From Candidatus Thorarchaeota archaeon (GTDB taxonomy: Archaea; Asgardarchaeota; Thorarchaeia; Thorarchaeales; Thorarchaeaceae), in NCBI GenBank assembly GCA_016840385.1, contig JAEOSL010000019.1, forward strand, positions 1-38,445: a DNA stretch of 38,445 nucleotides, in the 5' to 3' direction. Under the pieces are notes generated by a model. The model was not told the origin of the DNA. It searched no databases and was given only the letters and a program-made list of their open reading frames with translations. Positions 1-38,445 of this stretch are shown piece after piece. Position numbers and translations under genes: made by a program. Position 1 is the first letter of the stretch; every line of letters starts with the position of its first letter.

Positions 1-281
1 ATGGATACCGAGCCCGTACACGTAGCCTGATGAGCAAGAGAGTTCGCTCAAGAGGTCTAAGTTCACCAAGTAAGGTGCTTATAGACTATGAAGTAGGGCA
101 GAGGGTGGACATTGTAATCAACCCAGGTTTCCACAAGGGAATGCCACATAGAAGGTATCAAGGTAGAACTGGCAAAGTTACTGCTTTGAGAGGGCGAGCA
201 CTCGTTGTTGATGTTAGTCTTGGAAAAGCAATGAAGACTCTTATCATTAGACGTGAGCATCTCCAACCAAGTAGAGGCTGA
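1..281 (+). CDS. rpl21e: Ribosomal protein L21e (eL21), 5' end cut by window
   Basis: Structural protein of the archaeal and eukaryotic large ribosomal subunit. An ATG at 30 opens a shorter frame, but the same frame stays open to base 3 and reads GYRARTRSL, the usual start of L21e family proteins. The gene therefore begins before the window and only its first few residues are missing (93 are visible; the family is about 95-100). The central HKGMPHRRYQG stretch and the C-terminal IIRREHLQP are strongly family-typical. It ends 10 bases before rpoF, so the two are probably co-transcribed with the downstream DUF655-ksgA run, an arrangement common in archaea. Confidence 0.95.
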   Translation, partial: GYRARTRSLMSKRVRSRGLSSPSKVLIDYEVGQRVDIVINPGFHKGMPHRRYQGRTGKVTALRGRALVVDVSLGKAMKTLIIRREHLQPSRG

Positions 282-291
282 GTGATTAAGA

Positions 292-627
292 ATGCCCAAG
301 GAGATAATCAGCGAAGAAGAAATTACCCTTCCTCAAGTCAAGAAGATTTTGACTCAGAGGTCAAAGGAAGGAGAGCTGTCATTTCAGCAATCAATAACTC
401 TTGAACATGCTTCATCTTTTGCAAAGATGGCACCTGCAGTATCTGCAAAACTAGTAGAGAAATTGATGAAGGATTACAAAATCTCAAGAGCCCAAGCAGT
501 TCAAATTGTTAACATAGCTCCAATTAATCCAGAGGAGCTGAAAACAATAGTCGATGCGCGTTCTACAGACCTAACTGATGAACAACTCATCGAAATTGTA
601 GATCTTGTCATCAACAAAAGATCCTAG
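292..627 (+). CDS. rpoF: DNA-directed RNA polymerase subunit F (Rpb4)
   Basis: Small subunit of archaeal RNA polymerase that pairs with Rpo7/RpoE to form the stalk, which helps open-complex formation and binds emerging RNA. The 111 residues are the usual length. The C-terminal half has the HRDC-like helical pattern of the family (NIAPINPEELKTIV, then DEQLIEIVDLV). The ATG follows the L21e stop by 10 bases, matching the frequent archaeal order L21e, rpoF, DUF655, ksgA. No oddities are seen. Confidence 0.93.
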   Translation: MPKEIISEEEITLPQVKKILTQRSKEGELSFQQSITLEHASSFAKMAPAVSAKLVEKLMKDYKISRAQAVQIVNIAPINPEELKTIVDARSTDLTDEQLIEIVDLVINKRS

Positions 628-696
628 TTAATCACCTCAAATTTCTATTAGTTATTGCGCGCAGAACACCAATCATAGAATTCGTGGTCCGATTAG

Positions 697-704
697 TTTT
701 TATC
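697..704 (+). promoter_or_regulatory. Candidate TATA box for the DUF655 gene
   Basis: A T-rich TATA-like block (tttttatc) lies about 56-63 bases before the ATG at 760, in a 132-base gap after rpoF. This suggests that DUF655, ksgA and the Mtq2-like gene have their own promoter besides read-through. The call is pattern-based only. Confidence 0.35.
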
Positions 705-759
705 ATTACCCGACAGTAAATACAGTAATGTGCCCGAGTAGAACTGGAAGTGAATATGA

Positions 760-1371
760 ATGGAAGGACAACAAAACAGGCAGTTTGAAACACATGCTTA
801 CGTCCTGTCAATCGTTCCTCCGAAAGAGTTCTTTCGTGATTCTCGACCACGTGGGGACACGGTGATACAGGGCATTGGAGAATCTCATTTTACACTTCTT
901 GAGATGATACCTCACAGAGGAGTAAAACCACATCCTCAGGAACGTGTTTCCATTGAACGGAACGCTAAGAGCAAGATTGACCACGTCAGAAGACGCATTT
1001 TCTTCGAGGATCTTGTTCCTGAAAGCGTCACTGAACTTCCTCTAGTCATAGAGATGATAGTAACAAAGCATGAGCACAAATTTGTGCAATTCTTCAACGA
1101 GGCAGCTCCATTAACTACTAGGATGCATTCACTTCAGTTGCTCCCTGGAATTGGGCAGACACTGATGTGGGCAATTTTAGAAGAGAGAAAACGGGATCCC
1201 TTCAAGAACTTTGAAGACATAGCAGCTAGGACAAAGCTGCAGAACCCAAAGAAAGTCATAACAGCTCGTATAATCGATGAACTCCGGGAAGAGGTTAAAC
1301 GTTGGCTATTTGTACGACCTCCAAAACGTGATGACGACGAGAATGACCGATCACGTCCACCTAGAAGGTAA
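760..1371 (+). CDS. DUF655 family RNA/DNA-binding protein with helix-hairpin-helix
   Basis: Conserved archaeal protein of unknown exact role (DUF655), almost always encoded between rpoF and ksgA, which suggests a link to rRNA or ribosome biogenesis. The 203 residues start with an OB-like beta-rich half (residues 1-110). A helix-hairpin-helix follows near residues 125-150 (LLPGIGQTLMWAILEERKRD), a nucleic-acid-binding element. The tail is very basic and acidic (KRDDDENDRSRPPRR). A purine-rich GGAAG lies upstream of the ATG. Its 3' end may overlap the start of ksgA, depending on the ksgA start chosen. Confidence 0.88.
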   Translation: MEGQQNRQFETHAYVLSIVPPKEFFRDSRPRGDTVIQGIGESHFTLLEMIPHRGVKPHPQERVSIERNAKSKIDHVRRRIFFEDLVPESVTELPLVIEMIVTKHEHKFVQFFNEAAPLTTRMHSLQLLPGIGQTLMWAILEERKRDPFKNFEDIAARTKLQNPKKVITARIIDELREEVKRWLFVRPPKRDDDENDRSRPPRR

Positions 1372-2266
1372 ATCTACCAGTACGCAGGTGAGTTTCCTGT
1401 CAGACGATGAAATCCGTGCAATTCTCAAGAGATACAAGGTGAGACCTACAAAGAAACATGGTCAGAGTTTTCTCAAGAGTCAGAATATAGCTAGGAACAT
1501 AGTTGGTGCCGCAGAAGTAACAAAAGAGGATACTATTCTAGAGATAGGTGGGGGACTTGGTATTCTCACGAAGCAACTTGTACAGGAAGCCAAGTACGTC
1601 TATGTTGTTGAGATAAATTCTGGACTTGTAAAAGCTCTCGGTGATCTGTTCACTGATTGTGATAATGTTAGTATCATTGAGGGAGATGCTCTCAAGGTCC
1701 CCCTTCCAGAAGTCACAAAAGTTGTGTCCAATTTGCCATACAGTATCTCATCAGAGATTACTTTCAGAATGCTACGGGAACTTGAATTTGAGCAAGCAAT
1801 TCTCATGTATCAGAAAGAATTTGCTCAGAGACTGCATGCAACTCCGGGAACCTCCGAATATTCTAGACTTTCAGTTAACATCGGATACCAAGCAGAAGTT
1901 GAACATCTGATGGATGTTCCAGCAGACATGTTTTACCCAATACCCGCAGTAGACTCTGTCGTTGTAAGACTGAAACATTACACTCAGGGACCTCGTGCAA
2001 AGAATGATGATGTGTTCTTCTGGATGATCAATGGTATCTTTCCTTATCCTAACAAACATTTGAGAAAGGCATTGAGAATCTGGTTTCGAAACCTGAAAGT
2101 GGACAAAAACTTGGCTGATGTTGTACTTGAATCCTGCAAAGAGTATCCAAAGGGAGATGAACGACTGAGAACTATTGCCATTGATAAATTAGTGAATCTT
2201 TCTGATTCACTTCTCCATTTGATTGAAGCAGGAGATCTTCCAGATCCGCGAGGGAGCAAGTTGTGA
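1343..2266 (+). CDS. ksgA: Dim1/KsgA 16S rRNA adenine dimethyltransferase
   Basis: Dimethylates two adjacent adenines in the 3' terminal hairpin of 16S rRNA using SAM, late in small-subunit assembly. Visible family marks are the N-terminal KKHGQSFLKS, SAM motif I LEIGGGLGILT, the acidic loop VVEINSGL, and the catalytic NLPYSISS motif. The frame is open upstream, but the extra residues lie inside DUF655. I chose ATG 1343; ATG 1331 and GTG 1388 are alternatives, and the last would avoid all overlap. Its stop overlaps the next gene's GTG start by 4 bases, a sign of translational coupling. Confidence 0.94.
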   Translation: MTDHVHLEGKSTSTQVSFLSDDEIRAILKRYKVRPTKKHGQSFLKSQNIARNIVGAAEVTKEDTILEIGGGLGILTKQLVQEAKYVYVVEINSGLVKALGDLFTDCDNVSIIEGDALKVPLPEVTKVVSNLPYSISSEITFRMLRELEFEQAILMYQKEFAQRLHATPGTSEYSRLSVNIGYQAEVEHLMDVPADMFYPIPAVDSVVVRLKHYTQGPRAKNDDVFFWMINGIFPYPNKHLRKALRIWFRNLKVDKNLADVVLESCKEYPKGDERLRTIAIDKLVNLSDSLLHLIEAGDLPDPRGSKL

Positions 2267-2868
2267 GCGAATCTTTTGATTTCGATGTTTGGCAAGGGGT
2301 CTATGAACCAGCAGCAGATACCTATCTCCTATTAGATGCAATAACAATCAATCCTACGGACTCAGTACTAGATGTAGGCTGTGGAGCAGGATTAGCATCA
2401 CTTGTTGCAGCTTCAAAGGCAAAACGAGTAGTTAGCATTGACATCTCATTCCTAGCAGTTAGAAATACATCAGAGAATCTTAGAAAAAATGGATTAGAAC
2501 AGAATGTATCAGTTCTTCAATCGGATCTCTTCATCGGTCTATCAGATGATGTGAAGTTCACAATGATGATGTTCAACCCACCTTATCTCCCAGCAGATGA
2601 TATGAACACTGAGATGGACCATGCCCTAATAGGGGGACCAGAAGGGTCAGAACTAACAGAAAGATTCGTGAAAGAAGCGGCAACCCATATGGTAAACAAT
2701 GGAAGACTCTATGTTGTTGTTTCATCTCTTGCTAACACTGATGCAATTATCAAGACGTTTAATGAGAATAATTTCCAAGTTGAGCAAGTAAATGAAACAC
2801 CATTGTTCTTTGAAAAGATACAAGTGTTAAAAGGTGTCTTCAAAGGACACAAGGAAACCGTTTTATAA
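2263..2868 (+). CDS. HemK/PrmC-type methyltransferase, archaeal Mtq2-like
   Basis: SAM-dependent methyltransferase of the family that methylates the glutamine of the GGQ motif in release factors; archaeal and eukaryotic members (Mtq2) act with Trm112 on aRF1/eRF1. Seen here are the N-terminal VYEPAADTYLLLDAI signature, motif I LDVGCGAGLAS, and the catalytic NPPY at FNPPYLPADD. The 201 residues fit the short archaeal form without the N-terminal helical domain of bacterial PrmC. The GTG start overlaps the ksgA stop. The substrate assignment comes from the family, not from this sequence. Confidence 0.9.
   Translation: MSESFDFDVWQGVYEPAADTYLLLDAITINPTDSVLDVGCGAGLASLVAASKAKRVVSIDISFLAVRNTSENLRKNGLEQNVSVLQSDLFIGLSDDVKFTMMMFNPPYLPADDMNTEMDHALIGGPEGSELTERFVKEAATHMVNNGRLYVVVSSLANTDAIIKTFNENNFQVEQVNETPLFFEKIQVLKGVFKGHKETVL
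2861..2868 (+). promoter_or_regulatory. TATA box of the FKBP gene inside the previous stop
   Basis: The block ttttataa lies about 55 bases before the ATG at 2921 and contains the TAA stop of the preceding methyltransferase gene, preceded by a purine-rich BRE-like stretch. It supports the later start (2921) over the upstream in-frame GTG at 2834, which would lie before the promoter. Confidence 0.5.
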
Positions 2869-2920
2869 CACTCCTGTGGAGCTTCCTGAAAGCAACCAGG
2901 AAACCGAGAGGGTACTGGCC

Positions 2921-3763
2921 ATGTCAGAAAAGAAAACTACTAAGAAGCCTGCAAAAAAGGCAGCAGCAAAACCAAAGGCTGCCGCTAAAAAGACAACAAA
3001 GAAGACAACTGCTAAGAAAGCCCCAGCCAAAAAAGCTGCTACAAAAGTTGAAACAGTAGTTAAGGATAAGAGCATGGTCTATCTCGATTTCACCGCGAGT
3101 ACAAAGGGTGACGATATCATCTTTGATACAACTCATCTTGAGGTTGCGAAGGAAGAGGGTCTATTCAGAGAAAATGACCGCTATGAACCCGCATTAGTAG
3201 TAGTTGGTTGGAACTGGCTTCTTGCAGCAGTCGAAGAAGAACTCGTTGGCTTGAAAATTGGAGAATCAAAGACCATTGAAGTTCCTCCTGAAAAAGGAGC
3301 AGGTGTTAGAGACCCTACCAAGATCAAGAAGATTGCAAAAGTGAAACTTGCTAAACATGGCGCAAGAGGATACAAGGGTGAAGAAATCAAGTTCGGAAAT
3401 GAGCGAGGCATCGTAACTTCAGACCTTGGTCGTACAGTTAGAGTCGACTTCAACAGCCCATTTGCTGGAAAAACCCTTGTCTATGATGTTATCATCAGAG
3501 AGATAGTTTCTGATAAGACCGAGAAACTCAAGGCAGTCCTTCGCCGCAGAATCCCAGGAATTCCTGAGGATAGATATGATGTCACTATGAAGAAGAAGGT
3601 CGTAACTGTTGAACTACCTCAAGAAACAAGATACATTGAGAACATTCAGTATGGTGAGATTGGTATGGCATCTGACATACTCAAGGCAGATGATAATATC
3701 GAAGAGGTCAGAATCGTAACCTCATTCAAACGACCAGAGCCACCAAAAGAGAATACAACCTGA
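2921..3763 (+). CDS. FKBP-type peptidyl-prolyl isomerase with Lys/Ala-rich N-terminal tail
   Basis: Peptidyl-prolyl cis-trans isomerase and chaperone of the long archaeal FKBP class (FKBP core, insert-in-flap domain, C-terminal domain). After ATG 2921 come about 45 residues of lysine, alanine and threonine (AKKAAAKPKAAAKKTT and similar), resembling a histone-H1 tail. The FKBP core follows (VYLDFTASTKGDDIIFDTT, then VVVGWNWLLAAVEEELVGLKIGE), then GARGYKGEEIKFGNERGIV and NSPFAGKTLVYDV. A longer frame from GTG 2834 exists, but a TATA box at 2861 argues against it. The basic tail is unusual for an FKBP and may bind nucleic acid or the ribosome; that is inference. Confidence 0.9.
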   Translation: MSEKKTTKKPAKKAAAKPKAAAKKTTKKTTAKKAPAKKAATKVETVVKDKSMVYLDFTASTKGDDIIFDTTHLEVAKEEGLFRENDRYEPALVVVGWNWLLAAVEEELVGLKIGESKTIEVPPEKGAGVRDPTKIKKIAKVKLAKHGARGYKGEEIKFGNERGIVTSDLGRTVRVDFNSPFAGKTLVYDVIIREIVSDKTEKLKAVLRRRIPGIPEDRYDVTMKKKVVTVELPQETRYIENIQYGEIGMASDILKADDNIEEVRIVTSFKRPEPPKENTT

Positions 3764-3800
3764 TAGGTCGACGCGCAATTTCTATGTTCACTGAGAAAAC

Positions 3801-3808
3801 CTTAATAA
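3801..3808 (+). promoter_or_regulatory. TATA box of the proteasome beta gene
   Basis: A cttaataa block preceded by a gaaaac purine stretch (BRE-like) lies in the 112-base gap between the FKBP gene and psmB, 68-75 bases before ATG 3876. A clear Shine-Dalgarno aaggag at 3861-3866 sits nine bases before that ATG. Confidence 0.45.
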
Positions 3809-3875
3809 CACTCTTCAAAGACGGGTGCCTGTCACTTGTTCTCTACGATTCATTTCTTAGAAGGAGTCAATAACC

Positions 3876-4514
3876 ATGGAACCTGAGATGCAACCCCCAG
3901 CTGAACTAAAGACTGGAACAACTACACTTGGAATGATTGCTAAAGACTGCGTAGTTTTAGCTAGTGATCAGAGAGCTACAATGGGTTTTCTGATTGCAAA
4001 CAAGACAGCAAAGAAGATCTTCAAGATCACAAACCGTATAGGTGCGACAATTGCAGGATCCGTTGCAGACGCACAAAATATCATGGATCTCTTGACAGCA
4101 GAAGCCAAACTTTTTGAAATTCAGAGAGGCAGGCCAATCCGTGTCAAGGCATTAACCCGTCTTCTTAGTAATATCATGTTCCAAGGCCGTGGCGGCTACA
4201 TGTTGGCATGTGTCGTCGGAGGATTTGATGATGAAGGCGCACAAGTCTATTATACAGACTACGTGGGCAGTGTCATTCCTGACAAGTTTGTATCTACTGG
4301 TTCTGGATCTCCAGTAGCTCTAGGTGTTCTGGAAGCAGAATACAAAGAAGACCTTCCTAAGAAAAAGGCAATCGAACTTGGCGTTCGTGCAGTCGCAGCA
4401 GCTATCGAGCGAGATGCCGCTTCAGGCAACTCTATCCTAGTTAGTGTGATTGACAAAGATGGTTACCAGGTAATCCCAAAGGACACCATCATGAAGATTT
4501 GGAAAGGACCATAG
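3876..4514 (+). CDS. psmB: 20S proteasome beta subunit
   Basis: Catalytic subunit of the archaeal 20S proteasome, a threonine protease in the inner rings. The first 14 residues form a propeptide ending in KTG. Cleavage would expose TTTLG, with Thr1 as nucleophile. Counting from there, Asp17 (SDQRAT) and Lys33 (TAKKI) fall exactly at the catalytic positions, so an active enzyme is expected. The GSGSPVALG and conserved C-terminal sheets are also present. The start is fixed by a strong Shine-Dalgarno (aaggag). The gene has its own TATA box and lies just upstream of the aCPSF1 gene. Confidence 0.96.
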   Translation: MEPEMQPPAELKTGTTTLGMIAKDCVVLASDQRATMGFLIANKTAKKIFKITNRIGATIAGSVADAQNIMDLLTAEAKLFEIQRGRPIRVKALTRLLSNIMFQGRGGYMLACVVGGFDDEGAQVYYTDYVGSVIPDKFVSTGSGSPVALGVLEAEYKEDLPKKKAIELGVRAVAAAIERDAASGNSILVSVIDKDGYQVIPKDTIMKIWKGP

Positions 4515-4632
4515 TGACAGTGTTTCTTACACTCGTAGCACGTTAAACTGCTACACCTGTCAACTCAGCACTTCTATGTGTTGAAGAATAAAATCAGGCC
4601 ATTAAGGGCATTAATAGGCCTACAATTGTGAT

Positions 4633-6555
4633 GTGACTATCATGCAGCCCAGTGATGAACAAGAATATGTTGATATTAGAGAAGTAGTCAAGAAGGCACT
4701 TCCTCGCTCAGCAGCGATAAGTACAGTTGAATTTGAAGGGCCAGAGATAGCAATATACTCTAAGGCACCAAAAATTTTGCTAGATGACGGAGATCGAATC
4801 AAAGCTCTGGCACGGAAAATGCGGAAACGTATTGTTGTTAGGTCTGCTCCAGAAGTTAGATTGACTCATGCAGAAGCTGAGAAAACAGTACGTGAACTTG
4901 TTCCTGAAGAGGCTATGATCACATCAATTGACTTTGATATTTCAAGAGGAGAGGTTATTATTGAAGCACAAAAACCAGGTCTTGTCATTGGAAGAAGTGG
5001 TACTACTCTCCGAGAAATAACACGTCAGACCTTTTGGCGTCCCAATGTCATGAGGACACCACCAATTGAGAGCAAACTCATCAAACAAATTAGATACATC
5101 ATCCAATCAGAGGCAGCAACTCGGAACAAGTCATTCCGTGAGATTGGAAAGAGAATTCACCGACCTATGCTGATGAATAACAGTTGGATTAGATTTACTG
5201 CAATGGGTGGATTCCGTGAGGTTGGAAGATCCTGCATGTTTCTGCAAACTTCAGAGAGCAATATCATTATTGACTGTGGTGTAAACGTAGGAACACCTAG
5301 CAAAGCATTTCCAAGATTAGATATGCCCGAATTTAGCATCGAAAAATTAGATGCAGTTGTAATCACTCATGCTCATCTTGACCACTGTGGTATGGTCCCA
5401 TTCCTATTCAAGTACGGTTATCGTGGACCGGTCTATATGACTGCTCCAACGCTGAACCTTGCAACACTCTTGCAACTAGATTATCTAGAAGTCGCAGAGC
5501 GAGAAGGCAAACTCAGACCATATCGAGACCGTGATGTAAAGGAGGCAATCCTTCATACAATACCTCTGAATTATGGAGAGGTCACAGATATCGCCCCCGA
5601 TGTTCGTCTTACATTGCATAACGCAGGTCACATACTTGGCTCAGCCATTACGCACTTCCACATTGGTGATGGTCAATACAATATGGCGTACACTGGCGAC
5701 TTCAAGTTTGGAAGAAGCAGGTTGCTTGAACCTGCAACGTTCACATTTCCAAGGCTTGAAACAATGATCATTGAAAGCACCTACGGTCACCCTACCGACA
5801 AGATGCCACCAAGGCAAGAAGTAGAGAAGAAGTTCGCTACTATTATGAAGAGAGCTCTAGAACGTGGAGGTAAAGTCCTGATTCCAGTACTTGCAGTTGG
5901 TCGGGCTCAAGAAATCATGCTTGTCATCGAAGACTTGGTATCAAAAGGTCGAATACCAAAAGTTCCTATATATATTGAAGGAATGATTGCACAAGCTACG
6001 GCGATTCATACTACCCATCCTGAGGCACTCAGTAAGAAGATACGTGAGATGATTTTCCATCAAGGCGTAAACCCATTCTTATCAGACATATTTGTGCAAG
6101 TTGATCATCATGACCAACGTGAGGAAATCACTGAAGGAGAACCTTGTATCATCATGGCCACATCCGGTATGCTTGCTGGAGGACCTAGTGTTGATTACTT
6201 TAGGCTTCTCGCTCCGGATGATAAGAACATGCTCACATTTGTCAGTTATCAGGGAGAGAATACACTTGGCAGACGTATCCAGAAGGGTTGGAAAGAAGTG
6301 AATATGAGAAATCGTGATGGTCAGACTACTGTTATTCCAATAAATCTGGAAGTGACAACAGTGGAAGGATTCTCTGGACACTCTGATAGAAAACAGATTC
6401 TCAACTATGTAAAACGTTTGAACCCAATTCCTGAAAGAATCATTTGTGCTCATGGTGAAGCATCAAAGACAATTGGACTAGCATCTACAATCCACAAGGC
6501 TATGAATATCGAAACAAGGGCACCAATGGTGACTGAAACCGTCAAACTGAGGTAA
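4633..6555 (+). CDS. aCPSF1: KH-domain beta-CASP ribonuclease
   Basis: Archaeal homologue of the CPSF73/CPSF100 cleavage factor. In studied archaea it cleaves RNA 3' ends after U-rich tracts and drives transcription termination, and it also acts as a 5'-3' exonuclease. Domains in order: two KH-type RNA-binding domains (residues 1-145, with a [14 protein letters not shown] loop), a metallo-beta-lactamase domain with the metal motif HAHLDHCG starting at His246, and the beta-CASP insert ([39 protein letters not shown]). The 640 residues are full length. Start is GTG 4633 or ATG 4642. The gene converges with sepF, with 6 bases between their stops. Confidence 0.95.
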
Positions 6556-6561
6556 AACACC

Positions 6562-6960
6562 TTACAACCTGACAAATGATGGTGTGATAATCATGCATCC
6601 ATCATTGACTAGAGCAATGTCAGCTTGATATCCCCTTGTTGCACCACGAATTCTCTCTATAATACGTCGTAGTTCTATGTGGGTTTGACCATTCCCGTCA
6701 TTCAGACGTGAGATATCTAAGAGAACTATGTTGCCTTCTTTGATTTCTTCCACAACATAGGGTACATCAGCTAGTGACTCAAGTTTCTTGGATCTTACGA
6801 ATATTTCTTCAAGCTCACTCATCCTTTTGAGCTCCCGAACTGGATCAACTTGAATAGATTCTGTAGCGGGAGAGAAAAGTCCAAGGCTAGGAATGGATCG
6901 TTTAGTACTGATTTCCTCGGATGTGTCATCGCTTTGTTTTCGTCTGAAGATTGACCTCAT
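6562..6960 (-). CDS. sepF: SepF-like cell division protein
   Basis: Archaeal SepF anchors FtsZ to the membrane at the division site. The 132 residues show a short basic N-terminus (MRSIFRRKQ) that could serve as membrane anchor, a variable linker, and the SepF core from about residue 55: IFVRSKKLESLADVPYVVEEIKEGNIV, then LDISRL and a final segment ending in DGCMIITPSFVRL. It lies convergent with the aCPSF1 gene and divergent from the helicase gene. This implies the organism divides with FtsZ; no ftsZ is in the window. Confidence 0.85.
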   Translation of the reverse strand: MRSIFRRKQSDDTSEEISTKRSIPSLGLFSPATESIQVDPVRELKRMSELEEIFVRSKKLESLADVPYVVEEIKEGNIVLLDISRLNDGNGQTHIELRRIIERIRGATRGYQADIALVNDGCMIITPSFVRL

Positions 6961-7017
6961 TATGAGTCACCTCTATTATCCAAGTTACGCAAGTGGGTGT
7001 ACGAAGAAAAGACCGAG

Positions 7018-7027
7018 TATTATAAAA
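7018..7027 (+). promoter_or_regulatory. TATA box of the helicase gene
   Basis: The block tattataaaa lies 47-56 bases before GTG 7074, in the 113-base divergent gap between sepF and the helicase gene. It is the clearest archaeal TATA box in the window. Confidence 0.5.
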
Positions 7028-7073
7028 CATGAAGTTGGAGCCAATCTTTATCACAAGGAGCAGTTTATGGTAG

Positions 7074-9758
7074 GTGAGCAAGATGTCTGCGCGTAGTATG
7101 GAGGAAGATGCACAATCTCGATTACGAGGTCAGCTAAAAGCCCTAAGCAATCGTCATGCGATTGAGATACTTCAGGTGTTGAACCCTCAGACTGGAGAGA
7201 TGGTACCCACATTAGGTTGGGATAGCATCGTCGAGGGACTACTATCTCTTGATGATATTATCAAACCCGAGAAAGCATCCAGGGGAGAGAAGTCCCAAGA
7301 CGAGGTAATCTACGAGGAAAAACGTCAGGGTCTCATGTCCGGGGGAACCATCTATGAAACAATGAACAAGCTCGTGAAAGTTGGATTTGTGATTTCATCA
7401 GGTGACAAAGGACGAAAGCAGCGCGGTTTTATGATTACTCACGAAGGAAGACTTGCTCTCGCATCAGTAGGTCAACTCGGTGGTCCAGTGGGAGCTAGAA
7501 CTGAAGTTCAAAAAGCTGCAAAGACTCTATTGAAACACAAGAATTTCGTCAGTCTACTTCCTGCACAGAAGAAGTTTGTACAGGAGTTTGGCAATATTGA
7601 TGAAAATCTAGTGATTCAGATGCCACCAGGGTCAGGTAAGACCTTCCTCGCAATGATTGTGATCTTACTCAAGTTACAAGAGGGAAAACGTTGTCTCTAT
7701 CTAAGCCCATACACTTCTCTGAGCCGTCAGATTATAGACGATTATGGAACCCTGTTGAAGGACTTAGGATATTCTGTTGTACGCCATGATGGAATCGCAC
7801 GAGCAACAGATGAAGAATTAGAAAATGCAAATCTTACAGTGGTAATGTACGAAACTTTCGCAATAGCATTACTGCAGAAAAAGAAATGGACTGATGATAT
7901 TGGATTATCAGTCATTGATGAGCTAACAGAACTTGACTCATTTCAACAACGTGTGGAGCCTCAGAATATTGGAACTGATAGAAGTGTCAAACTGGATCTC
8001 ATCATATCCTTTCTTAAGGAGAGTTCTCAAATCATCACCCTATCATCTAGATTTGGCAAGAGTGAGGAGATAACAGATTGGCTCAAAGCGTCAATATTTA
8101 GACCTGATGTTCGGCTCACACCCGATGAGTTCATTGTTTCTGAGGAAGAGAATACAATCACTATTGAGAGTAGTGATGGTACGCAGAAGAGCATTACAAA
8201 ACACATAGACCCGCTTGATGCAATCATGGAACATCTTGAAAATTATGATAAAAAATCAATACTCGTAGTTGTAGGCTCAAGATACGGAGCACAATCTTTG
8301 GCAAGAAGTCTTGGGAGAAGCCATCCAAGATCAATGAAGAATGAATCCATAGAACGTATTGTTGGTATTGGTGAGAGTCTACCTCTGAGTGATCGACTAT
8401 CCAAATGTCTACAGGGAGGTGTTGCATTCCATCACTCAGGTCTAGATGCAGGGGTACGCCAGCGACTAGAACTTGCAATCAAAGAGAGGGTTGTACGAAC
8501 GGTTGTATCAACTACAGGAATAACTTCGGGGATGAGTCTACCCTTTGATTGTGTTGTGGTCATTCTAGATCCCAACATGTATTTCCTAACAACACGGTCT
8601 CGCTATCTTCAGATTGCAGGTAGAATAGGAGAATATCATCTTGGTCAATATGGTGGTCGAATATACATTGTATTTGAAGGTCCATCTCGTGTATTCCCAG
8701 ATGTTCAAACAATGGAAGATACTCTGTTACACAAACCCCTTACACCACTCAATCCAGGACCGCTCTATCCAAGTCTTGCAGTAAGTGTTTTGGTACGGGG
8801 TATGTTCAATGGAAGAGCAGCAAGTCGAGAAGACCTGAAGAAGAAATTCTTTGAGTATATCAAAGGGACATTAAGAGGAACAAAAGACTCGGATTATACA
8901 GCACAAATGAGTAAATTCTTTGGTTCAGTTTTCAAGTGGCTTACAAAAGAGAAGATGTTTGAAGAAAGTGGAAAGGGATTCAAAATAACAAAGGAATCTC
9001 GTGCTGCAATTCTTGCTGGTATCGATCCTATTGACTACTTACACACTAAAAAGATGCTATCAAAATTAACAGAAGATATTGAGGAATCTCAACTCATAGA
9101 GGTTCTATTAAATTTCAGACTACCTCAAGCAATTAGACCAAGAACACTAGTACCATCATCAGATGAATTGAAGGTACTTGGACTCGAAGCTCCTTCAGAG
9201 TGGTACATGAAACTTGTGCCAGTGCGTTTAGATATCAAGAAATCAGTCTTGCAAAGATGGATTGATGAGCAAGAGGTTGCAACCATCATCAAGGAAACAG
9301 GTGAGAAGTCAAGAGGTATCAGTCTTGATGAAGGAGACCTCGACTCACTGCTTGGGATATGTAGCACAGTAGTGGAAAGCGTAAGCCGCTTCTTCAATTC
9401 AACAAAGAAGAAAGACTTGGCTGAACGTTTTGGTGTCTTCAGTAGACAATTACAATATGGCGTACATGCTGATCTTGCTAGTTCTGATTTGCTTGAGCTA
9501 CATCTACTGCAAGGTGATAGTACTTTCTCAAGTCAATTGTCTAGAAACACTGCTAGAATTCTCTACGACAATGGTTACAAGACAATCTCTGATGTGATTA
9601 GGAAAGATATCGATGCAAGTAAGAAAGGACTTGCACGGGATAGATTCTCTCAAAATTGTGGACTGGATATAGACGTGGCTAAAGAGGTTTACAAGGCTGC
9701 TATGATGTACATTAGAGCAAAGCTCGAAGGTGATGATGACGACGATGAGGAAGACTAA
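7074..9758 (+). CDS. Superfamily 2 DNA/RNA helicase, Hel308-like, with N-terminal winged helix
   Basis: ATP-dependent helicase. Residues 1-125 form a winged-helix-like region (LSNRHAIEILQVL, then GTIYETMNKLVKVGFV) as in PadR/ArsR regulators. Next come Walker A PPGSGKT at 184-190, Walker B IDEL at 281-284, the SF2 motifs LSSRFG and HHSGLDAG, and motif VI QIAGRIG from 513. The C-terminal half is helical, with a late helix-hairpin-helix-like part (NGYKTISDVI) as in Hel308 proteins. Walker B reads DELT, not DEAD, DEAH or DELH. The protein ends in an acidic DDDDDEED tail. GTG 7074 or ATG 7083 may be the start. I infer a role in DNA repair or RNA handling. Confidence 0.82.
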   Translation: MSKMSARSMEEDAQSRLRGQLKALSNRHAIEILQVLNPQTGEMVPTLGWDSIVEGLLSLDDIIKPEKASRGEKSQDEVIYEEKRQGLMSGGTIYETMNKLVKVGFVISSGDKGRKQRGFMITHEGRLALASVGQLGGPVGARTEVQKAAKTLLKHKNFVSLLPAQKKFVQEFGNIDENLVIQMPPGSGKTFLAMIVILLKLQEGKRCLYLSPYTSLSRQIIDDYGTLLKDLGYSVVRHDGIARATDEELENANLTVVMYETFAIALLQKKKWTDDIGLSVIDELTELDSFQQRVEPQNIGTDRSVKLDLIISFLKESSQIITLSSRFGKSEEITDWLKASIFRPDVRLTPDEFIVSEEENTITIESSDGTQKSITKHIDPLDAIMEHLENYDKKSILVVVGSRYGAQSLARSLGRSHPRSMKNESIERIVGIGESLPLSDRLSKCLQGGVAFHHSGLDAGVRQRLELAIKERVVRTVVSTTGITSGMSLPFDCVVVILDPNMYFLTTRSRYLQIAGRIGEYHLGQYGGRIYIVFEGPSRVFPDVQTMEDTLLHKPLTPLNPGPLYPSLAVSVLVRGMFNGRAASREDLKKKFFEYIKGTLRGTKDSDYTAQMSKFFGSVFKWLTKEKMFEESGKGFKITKESRAAILAGIDPIDYLHTKKMLSKLTEDIEESQLIEVLLNFRLPQAIRPRTLVPSSDELKVLGLEAPSEWYMKLVPVRLDIKKSVLQRWIDEQEVATIIKETGEKSRGISLDEGDLDSLLGICSTVVESVSRFFNSTKKKDLAERFGVFSRQLQYGVHADLASSDLLELHLLQGDSTFSSQLSRNTARILYDNGYKTISDVIRKDIDASKKGLARDRFSQNCGLDIDVAKEVYKAAMMYIRAKLEGDDDDDEED

Positions 9759-10258
9759 ATCTTCCCAAAATCCCATAGATCATCATTGATGTGATGTATA
9801 GATTTCACAACTTTGCCACTTTTTGCAGCCCTAAGGTCACTTGCAGACAATTTTGATACACCTACAGCTAGCGGTTTTCCATGCCGTTCATCAACTACAG
9901 CAACTATTCCATTAGCTGAAACGAAGTCATCCACCTTGGTTATTCCAGGTCTCATGATATCTGCACCGTTGACTACAAACTTCACTGCACCCATATCAAC
10001 CGTTACGGTTGGAATCGCAATGATACCAGCAAGAAGAGCTCGCAAAGTGGGATAGTTTCTTCCTTCATGTTCGAAAAAGAGTATCTCATTGTTTAGAAGT
10101 AGAATCCGAGAACCATCATCGAGAACTCCACCCTCTAGCTTTGCCTTAGAGTCCAATCCAATTGATGAACCTAAATCGCTCTGAATTCGTTCTATCTCAT
10201 CACGTTGCTCGCGTTTCTTCAGGAGATGACGCTTCTTGATTCGTTCTATCTTCGGCAT
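9755..10258 (-). CDS. MCT-1/Tma20-like PUA-domain RNA-binding protein
   Basis: Small archaeal PUA protein with an N-terminal pre-PUA (DUF1947-like) domain, the architecture of eukaryotic MCT-1/Tma20, a translation re-initiation and ribosome recycling factor. The first 35 residues are basic (MPKIERIKKRHLLKKREQRD). The PUA domain begins near residue 80 (VTVDMGAVKFVVNGADIMRPG) and shows the typical GADIMRPGI and ANGIVAVVDERHGKPLAVG. Its stop overlaps the helicase stop by 4 bases on opposite strands. The function in archaea is taken from family resemblance. Confidence 0.85.
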   Translation of the reverse strand: MPKIERIKKRHLLKKREQRDEIERIQSDLGSSIGLDSKAKLEGGVLDDGSRILLLNNEILFFEHEGRNYPTLRALLAGIIAIPTVTVDMGAVKFVVNGADIMRPGITKVDDFVSANGIVAVVDERHGKPLAVGVSKLSASDLRAAKSGKVVKSIHHINDDLWDFGKI

Positions 10259-10340
10259 ATCAAATAGATAGAGTTGTACATTCCTTTTGAAGCCTACGAA
10301 TACTCAGTTTGAGTACAACCACCAAGGGGCTCCATCGTCA

Positions 10341-10350
10341 TGTTTTTAAG
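10341..10350 (+). promoter_or_regulatory. Candidate TATA box for the LSm-L37e operon
   Basis: The T-rich block tgtttttaag lies about 75-80 bases before the LSm start in the divergent gap after the PUA gene. It would drive the two-gene LSm and L37e unit. Weak, pattern-based call. Confidence 0.35.
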
Positions 10351-10422
10351 CCATCTCCAAAGACTAGCGCGAACAGCGTATGACCGTCGGCCATATGATG
10401 TACATTCTGTGATGGTGATTCA

Positions 10423-10668
10423 ATGAACTCAGGTAAACCCATGGAACTACTCCAAGCCTCGATTGGTTCACAAGTACTAGTCGAGTTGAAAGACAAAAAG
10501 AAAATCAGGGGAAAACTCCGTGGATACGATACACATCTCAATCTTATCCTAGAAGATGCTGAGGAAATTTCAATTGATCCCGAAACAGATGAACAGACTA
10601 TCGTACAAGTTGATACAGTGATAGTACGAGGCGACAATGTAGTTATTGTGTCACCTCCACCAAAATAG
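10423..10668 (+). CDS. Sm-like archaeal protein (LSm)
   Basis: RNA-binding protein that forms Sm-type rings, usually on U-rich RNA. The 81 residues contain Sm1 (GSQVLVELKDKKKIRGKLRG with YDTHLNLIL) and Sm2 (DTVIVRGDNVVIVSP), including the classic I-R-G-D/N RNA-binding turn. ATG 10423 gives six extra residues over ATG 10441; either is possible. The L37e gene follows after 18 bases, an LSm-L37e pairing widely conserved in archaea, so both likely share one mRNA. Confidence 0.93.
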   Translation: MNSGKPMELLQASIGSQVLVELKDKKKIRGKLRGYDTHLNLILEDAEEISIDPETDEQTIVQVDTVIVRGDNVVIVSPPPK

Positions 10669-10686
10669 TTCAAGGAGCAAACATCA

Positions 10687-10875
10687 ATGGGAAAAGGCAC
10701 TCCGTCAAAGGGTAAGAAAAATAATCCACATCATATACGCTGTAGAAGGTGCGGTCGAAGATCATATCATGTTAGACACAAGAGATGCGCAGCCTGTGGT
10801 TTTGGTGCATCAAAAAGAATGCGCCACTTCAACTGGGCACACAAGAAGGTTCACGGCACCCGTGTTCGTGGTTAA
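10687..10875 (+). CDS. rpl37e: Ribosomal protein L37e (eL37)
   Basis: Zinc-binding protein of the large ribosomal subunit near the exit tunnel. The 62 residues show [12 protein letters not shown], then the zinc ligands [10 protein letters not shown] and CAACGFG and the family end [15 protein letters not shown]. Length and motifs are standard. It forms an operon with the LSm gene, with ATG 18 bases after its stop. Confidence 0.96.
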
Positions 10876-10892
10876 GAAAGATTCAACCTTTC

Positions 10893-11057
10893 TCATATTC
10901 TAGATTTTAGAATATCACCAGTATCTAATATCACTTCATCGTAGTCTTCCTCACATTTACCATAGAGCAGTGTAACGTATGAAAATTTGAATGGTAGAGG
11001 TTCACCTTTGAGAAAATCTTGCAGTTTGGGAATTTTGCATTGATTTGATTCTTTGAC
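10893..11057 (-). pseudogene. Possible gene remnant: 54-codon open frame without a start
   Basis: In the 296-base gap between L37e and the zinc-ribbon gene, the minus strand has an open frame bounded upstream by TGA and ending in TGA at 10893-10895. It has no ATG, GTG or TTG near its head. It reads as plausible protein (KIPKLQDFLKGEPLPFKF, then a tail containing YGKCEEDYDEVILDTGDI) with hydrophobic and acidic alternation. I recognise no family. It could be the 3' end of a decayed gene or a chance frame; the rest of the gap shows nothing else. Confidence 0.28.
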
Positions 11058-11171
11058 TCAAGGCATAGAAACACACCTGTAATTACTGAAATTGTTGAAC
11101 CTTAAAGAAATGCTGGAGATTAGTGAAAGAAAGTATATACGTCTTCATGAGAATTCCAACTGGGGAAAGTT

Positions 11172-11654
11172 TTGCCAATTCGTATACTACTACAGAACGT
11201 GGAAGAAGTCGAAAGTTTACTGGAACTCATAAAGAAAGATTATGCTAATGACTACAGGAGAATTTGGTCGTTAGATGATAGGACAATTGCTGTTCTGATG
11301 TATGAGAGGTTAGGTGTTATTGGGGGATATTCTTTCACCGTAATGACAATAGTGGATTATTCTATTGAAGACCGATTCTGTGAAATACAGGTACGTTATG
11401 TTGGAGGAAATCTTTCATTTCTTGGAACTGGTAAGTCAGAGGATTTTATCAAAGAGATCACAAGTAGTATTGAAACCCTCGCAAAAGAGAAGTTGTGGAA
11501 ATTTCAAGTTGAGAAGGTCAAAATAAGAAATGCTGGAACTCCATGTCCCAATTGCAAAAAGGCATACAGGTATCCGAAAGAGAAAATAAGAGAGGATGGA
11601 ACTGTCGAGTGTCAAAACTGTGGTAAACCATTCATACTCCAAGATAACCTATAA
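11172..11654 (+). CDS. Uncharacterised protein with C-terminal zinc ribbon
   Basis: 160 residues, not recognised as a named family. Residues 1-115 form an alpha/beta domain (MPIRILLQNVEEVESLLELI; the middle has IQVRYVGGNLSFLGTGKSED). Residues 121-155 form a treble-clef or ribbon with two pairs, CPNCKKAY and CQNCGKPF, likely binding one zinc. The start is TTG 11172, preceded by a purine-rich gggga; no ATG is closer to the head of the domain. It sits alone between the L37e operon and the convergent flavoprotein gene. Nucleic-acid or protein binding is possible but not shown. Confidence 0.7.
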   Translation: MPIRILLQNVEEVESLLELIKKDYANDYRRIWSLDDRTIAVLMYERLGVIGGYSFTVMTIVDYSIEDRFCEIQVRYVGGNLSFLGTGKSEDFIKEITSSIETLAKEKLWKFQVEKVKIRNAGTPCPNCKKAYRYPKEKIREDGTVECQNCGKPFILQDNL

Positions 11655-11695
11655 TGTATTTTGTTGACAAGAACGAATTGAGTAACAATCTTATT

Positions 11696-12391
11696 TCATT
11701 GTTCTAAGCGAGATGCACTGTCCCTGTTGTGCATCTCCATAATTTGCTGCTTCATCTCATCAGAGAATTCTACAACCAACTTTTCTTTCAAATCCTCGGT
11801 AAGTTCCTCGCCTGCGGCAAGCTTTTGTCCTGCAAGCTTTACGGCTTGAAGAAAGCCTGAGAGTTGTTTCTTTCCTTCTTCATAGAGCAATAATTGTGCA
11901 GCAGGAAGGAAAATTGGTAGTGCCGTGGGATAGAGGGCCCTCACAATATCGAAGTTACTCGAATCAGGGAATCCGCATGTGGCAGCTAAGACAATAAATG
12001 GAAACTTGCGTATTCTACCAGGATGTTGTGTTTCTCCCTCTTTACTCACCATTTCAGGAAGTGAGAACACAAAGGTTCTTTCAAGCAGTTTTTGTGTATA
12101 GTGGGTCACATTGCGACCGTAGATCGGTGTACCGAGAAGCATTACATCCGCTTCTGCAATAGCTGGGATTAGTTGGTCCATAACATCTCGTTGTATACAT
12201 TTGCCAGGTGTTACCCACCAACAGTTGAAGCAACCACGACATCCACCAATATTTAGGTCTACAATATGATGTTTCTCAACATCAGCCCCTGATGACCGTG
12301 CCCCCTCAATGAAGGTTTCTAAAAGCACATCTGTTGTACCATGGGATTTTCTAGGGCTCCCATTGAAAACTAGAATCTTCATGTTTCTCAC
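11696..12391 (-). CDS. NADPH-dependent FMN reductase-like / iron-sulfur flavoprotein-like protein
   Basis: Flavodoxin-fold protein of the multimeric flavoprotein family: residues 4-15 ILVFNGSPRKSH form the FMN phosphate loop, and LLGTPIYGRNVTHY is the second flavin-binding loop. A cysteine cluster CRGCFNCWWVTPGKC near residues 49-63 resembles the cluster-binding region of archaeal iron-sulfur flavoproteins, but spacing differs, so an iron-sulfur cluster is uncertain. 231 residues is within family range; the start is an ATG three codons before the loop. It is the last gene before the first tRNA-derived repeat and may lie outside the cassette array. Confidence 0.8.
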   Translation of the reverse strand: MRNMKILVFNGSPRKSHGTTDVLLETFIEGARSSGADVEKHHIVDLNIGGCRGCFNCWWVTPGKCIQRDVMDQLIPAIAEADVMLLGTPIYGRNVTHYTQKLLERTFVFSLPEMVSKEGETQHPGRIRKFPFIVLAATCGFPDSSNFDIVRALYPTALPIFLPAAQLLLYEEGKKQLSGFLQAVKLAGQKLAAGEELTEDLKEKLVVEFSDEMKQQIMEMHNRDSASRLEQ

Positions 12392-12460
12392 ATTCTCTCA
12401 TCTGCCTTATAGGATTGAGGTCTCAGTAATTACCACATATTGATATCTCTGTGAAAAAAA

Positions 12461-12500
12461 GGTGGACCGAGCGAGATTCGAACTCGTGGTTTCCTCCATG
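12461..12500 (-). repeat. tRNA 3'-end repeat 1 (left boundary of array)
   Basis: On the plus strand it reads ggtggaccgagcgagattcg followed by aactcg, then a diverged stretch ending cctccat that still matches the anticodon-stem side of repeats 8 and 9. Read on the minus strand it is the variable region, T-arm and acceptor 3' strand of a tRNA. T-stem strands are ACGAG and CTCGC, with one mismatch. It sits 16 bases beyond the stop of the beta-propeller gene. Confidence 0.85.
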
Positions 12501-12515
12501 AAGTATTCGAAAAAA

Positions 12516-13547
12516 TCAACTTTGAGTCACTTGAAGAATCTGTAGACCCTCAGATCCACAGAGATAGATATAGTCTTCATCCAAGACTACGTCCCAAGGT
12601 CGACCTCCATCTGAAAACCTTTCAACCTCGATAGGTGACGAGGAATTGGTTACATCGAGAAGATACAACCCGCTTTCAAAGTCAACAGCATAGAGTAGTG
12701 AATCCTGCACATAGAAAGATTGGAACGTACCTTCTGAATCAAATTCACATAATTTCTCAATATTAGTTGGGTTTGTCGCATCAAATATTTGAAGTTCACC
12801 AACTCCACCATCATGATTCCCTACATAGATTATCCCATTTGAAACGGATGGATCCCAAAAACCACTGCCATCTGAAAATTGACCGATGTATGTTGGATTG
12901 GTTGGGTCGCTGATGTCAACTAGTGTTAGTCCTCCTTGACCTGTGATATACGCTATGTCGCCTTCTATGTCCAAATGAATACAGCGAGAACCATAACTTG
13001 AAACAAAGACTGGTTCACTCGGAGTACTGATGTTCAGAATGACCATTCCATTATCATCGTCACCAAGATAAAGCAGGTCATCCACGACTTCTAGGTCATA
13101 TGCGGTTTCGATATCAGCGTACCCCTCAATTGCGGTAGGTAGAGATGGGTTTGTTATATTGATTATTCGAAGTCCTACAACCTGGTCGGCTATGTAAACA
13201 ATATCACCTACAGATTCTATTGCGAAGGGTAACCCTCCATCATGAAATGTTCCCAGAATCTCGGGTTGAGAGGGATTACTGATATTGACAATAATCAATC
13301 CATACGAGGTCTGGTCTCCATAATCAATCACGAAAGCAAGATTGTCTTCTACGTGCACTCTCAAAGCTCCGCCCCCGGTATCAATCGATCCAATCAGATT
13401 TAGTTCTACATTCATTGAGGGTGGTATCGGTGGTATTGAAAAGTACGCAAACGACAGCGTAACACCTACCGTAAGAGCGGCTATTAGAAGTCCAATCGAT
13501 GCTAGGTTTTTCCGTGATTGATTCATGGTGTCACAAAGTGTACTCAC
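12516..13547 (-). CDS. LVIVD-repeat beta-propeller, membrane-anchored (cassette 1)
   Basis: 343-residue protein with an N-terminal membrane segment (residues 16-36, IGLLIAALTVGVTLSFAYF), then a chain of about seven LVIVD-type repeats such as SYGLIIVNISNPSQPEILGT, YIADQVVGLRIINITNPSLP and GLTLVDISDPTNPTYIGQF. This predicts an extracellular beta-propeller, likely a binding or adhesion surface; no catalytic residues stand out. The ATG is at 13547 (ATG 13526 is alternative, just before the hydrophobic segment). It is the only gene between repeats 1 and 2, and shares orientation with the repeats. Confidence 0.82.
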   Translation of the reverse strand: MSTLCDTMNQSRKNLASIGLLIAALTVGVTLSFAYFSIPPIPPSMNVELNLIGSIDTGGGALRVHVEDNLAFVIDYGDQTSYGLIIVNISNPSQPEILGTFHDGGLPFAIESVGDIVYIADQVVGLRIINITNPSLPTAIEGYADIETAYDLEVVDDLLYLGDDDNGMVILNISTPSEPVFVSSYGSRCIHLDIEGDIAYITGQGGLTLVDISDPTNPTYIGQFSDGSGFWDPSVSNGIIYVGNHDGGVGELQIFDATNPTNIEKLCEFDSEGTFQSFYVQDSLLYAVDFESGLYLLDVTNSSSPIEVERFSDGGRPWDVVLDEDYIYLCGSEGLQILQVTQS

Positions 13548-13591
13548 TTAAGGCATAATAAAAGGAGAGGCGTTCACGCAAGCAATTTCTG

Positions 13592-13613
13592 TTGTGGACC
13601 GAGTGAGATTCGA
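13592..13613 (-). repeat. tRNA 3'-end repeat 2 (short)
   Basis: Plus-strand tgtggaccgagtgagattcga, about 21 bases, covering the acceptor 3' strand, one T-stem strand (CTCAC in the tRNA sense) and most of the T-loop. It ends abruptly in ttta. It lies between two divergent genes, 45 bases before the left one's start and 38 before the right one's. Confidence 0.8.
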
Positions 13614-13650
13614 TTTATTTAAGTTCTATCAGTGAATTCACTGAGGAGAT

Positions 13651-14328
13651 GTGCCGAAAATGAAGACATACATCAATCTACCATTTGTGAAACGACGTCT
13701 GATTCCTGAAGAGTTTCAAGATGATGATAATAGGTATCCAGAATCACTTGTAGAGTTCTTCATTCATCAATTCACACTACCAGGTGACACCATCTTCGAC
13801 CCTTTTGCAGGTTTAGGAACAACACTCCTTGTTGCTGAGGATATGGGTCGAACTCCGTACGGTATTGAAGCAGATGAACGACTGCATGAATACATCCGCT
13901 CCCAACTAGTCATGAAAGACAATATTATCCTCGGAGATTCTCGGAACCTTGACAAGTTTCATCTACCCAGCTTTGATTTGGTTATCACATCACCAATCTT
14001 CATGAGAAGCGATGAAACAATGAACCCACTTTCAGGGTACAAAGAAAAGGGCACATATCAGAAGTATCTTGATGAGCTTCAAGATATATTTCGAAAGGTA
14101 CGGGAGTTCCTAAAACCTAAAGCCAAGGTGATCGTTGAAGTCTTTAATTTGAGAGCTACAGAAACTCGACCATTGACGTTCTTGGCTTGGGACATGGCTC
14201 GTGCAATATCTAGCGTTCTTAGGTTTGATAAAGAGATCATTGCATGTTGGCAAGGTGAAGTCAGTGGGGATAATCCATTTGGACAAGGGTATGATCACAG
14301 CTACTGTCTAGTGTTTGATCCAGAATGA
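13651..14328 (+). CDS. DNA methyltransferase-like protein with altered motif IV (cassette 2)
   Basis: Resembles the beta-class N4-cytosine/N6-adenine DNA methyltransferases. SAM motif I DPFAGLGTT begins at residue 50, preceded by PESLVEFFIHQFTLPGDTIF and followed by GIEADERLHEYI, as in site-specific methylases. The catalytic motif IV, normally TSPPY or DPPY, reads TSPIF at 113-117, so the second proline and the aromatic are changed to Ile-Phe. Activity on DNA is therefore uncertain; it could be a variant methylase or have another substrate. No restriction partner is adjacent. 225 residues; starts at ATG 13660 or GTG 13651. Only gene between repeats 2 and 3. Confidence 0.7.
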   Translation: MPKMKTYINLPFVKRRLIPEEFQDDDNRYPESLVEFFIHQFTLPGDTIFDPFAGLGTTLLVAEDMGRTPYGIEADERLHEYIRSQLVMKDNIILGDSRNLDKFHLPSFDLVITSPIFMRSDETMNPLSGYKEKGTYQKYLDELQDIFRKVREFLKPKAKVIVEVFNLRATETRPLTFLAWDMARAISSVLRFDKEIIACWQGEVSGDNPFGQGYDHSYCLVFDPE

Positions 14329-14330
14329 AA

Positions 14331-14358
14331 TGGTGGATCGAGTGAGATTCGAACTCAC
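14331..14358 (-). repeat. tRNA 3'-end repeat 3 with fully paired T-arm
   Basis: Plus-strand tggtggatcgagtgagattc then gaactcac. In the tRNA sense the T-stem strands are GTGAG and CTCAC, fully complementary although both differ from the resident tRNA (GGGAG and CTCCC). The acceptor strand has one change (ggatcga). It fills the gap between two converging genes: 2 bases after the left stop and 2 bases before the right one. Confidence 0.85.
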
Positions 14359-14360
14359 AA

Positions 14361-14822
14361 TCAATAGTCATCTGATCTGTTGATGTTTTCCTGAAGATTC
14401 GGTAAGAATATCCAAATAAGCCAGAAACCAATAAGAGACAATGCTAAGCCCAGCGGAATAGCAATACCTCGTAGATTTGAGCCAATGAATCCAATTACGA
14501 AAGCATAGATTGATGGGATAACAGCAAACATGTACATGAGCATAGCTGGACCCATAATGTTAGGCAGCTCAGGCTTCTTCCTGAAGTGACGGTAGGAAAT
14601 ATAGAGGAGCAGAAGCTCGATGGGCATCAGAAATAACATTAGCCATGAAAAGGCTTCAATTGGACCAGTGCTAACTGGCAATTCATCTTCTGGTATTAGG
14701 AGAACAATAAAGGGCAGTACTATTGTATAAATTAGGAATATAATTCCAAGAAGTCTAGCTTTTCTGAGTGATGGCTTGCTATCTGGTTCCATGAAATCCA
14801 CCTCTACCGCTTTGGCAATCAT
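14361..14822 (-). CDS. Small membrane protein with four transmembrane helices (cassette 3)
   Basis: 153 residues with four hydrophobic segments: LLGIIFLIYTIVLPFIVLLI (about 24-43), AFSWLMLFLMPIELLLLYIS (58-77), IMGPAMLMYMFAVIPSIYAF (90-109) and an IPLGLALSLIGFWLIWIFL segment (122-140). The N-terminus is acidic and the loops are short. No family recognised. The start is ATG 14822; ATG 14792 is also possible. It is the only gene between repeats 3 and 4, and its stop lies two bases from the T-arm of repeat 3. Confidence 0.7.
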   Translation of the reverse strand: MIAKAVEVDFMEPDSKPSLRKARLLGIIFLIYTIVLPFIVLLIPEDELPVSTGPIEAFSWLMLFLMPIELLLLYISYRHFRKKPELPNIMGPAMLMYMFAVIPSIYAFVIGFIGSNLRGIAIPLGLALSLIGFWLIWIFLPNLQENINRSDDY

Positions 14823-14890
14823 GCTTTTAGCTTTAATACTTAGTCCCTGATGAGGATACGTATCTAAGAAGTTGAACGTAGAAGAAGGAG

Positions 14891-14909
14891 TGGTGGACCG
14901 AGCGAGATT
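14891..14909 (-). repeat. tRNA 3'-end repeat 4 (shortest)
   Basis: Plus-strand tggtggaccgagcgagatt, 19 bases, then sequence unrelated to the tRNA. It keeps the CCA complement, acceptor strand and one T-stem strand but has lost the T-loop. It sits between divergent small membrane-protein genes; the right gene's candidate TTG start is only 7 bases away. Confidence 0.8.
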
Positions 14910-14915
14910 TGTGAG

Positions 14916-15455
14916 TTGGACTGGAATTTAGCAAACCCTTTTCTTCTTTGGACTAGATACTTAATTGTAATTATAGTAATATGTCTACGGAGAGTTACTC
15001 CAACGGATAAGTATAGTCTACTTGGCAGGGGAATAGCATTCATCGGGGTGGTAATATTCCTTTTTCCCATAGCAGTCATAACCTATTGGATTGGAGGGAA
15101 TCCTGAGGGATATATTCTCCAACCATTTGACATACCTATACTTGCGGTATTCGGAATCCTTGGACTCATTTTGGCTTACAGTGGAGCGATTATTCATAGA
15201 AGGTTCGCTGTGATAGGACCGTTTCTCACCAAAGATGGTGAACTCATCCACTCAGGCAAAGCTTGGACGAAAGGAACTGAGTCCGGGTTGTTCCTCACCT
15301 CATGCGGACGCGTGGTATCGATAAATCAAACTTCAAGAGAAACCGCGCATATAGGATATAGAGTTGTTACCGCAAGTTACGTAACATGTAATGACTGCAA
15401 TCTAAAAGAAGGAGGGGCAATAATGGATACAGTCAGACACGGCCGGATATGGTAA
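14916..15455 (+). CDS. Small membrane protein with cysteine-bearing C-terminal domain (cassette 4)
   Basis: Up to 179 residues with two clear membrane segments (LGRGIAFIGVVIFLFPIAVI, then DIPILAVFGILGLILAYSGA), followed by a 75-residue tail containing SCGRV and CNDCNLKEGG. No family recognised. The start is unsure: TTG 14916 is the longest choice and adds another hydrophobic stretch, no ATG exists near the head, and a later GTG would remove that stretch. It is the only gene between repeats 4 and 5. The nearness of the repeat to its start suggests the cassette carries little or no promoter of its own on this side. Confidence 0.55.
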   Translation: MDWNLANPFLLWTRYLIVIIVICLRRVTPTDKYSLLGRGIAFIGVVIFLFPIAVITYWIGGNPEGYILQPFDIPILAVFGILGLILAYSGAIIHRRFAVIGPFLTKDGELIHSGKAWTKGTESGLFLTSCGRVVSINQTSRETAHIGYRVVTASYVTCNDCNLKEGGAIMDTVRHGRIW

Positions 15456-15534
15456 AGACATGATTCCTCATATAGGCTCAACAATGAGATCCTTGACCTC
15501 CCTATCTTGTTCTGAAATAATTTAATACTAATAA

Positions 15535-15558
15535 TGGTGGACCGAGCGAGATTCGAAC
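15535..15558 (-). repeat. tRNA 3'-end repeat 5
   Basis: Plus-strand tggtggaccgagcgagattc then gaac, breaking into ggttcgatatc, so the second T-stem strand is lost. It is followed by about 140 bases without a gene before the caspase-like gene; that stretch is AT-rich and holds a TATA-like aatattaatata near 15648-15660. Confidence 0.85.
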
Positions 15559-15734
15559 GGTTCGATATCAAGGACTGATTCCAAATCATTCAGTACTATC
15601 AAGAGCGGCAATTATCTCAAACAATTCTTTATTTAGCTAATGAATAGAAATATTAATATAGGAATACAGATTACTGTTACGTAATATCTATTACATTCGT
15701 TATGAATGATAAAGATTGGTTAGGAGATTCTAAT

Positions 15735-16925
15735 ATGAGCGATAAACGTGAAAATATCAAAATCAAAATTTTTGCATCTCCCAGGGCATTTAGGAAACAT
15801 GACACGAAAGATGAGGAACGGATAGCTGACATCGTCCGTAAGGAGATCCTTACTCGCGAAAAGGCTAAACATCATAGTGTCAAGGTGAAGGTCAAGCGTA
15901 GGAAAGATGGATCACCCAAATACTTGGTCGTCTACATGCTAAGGAAGGATACGTATACTGCCGATATTGTGAGGGTCGATGTCGATGAGAATTATGCGAT
16001 TCAAGCATTCGTAGATGACTACGCTGACACCGAGGATGACGAAGAGGAGAGTGAAGCAGAAGAAGTGTACGAGTCGGTCGACTTTGTTGTCGGCACACCC
16101 GTACCGGAAATCCCGACTGCCAACGCGGCTGTCGAAGAGATACGCCAGATGGTAGTCGATGCTGGTTTTACATGTAAGGTTCTACTTGGCGAGGATGCCT
16201 CAGTAGCTAATTACAAGAACTATTTGAAGTCTGGTCTACGGGGCTTTGTTAACATAGGTCACGGGAGTACAGATCTTATTGTTCTCGATGATGGCGCGCT
16301 GTACGCCAGTTGGTTCCAAGATCTGCCTGGTAAACAACTCGCTCCCGCCGTTGTGTACTTCAACTCGTGCAGGGTATTCAACAATCCGCTTCAACCTGCA
16401 GTCATGAGGGCTGGGGCTCGGACCTACATTGGCGGTATTGTCAATCTGTTAATTGGACCTTCCGAGGAGGTCTGTAAGTGCTTCTGGAACAAGGTGCTAA
16501 CACAACGCGCTGCCATGGGTCAGAGCCTAGAAAATTGCGAAACAGACAACTATCCAATGCAGGGTGCACACGGTATATCTGGCGATCTGGGTACTTTCAA
16601 CTTTATCACGTCAGTAATTGACAAATACAAGGTCGTACTTTACGGAGAGGATGCAACAGTTGGAAATCTAACAGCATTCATCCATTGCTACTATGAGGGT
16701 ACGAATGTGATGAGTTGCGAATTCTACAAAGAAGGTGCCGCTCTAACTCAAAATCGGTATGCGGGCGGTAGAGTTGGATTGGTCTATCCATGGTCACGGT
16801 TCAGCTCAATCCTGGATGTTCTCAGAAACGAGAAACCAGTCTACTTTGGCTTCATCATGTCCACGAAAGTAGGATATGTTGCTACGCACCGAGAACCTGT
16901 AGGCGAAGGATCTGATCAGTCGTAA
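15735..16925 (+). CDS. Caspase/CHAT-like cysteine peptidase domain protein (cassette 5)
   Basis: About 396 residues. The first 115 are charged and basic, then acidic (DDYADTEDDEEESEAEEVYE), without a recognised fold. The core (about 125-270) looks like a caspase/gingipain/CHAT fold: GFVNIGHGS supplies a His at 176 and VVYFNSCRVF a Cys at 212, each after a hydrophobic strand, as in the His-Cys dyad of clan CD peptidases; the next strand RAGARTYIGGIVNL also matches that fold. No signal peptide is seen, so it is probably cytoplasmic. I chose ATG 15735, preceded by ggag at proper distance; ATG 15702 adds 11 residues. It is the only gene between repeats 5 and 6. Target unknown. Confidence 0.7.
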   Translation: MSDKRENIKIKIFASPRAFRKHDTKDEERIADIVRKEILTREKAKHHSVKVKVKRRKDGSPKYLVVYMLRKDTYTADIVRVDVDENYAIQAFVDDYADTEDDEEESEAEEVYESVDFVVGTPVPEIPTANAAVEEIRQMVVDAGFTCKVLLGEDASVANYKNYLKSGLRGFVNIGHGSTDLIVLDDGALYASWFQDLPGKQLAPAVVYFNSCRVFNNPLQPAVMRAGARTYIGGIVNLLIGPSEEVCKCFWNKVLTQRAAMGQSLENCETDNYPMQGAHGISGDLGTFNFITSVIDKYKVVLYGEDATVGNLTAFIHCYYEGTNVMSCEFYKEGAALTQNRYAGGRVGLVYPWSRFSSILDVLRNEKPVYFGFIMSTKVGYVATHREPVGEGSDQS

Positions 16926-16979
16926 TCTCTTCAAAACTGTGCATTTGATGTCCCAACTTAGACAAAGCAAAGGCTAACT

Positions 16980-17020
16980 ATCACTATCATCTTCGGTAAT
17001 CTTAGGATGATAGTGATTTT
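16980..17020 (+). terminator. 12-bp perfect hairpin followed by T run
   Basis: The arms atcactatcatc (16980-16991) and gatgatagtgat (17006-17017) are perfectly complementary, with a 14-base loop and then tttt. It lies 55 bases after the caspase-like gene and before repeat 6, so it probably marks the 3' end of that gene's mRNA. A hairpin this strong is unusual in archaea, where U-tracts usually suffice. Confidence 0.55.
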
Positions 17021-17065
17021 CATAGCTCATCCTGATGTAGTTATTAAATTTCATTCAGGAATGAG

Positions 17066-17092
17066 TGGTGGACCGAGCGAGATTCGAACTCA
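17066..17092 (-). repeat. tRNA 3'-end repeat 6
   Basis: Plus-strand tggtggaccgagcgagattc then gaactca. T-stem strands in the tRNA sense are ATGAG and CTCGC (one mismatch, one wobble). The stop codon of the minus-strand gene to its right directly abuts it, so the repeat would form the 3' untranslated end of that mRNA. Confidence 0.88.
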
Positions 17093-17788
17093 TTAGAAAT
17101 CTTCATCGACTAGTGTTCTACCAGAACCATTTGATTTGATTTCTCGTGCGAAACTATCAATAATTTTATTCAGTTGCTCAGTTGTGTATTTTTTTTGAAG
17201 GGTGACAAAAACTGAGTAGACAATCCCTTTTCCTGTGTAGAAAGTATTTTGGTCCACTGGAATTGTGAATTCACCCTCCTTTCTTGCTACCTTGATTTCT
17301 CCAATCTGATGAGAGTAATCCCATTTCCAGATAACTTTTGGAATCTTCACTTTTGTATCGAATGATCTCTCAGATTGGAAAAAGGCTAGAAAGAACAGAG
17401 TATTTGACCACCACTGAACAATTGCGTATACAGGGTCTTTGTTGAGAATCGCAAATTTTCCCTCTATGAACATCTCAGGTGGTGTGATTTGTCGAAGAAT
17501 ATCCATACCACGAAAGAACATGGAACTTCCCTTAGCATAGTATACTAATCCAAGCATTCCAAGCACAAAGGTAATAGGAAAAATAACAATCACTATCGCA
17601 AATCCTACTACTTCTGGTGTTGACTCTGGCAGGAAAAATAACACAACAAGTAGAAGAATGGATATCAAGCATAATACTCCACTCCATACCACCTTCCGCT
17701 TAACTGATTTTCGGAACACTTGTTCAGAATCTGATTGCGTATTGTTTTGAAACTCTTTCAAAATGATTCCCAACCAACAAGTAGACAT
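17093..17788 (-). CDS. Uncharacterised membrane protein, two helices plus soluble domain (cassette 6)
   Basis: 231 residues. Two membrane segments (about 36-54, SGVLCLISILLLVVLFFL, and 62-85, GFAIVIVIFPITFVLGMLGL) separate a short charged N-terminus from a 145-residue soluble C-terminal domain. That domain includes FIEGKFAILNKDPVYAIVQW and GKGIVYSVFVTLQKKYT, predicted alpha/beta. No family recognised. ATG 17788 is the first start. It is the only gene between repeats 6 and 7 and is read in the same direction as the repeats. Confidence 0.68.
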   Translation of the reverse strand: MSTCWLGIILKEFQNNTQSDSEQVFRKSVKRKVVWSGVLCLISILLLVVLFFLPESTPEVVGFAIVIVIFPITFVLGMLGLVYYAKGSSMFFRGMDILRQITPPEMFIEGKFAILNKDPVYAIVQWWSNTLFFLAFFQSERSFDTKVKIPKVIWKWDYSHQIGEIKVARKEGEFTIPVDQNTFYTGKGIVYSVFVTLQKKYTTEQLNKIIDSFAREIKSNGSGRTLVDEDF

Positions 17789-17858
17789 TGTTTTGGAGTA
17801 AAATAAGCTTGGTGGATTTTGAAGAAATCAATTAGTCGATTGGCGTGTAGTATAGAAA

Positions 17859-17886
17859 TGGTGGACCGAGTGAGATTCGAATCTCA
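17859..17886 (-). repeat. tRNA 3'-end repeat 7, palindromic T-arm
   Basis: Plus-strand tggtggaccgagtgagattc then gaatctca. An extra base makes tgagattcgaatctca a perfect 16-base palindrome. The stop codon of the beta-helix gene follows immediately at 17887-17889. Confidence 0.88.
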
Positions 17887-18903
17887 TTAAGAAATCTCAC
17901 TTGACTTAGAGCGTAGAAGCTGCCAGATCAACAATATCACAATCCCGCCTACGAAAGAAATCAATACTGCAATCTGTAAATGATTAAAGCCCGAGGATTG
18001 TGGTTGGTCATCTACTGTGTTTGGGTACTGGTCGACTGAATTAGAAGGACCATCTATGGCATAGGAACCAGACCCTGAGTAATCACTCCACCAGTTGCCT
18101 TCTTCTGTTTCGGTATCATACCATGTGTTATTATCACCCTCATCAAATCCCTGACTTGTCAATTCGCCCCTAGGTTCTCCATCAATCCTGTATGTATCAT
18201 CTCTTCCATTATTTACAAATTGATTGTGATGAGCCACGTTGTAGTTTGAAGTTCCTACAAATGCTAATCCATGTTGCGTGTTGTTAGTAACTATGTTGCC
18301 AATGATAGTGTTGAAATGTGAGTATCTAATGTTGATTCCTTGGTAGCTGTTGTCAGAAATATTGTTGTATGCAATGTAACATCTACCAGCTTCATTGAGA
18401 TGAATCCCTTGAGCTAGGTTGGAACATCTATTACCAACGACTGTAGCGTTTTGGGTTCCCCAAACAACAATACCCGCACCGTCATCAGAATTTGATATAC
18501 AAGTGTTATTCTCAATTCTTACTCTCCCTGCTGCAGTTTGCAGAATCTCTATGCAAGCCCAGTCAGTTTCGAGATAGCAATCTCTAATTATGAAATACGC
18601 CGATGTGTAGGACACTGATATTGAGCTATTTTGAGTTCCAGTTGCAATAATATGCAATCTTTCAATCACATAGGGATCTTCTTGAGATCCAGTGCCATTG
18701 GTGGTGATCTGTTCGAACTCTTGATTTGAATTGATTTCAATCGGAATATGTTCGATGAAGTAGCTCGTATTAAGTTCAGAAAGGTTTCTTGAGATCGTTG
18801 ATATGTCGCCTAAGTTTGGCTCGTAACTGTTCAAGGAAAACTGAGAAATCGCTGAGCAGATTAAGATCATAATTAGAAGATTTATAGCTCTTCTCTGATG
18901 CAT
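17887..18903 (-). CDS. NosD-like right-handed beta-helix surface protein (cassette 7)
   Basis: 338-residue secreted protein. Residues 5-23 form a signal peptide (INLLIMILICSAISQFSLN). Residues 60-80 have the typical entry sequence GTGSQEDPYVIERLHI. Then come parallel beta-helix (CASH/NosD) rungs such as RIENNTCISNSDDGAGIVVW, NATVVGNRCSNLAQGIHLNE and NTIIGNIVTNNTQHGLAFVG. The end has the WYDTETEEGNWWSDY motif common to archaeal members and a C-terminal anchor IAVLISFVGGIVILLIWQLL. Such proteins usually bind carbohydrate or sit in the cell envelope; no catalytic site is visible. It is the only gene between repeats 7 and 8. Confidence 0.85.
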   Translation of the reverse strand: MHQRRAINLLIMILICSAISQFSLNSYEPNLGDISTISRNLSELNTSYFIEHIPIEINSNQEFEQITTNGTGSQEDPYVIERLHIIATGTQNSSISVSYTSAYFIIRDCYLETDWACIEILQTAAGRVRIENNTCISNSDDGAGIVVWGTQNATVVGNRCSNLAQGIHLNEAGRCYIAYNNISDNSYQGINIRYSHFNTIIGNIVTNNTQHGLAFVGTSNYNVAHHNQFVNNGRDDTYRIDGEPRGELTSQGFDEGDNNTWYDTETEEGNWWSDYSGSGSYAIDGPSNSVDQYPNTVDDQPQSSGFNHLQIAVLISFVGGIVILLIWQLLRSKSSEIS

Positions 18904-18996
18904 TCTTCATCAACCAAAGAAAAATCAAAGGTTTCTAGAATATTAGGTGCTCGTTCAACGCAATAACTTCTCTTCTCGTGAATAAAGAAATGAAAA

Positions 18997-19036
18997 TGGT
19001 GGACCGAGTGAGATTCGAACTCGCGACCTCCTCCAT
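18997..19036 (-). repeat. tRNA 3'-end repeat 8 (long)
   Basis: Plus-strand tggtggaccgagtgagattc then gaactcgcgacctcctccat, about 40 bases. It matches the resident tRNA through T-arm, variable loop and the 3' anticodon-stem strand. T-stem strands GCGAG and CTCAC have one mismatch. It lies between divergent genes, 94 bases before one start and about 67 before the other. Confidence 0.9.
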
Positions 19037-19102
19037 ATGTTGTTTCTAAGTACACAAGCTGATTAATGTTGAAGGGATGTGAACTGAATATGAGGAGGAA
19101 AA

Positions 19103-20053
19103 ATGAGGAAACGATATGTAGCAATTGTTCTTGCAATCATTCTTCTTATACCTAGTACACCTCATGAAATTTCAGCAAACCCAATTACAATGTCATCAGC
19201 GATCTCGGGAGGTTTTTTGTGTTTCTCCTCAAATATAAGTATGCCAAAAGCCAGTGTCAACATCACTCTAACATGTAGAGATGTTATCCCATCACATGCA
19301 TACTGGTCAACATTCTTCTACGAAATGGATATGCAATCCTCATTCGTGGTTTATTGTGAAGATGATCAGAATACAACTATAGCTTTTGCATATCCAGCGA
19401 GCTGGGGGGAATATTACTACCCAGTAACCTATGATGAGTTAGAATTTGAAGTATTCGTCAATGATACTGAGGTTCCAACACAAATTGCGATACTGGATCA
19501 TACAAGTTTAGATTGGTCCCTATGGTCTTTAATTGAGCAAGATTATTGGTCTAATTGGGGTTTTCTGTTTGAACAGCAGTTTGTTTTGTTCAATGTGACA
19601 CTCTATGCAGATGAAGAGGTCACAATGAAGGTAAACACCAATGCCATCATGAGTTCGGATAAGGATGTATTCGATTTTGATTATTGCGTAGGGACAGCTA
19701 GAGCATGGAGAGGTGAAACTCTGGAAGAAGTACGAATTCGATTGACGAATACAACACAATACATAGAAGATTCATTTCAACCCAATGGATCGCTGACCAT
19801 TATTGAAGAGGATGACAGTACAACAGGAATCTGGAATCTCAATTTTACTTCCTTTGAAGAAAATACAGTAGGAGTATCAATCAGACAAAATGAATATCCT
19901 ATGATGACTGTTTCCACAACTACTACTACTACTACAAACCAAACCCAAGTAACAGATGACCTACCTACTTTGATGCATACTATGTTTCTATTTGCTGGAG
20001 CAGGTGTTGTAGCTATTCTTACCATAGTGATAATTTGCAAGAAGAAAGTGTGA
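19103..20053 (+). CDS. Secreted, C-terminally anchored surface protein with Thr stalk (cassette 8)
   Basis: 316 residues. Residues 1-25 are a signal peptide (MRKRYVAIVLAIILLIPS). The extracellular part (about 27-270) is beta-rich and acidic, with many Asn-X-Ser/Thr sites and no recognised family. A threonine-rich stalk (STTTTTTTNQTQ) near residue 275 precedes a C-terminal membrane helix (FLFAGAGVVAILTIVIICKK), the classic layout of archaeal cell-surface proteins. ATG 19103 has ggaggaaaa just before it. It is the only gene between repeats 8 and 9. Confidence 0.75.
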   Translation: MRKRYVAIVLAIILLIPSTPHEISANPITMSSAISGGFLCFSSNISMPKASVNITLTCRDVIPSHAYWSTFFYEMDMQSSFVVYCEDDQNTTIAFAYPASWGEYYYPVTYDELEFEVFVNDTEVPTQIAILDHTSLDWSLWSLIEQDYWSNWGFLFEQQFVLFNVTLYADEEVTMKVNTNAIMSSDKDVFDFDYCVGTARAWRGETLEEVRIRLTNTTQYIEDSFQPNGSLTIIEEDDSTTGIWNLNFTSFEENTVGVSIRQNEYPMMTVSTTTTTTTNQTQVTDDLPTLMHTMFLFAGAGVVAILTIVIICKKKV

Positions 20054-20075
20054 AAGAGTCAACAATTTTTAAAAG

Positions 20076-20138
20076 TGGTGGACCGAGCGAGATTCGAACT
20101 CGCGACCTCTTCCATTTTGGAAGCATGTGAAGTGCGTT
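20076..20138 (-). repeat. tRNA 3'-end repeat 9 (longest, includes intron-like part)
   Basis: Plus-strand tggtggaccgagcgagattc, then gaactcgcgacctcttcca, then tttgga and a stretch (gtgaagtgcgtt) resembling the intron of the resident tRNA (gcgaaatgcgtc). In the tRNA sense it is part of the anticodon-loop intron plus the whole 3' exon. T-stem strands GCGAG and CTCGC pair fully. It therefore keeps the most tRNA sequence of all copies and is nearest to the intact tRNA. Confidence 0.9.
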
Positions 20139-20220
20139 ACTAGCTTCAATCTACGGATTGATGTATTCTTGAATGATACAAGTGAACAATTAGTAAAATG
20201 CACTTGGAGATTCAAGGGTG

Positions 20221-23200
20221 TTATACACTAAGATTGCGTAAAAAAATCGATATCCTATCCATAATAAATTCAGAGGGATTGCCTCCTTCGGATTTCATCT
20301 GAAGCATTTGAATTAGATCCGATTTAGACAACAAAAGTACTAGTTTTTCCTCTTCTTTCCATAGCTTTGCTCTACGAGCAATGGCTGCGTCTTCTGCAGG
20401 GACATGGCTACATAGTATTCCAAAAGCTCGTTTTGCCTGTCGGAAAAGATAGTTCCCAATCTGTGCAACATCACCGGGTTCAGGCGAATAAGAGGAATTC
20501 TTGAATTCTACTAACAAGAACATAGTAGCGAAATCATGACGGATTTGGTCCCAAATTACATTACCAGATGAAGCCAGTCTGTAGATAGCATCCCTTCGCT
20601 CTCTTTTATCTTCAGTATATGATTGCACCACTGGTGGTACTATTAAATGCGGGCTAAATAGAAGACTCAAAATTTCAATTCCTACGTCCTCAAAGGCCCT
20701 CCAATCTTCCAAACCACTCCTCAAAGATGATAATCTATTTATCAATTGATTAGCAAGTTCTACCAGGTTTGCATGAAGTGTTTCTTCTACTCTTACGGCT
20801 AAGTTAGGACCTCGTATATGAGATACCATCAGCTTCCAAGAAATATCAAAAAAGTCTGAAAGAACATCCTTCAAACCAAGACCTAGAAATGCAAAGAAAG
20901 TGCGATAATCTGTGTCAGAAGTTGTTTCGATAAACCGCAAATCATCCAGTGGAAGCAAATTCCCTGTCAATGAATTTCTAAGATCTTCGCAGATTCTTTT
21001 ATCAATTTCAACAAGATTTTGATTAGTTTTGATATCTGGATTGAAAGAGATAGAAACCAGTATCTTGTCATTCTTCTTTTCATAAGATATGCCTTCACTG
21101 GCAAGAGTTGGATAGCCTCGGTTCATATCTTGGAGAAGTAGAACAGCATCCCAAATTAGATTCCTTAGCTTATCTGCACTATACCCTTTGTCTATATGTT
21201 CGTATTGACTGCGAGAGATTGCGTGAAGAAGATTTGAAACATCCTCTCCTTTTCGATTTTGCATCACTATCGAAAACATATTGAGCCAACTCTCATTTGA
21301 AATTGCATCACCTTCGCCGGAAATAATAGATGAGATATCTTTCAATCCAAAACGTTTGAACTCATTGAATCCTCTAACTTGTTCACCAACTGGGAGATTT
21401 TCGGTGATTTTAGTCCTTATCTCTCTTGGAATATGATCAAGTCTATCCTCCAAGTTCCCGTAGCACAAAGTGAAGTAATTGTAGAGATGTTTAGAAAGTT
21501 GTACTTTCAAAATCTTGTTTAGTGCTTTAGCAGACTTGGAAAATCGTCCTTCTATCCAGTATGAATAGATATTACGAAGCCTTTGGGATTCTGTTTTTGT
21601 TAAATCAAGTGACACTATTGGGAATATTGCAGATTGATGTATTTGTTTTACAATAAATGAAAGAATGACAGCAAACGTTTGTCGATACATATTGATTACT
21701 GGCCAAATTTGTTTCTCACTTAGTTCTGTATTGTTTACAAGTTTGATGAATTGTTGAGTCTCTGATGGGAAGTACCAATATCGTGCCCATTGTGCAATTG
21801 GGTCTAATACGAGTTCGATGGGATCTACATGAGTAAAGTAGGTCCTACTAAGATTTTCCAAATTTGTAGTACATAAACCAACTAATTCATCAACTGAAAA
21901 CTCAGACCTAAATGCTCTTTGCTCTCTTGCGATTTTTAGATGAAGCTCTTTAATAATTTCCATTTGGTGTTTCAGTTCTTTGTTCTGATGTGTGTCGATT
22001 ATCTCATCTATTAGATCGATTTCTTCATCAGCTGTCGCTCTTCTCCTTGTTGCAAGACCGTAAACAGGAATCAAGTAACTCTCGAGTGATACCTGATATA
22101 TCCTGATTATCTCCTTATTACGTTTTAAAATCTCAGGACAAATAACCCAGCTAAATCCTCCGTCCTTTTTCTTCCTTTTCATTATCAATTGAGCTTTCTT
22201 GAGTTGTTGATAGTGGTAATGATATTCCTTCAATAGCGGGTCAATATCCTCTATGCTACCTCTAAGAAATACATGAATTAGTTGCTCAAGTGCAGCTTTG
22301 CGGTTCAGTTTTGCTGTAACATTTCCAAACAAGATTTTTAATTTCTTCTTAAGCCTGGAATCCCCTTCCAGTATTGCTTGAATATTTTGAAGGGTATCAT
22401 ATTGAAAAGTAACAGGATCGGAAGTCAATATATCGAATTCTCCTTCCCTGAATTTTTCCCTTACACGGTGTATGAAACTTCTATATGTCAAGGGAACACC
22501 ATTGTTCAAAAGAAAACTGTATTCCTGTTCAATAAATTCTCGTTTAACTTCACGATTTACTTCTGGATTTGGCCAAAATGGTTTTAATCTGATATTTAGC
22601 ATCTTATACGCGTCTTCAACTGAAATGTCACGTATAATTTCCCGGTTTGGAAAAGATCCTGAGAATTTAGGTTCTTTTGATACAATGGATTGCCATTCAA
22701 GTGCCCCGGCAACATAGAAGGATATTCGAAGACTACCGACTGCTCTATTGAGTCTAGCTGTAAATATTTGCAAATAACTCAAGAAGTCTAAAGATGTATG
22801 TGTGTATGTGGTATTCTTATGAAGATCATCAATGAATATCACAAGACCTAATGGAGACTTACTATTACAATAAACATTTAATATTGAGCGAATTTCGTCG
22901 TCTATATTGGTAGAGCTCGGAATTTCGTCAACAACATCAAGTTGTTGAAATAGTAATTCCCGAAGCTCTCTACAAAGTTCATGTTTGAATCGTTTCATAA
23001 CGGAATCAATTTTCTCTTGCGTGAATATCTGCAAATAAATAGCAGGTATATCAACAGACCAGAATTGCTTAATTAGAAATTCAAAAAGAGTGGTTTTTCC
23101 AGACCCGAACTCGCCAAAGAATATTGTGTTCTTCAATATCTCTTCAGGTACTTCATCAATTACCGTTTGATACCTATTAAAAATATCAGTTTTATGAAGG

Positions 23201-23916
23201 ACAGTTTCATGGAACTCTGCTGGAATTTGACTCAACCCTTCCAAGGTCGGAAAAGGATCACTAATCATATGAAGTTGCTTCCACCAAGGTTCATAATGAT
23301 CATATTCACTGTCATTTTCAACAGATACTGTTGGTTCTTTTATATCACTAATATCCAAAATTGAGGGGAGAGAATTATACTCAGTCTGTTTTTCTTCAAT
23401 CATTTCAAGAAAATCAGCCTCTTTTGATTGTTTCAGGTCTTCAAATTGTATCATTGCCTCTTCTTTTGCCTTTCTTAGAGCCCAATCATGTAACCTAGCT
23501 TTCGTTTCCAGTTGACTCATATCAGAAAGATCAATCGAGGGGGTTTCCGCAATCTTAAGATTAAGTTCTTGCCTTGGAGGTTCTTGATTTTTGATATAAG
23601 TTCTAAAATAAGGAAGGGACAGGATTGATTCTAACTGATTTTGGGTAGTTATTTTTCCTATTTTTATCATATGAGAAATTGCAGTTGAAGCAATTACTAG
23701 GTTAGAAACCATTTTGTGGCCAGATTTTTTGTGTTTTTCAAGGAAGTAGTTCTGTTTCCTCTTTTTGTATTCATCTTTTGGAAATTCCTCCAAGAGCATT
23801 ATACTCAAATCTTGTTTTATGAAGCCCAAAATTAATTCTTTTTTATCCAATACGATAGTCCCCGTGAAATCGCAGTCGCTGCTCTGTGTCCTACTGCAGA
23901 TTTGCAAGACATTCAT
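20221..23916 (-). CDS. Large P-loop ATPase with C-terminal PD-(D/E)XK nuclease-like domain (cassette 9)
   Basis: 1231 residues. The N-terminal 230 have charged helices. An AAA/STAND-type ATPase follows: Walker A GEFGSGKT at 268-275, Walker B LVIFIDDL with Asp363-Asp364, then a sensor-like region. Residues 500-1050 are helical with no family I can name. The C-terminus looks like a restriction-type nuclease: ERRDAIYRL supplies Asp1109 and LVEFKN supplies Glu1137-Lys1139, the D...ExK pattern. ATPase plus nuclease in one large protein is common among anti-phage systems, so defence is my inference. It lies between repeat 9 and the tRNA, and a small open frame ends one base before its ATG. Confidence 0.72.
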   Translation of the reverse strand: MNVLQICSRTQSSDCDFTGTIVLDKKELILGFIKQDLSIMLLEEFPKDEYKKRKQNYFLEKHKKSGHKMVSNLVIASTAISHMIKIGKITTQNQLESILSLPYFRTYIKNQEPPRQELNLKIAETPSIDLSDMSQLETKARLHDWALRKAKEEAMIQFEDLKQSKEADFLEMIEEKQTEYNSLPSILDISDIKEPTVSVENDSEYDHYEPWWKQLHMISDPFPTLEGLSQIPAEFHETVLHKTDIFNRYQTVIDEVPEEILKNTIFFGEFGSGKTTLFEFLIKQFWSVDIPAIYLQIFTQEKIDSVMKRFKHELCRELRELLFQQLDVVDEIPSSTNIDDEIRSILNVYCNSKSPLGLVIFIDDLHKNTTYTHTSLDFLSYLQIFTARLNRAVGSLRISFYVAGALEWQSIVSKEPKFSGSFPNREIIRDISVEDAYKMLNIRLKPFWPNPEVNREVKREFIEQEYSFLLNNGVPLTYRSFIHRVREKFREGEFDILTSDPVTFQYDTLQNIQAILEGDSRLKKKLKILFGNVTAKLNRKAALEQLIHVFLRGSIEDIDPLLKEYHYHYQQLKKAQLIMKRKKKDGGFSWVICPEILKRNKEIIRIYQVSLESYLIPVYGLATRRRATADEEIDLIDEIIDTHQNKELKHQMEIIKELHLKIAREQRAFRSEFSVDELVGLCTTNLENLSRTYFTHVDPIELVLDPIAQWARYWYFPSETQQFIKLVNNTELSEKQIWPVINMYRQTFAVILSFIVKQIHQSAIFPIVSLDLTKTESQRLRNIYSYWIEGRFSKSAKALNKILKVQLSKHLYNYFTLCYGNLEDRLDHIPREIRTKITENLPVGEQVRGFNEFKRFGLKDISSIISGEGDAISNESWLNMFSIVMQNRKGEDVSNLLHAISRSQYEHIDKGYSADKLRNLIWDAVLLLQDMNRGYPTLASEGISYEKKNDKILVSISFNPDIKTNQNLVEIDKRICEDLRNSLTGNLLPLDDLRFIETTSDTDYRTFFAFLGLGLKDVLSDFFDISWKLMVSHIRGPNLAVRVEETLHANLVELANQLINRLSSLRSGLEDWRAFEDVGIEILSLLFSPHLIVPPVVQSYTEDKRERRDAIYRLASSGNVIWDQIRHDFATMFLLVEFKNSSYSPEPGDVAQIGNYLFRQAKRAFGILCSHVPAEDAAIARRAKLWKEEEKLVLLLSKSDLIQMLQMKSEGGNPSEFIMDRISIFLRNLSV

Positions 23917-23917
23917 C

Positions 23918-24183
23918 CTAAATTAACTTTGTGAGCATTGCCTTGAATATAATTTTACACTTTGGAAATTCCAGTAAGGTCTTCACTATCACCGACTCAA
24001 TTTCATTTAAGGATGCAATAAGTTTGTCTTTCTGCATAATATGGTCGCTCCTCGGTTTTGTAATGATATGAATTTCACCAATTCCAATTGTATCTTGTCC
24101 CTCTAGGTTAAGATAAATGCATTCAATATAATTTTGGGTAATTTACATAATCTTCCTACATGCTCATTAATTTCACTTTCCAA
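23918..24183 (-). pseudogene. Possible small partner gene, frame-disrupted, upstream of the ATPase
   Basis: Two overlapping minus-strand frames look like one protein broken by a one-base shift. The first starts at TTG 24183 (ESEINEHVGRLCKLPKI) and stops at 24103-24105. The second is open from 24142 to TAG at 23918 (YIECIYLNLEGQDTIGIGEI, then HIITKPRSDHIM and a helical end). The switch would fall near the CCCAAAA run at about 24133-24139. The second frame ends one base before the ATPase ATG, which suggests coupled translation. It could be a true frameshift mutation, a sequencing error, a recoding site, or a gene with a non-standard start. Family unknown. Confidence 0.4.
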
Positions 24184-24207
24184 CTTTGTATAAAACGAAA
24201 AGAGAAG

Positions 24208-24343
24208 TGGTGGACCGAGGGAGATTCGAACTCCCGACCTCTTCCACTTTGGATAGACGCGAAATGCGTCAAAAGTGCCAAGGAAGCGATCTAATACCCT
24301 GCGACGTCATAATGAAGTCACAACCGGGCTGATCTATCGGCCC
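24208..24343 (-). tRNA. tRNA-Ala(GGC) with two putative introns, CCA encoded
   Basis: Minus-strand tRNA. The acceptor GGGCCGA pairs with TCGGTCC, including the G3-U70 pair that marks alanine tRNAs. The D-stem GATC/GATC, anticodon stem CTTCC/GGAAG, T-stem GGGAG/CTCCC and T-loop TTCGAAT are perfect. The anticodon loop reads TTGGCA plus T once 29 bases at 24247-24275 are removed, the canonical position after base 37; that intron has a GACGC/GCGTC hairpin. A second 29-base insert (about 24293-24321) splits the D-loop and has a TGTGAC/GTCGCA stem. Removing both leaves a normal 75-base tRNA plus CCA at 24208-24210. It anchors the cassette array. Confidence 0.85.
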
Positions 24344-24368
24344 ATGAGCACAATGTGTGCGATTCGCT

Positions 24369-25499
24369 ATGCCGAATGGAACGGTTAAAAGAATTGTGGA
24401 GTGTAGAGAGAGTATTCATCTAAACCGAAGGCAGAGAGATTTCACAGTGAAAGAAGAGAGCAAGAAGTCGAAGGCATTCAAGAAGTTCGAGGCATATTTC
24501 TTTGGAGATGACGACCTTTCTCTGCCAATGTCCCATGTTCTCGATATCTCGACCGTTTCAAAGTTGGAAGATGAAGAGAAGAAAACCTCAGAGAAGATGC
24601 TCATCGCTGCTTTGACCAAGAAATACGACCGAAGATGGATCTATGCTCTTGAAGAGCTGAAGACTGAGACCGCATACCAGTTTCTCTTTCATTGGTACAA
24701 TCGCGAAGAGGTTGAGTACACAAAGATTCGACTTGCCTATTCGCTTGTGAGGATAGACGGCAAGGCTCCAGTGTTAGAGTATGTCCAGGAAATCTTGAGT
24801 TCTAATGCAACTAAAGACTCGAAGATGAAAGCACTCAACTGTTTCTTCTGGATAAAGGAGGCTGGACTCGAAGATAAGGAAAAAGAGCAGTTGTTTCTCT
24901 CGATTCTCTTTAGTACCCTGATAGACAAGACCAAAGAAGTTCGCCTTTACGCATACGAGATTCTCACAGAATACTACAACACGAAGGATTTCACCCCCAT
25001 TGATGACGAAGTCTATAGTATCCTATCAAAGACATCTAAGGGAACAGAATATCAACGAGCGGCGCAGATGTTTGAGGATAGGCTGAGGTCTATGAAGGCA
25101 GTTCCAGCTAAGAGGAAAGTGATTGTGGACCATATCAAAAATCTCCCACACAATCCTCCTTCACTAGATGTGTCAAAGTGTAAGGTGTGTAGTACTATTC
25201 CCGATAATCTGACAGCAGATATTGCAGCTGGTGAGTCACTCGATACCCACAAGTCCAAACTAGAGAGAATGATCATCTTTGCGTACTATAGCAACTGCAT
25301 ATTGCGGTGTCCTGTTTGCGGTAGGCTGTATAGATACAAGTACGAGTATGAGTTTCTTGTCGGTATGTCCAGCGAAGAGGATGAATGGCTTTGGCGAACA
25401 GATACTGATGGAGCAGTAGAAATAGTAGATTCATTCCTGAAATACTACGACTTCAAACACATAGTCACCAGTGGAATCTTTTTGAAAATCACTTATTGA
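24369..25499 (+). CDS. HEAT-like helical protein with C-terminal CxxC pairs
   Basis: Roughly 375 residues, not a recognised family. The middle (about 90-250) is all helical with repeat-like pairs such as YAYEILTEYYNTKDFTPIDD and TKEVRLYAYEI, suggesting HEAT/ARM-type repeats. The C-terminal part has CKVCSTIPDNL and CPVCGRLYRYKYEYEF, likely one zinc site. The start is uncertain: GTG 24357, ATG 24369 or GTG 24447. The last is attractive because the first 30 residues look non-coding and a TATA-like ggttaaaa lies near 24384. The gene begins just beyond the 5' end of the tRNA on the opposite strand, so it flanks the array. Confidence 0.65.
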   Translation: MPNGTVKRIVECRESIHLNRRQRDFTVKEESKKSKAFKKFEAYFFGDDDLSLPMSHVLDISTVSKLEDEEKKTSEKMLIAALTKKYDRRWIYALEELKTETAYQFLFHWYNREEVEYTKIRLAYSLVRIDGKAPVLEYVQEILSSNATKDSKMKALNCFFWIKEAGLEDKEKEQLFLSILFSTLIDKTKEVRLYAYEILTEYYNTKDFTPIDDEVYSILSKTSKGTEYQRAAQMFEDRLRSMKAVPAKRKVIVDHIKNLPHNPPSLDVSKCKVCSTIPDNLTADIAAGESLDTHKSKLERMIIFAYYSNCILRCPVCGRLYRYKYEYEFLVGMSSEEDEWLWRTDTDGAVEIVDSFLKYYDFKHIVTSGIFLKITY

Positions 25500-25555
25500 T
25501 GGAACAGAGAAACTCTGTACGATACTGTGATTTGGTGATGGGATTCCATATCTCC

Positions 25556-27883
25556 TCAAGGGCTGAAAACCCAAATCGGTCCAATGTAAGATGTTCGACC
25601 ATTTGCTCCTACGATTCGAATGGCATAGTAATCCATTCCCTGAGTGTTCAACGTAGCTGGGTCTATCGGATTCTCGCTGTGGTCATTGATGTAGTAGTTC
25701 CCATCAGAACCTTCTATGCTACTATTGTAGCTGATTCCGGATATTGCATCAATATCGGAGATAGTAATCGTACCAGTTGGTGAGGTAACATTAACCGTTT
25801 GCCAAATCAAGCCATTCTTGATTATTTCAATCGATGCTCCCCAGTTAGGTACCCATCCCGCTCCTGCGGTGGCAGCGTGATTAAGTCCAGCAGCTGGTGA
25901 ACCATCCTGAGCAAAGAAGATTGATAGATTACGTGCAGTCGTTGGAGTTGAAACAGTTACTGTGGAGTTATAACCGACAGATTCACCGTTTATTGAGAAA
26001 TCAAGAATTGGTCTACCATAGTCAGAAGTTCCATAGACCCTTCCAGTTTCAAGACCACTGAACACGCTGTCCCTTGTAAGGCTGCTAGCGTAAACTGCGG
26101 TTATTCCACTCGGATAGGGATGTCCGTTTCGAGCATTATAGAGGGAAAACGGATACTGATGACCAATACTGGCTCTTGTGTGACTAATGCTATGTCCAGG
26201 GCGACCATCGTGATTATCTCCATTTGCCATGAATGTCATTCTATAACCCATATTGAGAGCATCAATGACTGAGGATCCTGGAACTGGAGTTTCAGGGAAG
26301 TCTACTGAACCTCTGTAATTCAGTGTGTTATCATATAGGCATTCACCATGAACTGATGTCACTTCGACCATTTTCACATAATCAGGATTCATCAAAGTCC
26401 AATCCTGGATGAACATACTTCTCACAGTGTGATGAGGAATAGCCAGTGCTCGTGCTCCAGTTGATGTAGTGAATTCATCAAGAACGGACCAGAGTTCAGG
26501 AATTGTGTTTTCAGTTATTGCCGAAAAGAGGGGCATTGAATCATCGCTGAAAATGCATGTATAATGTCCTCCAGACGCGATGGGAACTGGAACGAACAAG
26601 AGTGCCTGATCTACATAATTTGTTGTCCACTCTCCTCCATAGAAGGATACGAATTCTCCAGGATCGTGAGCATCAGATGTTGCTTGTAGATAATTCTGGA
26701 ATGCAGCATTCCCTGTTTTCTCTCGGTCAAATATTGTGAAGTGTTCTCCATGGTCAGTAAGTGACATGAAATCGAGACCTGCAATATAACGACCATAAAG
26801 GTAGGATTCTGTAGCAGTCCCAGAACCGTCGGAAAGTGAAGAGTGTCCGTGGAGGTCTCCCCAGTAGATTCTTGGTGTATCAACAGCATAGTCATCTACA
26901 ATTATTGGATTACTCCAATACGTATTCTGAGTGTGAGAATCTTCTACCAGAATATAGTGAATGCCGGGTGTGTCGATTTGAAAATCAAAGGTATGAATTC
27001 CATAGTCTACGGATCTATCAGAAGCATAAACTGCAAGTCCTGGGCTAAATATTCCCCCTGTAAATGTGAATTCATCTGGAATATTCGCAACCACACCTGT
27101 CAATGCAAGGCCTGTTGTGAGATTATAGGATTGAATCGAAAACTCAACAGTTCCATAATAGTTAGCGCTAATCCGTTCAAAGGAATCCCAAACCTCTACA
27201 GTTGCATCAAACGCTTCTCCTACATCAATTGATGAAGGAGCATGCACCCAAAGTAGAGCCGGGTTATTATCGAACATTACTCCTACGTCTATGTTTATAC
27301 TAGACCATAGAAAGAGTGGTGTCAGAAATATGATCACTGTAATCAATGTCTTGAGTCTTAGAGTCAAGCGGGGCCTGCTTACCAGTGCTTGGATTTTTAT
27401 TCGATTCAGTACCATTCGTCGGAGCAATGATTCTTTGATATCTTCTGAGGGGGTTTTCTGTTTCTTGAGTATTAGACGGATTCCTGCGATAGCAAGTCGA
27501 ATGGTAACGAGTATCAAATTACCTAGGAGATATGTAACGAAGAAGAGGATGATAACAAGAAGCACAAGCCAAGCATACACAGCCATTGCACCAGTATAGA
27601 TGCTTGAGGAATACGCCAACACGTATCCATGTCTGCGCCATGCAGAGTTTTTCGAGAGTGCAGCTATTCCTATTCCAATAAGTATACCAAGTACACTCCA
27701 GAAATAGATTAGAAATGTCCAAACTCCAAAAACATACAGAGCAATGCGACCTATTCTCATAATAGCCGCAAAATATCGAGTTTCCAAGAGTGATTGTAAT
27801 TTGGTTGTCATGGAAGTATCAAGATTAGTAGATGGTTGTCCGTCTTCGCCAGTCATTCTGTAGACCCAATGAACTGGATACAT
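25556..27883 (-). CDS. Membrane-anchored PHP/DUF3604-like metal-dependent phosphoesterase
   Basis: 775 residues. The N-terminal third (about 40-205) has five hydrophobic segments, for example VFGVWTFLIYFWSVLGILIG and LVLLVIILFFVTYLLGNLIL. An extracellular beta domain follows (205-335), then a PHP-like catalytic domain: YWGDLHGHSSLSDGSG (His345, His347), SLTDHGEHF, FYGGEWT, AIPHHTV and NGDNHDGRPG, histidines and aspartates that would bind metals. The end is beta-rich. DUF3604 proteins have this motif order; their substrates are poorly known, perhaps phospho-sugars or lipids. The membrane part is unusual. ATG 27883 or ATG 27853 may be the start. It diverges from the sugar transporter gene. Confidence 0.78.
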   Translation of the reverse strand: MYPVHWVYRMTGEDGQPSTNLDTSMTTKLQSLLETRYFAAIMRIGRIALYVFGVWTFLIYFWSVLGILIGIGIAALSKNSAWRRHGYVLAYSSSIYTGAMAVYAWLVLLVIILFFVTYLLGNLILVTIRLAIAGIRLILKKQKTPSEDIKESLLRRMVLNRIKIQALVSRPRLTLRLKTLITVIIFLTPLFLWSSINIDVGVMFDNNPALLWVHAPSSIDVGEAFDATVEVWDSFERISANYYGTVEFSIQSYNLTTGLALTGVVANIPDEFTFTGGIFSPGLAVYASDRSVDYGIHTFDFQIDTPGIHYILVEDSHTQNTYWSNPIIVDDYAVDTPRIYWGDLHGHSSLSDGSGTATESYLYGRYIAGLDFMSLTDHGEHFTIFDREKTGNAAFQNYLQATSDAHDPGEFVSFYGGEWTTNYVDQALLFVPVPIASGGHYTCIFSDDSMPLFSAITENTIPELWSVLDEFTTSTGARALAIPHHTVRSMFIQDWTLMNPDYVKMVEVTSVHGECLYDNTLNYRGSVDFPETPVPGSSVIDALNMGYRMTFMANGDNHDGRPGHSISHTRASIGHQYPFSLYNARNGHPYPSGITAVYASSLTRDSVFSGLETGRVYGTSDYGRPILDFSINGESVGYNSTVTVSTPTTARNLSIFFAQDGSPAAGLNHAATAGAGWVPNWGASIEIIKNGLIWQTVNVTSPTGTITISDIDAISGISYNSSIEGSDGNYYINDHSENPIDPATLNTQGMDYYAIRIVGANGRTSYIGPIWVFSP

Positions 27884-27980
27884 CCTGACATAAAAATCAA
27901 ACTAATTTTTCTCATATAATCTTACTAATTTAATAGACCCTTTTGCATCTCAACAAGTCTATCTATCGCCATAGGTGAAT

Positions 27981-29411
27981 ATGATGGAACATTCAGAAAA
28001 ATTGAGTCGTAGAAATCTATGGGGTTGGGCTCTTGGTGCAATCCCTACTGGACTACTTGCGTTTGTCTTTGGCTTGAAATACGTTGAATTCTTCTTCGAT
28101 GATTTAGGATTACTACCTGGCTTCTTCATAGCTGGACAAGTCATCTATATGACTATCAATGCGTTGAATGATCCATTATCTGGTCAGCTATCAGATCAAA
28201 CAGATCGTTCTCGGTGGGGCAGTAGACGACTGGTATACATGAAGTATGGAGCCCCAATTTGGGCACTAACTTTCATTCTTGTATGGTTCCCTTGGAGCCT
28301 AACCAATCAAATTACTATCTTCATCCATTATGTAGTTTCAATCTGTCTGTTTGATACGCTCCTTACTCTTGTGCTTCTCGTCTGGCTTGCAGTACTTCCA
28401 GAAATGACTACGGATATCGATGAACGAAACAAAGCACAATTCTATGCTGGAATATTGGGTACAATCGTAGTGCTCCCAATATTCATCGTGATTGCTACAC
28501 TCGAACCTAATTCTGAAGGTTTCCGTTTTCTGATGCTGATCTTCGCGTTGGTTTCTACTATCTTCCTGTGGCTCACGGCTCGTTATTGTGAAGAAAGACC
28601 AGAATTTCAAGATGATCAGAAGTATACTCTGATGGAATCGATAAGGGCCACTTTCAAGTCCAAGACGTTCCTTGTCTACGTTGGATTCTATTTCTGTCAG
28701 AATTTCCTAGGTAGTCTTGGATTGAGCTACTTCTTTGTGTACATTCTTCTACTTGAAAGAATAACGCCAGGTCTAAACATACTCGTGCTATTCTTCGTGA
28801 TTTTCTTCATAGTTGGATATGCGGGCAATATAATCGCTCTGAGATTACGACCCAAGTGGGGAATGAGGAAGATAATCTTGCGGTTCGGAGCATTTCGGAC
28901 CATCAGTTCATTCGTCCTGTTCCTGATAATTCTCGTGCCGGGATTAGAACCACTCATCTGGTATGGTCTCATTGTAACCACATTTGCAGGTGGCTATGGT
29001 ATTTTCCATATTCCGATGCAGTATCTGGCTATTGATGAGGATGAAGTTCTGAACGGTTCTCGAAGAGAAGGAATGTTCATTGGCGTAATGGCACTCCTTA
29101 CAAAACCTGCTACTAGTTTGGGTCCAATAATTGCAACAGTGGTATTGACAATATTTGGATATGTACAAGGTGGTGGCCTTGGAGATCAACCAGAATTAGC
29201 ATTTCTTGGTATCAAGATGATGTGGTTGTTACTTCCTGCAATAGTTGCAGGAATTAGTTTGATCTTCATATACTTCTACCCACTCTATGGTGAGAAACTC
29301 ACGGATATGCAAGAAAAGCTTGAGATACTGCATAAGGAAAAGAGGAAGAAATTCTTGACTGCCTCTGCGGCTTCTCAAGATACCGAAGAGAGAACATATT
29401 CTGATTCGTAA
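27981..29411 (+). CDS. MFS transporter of the GPH (glycoside-pentoside-hexuronide) family
   Basis: About 476 residues with 12 predicted membrane helices. Family marks are the DPLSGQLSDQTDRSRWGSRR loop after helix 2 (GPH proteins have a conserved N-D-P-x-G-x-x-S-D motif) and WGMRKIILRFG between the two halves. These are cation-coupled sugar symporters such as MelB. The start is ATG 27981 or 27984; an upstream in-frame GTG is less likely. It converges with the methyltransferase genes and lies near the GH94-like gene, so uptake of a glycoside for that enzyme is a reasonable guess. Confidence 0.8.
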   Translation: MMEHSEKLSRRNLWGWALGAIPTGLLAFVFGLKYVEFFFDDLGLLPGFFIAGQVIYMTINALNDPLSGQLSDQTDRSRWGSRRLVYMKYGAPIWALTFILVWFPWSLTNQITIFIHYVVSICLFDTLLTLVLLVWLAVLPEMTTDIDERNKAQFYAGILGTIVVLPIFIVIATLEPNSEGFRFLMLIFALVSTIFLWLTARYCEERPEFQDDQKYTLMESIRATFKSKTFLVYVGFYFCQNFLGSLGLSYFFVYILLLERITPGLNILVLFFVIFFIVGYAGNIIALRLRPKWGMRKIILRFGAFRTISSFVLFLIILVPGLEPLIWYGLIVTTFAGGYGIFHIPMQYLAIDEDEVLNGSRREGMFIGVMALLTKPATSLGPIIATVVLTIFGYVQGGGLGDQPELAFLGIKMMWLLLPAIVAGISLIFIYFYPLYGEKLTDMQEKLEILHKEKRKKFLTASAASQDTEERTYSDS

Positions 29412-29427
29412 TCATTGGAATATAGAT

Positions 29428-29454
29428 GCTGGGGAGATGAATAGTCACCCCAGC
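29428..29454. terminator. Hairpin between convergent genes
   Basis: The arms gctgggg (29428-29434) and ccccagc (29448-29454) are perfectly complementary around a 13-base loop, in the 51-base gap between the transporter stop and the methyltransferase stop. It could serve both directions as an mRNA end. Confidence 0.4.
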
Positions 29455-29462
29455 CTCAATCT

Positions 29463-30629
29463 CTAACTGGAAGTCTGTATTGGGTAGGTTCCATATTTTT
29501 CTCGCATTCGCATAACAGCTTCCCATCTATCTACAGTTACTGTTGGAGGGATACTATGACCGCTAGCGAAGATGTAACCACCACCAGGTGCGAGTTCTTG
29601 AATTAACTTCTTGCTGTAATCCTCGATTTCTTGGATTGAACCTTCAGCCAACATGATGGGGCTGATGTTGCCAACAAAAGTAATCTTGTCGCCATATCTT
29701 TCGTTTAGTTTGAAGATGTCATATTCAGGGTTTGCCGTTGATGGTTCAATTGGGTTAATTGCATCAATCCCGCAATTCACAATATCATCAAATAGAAGCA
29801 TAAGGTCTCCATCCGAATGAAGGAGTATTTTCGTTCCCCTCTTATGGGCTTCATCACAAATTCGTTTCAACCAAGGGAACACATAGGTTTGGAAGTTTTT
29901 AGGGCTCATGAATGGTCCATTTTTGAAACCATAGTCGTCCAAGACCATAATTAATTCGGTGCCTTCATCACCAAGAATCTTCGTCAATTCCACCGCTAGT
30001 TTTCCACTATCGTCAAAGACTTTCTTTGCGTGCTTTGGACGTGCGAGTAAACGAGAGAATCTCTCGATTCCAAATGCTTCCCAACTTGGCTCTAACAATC
30101 CGCTAATTGTAGGAACTGCGAGTACCTCATTGTTCATCAGACCTTGCACTTCTTTTCCAGCATGATATGACGCTAAGCGTTTCGGGTCCTGGGGGTCTGG
30201 ACGCTCCCAGCTCTCATATTCTTCAAAGCTCTTGAAATATCCCCCATGATATGCAGATATCACGGTTCCATCTTCTTCATATGTTTCAAACTTAATGATT
30301 CTTCCAAACTCGTCTATTATCCCGCCTTTGATAATTTTCCTTTGAAAATGAGTGAAAAGACAGATTCCAACATCTATCTTGACTCGACGTAGAAACTCGT
30401 AACTGTCTGTATAACCCTTGACAAAGAAGTTCTTGTTACTAACAACCCAACCTGCGATTCGATCCTTGAAAGGCAAATATGTTAGTGCTTTGATGGTTTT
30501 ACTCGAACCCTTACTTGTTGGTATACCATAATGATTCATGATGGCATTGTTTGTGAAAGCTTCGTAAGCAGGGACACGATCAGGTTCCTCATGGTTCAAT
30601 GCTTTCATTACACGGGTGGGTGCATCCAT
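29463..30629 (-). CDS. UroD-family corrinoid-type methyltransferase, tandem copy 2
   Basis: 388 residues of the uroporphyrinogen-decarboxylase superfamily, which includes the cobamide-dependent methyltransferases MtaA/MtbA/CmuA. Marks are the N-terminal RVMKALNHEEPDRVPAYEAF and a C-terminal barrel with NGPFMSPKNFQTYVFPWLKR, ILLHSDGDLMLLFDDIVNCG and VGNISPIMLAEGSIQEIEDY, ending GGGYIFASGHSIPP. The zinc-binding His-x-Cys of MtaA is His-x-Asp here, so it probably is not a thiol-activating enzyme and may instead demethylate a substrate onto the corrinoid protein. I chose ATG 30629: a strong AGGAGG precedes it, and longer starts would overlap copy 1. It is the last gene of the corrinoid operon. 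Confidence 0.82.
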   Translation of the reverse strand: MDAPTRVMKALNHEEPDRVPAYEAFTNNAIMNHYGIPTSKGSSKTIKALTYLPFKDRIAGWVVSNKNFFVKGYTDSYEFLRRVKIDVGICLFTHFQRKIIKGGIIDEFGRIIKFETYEEDGTVISAYHGGYFKSFEEYESWERPDPQDPKRLASYHAGKEVQGLMNNEVLAVPTISGLLEPSWEAFGIERFSRLLARPKHAKKVFDDSGKLAVELTKILGDEGTELIMVLDDYGFKNGPFMSPKNFQTYVFPWLKRICDEAHKRGTKILLHSDGDLMLLFDDIVNCGIDAINPIEPSTANPEYDIFKLNERYGDKITFVGNISPIMLAEGSIQEIEDYSKKLIQELAPGGGYIFASGHSIPPTVTVDRWEAVMRMREKYGTYPIQTSS

Positions 30630-30652
30630 GGATTGAATCCTCCTGTAGGACA

Positions 30653-31822
30653 TTAATTTGAAACTTCGATAGGATAATTTCCATACTTCTCCCGTATCCT
30701 CATGACTGCTTCCCAACGATCGATAGTAACAGCAGGATTGATACTATGACCGCTACTGAAGATGTAACCACCACCAGGCCCCAATTCCAGAAGGAGCTTC
30801 TTACTATAATCCTCGATTTCTTGAATCGAACCTTCAGCCAACATCACGGGGCTAATGTTGCCAACGAAAGTCAGCTTGTCACCATATTTTTCGTTTAGTT
30901 TGAAAATGTCATATTCAGGATTGGCGGTTGTTGATTCGATGGGATTGAGTGCATCAACTCCACATTTGACAATATCATCAAACAGAAGCATCAAGTCACC
31001 ATCGGAATGGAGGAGAATCTTACTTCCTCGCTTATGTGCAGCATCACAGATTTGTTTTAACCATGGAAAGACGTATGTCTGGTAATTTTGAGGAGACATG
31101 AAGGGGCCATTCTTGAATCCGTAGTCATCCCAGATTAGAATGAGTTCCGCACCATTGTCTGCAAGTATCTTTGTCAGTTCCAGAGATAATTTTCCATGAT
31201 CATCGAAGACCTTCTTTGCCTGTTTAGGACGAGCAAGAATCCTGGAGAATTTTTCAAGCCCAAAAGATTCCCAGCTTGCTTCCATCATTCCGTTAATTGC
31301 AGGAACTGATAGAATCTCATCATTCATCTGAGCCTGAACTGCTTTTCCAGCCTCGAATGCAGCCAACCGTTTAGGCTCGTTTGGGTCTGGTCGTTCCCAA
31401 CTCTCGTAATCTTCGAATGTCTTGAAAGATCCTCCATGATATGCAACAATTATGGTCCCATCTTTTTCATATTTCTCAAATTTCATAATACGACCAAATT
31501 CGTCTATCATTCCACCCCTTGTGAGCTTGCGCTGCTGGTGAGTGACAATACTAATTCCAATGTCAATCTTAACACGCCGTAGAAACTCGTATGCATCAAT
31601 CATGCTTTTTTCAAGAAAATTCTTACTACTCATCGCCTTATTGGCTAGCCAGTTTTTACCAGGGAGGTAGGTAACCAAACGTGCAGCACCACTCAAACCA
31701 CCAGTAACAGGAACACCATAATGAGCCATGATCGTATTATTTGTGAATGCACTCTCAAATGCAGGAACACGATCTGGTTCCTCGTGATTCAATGCTGTTA
31801 ACACACGAGTGGGCGCATCCAT
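30653..31822 (-). CDS. UroD-family corrinoid-type methyltransferase, tandem copy 1
   Basis: 389 residues, a close paralogue of the next gene downstream; they align without notable gaps and share most residues. It starts MDAPTRVLTALNHEEPDRVP, has the same ILLHSDGDLMLLFDDIVKCG segment lacking the His-x-Cys zinc site, and the same GGGYIFSSGHSINP end. The main differences lie around residues 20-60 and 185-215, where substrate choice may reside. A GGAGG precedes ATG 31822. The corrinoid-protein gene upstream ends 5 bases before this start, so the two are co-translated. I infer methyl transfer between an unknown donor and that corrinoid protein. Confidence 0.85.
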   Translation of the reverse strand: MDAPTRVLTALNHEEPDRVPAFESAFTNNTIMAHYGVPVTGGLSGAARLVTYLPGKNWLANKAMSSKNFLEKSMIDAYEFLRRVKIDIGISIVTHQQRKLTRGGMIDEFGRIMKFEKYEKDGTIIVAYHGGSFKTFEDYESWERPDPNEPKRLAAFEAGKAVQAQMNDEILSVPAINGMMEASWESFGLEKFSRILARPKQAKKVFDDHGKLSLELTKILADNGAELILIWDDYGFKNGPFMSPQNYQTYVFPWLKQICDAAHKRGSKILLHSDGDLMLLFDDIVKCGVDALNPIESTTANPEYDIFKLNEKYGDKLTFVGNISPVMLAEGSIQEIEDYSKKLLLELGPGGGYIFSSGHSINPAVTIDRWEAVMRIREKYGNYPIEVSN

Positions 31823-31827
31823 GGAAA

Positions 31828-32457
31828 CTAATCCTCCAAGAGCGCTTTGATACGACGTACTCCTTCAATTGCATCAGCAGCATAATCATCAGCGCCTAGC
31901 TCCTTCGCAATCTTCATGCTGAGTGGAGCGCCCCCGACAATCAGCTTCACACTTTCACGGAGTCCAGCTTCCTGAAGAGCTTCATGAACTGCAGTTATTT
32001 CTCTCATTGTCATCGTGAGTAGACAGCTTAGAGCAACAACTTTGGCGTTATGTTCTTTCACTGCTTTTACGATTTTATCTGCAGGACAATCCATACCCAT
32101 GTCTATGACATTAAAACCACCAGAAACTAACATGGTAGCTAGGATATTTTTACCAATGTCATGATTATCTCCCTTTACAGTTGCAGCAATGATTGGAATC
32201 CTCACTCCTTCTTCATCAGAGGATAGATACGGTTGAAGGATAACAAAAGCCTCTTTCATGGTTTCTCCTGCAAGAACTAATTCGGTAAGGAAGTACTCGT
32301 TTGTTTCATATCGTCGGCCGACTTCATCCATCCCCTTTGTGAGGGCACCAAGAACAGAATAAGGGTCAGTACCAGCATCGAGATGTTTCTGGACAGCTCC
32401 TGCAATATTATCAACGTCTAGTTCAATGATCATGTTTGATATTTCTTCGAAACTCAT
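31828..32457 (-). CDS. Corrinoid (B12-binding) methyl carrier protein, MtbC/MttC-like
   Basis: 209-residue cobalamin-binding methyl carrier. Residues 1-85 are the helical cap (B12-binding-2 type: DPYSVLGALTKGMDEVGRRY, YFLTELVLAGETM). Residues 88-209 are the Rossmann-like B12 domain with the cobalt-ligating motif D-x-H-x-x-G (Asp97, His99, Gly102 in GDNHDIGKN), then ALSCLLTMTMREI and VGGAPLS. In methylotrophic archaea and acetogens such proteins accept a methyl group from a specific methyltransferase and pass it to a second one. It is the first gene of a three-gene minus-strand operon and faces the GH94-like gene across two inverted repeats. Confidence 0.93.
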   Translation of the reverse strand: MSFEEISNMIIELDVDNIAGAVQKHLDAGTDPYSVLGALTKGMDEVGRRYETNEYFLTELVLAGETMKEAFVILQPYLSSDEEGVRIPIIAATVKGDNHDIGKNILATMLVSGGFNVIDMGMDCPADKIVKAVKEHNAKVVALSCLLTMTMREITAVHEALQEAGLRESVKLIVGGAPLSMKIAKELGADDYAADAIEGVRRIKALLED

Positions 32458-32501
32458 CGTAAAGTATCTCCAATTTTCTTGACTCTGATTGTCAAATGCT
32501 A

Positions 32502-32522
32502 CCCTTTTATGTTACAAAAGGG
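32502..32522. promoter_or_regulatory. Inverted repeat at the corrinoid-operon promoter
   Basis: The half-sites ccctttt (32502-32508) and aaaaggg (32516-32522) form a perfect 7-base inverted repeat with a 7-base spacer, in the 138-base divergent gap. The left half overlaps a minus-strand TATA-like cataaaag about 50 bases before the corrinoid gene's ATG, as expected for a repressor operator. Confidence 0.5.
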
Positions 32523-32538
32523 GATAATATTCTTTTCA

Positions 32539-32556
32539 TTTTACCAAGTAGTAAAA
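32539..32556. promoter_or_regulatory. Second inverted repeat at the GH94-like gene promoter
   Basis: The half-sites ttttac (32539-32544) and gtaaaa (32551-32556), with a 6-base spacer, lie 40 bases before GTG 32596 and could cover that gene's TATA region. Its half-sites differ from those of the neighbouring repeat, so two different regulators are possible. Confidence 0.38.
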
Positions 32557-32595
32557 GATTAATGCCCCATTCAGATAATTCCGGACTTCGTAAAG

Positions 32596-35328
32596 GTGAT
32601 TCAGATTACAGGCAAAGCATTCGGATCAGGTAATTTTGGTAAATGGATTAACGATGAACAAGGTCTCCCAGCGTATCAGTATACATGCAATCATCTGGAA
32701 GACCCTAAAGCCATCACGAAAACGAATAAACAATGGAGACCTGGGAATGAGCATCTACATCAAGTTGGAAACGATCGAGTAGTAGGTGTCGCTTCTAACT
32801 ATGGTCATATACAACTACGCCAAGACGAAGGAAGCCCAAAATTCCTCAATGACTATAATCCTGATGAAAATCAATATGCTGGAGGATTTGGGTATCTCAC
32901 TGATGGAAACGCTGTGTTGTCAACTTATTATCCTGGAAATTCTGAGTCCTTTGAGAGAATCTTTGGAATGGGATACTATAGAAAAATTGTCGAAGGTCAT
33001 GGACTGAAAGCAGACCAGACTATCTTTGCACCATTTGGTGATGATCCACTACTAATCTCTGAAGTAATAATCACTAATGAGAGGGATACTCCAGTAAATG
33101 TATCATGGACAGAATATTGGGGTTGTCAGACATACCAATTCTCATTCAAGGCATTGGCTAGAGCATTAGCTTCGAAGAAGATACATCCGAATCATTACCG
33201 TAGACAAATGTCCAAGCGATTCTCACACAACATTTCTGTAATTGGTAAGAATACAGGTCTGATAGATTATCAAATATTCAAGGGAAATCGACTTGGAGAC
33301 AAAATCGGTTGGGGAGCTCTAAGTTTTGCACTGAAATTCGTTGGAAAAGCACTCACTGGTGGTCGCTCGGTAAAAGGGCCTGTTAAAGAAGCAGTGTTAG
33401 AAGATGAAACATTACCACCAATCTTCCTTGTGTCGCTAGATGATTCATTTGATGACTGTGGTACAGATGCCGCTGCATTCTTTGGTGAGGGAGGGGTTAT
33501 TTCCCCAGACGGAATAAACGATCTGAAATTTGATTCAACAACAGGTTTGTTTCTGCAGAGAAAATTGGAACTCCAACCAAACGAGCGTAAAACAATTCGG
33601 TTTGCCTATGGCTATATTCCTGAAGGATTCGAACTTCATAATATTGTGGAGAAATACAAGGACAAGGATATTTTCGCGAAATCTTGCAATTCTTGGAAGG
33701 AAGGTAGAATTGAACTAGATTTAGATGAGAAGTGGGTTGATCGCGAGCTCTCTTGGCATAACTACTATCTAAGAAGTAATCTGACTTATGACAGCTTCTT
33801 CAAGGAACATATCCAATCACAAGGTCATGTCTACCAATACATAATTGGATTCCAAGGTGCAGCTCGAGACCCCCTCCAGCATGCTTTACCTTTCATCTAT
33901 ACCGATGGAACCATCGTGAAAGAAGTACTACGGTATACCCTCAAGACAGTAACCGATGAAGGTGAAATTCCGTACGGTATCGTTGGAAGTGGTATGGTGA
34001 TGCCATCACCATTTAGACCGAGTGATCAAGAGATGTGGTTACTTTGGTTGGCTAGTGAATACGTATTAGCTAATCGAGACAAAGAGTTTCTGGAAGAAAT
34101 TCTACCAACTTATCCAGTTTATGGTAAAAAAGCAGGCAAAGCCAGTGTACGAGATCTGCTTGCTAGATGTTATCGACACTTGGTTGAAAATACGGGAACT
34201 GGAAAGCACGGTCTCCAAAGACTCTCGAATGGTGATTGGAATGATGCGATGGTAATTGGATACGCTCCACAAGAAGAACATGACAATGTGGAAGAAGTTG
34301 GTGAGAGTGTATTGAATGCAGCAATGGCAGGATATACACTTGACATATACTCTCGATTGTTAGAATATATCGGTGATTCAACATTTGCTGAAGAGGTCAA
34401 AGATTACACAGAAAAACAGCGTCAGGCGGTTCGTGAACAGTGGACCGGAAAATGGTTCAAACGTGCTTGGCTTACTGAAGAGATAGGTTGGGTTGGAGAG
34501 GACAATCTCTGGTTAGAACCACAACCATGGGCAATCATCGGTGGAGCCGCAGACTCTGAAATGGCAAAGATCCTTTCCCAGTCAATTGATGATCTGTTGC
34601 GTAAACCTACGAAAGCAGGAGCTATCATTCTCGCAAAGCCAGATGAAAAGATGGTGGGAGCACCTGGTACTGGTACGAACTCAGGAGTCTGGCCATCAAT
34701 CAATGGTACTCTGATATGGGCACTTGCTCTTGTAAATGGAAATATGGGTTGGGATGAATGGAAGAAGAATTCGCTAGCAGTTCGTGCGGAATCTTATCCT
34801 GATGTTTGGTACGACATCTGGAGTGGTCCTGATACCTACAATTCGGACTTGGCAAATCGTCCCGGTGAAACCATGTTATCAGCTGATGGTGGTCTAATAG
34901 ATGGAGATTTGGATGAAACCGACGATGAGTATACTACTGGAGGATTCCTAGGAGTCAATTGGACAGATTTTCCAGTGATGAATATGCATCCTCACGCTTG
35001 GCCGCTATACACTGTTTCGAAACTTCTTGGCATAGAATTCAACGATCATGGATTTGACCTAGCACCAACATTGCCAAAGGATTCTTACAAATTCTCATCA
35101 CCTCTGTTCGACTTAGAGAGAACAAAAGAAGGATACTCTGGAAAGTACAGTCCAAAAGTAGCAGGAAAATGGAGAATCAAGTTCAAACCAAATGAGACAG
35201 AACTTGATCGTCTTTCACGTTTGATAGTTAATGGAAAAGAGGTAGAGATAGCACGAGAGAACGGTATGATATATTGGGAAGGTGAGAGCTCACCTGAAAG
35301 CCCACTCGTATGGTCTCTCAAGTTCTGA
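32596..35328 (+). CDS. GH94-like glycoside phosphorylase (cellobiose-phosphorylase type)
   Basis: 910-residue intracellular enzyme of the GH94 type, which split beta-glycosides with phosphate to give sugar 1-phosphate. An N-terminal beta-sandwich (about 1-340; WRPGNEHLHQVGNDRVVGVA, LSTYYPGNSESFERIFGMGY) is followed by an alpha/alpha barrel with RDPLQHALPFIYTD, SDQEMWLLWLASEYVLANRD, the catalytic acid in GDWND (546-550), and a GTNSGVWPSINGTLIWAL phosphate/sugar site. The C-terminus is beta-rich (GKWRIKFKPNETELDRLS). No signal peptide. GTG 32596 follows a purine stretch; no nearby ATG. Substrate is unknown. It shares a divergent promoter with the corrinoid operon and precedes two more methyltransferases. 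Confidence 0.78.
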   Translation: MIQITGKAFGSGNFGKWINDEQGLPAYQYTCNHLEDPKAITKTNKQWRPGNEHLHQVGNDRVVGVASNYGHIQLRQDEGSPKFLNDYNPDENQYAGGFGYLTDGNAVLSTYYPGNSESFERIFGMGYYRKIVEGHGLKADQTIFAPFGDDPLLISEVIITNERDTPVNVSWTEYWGCQTYQFSFKALARALASKKIHPNHYRRQMSKRFSHNISVIGKNTGLIDYQIFKGNRLGDKIGWGALSFALKFVGKALTGGRSVKGPVKEAVLEDETLPPIFLVSLDDSFDDCGTDAAAFFGEGGVISPDGINDLKFDSTTGLFLQRKLELQPNERKTIRFAYGYIPEGFELHNIVEKYKDKDIFAKSCNSWKEGRIELDLDEKWVDRELSWHNYYLRSNLTYDSFFKEHIQSQGHVYQYIIGFQGAARDPLQHALPFIYTDGTIVKEVLRYTLKTVTDEGEIPYGIVGSGMVMPSPFRPSDQEMWLLWLASEYVLANRDKEFLEEILPTYPVYGKKAGKASVRDLLARCYRHLVENTGTGKHGLQRLSNGDWNDAMVIGYAPQEEHDNVEEVGESVLNAAMAGYTLDIYSRLLEYIGDSTFAEEVKDYTEKQRQAVREQWTGKWFKRAWLTEEIGWVGEDNLWLEPQPWAIIGGAADSEMAKILSQSIDDLLRKPTKAGAIILAKPDEKMVGAPGTGTNSGVWPSINGTLIWALALVNGNMGWDEWKKNSLAVRAESYPDVWYDIWSGPDTYNSDLANRPGETMLSADGGLIDGDLDETDDEYTTGGFLGVNWTDFPVMNMHPHAWPLYTVSKLLGIEFNDHGFDLAPTLPKDSYKFSSPLFDLERTKEGYSGKYSPKVAGKWRIKFKPNETELDRLSRLIVNGKEVEIARENGMIYWEGESSPESPLVWSLKF

Positions 35329-35365
35329 GATTTTCAAAAGTGGACAGGTGGAGAGATAATAGCTG

Positions 35366-36409
35366 ATGAAGTCACGTGATAGGACTTTGGCAGCAATAGA
35401 AGGTATTCCAGATGGGATTCCGTTCAATCCGTTTATCATGCATTTTGCTGCAGCAATAGACCAGTTGGATTATTCCAATGTCTACTGTAAGGATGCGTCG
35501 GTTCTTGCTGATGCTCAAGCAAAATGCGCATCTTCCTTTGGTATAGATCATGTCAATGTATCCACTGATGCCTATCGAGAAGCAAGTGCATGGGGGGTGG
35601 AGATTGACTTTTCTGGACATACACCTGTCGCTAAGACTCATCTAAGCATAGAGGAATTTGACTCGGTTGACACCCCAGACTTGAATTCTTCAATTCGTGT
35701 TCAGGACAGAGTCAAAGCTGTGCAACTATTGAAGGAACAAGTGGGAGATAACCAATGCATAGTGGGATGGATTGAAGCTCCATTTGCAGAAGTTTGCTGC
35801 CTTTTTGGGCTGATTGACATACTGAAGATGGCTCGAAAGTCCAACTGGACCGAGATAATCAGAGGTCTCATTAAACGAATCATACCAATTCAGAAAGAGT
35901 TTGCACTGATGCAGATTGAAGCAGGAGCGGATATCATTGGTGCAGGAGATTCTGCTGTTTCACAAATTGGACCGAAGAGGTATCAAGAAGCTTGTCTTGA
36001 ACCAACGAAAGAGTTGTTTCGAGAAATCAATAAACATGTACCATCCCTCTATCATGTCTGTGGTGATTCGTCGGTTATTGATAAAGATGGGAATAATATG
36101 CTCAAACTGGTTGCAGTATCTGGAACATCTGTGCTGGACATTGATTATCAGGTAGATATGAAATCAGCAAAGAAGATGGTTGGAGATAGAGTCTGTCTTC
36201 GAGGAAACACAAATACCACGATTCTTGGTGATACTATGTACGATGTTTCTCAGGTTGCAGAGGAGATATCTCAGACCATTCAAGCAGGGAAACAAGGTGG
36301 TAGGTTTATGTACGCTGCAGGATGTGAATGGCCCTGGCATCCCTTTGAACTGGCTGAACGGAATCTTAGAATCGCAAGAAAACTAATTGATGAGATTGGA
36401 GGATATTGA
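35366..36409 (+). CDS. MtaA/MtbA-like UroD-family methyltransferase with zinc site
   Basis: 347 residues. Starts SRDRTLAAIEGIPDGIPFNP, the usual head of MtaA-type methylcobamide methyltransferases. The zinc ligands of the family are present: His230-x-Cys232 in YHVCGD and Cys320 in AAGCEWP. AGADIIGAGDSAVSQIGPKR is the typical middle segment. Such enzymes move the methyl group from a corrinoid protein to a thiol such as coenzyme M. Whether this host has coenzyme M is unknown, so the acceptor stays open. It begins 37 bases after the GH94-like gene and is followed directly by another family member. Confidence 0.85.
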   Translation: MKSRDRTLAAIEGIPDGIPFNPFIMHFAAAIDQLDYSNVYCKDASVLADAQAKCASSFGIDHVNVSTDAYREASAWGVEIDFSGHTPVAKTHLSIEEFDSVDTPDLNSSIRVQDRVKAVQLLKEQVGDNQCIVGWIEAPFAEVCCLFGLIDILKMARKSNWTEIIRGLIKRIIPIQKEFALMQIEAGADIIGAGDSAVSQIGPKRYQEACLEPTKELFREINKHVPSLYHVCGDSSVIDKDGNNMLKLVAVSGTSVLDIDYQVDMKSAKKMVGDRVCLRGNTNTTILGDTMYDVSQVAEEISQTIQAGKQGGRFMYAAGCEWPWHPFELAERNLRIARKLIDEIGGY

Positions 36410-36410
36410 T

Positions 36411-37583
36411 GTGAACTCACGTGAACGTGTAATGGCTGCTCTGAATCATGAACAACCAGATATGGTTCCACTTGATCTCGGAGGAAATCAATCAGGTATC
36501 CACATTGTCGCATACAAACGCCTACTAGAATATTTAGATATTGAAGATCCCAACATTTGCTACAGTGATTTTGTTCAGCAGGTTGCTAAACCATGTGAGG
36601 AACTACTGACACGATTTGACATAGACATCAGATGGTTGCATCCTCCTTCAGCATACTTGCCAGAGAGTTTTGTCCCTGAGGTGGAGGGAGAATATCAGGG
36701 AAACTGGGATCAATTTGGAGTATTCTGGGGGAATAGTGCTGAGAAGAAACGTGAAGATATTCTCTATTATGATCCAGTAATTCATCCTCTTAGTGATATG
36801 AAAACAGTCCAGGAAATTCACGAATACGATTGGCCTGATGGTACTGATAGAACTCCTTTCAAAGGTTTGAGAGAGAGGGCCAAGAAACTAAGAGAAACTA
36901 CGGAATATGCTATTGCAACATCCCCACTTGGGTGTATTTACGAATACACAACGTTTCTTTTTGGATTCACGAAAGTGATGAGATATTTGCAGAGAGAGCC
37001 AGAACTAATTATAGCAGCCATGGAAGAGTTAGAGAAATATTGGACAGATTATGCAACTACATTTCTAAAAGAAGTCACTTTTGGCGATGAGTGCTATGTT
37101 GATATTGTAGCAAATAACGGGGATTTGGCACAACAAACAGGACCCATTATGAGTCCAAAAAGAATCTATGAACCTGTAATCAAACCGATTGAAAGGAGAT
37201 TTTCAGAAACCATCCATCGACTTGCTGATGTGAAAATAAACTACCATTGTTGCGGAGCAGTATCCCATTTCATCCCACATTTCTCAGAAATTGGGTATGA
37301 TGCAGTAAATCCTGTTCAAGTTGGAGCAACAGAGATGGAACCTTGCGGTCTCAAAGAACGTTTTGGAAAAATGATAACATTCTGGGGAGGTTTGTGCGAT
37401 ACACAAAACACACTTCCTTTTGGTACTCCAGAGCAGATACAGAAAGAAGTTCAACAAAATATGGCATGCCTGAAACCAGGTGGCGGTTATATCGCATCAA
37501 ACATCCACAACATAACTGCCGAGGTACCTCCTGAAAACATAGTGGCAATGTTTGAAGCAGCCAAGAAGTATCGATATTATTGA
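36411..37583 (+). CDS. UroD-family methyltransferase, partner of the MtaA-like gene
   Basis: 390 residues beginning at GTG 36411, chosen because ggagga at 36398-36403 sits just upstream and because the longer ATG at 36387 would overlap the previous gene. Head: SRERVMAALNHEQPDMVPLD. The zinc region has YHCCGAV (His279, Cys281), but the third ligand region reads YIASNIHN, so the MtaA zinc site is incomplete or shifted. VDIVANNGDLAQQTGPIMSP and VNPVQVGATEMEPCGLKERF are family segments. It follows the MtaA-like gene by one base, so the two are co-translated. Probably the substrate-side enzyme of the pair; that is inference. Confidence 0.82.
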   Translation: MNSRERVMAALNHEQPDMVPLDLGGNQSGIHIVAYKRLLEYLDIEDPNICYSDFVQQVAKPCEELLTRFDIDIRWLHPPSAYLPESFVPEVEGEYQGNWDQFGVFWGNSAEKKREDILYYDPVIHPLSDMKTVQEIHEYDWPDGTDRTPFKGLRERAKKLRETTEYAIATSPLGCIYEYTTFLFGFTKVMRYLQREPELIIAAMEELEKYWTDYATTFLKEVTFGDECYVDIVANNGDLAQQTGPIMSPKRIYEPVIKPIERRFSETIHRLADVKINYHCCGAVSHFIPHFSEIGYDAVNPVQVGATEMEPCGLKERFGKMITFWGGLCDTQNTLPFGTPEQIQKEVQQNMACLKPGGGYIASNIHNITAEVPPENIVAMFEAAKKYRYY

Positions 37584-37613
37584 TTCGGACTGAGGAGCAG
37601 CAGTTTCTGGGAT

Positions 37614-37622
37614 AGTTTAATA
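37614..37622 (+). promoter_or_regulatory. Candidate TATA box for the GNAT gene
   Basis: The block agtttaata lies about 42-50 bases before GTG 37664, with a Shine-Dalgarno ggagg at 37652-37656. It separates the GNAT gene from the methyltransferase operon. Confidence 0.4.
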
Positions 37623-37663
37623 CGAATAGAATATGCTCACAAACACTCAGTGGAGGCTTCAGA

Positions 37664-38254
37664 GTGAAACATAAACTGCTATGGGAGTTCCCAGGATCTC
37701 TAGAAACTGATAGATTGATTGTCAGAAAATACGAGAAAGGAGATGGCAAGGAATACTTTGCTCTCTTTGAGAGGAACAATAATCGTGAGAAACTCAAAGA
37801 GCATGTGGATGAAGCCCTCTCTGTAAAGACCGAAGAGCAAGCTGAGATTAGAATTAGAGAACACGAAGCAGAGTGGATTGCACGAAAGAGACTCGTATTA
37901 GGAATCTGGCTCAAAGAAACAGGTGAATGCATCGGACAGATATGGATTGAACCAGACAAGTGGGAAGTTCCTTCGTTCGAGCTTGGGTATTTCATTGATT
38001 CGGGATATCAGAGGAAAGGCTATGCACTGGAAGCATCAATTCGCTCACTCAAATTTCTCTTTGGTGATCTTAAAGCTCACAAAGTAATCATAATCACTCA
38101 GGACACAAATGAGAAGAGCTGGAAACTTGCAGAACGTCTTGGTTTTCCAAAAGAGGGACATTTTCGAGAATCACGAGCTAAAGATGGAAAACGATGGGGT
38201 ATGCTCTACTATGGCATGCTGAGGAATGAATATAGAAAAACAGTCAAGGACTAG
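37664..38254 (+). CDS. GNAT-family N-acetyltransferase (RimJ/RimL type)
   Basis: 196-residue acetyl-CoA-dependent acetyltransferase. Typical RimJ/RimL layout: LETDRLIVRKYEKGDGKEYF at the head, WLKETGECIGQIWIE, the FELGYFIDSGYQRKGYALEA segment containing motif A (QRKGYA) for acetyl-CoA, and NEKSWKLAERLGFPKEGHFR near the end, which is the strand-helix pair closing the fold. Substrate could be a protein N-terminus or a small molecule. GTG 37664 is fixed by the ggagg upstream. Confidence 0.9.
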   Translation: MKHKLLWEFPGSLETDRLIVRKYEKGDGKEYFALFERNNNREKLKEHVDEALSVKTEEQAEIRIREHEAEWIARKRLVLGIWLKETGECIGQIWIEPDKWEVPSFELGYFIDSGYQRKGYALEASIRSLKFLFGDLKAHKVIIITQDTNEKSWKLAERLGFPKEGHFRESRAKDGKRWGMLYYGMLRNEYRKTVKD

Positions 38255-38307
38255 TGCAAAATGGACACCAAGATATTCAATGAACTGACCGAAGAGTTAG
38301 ACAAGAT

Positions 38308-38445
38308 GTGGCAACAACTATGGAAGGACAATCGTCTACCCACACAACATCAATTCAGAAGATTACACTAGAATATATCCAAACTGAAGGATTGATTCTT
38401 GATATTGGGGGTGGAGGAGAGGGGCTTGTTTCCCGAATCGTGGGG
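38308..38445 (+). CDS. Class I SAM methyltransferase, 3' end beyond window
   Basis: The last 138 bases open a frame from GTG 38308 (or ATG 38320) that runs off the window. It reads SIQKITLEYIQTEG followed by LILDIGGGGEGLVSRIVG, the SAM-binding motif I of class I methyltransferases. Too little is visible to name the substrate. It begins 53 bases after the GNAT stop, so the two may be co-transcribed. Confidence 0.7.
   Translation, partial: MATTMEGQSSTHTTSIQKITLEYIQTEGLILDIGGGGEGLVSRIVG

Follow-up and report, generated by a model that had tools for sequence, protein, structure and literature searches.

The window, the whole 38,445-nucleotide stretch of Candidatus Thorarchaeota DNA analysed here, carries between positions 12460 and 24343 nine copies of a tRNA 3' end and one intact tRNA-Ala(GGC), all in a single orientation. 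A search with GTGGACCGAGCGAGATTCGA at up to three mismatches returned ten matches on the plus strand (12462, 13594, 14333, 14893, 15537, 17068, 17861, 18999, 20078 and 24210) and none in any of 100 dinucleotide shuffles of the window, which rules out a chance origin and bears out the preliminary description, where nine repeats of one orientation were read as leading up to this tRNA. The repeat unit used in this study is 22 bp long (TGGTGGACCGRGNGAGATTYGA), begins 2 bases ahead of the motif given there, and comprises the CCA end, the discriminator, the 3' acceptor strand, the 3' T-stem strand and the T loop. The units lie on the plus strand at 12460-12481 (repeat 1, a longer remnant extending to the anticodon loop), 13592-13613, 14331-14352, 14891-14912, 15535-15556, 17066-17087 and 17859-17880 (repeats 2 to 7), 18997-19018 (repeat 8, a longer remnant reaching the anticodon arm) and 20076-20097 (repeat 9, the longest, with 86% identity to the tRNA gene and its 37/38 intron across 65 bp). 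The match at 24210 is part of the intact tRNA-Ala(GGC) itself, on the minus strand (24208-24343), which makes up the attI-like end of the array. ARAGORN makes no call for this gene on the unedited window because, as we read it, two introns (in the D loop and at 37/38) separate exons 24343-24322, 24291-24275 and 24245-24208, the ends of the D-loop intron being approximate; with both introns deleted by script, the program calls a tRNA-Ala(ggc) of 77 bases with a G3-U70 pair and an encoded CCA. Rfam, at its gathering threshold, gave zero matches in the window.

Eight of the nine intervals had been described as holding a single gene; one main gene is present in all nine, and one interval adds an overlapping 84-aa ORF (18882-19136). 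From left to right, the genes encode an LVIVD-repeat protein (343 aa, 12516-13547, minus strand), which has a relative single between repeats in another locus (L124, 1343-2501); an N6/N4 DNA methylase (225 aa, 13651-14328, plus), whose entire unit is also found in L117 and L121, one edge lying at a repeat in L094; a 153-aa protein without Pfam match (14361-14822, minus), single between repeats in seven other loci and with 78 relatives found, of which the 11 that carry an organism name are all from Thorarchaeota; a 179-aa protein without Pfam match (14916-15455, plus), of a family also present in L118 (two copies), L126 and L132; a 407-aa protein (15702-16925, plus) without Pfam match or any sequence match among the solved structures of the PDB; a 231-aa protein (17093-17788, minus) with a DUF3671 match under the Pfam cut-off and the same family in L116; a NosD-like beta-helix protein (338 aa, 17887-18903, minus), with its family in L104 and L114 and, by looser linkage, in L098; a 316-aa protein without Pfam match (19103-20053, plus), with relatives in L119 and L124; and a 1231-aa protein (20221-23916, minus) with a weak AAA_22 match, under the Pfam cut-off. 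Six of these nine genes have relatives elsewhere that also stand single between repeats, mostly with other neighbours. The array may begin to the left of 12461, since the FMN reductase gene at 11696-12391 has family members inside intervals elsewhere; the gene next to the tRNA on its other side (24357-25499) has no confirmed relative among the genome contigs searched.

Arrays in the Thorarchaeota genomes

A survey of loci chosen because repeat matches clustered there yielded 35 clusters, with 134 repeats and 99 intervals, in the window and in 23 of the 47 genomes of the order; 22 clusters have at least three repeats and 13 have two copies only. Exactly one gene of at least 80 aa occupies 71 of the 99 intervals, the remaining 28 having none or more than one, and only 22 of the 134 repeats overlap a gene of this size, whereas random positions drawn from these loci do so in 85% of cases. 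In 21 of the 35 clusters the terminal copy is an intact-looking tRNA, a status that the same test gives to 5 of the 99 other copies; the test is loose, and two of these five calls look like chance. The layout described earlier, with an intact tRNA at one end and remnants on its 3' side, thus applies to the majority of the arrays and not to all: in 14 clusters, including L095 and L100 from chromosome-level assemblies, the end copy is not called as an intact tRNA, and in genomes G002, G003 and G031 the tRNA is inverted with respect to the remnants. In L118, near-intact tRNA-Ala copies occur in tandem. A second tRNA, read as Leu, also has arrays, and the repeats there correspond to the 3' end of that tRNA.

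Within an array the orientation of the repeat is constant and, as had been noted for the window, the genes face both ways (across clusters, 55 in the same direction as the repeat and 79 in the opposite one), although each of the 14 families having at least two single-gene copies keeps a fixed gene orientation relative to the repeat. These data bear on the proposal that the repeats are kept by selection as transcription terminators or as signals for RNA processing, or are left over from tRNA gene duplication, and have no role in gene movement. The pyrimidine-rich stretch that follows the repeats in the tRNA sense, their frequent position abutting gene ends and the tandem copies of L118 would fit such an origin. 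Against this, the repeat keeps one orientation among genes that face both ways, on which ground we reject terminators; arrays on another tRNA bear the end of that tRNA, and the edges of the methylase unit shared between loci coincide with the repeat, so that we regard the proposal as a whole as highly improbable.

Probable exchange of cassettes at the repeats

Pairwise nucleotide comparison covered 746 matches of at least 120 bp; 16 of them extend the full way between two repeats in each genome (68-90% identity), and 124 end at a repeat on one side or both in each. In all three aligned copies of the methylase unit, homology starts at the left repeat and stops in the right one. The gain, loss and shuffling of single genes exactly between repeats, which the preliminary description had named as the pattern to look for in related genomes, is found in several forms. 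Loci L133 and L135, whose distal flanks are 92% identical, have two cassettes in common (89-90%) in reversed order, and the locus of the window differs in repeat number between genomes, with a single repeat without cassette in G002, three repeats in G003 and nine remnants in the window. Some boundaries are less neat: the right edge of a family common to L100, L120 and L121 is not cleanly aligned, and one conserved run extends across two cassettes between L133 and L137.

The gene for the 153-aa protein stands alone between repeats in eight loci, where it has seven different left neighbours and in one case lies at the array edge; two of ten relatives fall outside the detected intervals. This recurrence bears on a second alternative, namely that larger tRNA-targeted integrative elements, each with its own integrase, accreted at the locus and decayed to one gene each, with no cassette system. 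Archaeal integrases do often target tRNA 3' ends (PMC8371274), and some intervals contain several genes, but independent decay would hardly leave the same lone gene between repeats in eight loci with differing neighbours.

In the 11 clusters with a readable 5' strand, the remnant base that corresponds to tRNA position 7 agrees with it in 12 of 12 cases for A7 and in 24 of 25 for G7; among clusters whose 5' strand was unread, remnants differ from the end copy at this base in L103, L115, L121, L133, L134 and L135. Mismatches to the consensus are higher in remnants far from the tRNA (one-sided permutation p 0.023, 10 arrays), a trend that is weak when scored against the tRNA's own 3' end (p 0.12). 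In 57 of 108 remnants the likeness to the tRNA ends at most 4 bases past the 22 bp, and the 5' T-stem strand and the T-arm hairpin are therefore lost; about half reach past the 22 bp, for which reason no single crossover point is apparent. In the repeat flank, the sole shared sequence is an A/G-rich stretch some nine bases long, and nothing resembling a transposon end is seen.

A proposed recombinase acting at the tRNA end

Profile searches for a recombinase covered 16 array-bearing genomes. The tyrosine recombinase profile PF00589 gave 24 matches, 23 of them on array-free contigs and the other, in G009, about 657 kb from its array; nine of the 16 genomes have such matches, away from arrays, and seven have none even at an E value of 10. 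The SSV-type integrase PF16795 was found in 0 of 16 genomes, with a weak control (positive in 3 of 14). A search for the Ala repeat near PF00589 matches gave one weak, chance-like match (L182) in 20 longer regions, and the shorter loci around PF00589 and PF00239 matches gave zero. Serine recombinases occur in five of the 16 genomes, and one of them (200 aa, 1061-1663) is encoded on an array contig, L103, 5' of the tRNA; a phmmer comparison with 29 ORFs chosen by position, some of which are not recombinases, found none like it beside other arrays, so that it is probably a separate insertion element. The 62 cassette proteins scanned match 22 PHROGs families, none of which is named as an integrase, recombinase or transposase, most of these families being nameless; the Pfam view of the cassette proteins takes in 25 of 78 families. 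An exact search for the 22-mer in viral contigs matched one contig, in a GC-rich stretch that contains many tRNA-like 3' ends and does not resemble the arrays, and thus found no vector. For the accretion of decayed elements, the tyrosine recombinases present elsewhere in nine genomes are a point in favor, to be weighed against the seven genomes without PF00589 and the PHROGs result, and we consider this origin unlikely.

The polarity of the array, its short repeats and the leader-like position of the intact tRNA recall CRISPR adaptation, and casposons integrate at tRNA 3' ends. A Cas1-type integrase (casposase) or a transposase that makes staggered cuts of about 22 bp at the tRNA 3' end would duplicate its target site and could in principle produce such rows. 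Cas1 (PF01867) is, however, found in 0 of the 16 array genomes, in a search that was positive in 9 of 14 control genomes, and the casposase was rejected on this basis. A 22-bp duplication would moreover leave the remnants that reach the anticodon arm unexplained, and beside the repeat only the A/G-rich stretch is common, with no sequence like a transposon end. This mechanism is therefore very unlikely.

As the gene units recur beside different neighbours, with breaks at the 22 bp, the rows were likely built by a recombination system that docks at tRNA ends in the way that bacterial integrons dock at their own sites. We are fairly confident that the window holds an array of one-gene cassettes, each next to a copy of the last 22 bp of tRNA-Ala, and that cassettes have been gained, lost and rearranged through site-specific exchange inside these 22 bp, probably by a recombinase acting in trans. 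A free cassette, circular or other, that carries one repeat would recombine with the intact tRNA at its 3' end; the incoming repeat copy would complete the tRNA, and the old 3' end would stay as the next remnant. With the 3' end displaced at each insertion, newer cassettes would sit closer to the tRNA. Since the incoming copy must pair with the 5' acceptor strand of the tRNA, a copy that does not match would be lost, and this would account for the conservation of the repeats. The serial site-specific insertion put forward in the preliminary description, an interpretation supported overall, draws on the recurrence of units and on their edges at repeats; it is qualified by the lack of a recombinase beside the arrays and by the relatives of the commonest cassette gene, that for the 153-aa protein, outside intervals.

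We also suggest, more tentatively, that Thorarchaeota may possess a platform for gene capture, with an essential tRNA gene as the point of entry and the 3' ends displaced from it as cassette sites. Several tRNAs (Ala, Leu, perhaps Ser) would be used side by side, the recombinase would belong to none of the known tyrosine, serine and Cas1 families, and the pairing that the tRNA itself requires would proofread the sites. Asgard archaea are the relatives of eukaryotes, and for the open question of how they acquire and reshuffle genes, single genes swapped at tRNA ends throughout an order would offer a concrete and countable route. The arrays provide a simple sequence signature for detection in other archaea, they pose the sharp question of which enzyme is at work, and they would set beside bacterial integrons a second integron-like architecture, whose site is an essential tRNA gene.

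Comparison with known systems

The arrays share with integrons the rows of cassettes, each with one gene and one site in fixed orientation, and the shuffling of cassettes between arrays with breakpoints at the sites. Integrons differ in that attC sites are imperfect inverted repeats folding single-stranded, whereas the site here, judged by remnant extent, is a 22-bp tRNA 3' end, and in that an IntI-type recombinase lies beside attI, whereas no PF00589 match lies beside the arrays in the 16 genomes. Archaeal integrons, which also form cassette rows, show an enrichment in Asgard archaea and are for the most part clusters that lack an integrase gene; they rely on IntI and attC sites rather than a tRNA 3' end, and the main text of the source contains neither "tRNA" nor "Thorarch" (PMC9668308). 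Casposon and CRISPR-like arrays are set apart by the Cas1 in their genomes.

Other elements also use tRNA genes. Tycheposons carry cargo at them, and are large (4-200 kbp) and associated with tyrosine recombinases (as summarized in PMC10872708); the Aloposons of Heimdallarchaeum, mobile elements from Asgard archaea, likewise insert at tRNA genes and are large, with giant genes, the word "cassette" being absent from the main text (PMC8813620). The arrays also resemble tRNA-associated additive islands, where variable genes beside a tRNA are bounded by direct repeats of part of that tRNA, as they are here. Classical islands contain an integrase, in contrast to the Thorarchaeota arrays, where profile and PHROGs searches found none. 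In the bacterial Ca. Actinomarinales, transfer of cassettes between genera is reported for such islands, and "integrase" is absent from the main text; the available part of that account has no long row of mostly one-gene, repeat-bounded cassettes and no analysis of reordering (PMC7771536). The additive island fGI-2 of Ca. Methylopumilus, also bacterial, takes the form of islands that measure 330 bp to 42 kb and carry between 1 and 63 genes, reordering of cassettes not being described in the available part of the source (PMC10872708). Searches of the open-licence literature in PubMed Central showed no description of such arrays in Thorarchaeota. The preliminary view that a multi-step array of one-gene cassettes was not known as described holds in part, since cassettes marked by partial tRNA repeats were already in print for bacteria. 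As tRNA-repeat islands are known from two bacterial groups, we regard the arrays as a variant of them rather than as wholly new; what is new here is their archaeal, mostly one-gene, integron-like form.

Arrays of cassettes at a tRNA-Ala 3' end

Ten copies of a tRNA 3' end lie on the plus strand of the window between 12460 and 24229, and dinucleotide shuffles yielded none. The rightmost copy is a piece of an intact tRNA-Ala(GGC) gene with two introns (24208-24343, minus strand) and the other nine are remnants, in agreement with the preliminary description, which had proposed nine such repeats in one orientation together with an intact tRNA-Ala(GGC). ARAGORN missed this gene on the window, and removal of the two introns gave tRNA-Ala(ggc) with the G3-U70 pair. 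All nine intervals between neighboring repeats hold one main gene. Among these cassette genes, Pfam recognizes an LVIVD protein, a DNA methylase and a NosD-like beta-helix protein; two further matches, DUF3671 and AAA_22, fall under the curated cut-off, and the remaining four genes of the nine match nothing in Pfam. One cassette product, a 407-aa protein (15702-16925) with neither a Pfam nor a PDB sequence match, carries HG and NSC motifs, which we take to resemble those of caspase-like peptidases. Directly left of the array, an FMN reductase gene (11696-12391), whose family is found inside intervals of two other loci (L116 and L124), may be an extra cassette with a decayed outer repeat. The FttA transcription termination factor gene near the array (4633-6555) is 95% identical to that of Candidatus Thorarchaeota, and the window is thus thorarchaeotal.

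The consensus over 133 repeats is TGGTGGACCGRGCGAGATTYGA, comprising the CCA end, the discriminator, the 3' acceptor strand, the 3' T-stem strand and the T loop; about nine A/G-rich bases precede it, and conservation falls past the T loop. Because the searches used this 22-mer as their motif, part of its inner conservation reflects how the repeats were chosen, unlike that of the flanks. Likeness to a tRNA extends at most four bases past the 22-mer in 57 of 108 remnants (121 of 134 in the shuffled null) and at least 13 bases in 28, some reaching the anticodon loop or further. Therefore a minimal 22-bp unit is clear, yet part of the remnants are longer than minimal.

Copies of the motif were present in all ten genomes of the first search and in 45 of the 47 genomes of the order Thorarchaeales, many being single tRNA genes. 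Loci with clustered hits were fetched from part of the genomes' hits. After removal of the duplicate L109, a rule requiring at least two copies on one strand, with at most 3 mismatches and at most 5 kb apart, defined 35 clusters with 134 repeats in these loci, in 23 of the 47 genomes and the window. In this sample, selected for clustering, made up of metagenome assemblies judging by their titles and annotated by simple ORF picking, 13 clusters have two copies and 22 have three to eleven, at a median spacing of 983 bp. Exactly one gene (80 aa or longer) occupies 71 of the 99 intervals, with none in 3 and two or more in 25; the one-gene share for random intervals of equal length, drawn from ten of these loci with array parts included, is 45%. 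The repeats avoid genes, as 22 of 134 overlap one, compared with 85% of random positions, and the genes run in the direction of the repeat in 55 cases and opposite to it in 79. In the phylum, 48 of 227 genomes contain the exact Ala-type pattern, and the 12 of these outside the order have a single copy each.

The proposed layout, an intact tRNA at the array end with remnants beyond, is common among the clusters: by a loose test for the tRNA 5' part, the end copy looks intact in 21 of 35, against 5 of 99 other copies. These five comprise two chance-like cases, a Ser-like tRNA in L116 and a pair of tandem tRNA-Ala copies in L118. Among the remaining 14 clusters, several reach contig ends, although in L095 and L100, from chromosome-level assemblies, no intact tRNA was called at the end either. 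At L118 (2357-4076), three tRNA-Ala-like copies are spaced at 849 bp, and a duplicated 159-aa gene lies between them; in this case the duplication took in whole or near-whole tRNA copies rather than the 3' end alone. A third tRNA 3' end, Ser-like by eye, occurs as same-orientation pairs about 0.6 kb apart in L106 (6154/6751) and L116 (924/1486), the copy at 1486 having the look of a whole tRNA.

The tRNA 5' acceptor strand was readable for 11 of the 35 clusters, and there the remnants have the base fitting tRNA position 7 (A7 with A in 12/12, G7 with G in 24/25). Hosts with A and with G have cassette families in common, and host kinship may lie behind part of this match. In L103, L115, L121, L133, L134 and L135, where that strand is unreadable, there are remnants whose base here is not that of the end copy. 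Over ten Ala arrays, copies farther from the tRNA have more mismatches, with p 0.023 when measured to the consensus and 0.12 when measured to the array's own tRNA, a trend that is no more than suggestive.

Probable gain, loss and reordering of cassettes

Several genomes conserve the left flank of the window as far as about 10.9 kb, the segment from 11.0 to 12.4 kb is found in G003 at 83% and partly in G002 at 68%, and the right flank resumes at 37.7 kb. Between these flanks, G002 (L106) has one repeat, overlapped by a 123-aa ORF (16024-16395), and zero cassettes, G003 (L097) has three repeats, and the window has nine remnants. The tRNA is inverted with respect to the remnants in both relatives and in G031 (L122), and tRNA and array are inverted together in G005 (L094); inversions thus occur at the locus too, and a crossover between copies of opposite orientation could have turned the tRNA around. 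Some 13 kb of the window lying 5' of the tRNA (24400-37600) have no match at the G003 locus, where only about 4 kb separate the tRNA from the common right flank; by this comparison, the segment appears to be a further variable region adjoining the array.

The gain, loss or shuffling of single genes at the repeats, anticipated for related genomes, was indeed encountered. All-against-all nucleotide comparison revealed 16 matches, at 68-90% identity, that begin and end at repeats in each partner, among them those of the window's methylase unit (gene at 13651..14328) with L117 and L121 and of its 153-aa unit (gene at 14361..14822) with L116, L119 and L124. In the methylase family, homology extends from the left repeat into the right one, with unrelated sequence outside, whereas the right edge aligns less cleanly in a family common to L100, L120 and L121. 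L133 and L135, with a distal flank 92% identical, share two cassettes (89% and 90%) in reversed order. At the protein level, relatives of six of the nine window genes (1, 2, 3, 4, 6 and 7, from the left) occur at other loci as the only gene between two repeats, and those of gene 8 are found in L119 and L124. The 153-aa gene stands alone between repeats in eight loci, next to seven different left neighbors and one array edge, and orientation relative to the repeat is constant in all 14 families with at least two single-gene copies. Against unit-wise movement count the two of ten 153-aa relatives that lie outside detected intervals (L100, L120) and a single common run spanning two cassettes in L133 and L137.

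A second tRNA and the search for a recombinase

Further arrays of the same lineage repeat TGGTGCGGAGGGCGAGATTTGA, the 3' terminus of a different tRNA, which can be read by eye from L203 as Leu with anticodon GAG. Arrays of the same design (L199, L200, L202 and L203) occur in G003, G035 and G005, genomes also with tRNA-Ala arrays. L199 has six copies and one gene in three of its five intervals; the four copies of L203 show 0, 1, 2 and 2 mismatches going outward from the tRNA. One cassette family is found beside both tRNA types: a protein encoded next to the outermost copy detected in L200 (5810-6226) shares 41-50% identity with those at L133 9003, L135 2813 and L137 8636/9671.

Of the 23 array genomes, 16 were searched for candidate enzymes. 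Tyrosine recombinases (PF00589) gave 24 matches in nine of them, 23 on array-free contigs and the last, in G009, about 657 kb from the array and seemingly missing the first catalytic arginine. Seven of the 16, including the chromosome-level G008, have no PF00589 match even at E 10; neither the SSV-type integrase PF16795 (for which the control was weak) nor Cas1 was detected in any of the 16, and serine recombinases were found in five. A 200-aa serine recombinase encoded on an array contig, 5' of the tRNA (L103 1061-1663), is likely a separate insertion element. From the 134 interval genes, 62 cassette proteins were scanned, each representing one family in 25 chosen loci; six short ones among the 68 representatives were omitted, and intervals above 3 kb were sampled in the window only. 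PHROGs named no integrase, recombinase or transposase among the 22 families matched; Pfam returned mostly enzymes and membrane proteins among the 25 of 78 families listed, and PADLOC DNA methylases and candidate models among the 25 of 53 matches listed. The simplest reading is a trans-acting helper that belongs to a visiting element or to an unrecognised family.

Relation to integrons and additive islands

The array would be integron-like in its working, but two defining integron features do not appear in the arrays: the shared site is a tRNA 3' end in place of an attC-type site, and no integrase adjoins an array in the 16 genomes searched. Archaeal integrons with attC sites have been published and are enriched in Asgard archaea (PMC9668308), in a paper whose main text makes no mention of tRNA. 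tRNA 3' ends are described as preferred targets of archaeal integrases (PMC8371274). The arrays belong among the tRNA-associated additive islands, such as those reported in Ca. Actinomarinales, with partial tRNA repeats and small cassettes (PMC7771536), and in Ca. Methylopumilus, where the repeats are the terminal 20 bp at a tRNA's end (PMC10872708). As far as open-licence PubMed Central listings reach, what is new are the rows of mostly one-gene cassettes at archaeal tRNA 3' ends and, with no recognised recombinase, cassettes held in common and reordered throughout the order at more than one tRNA.
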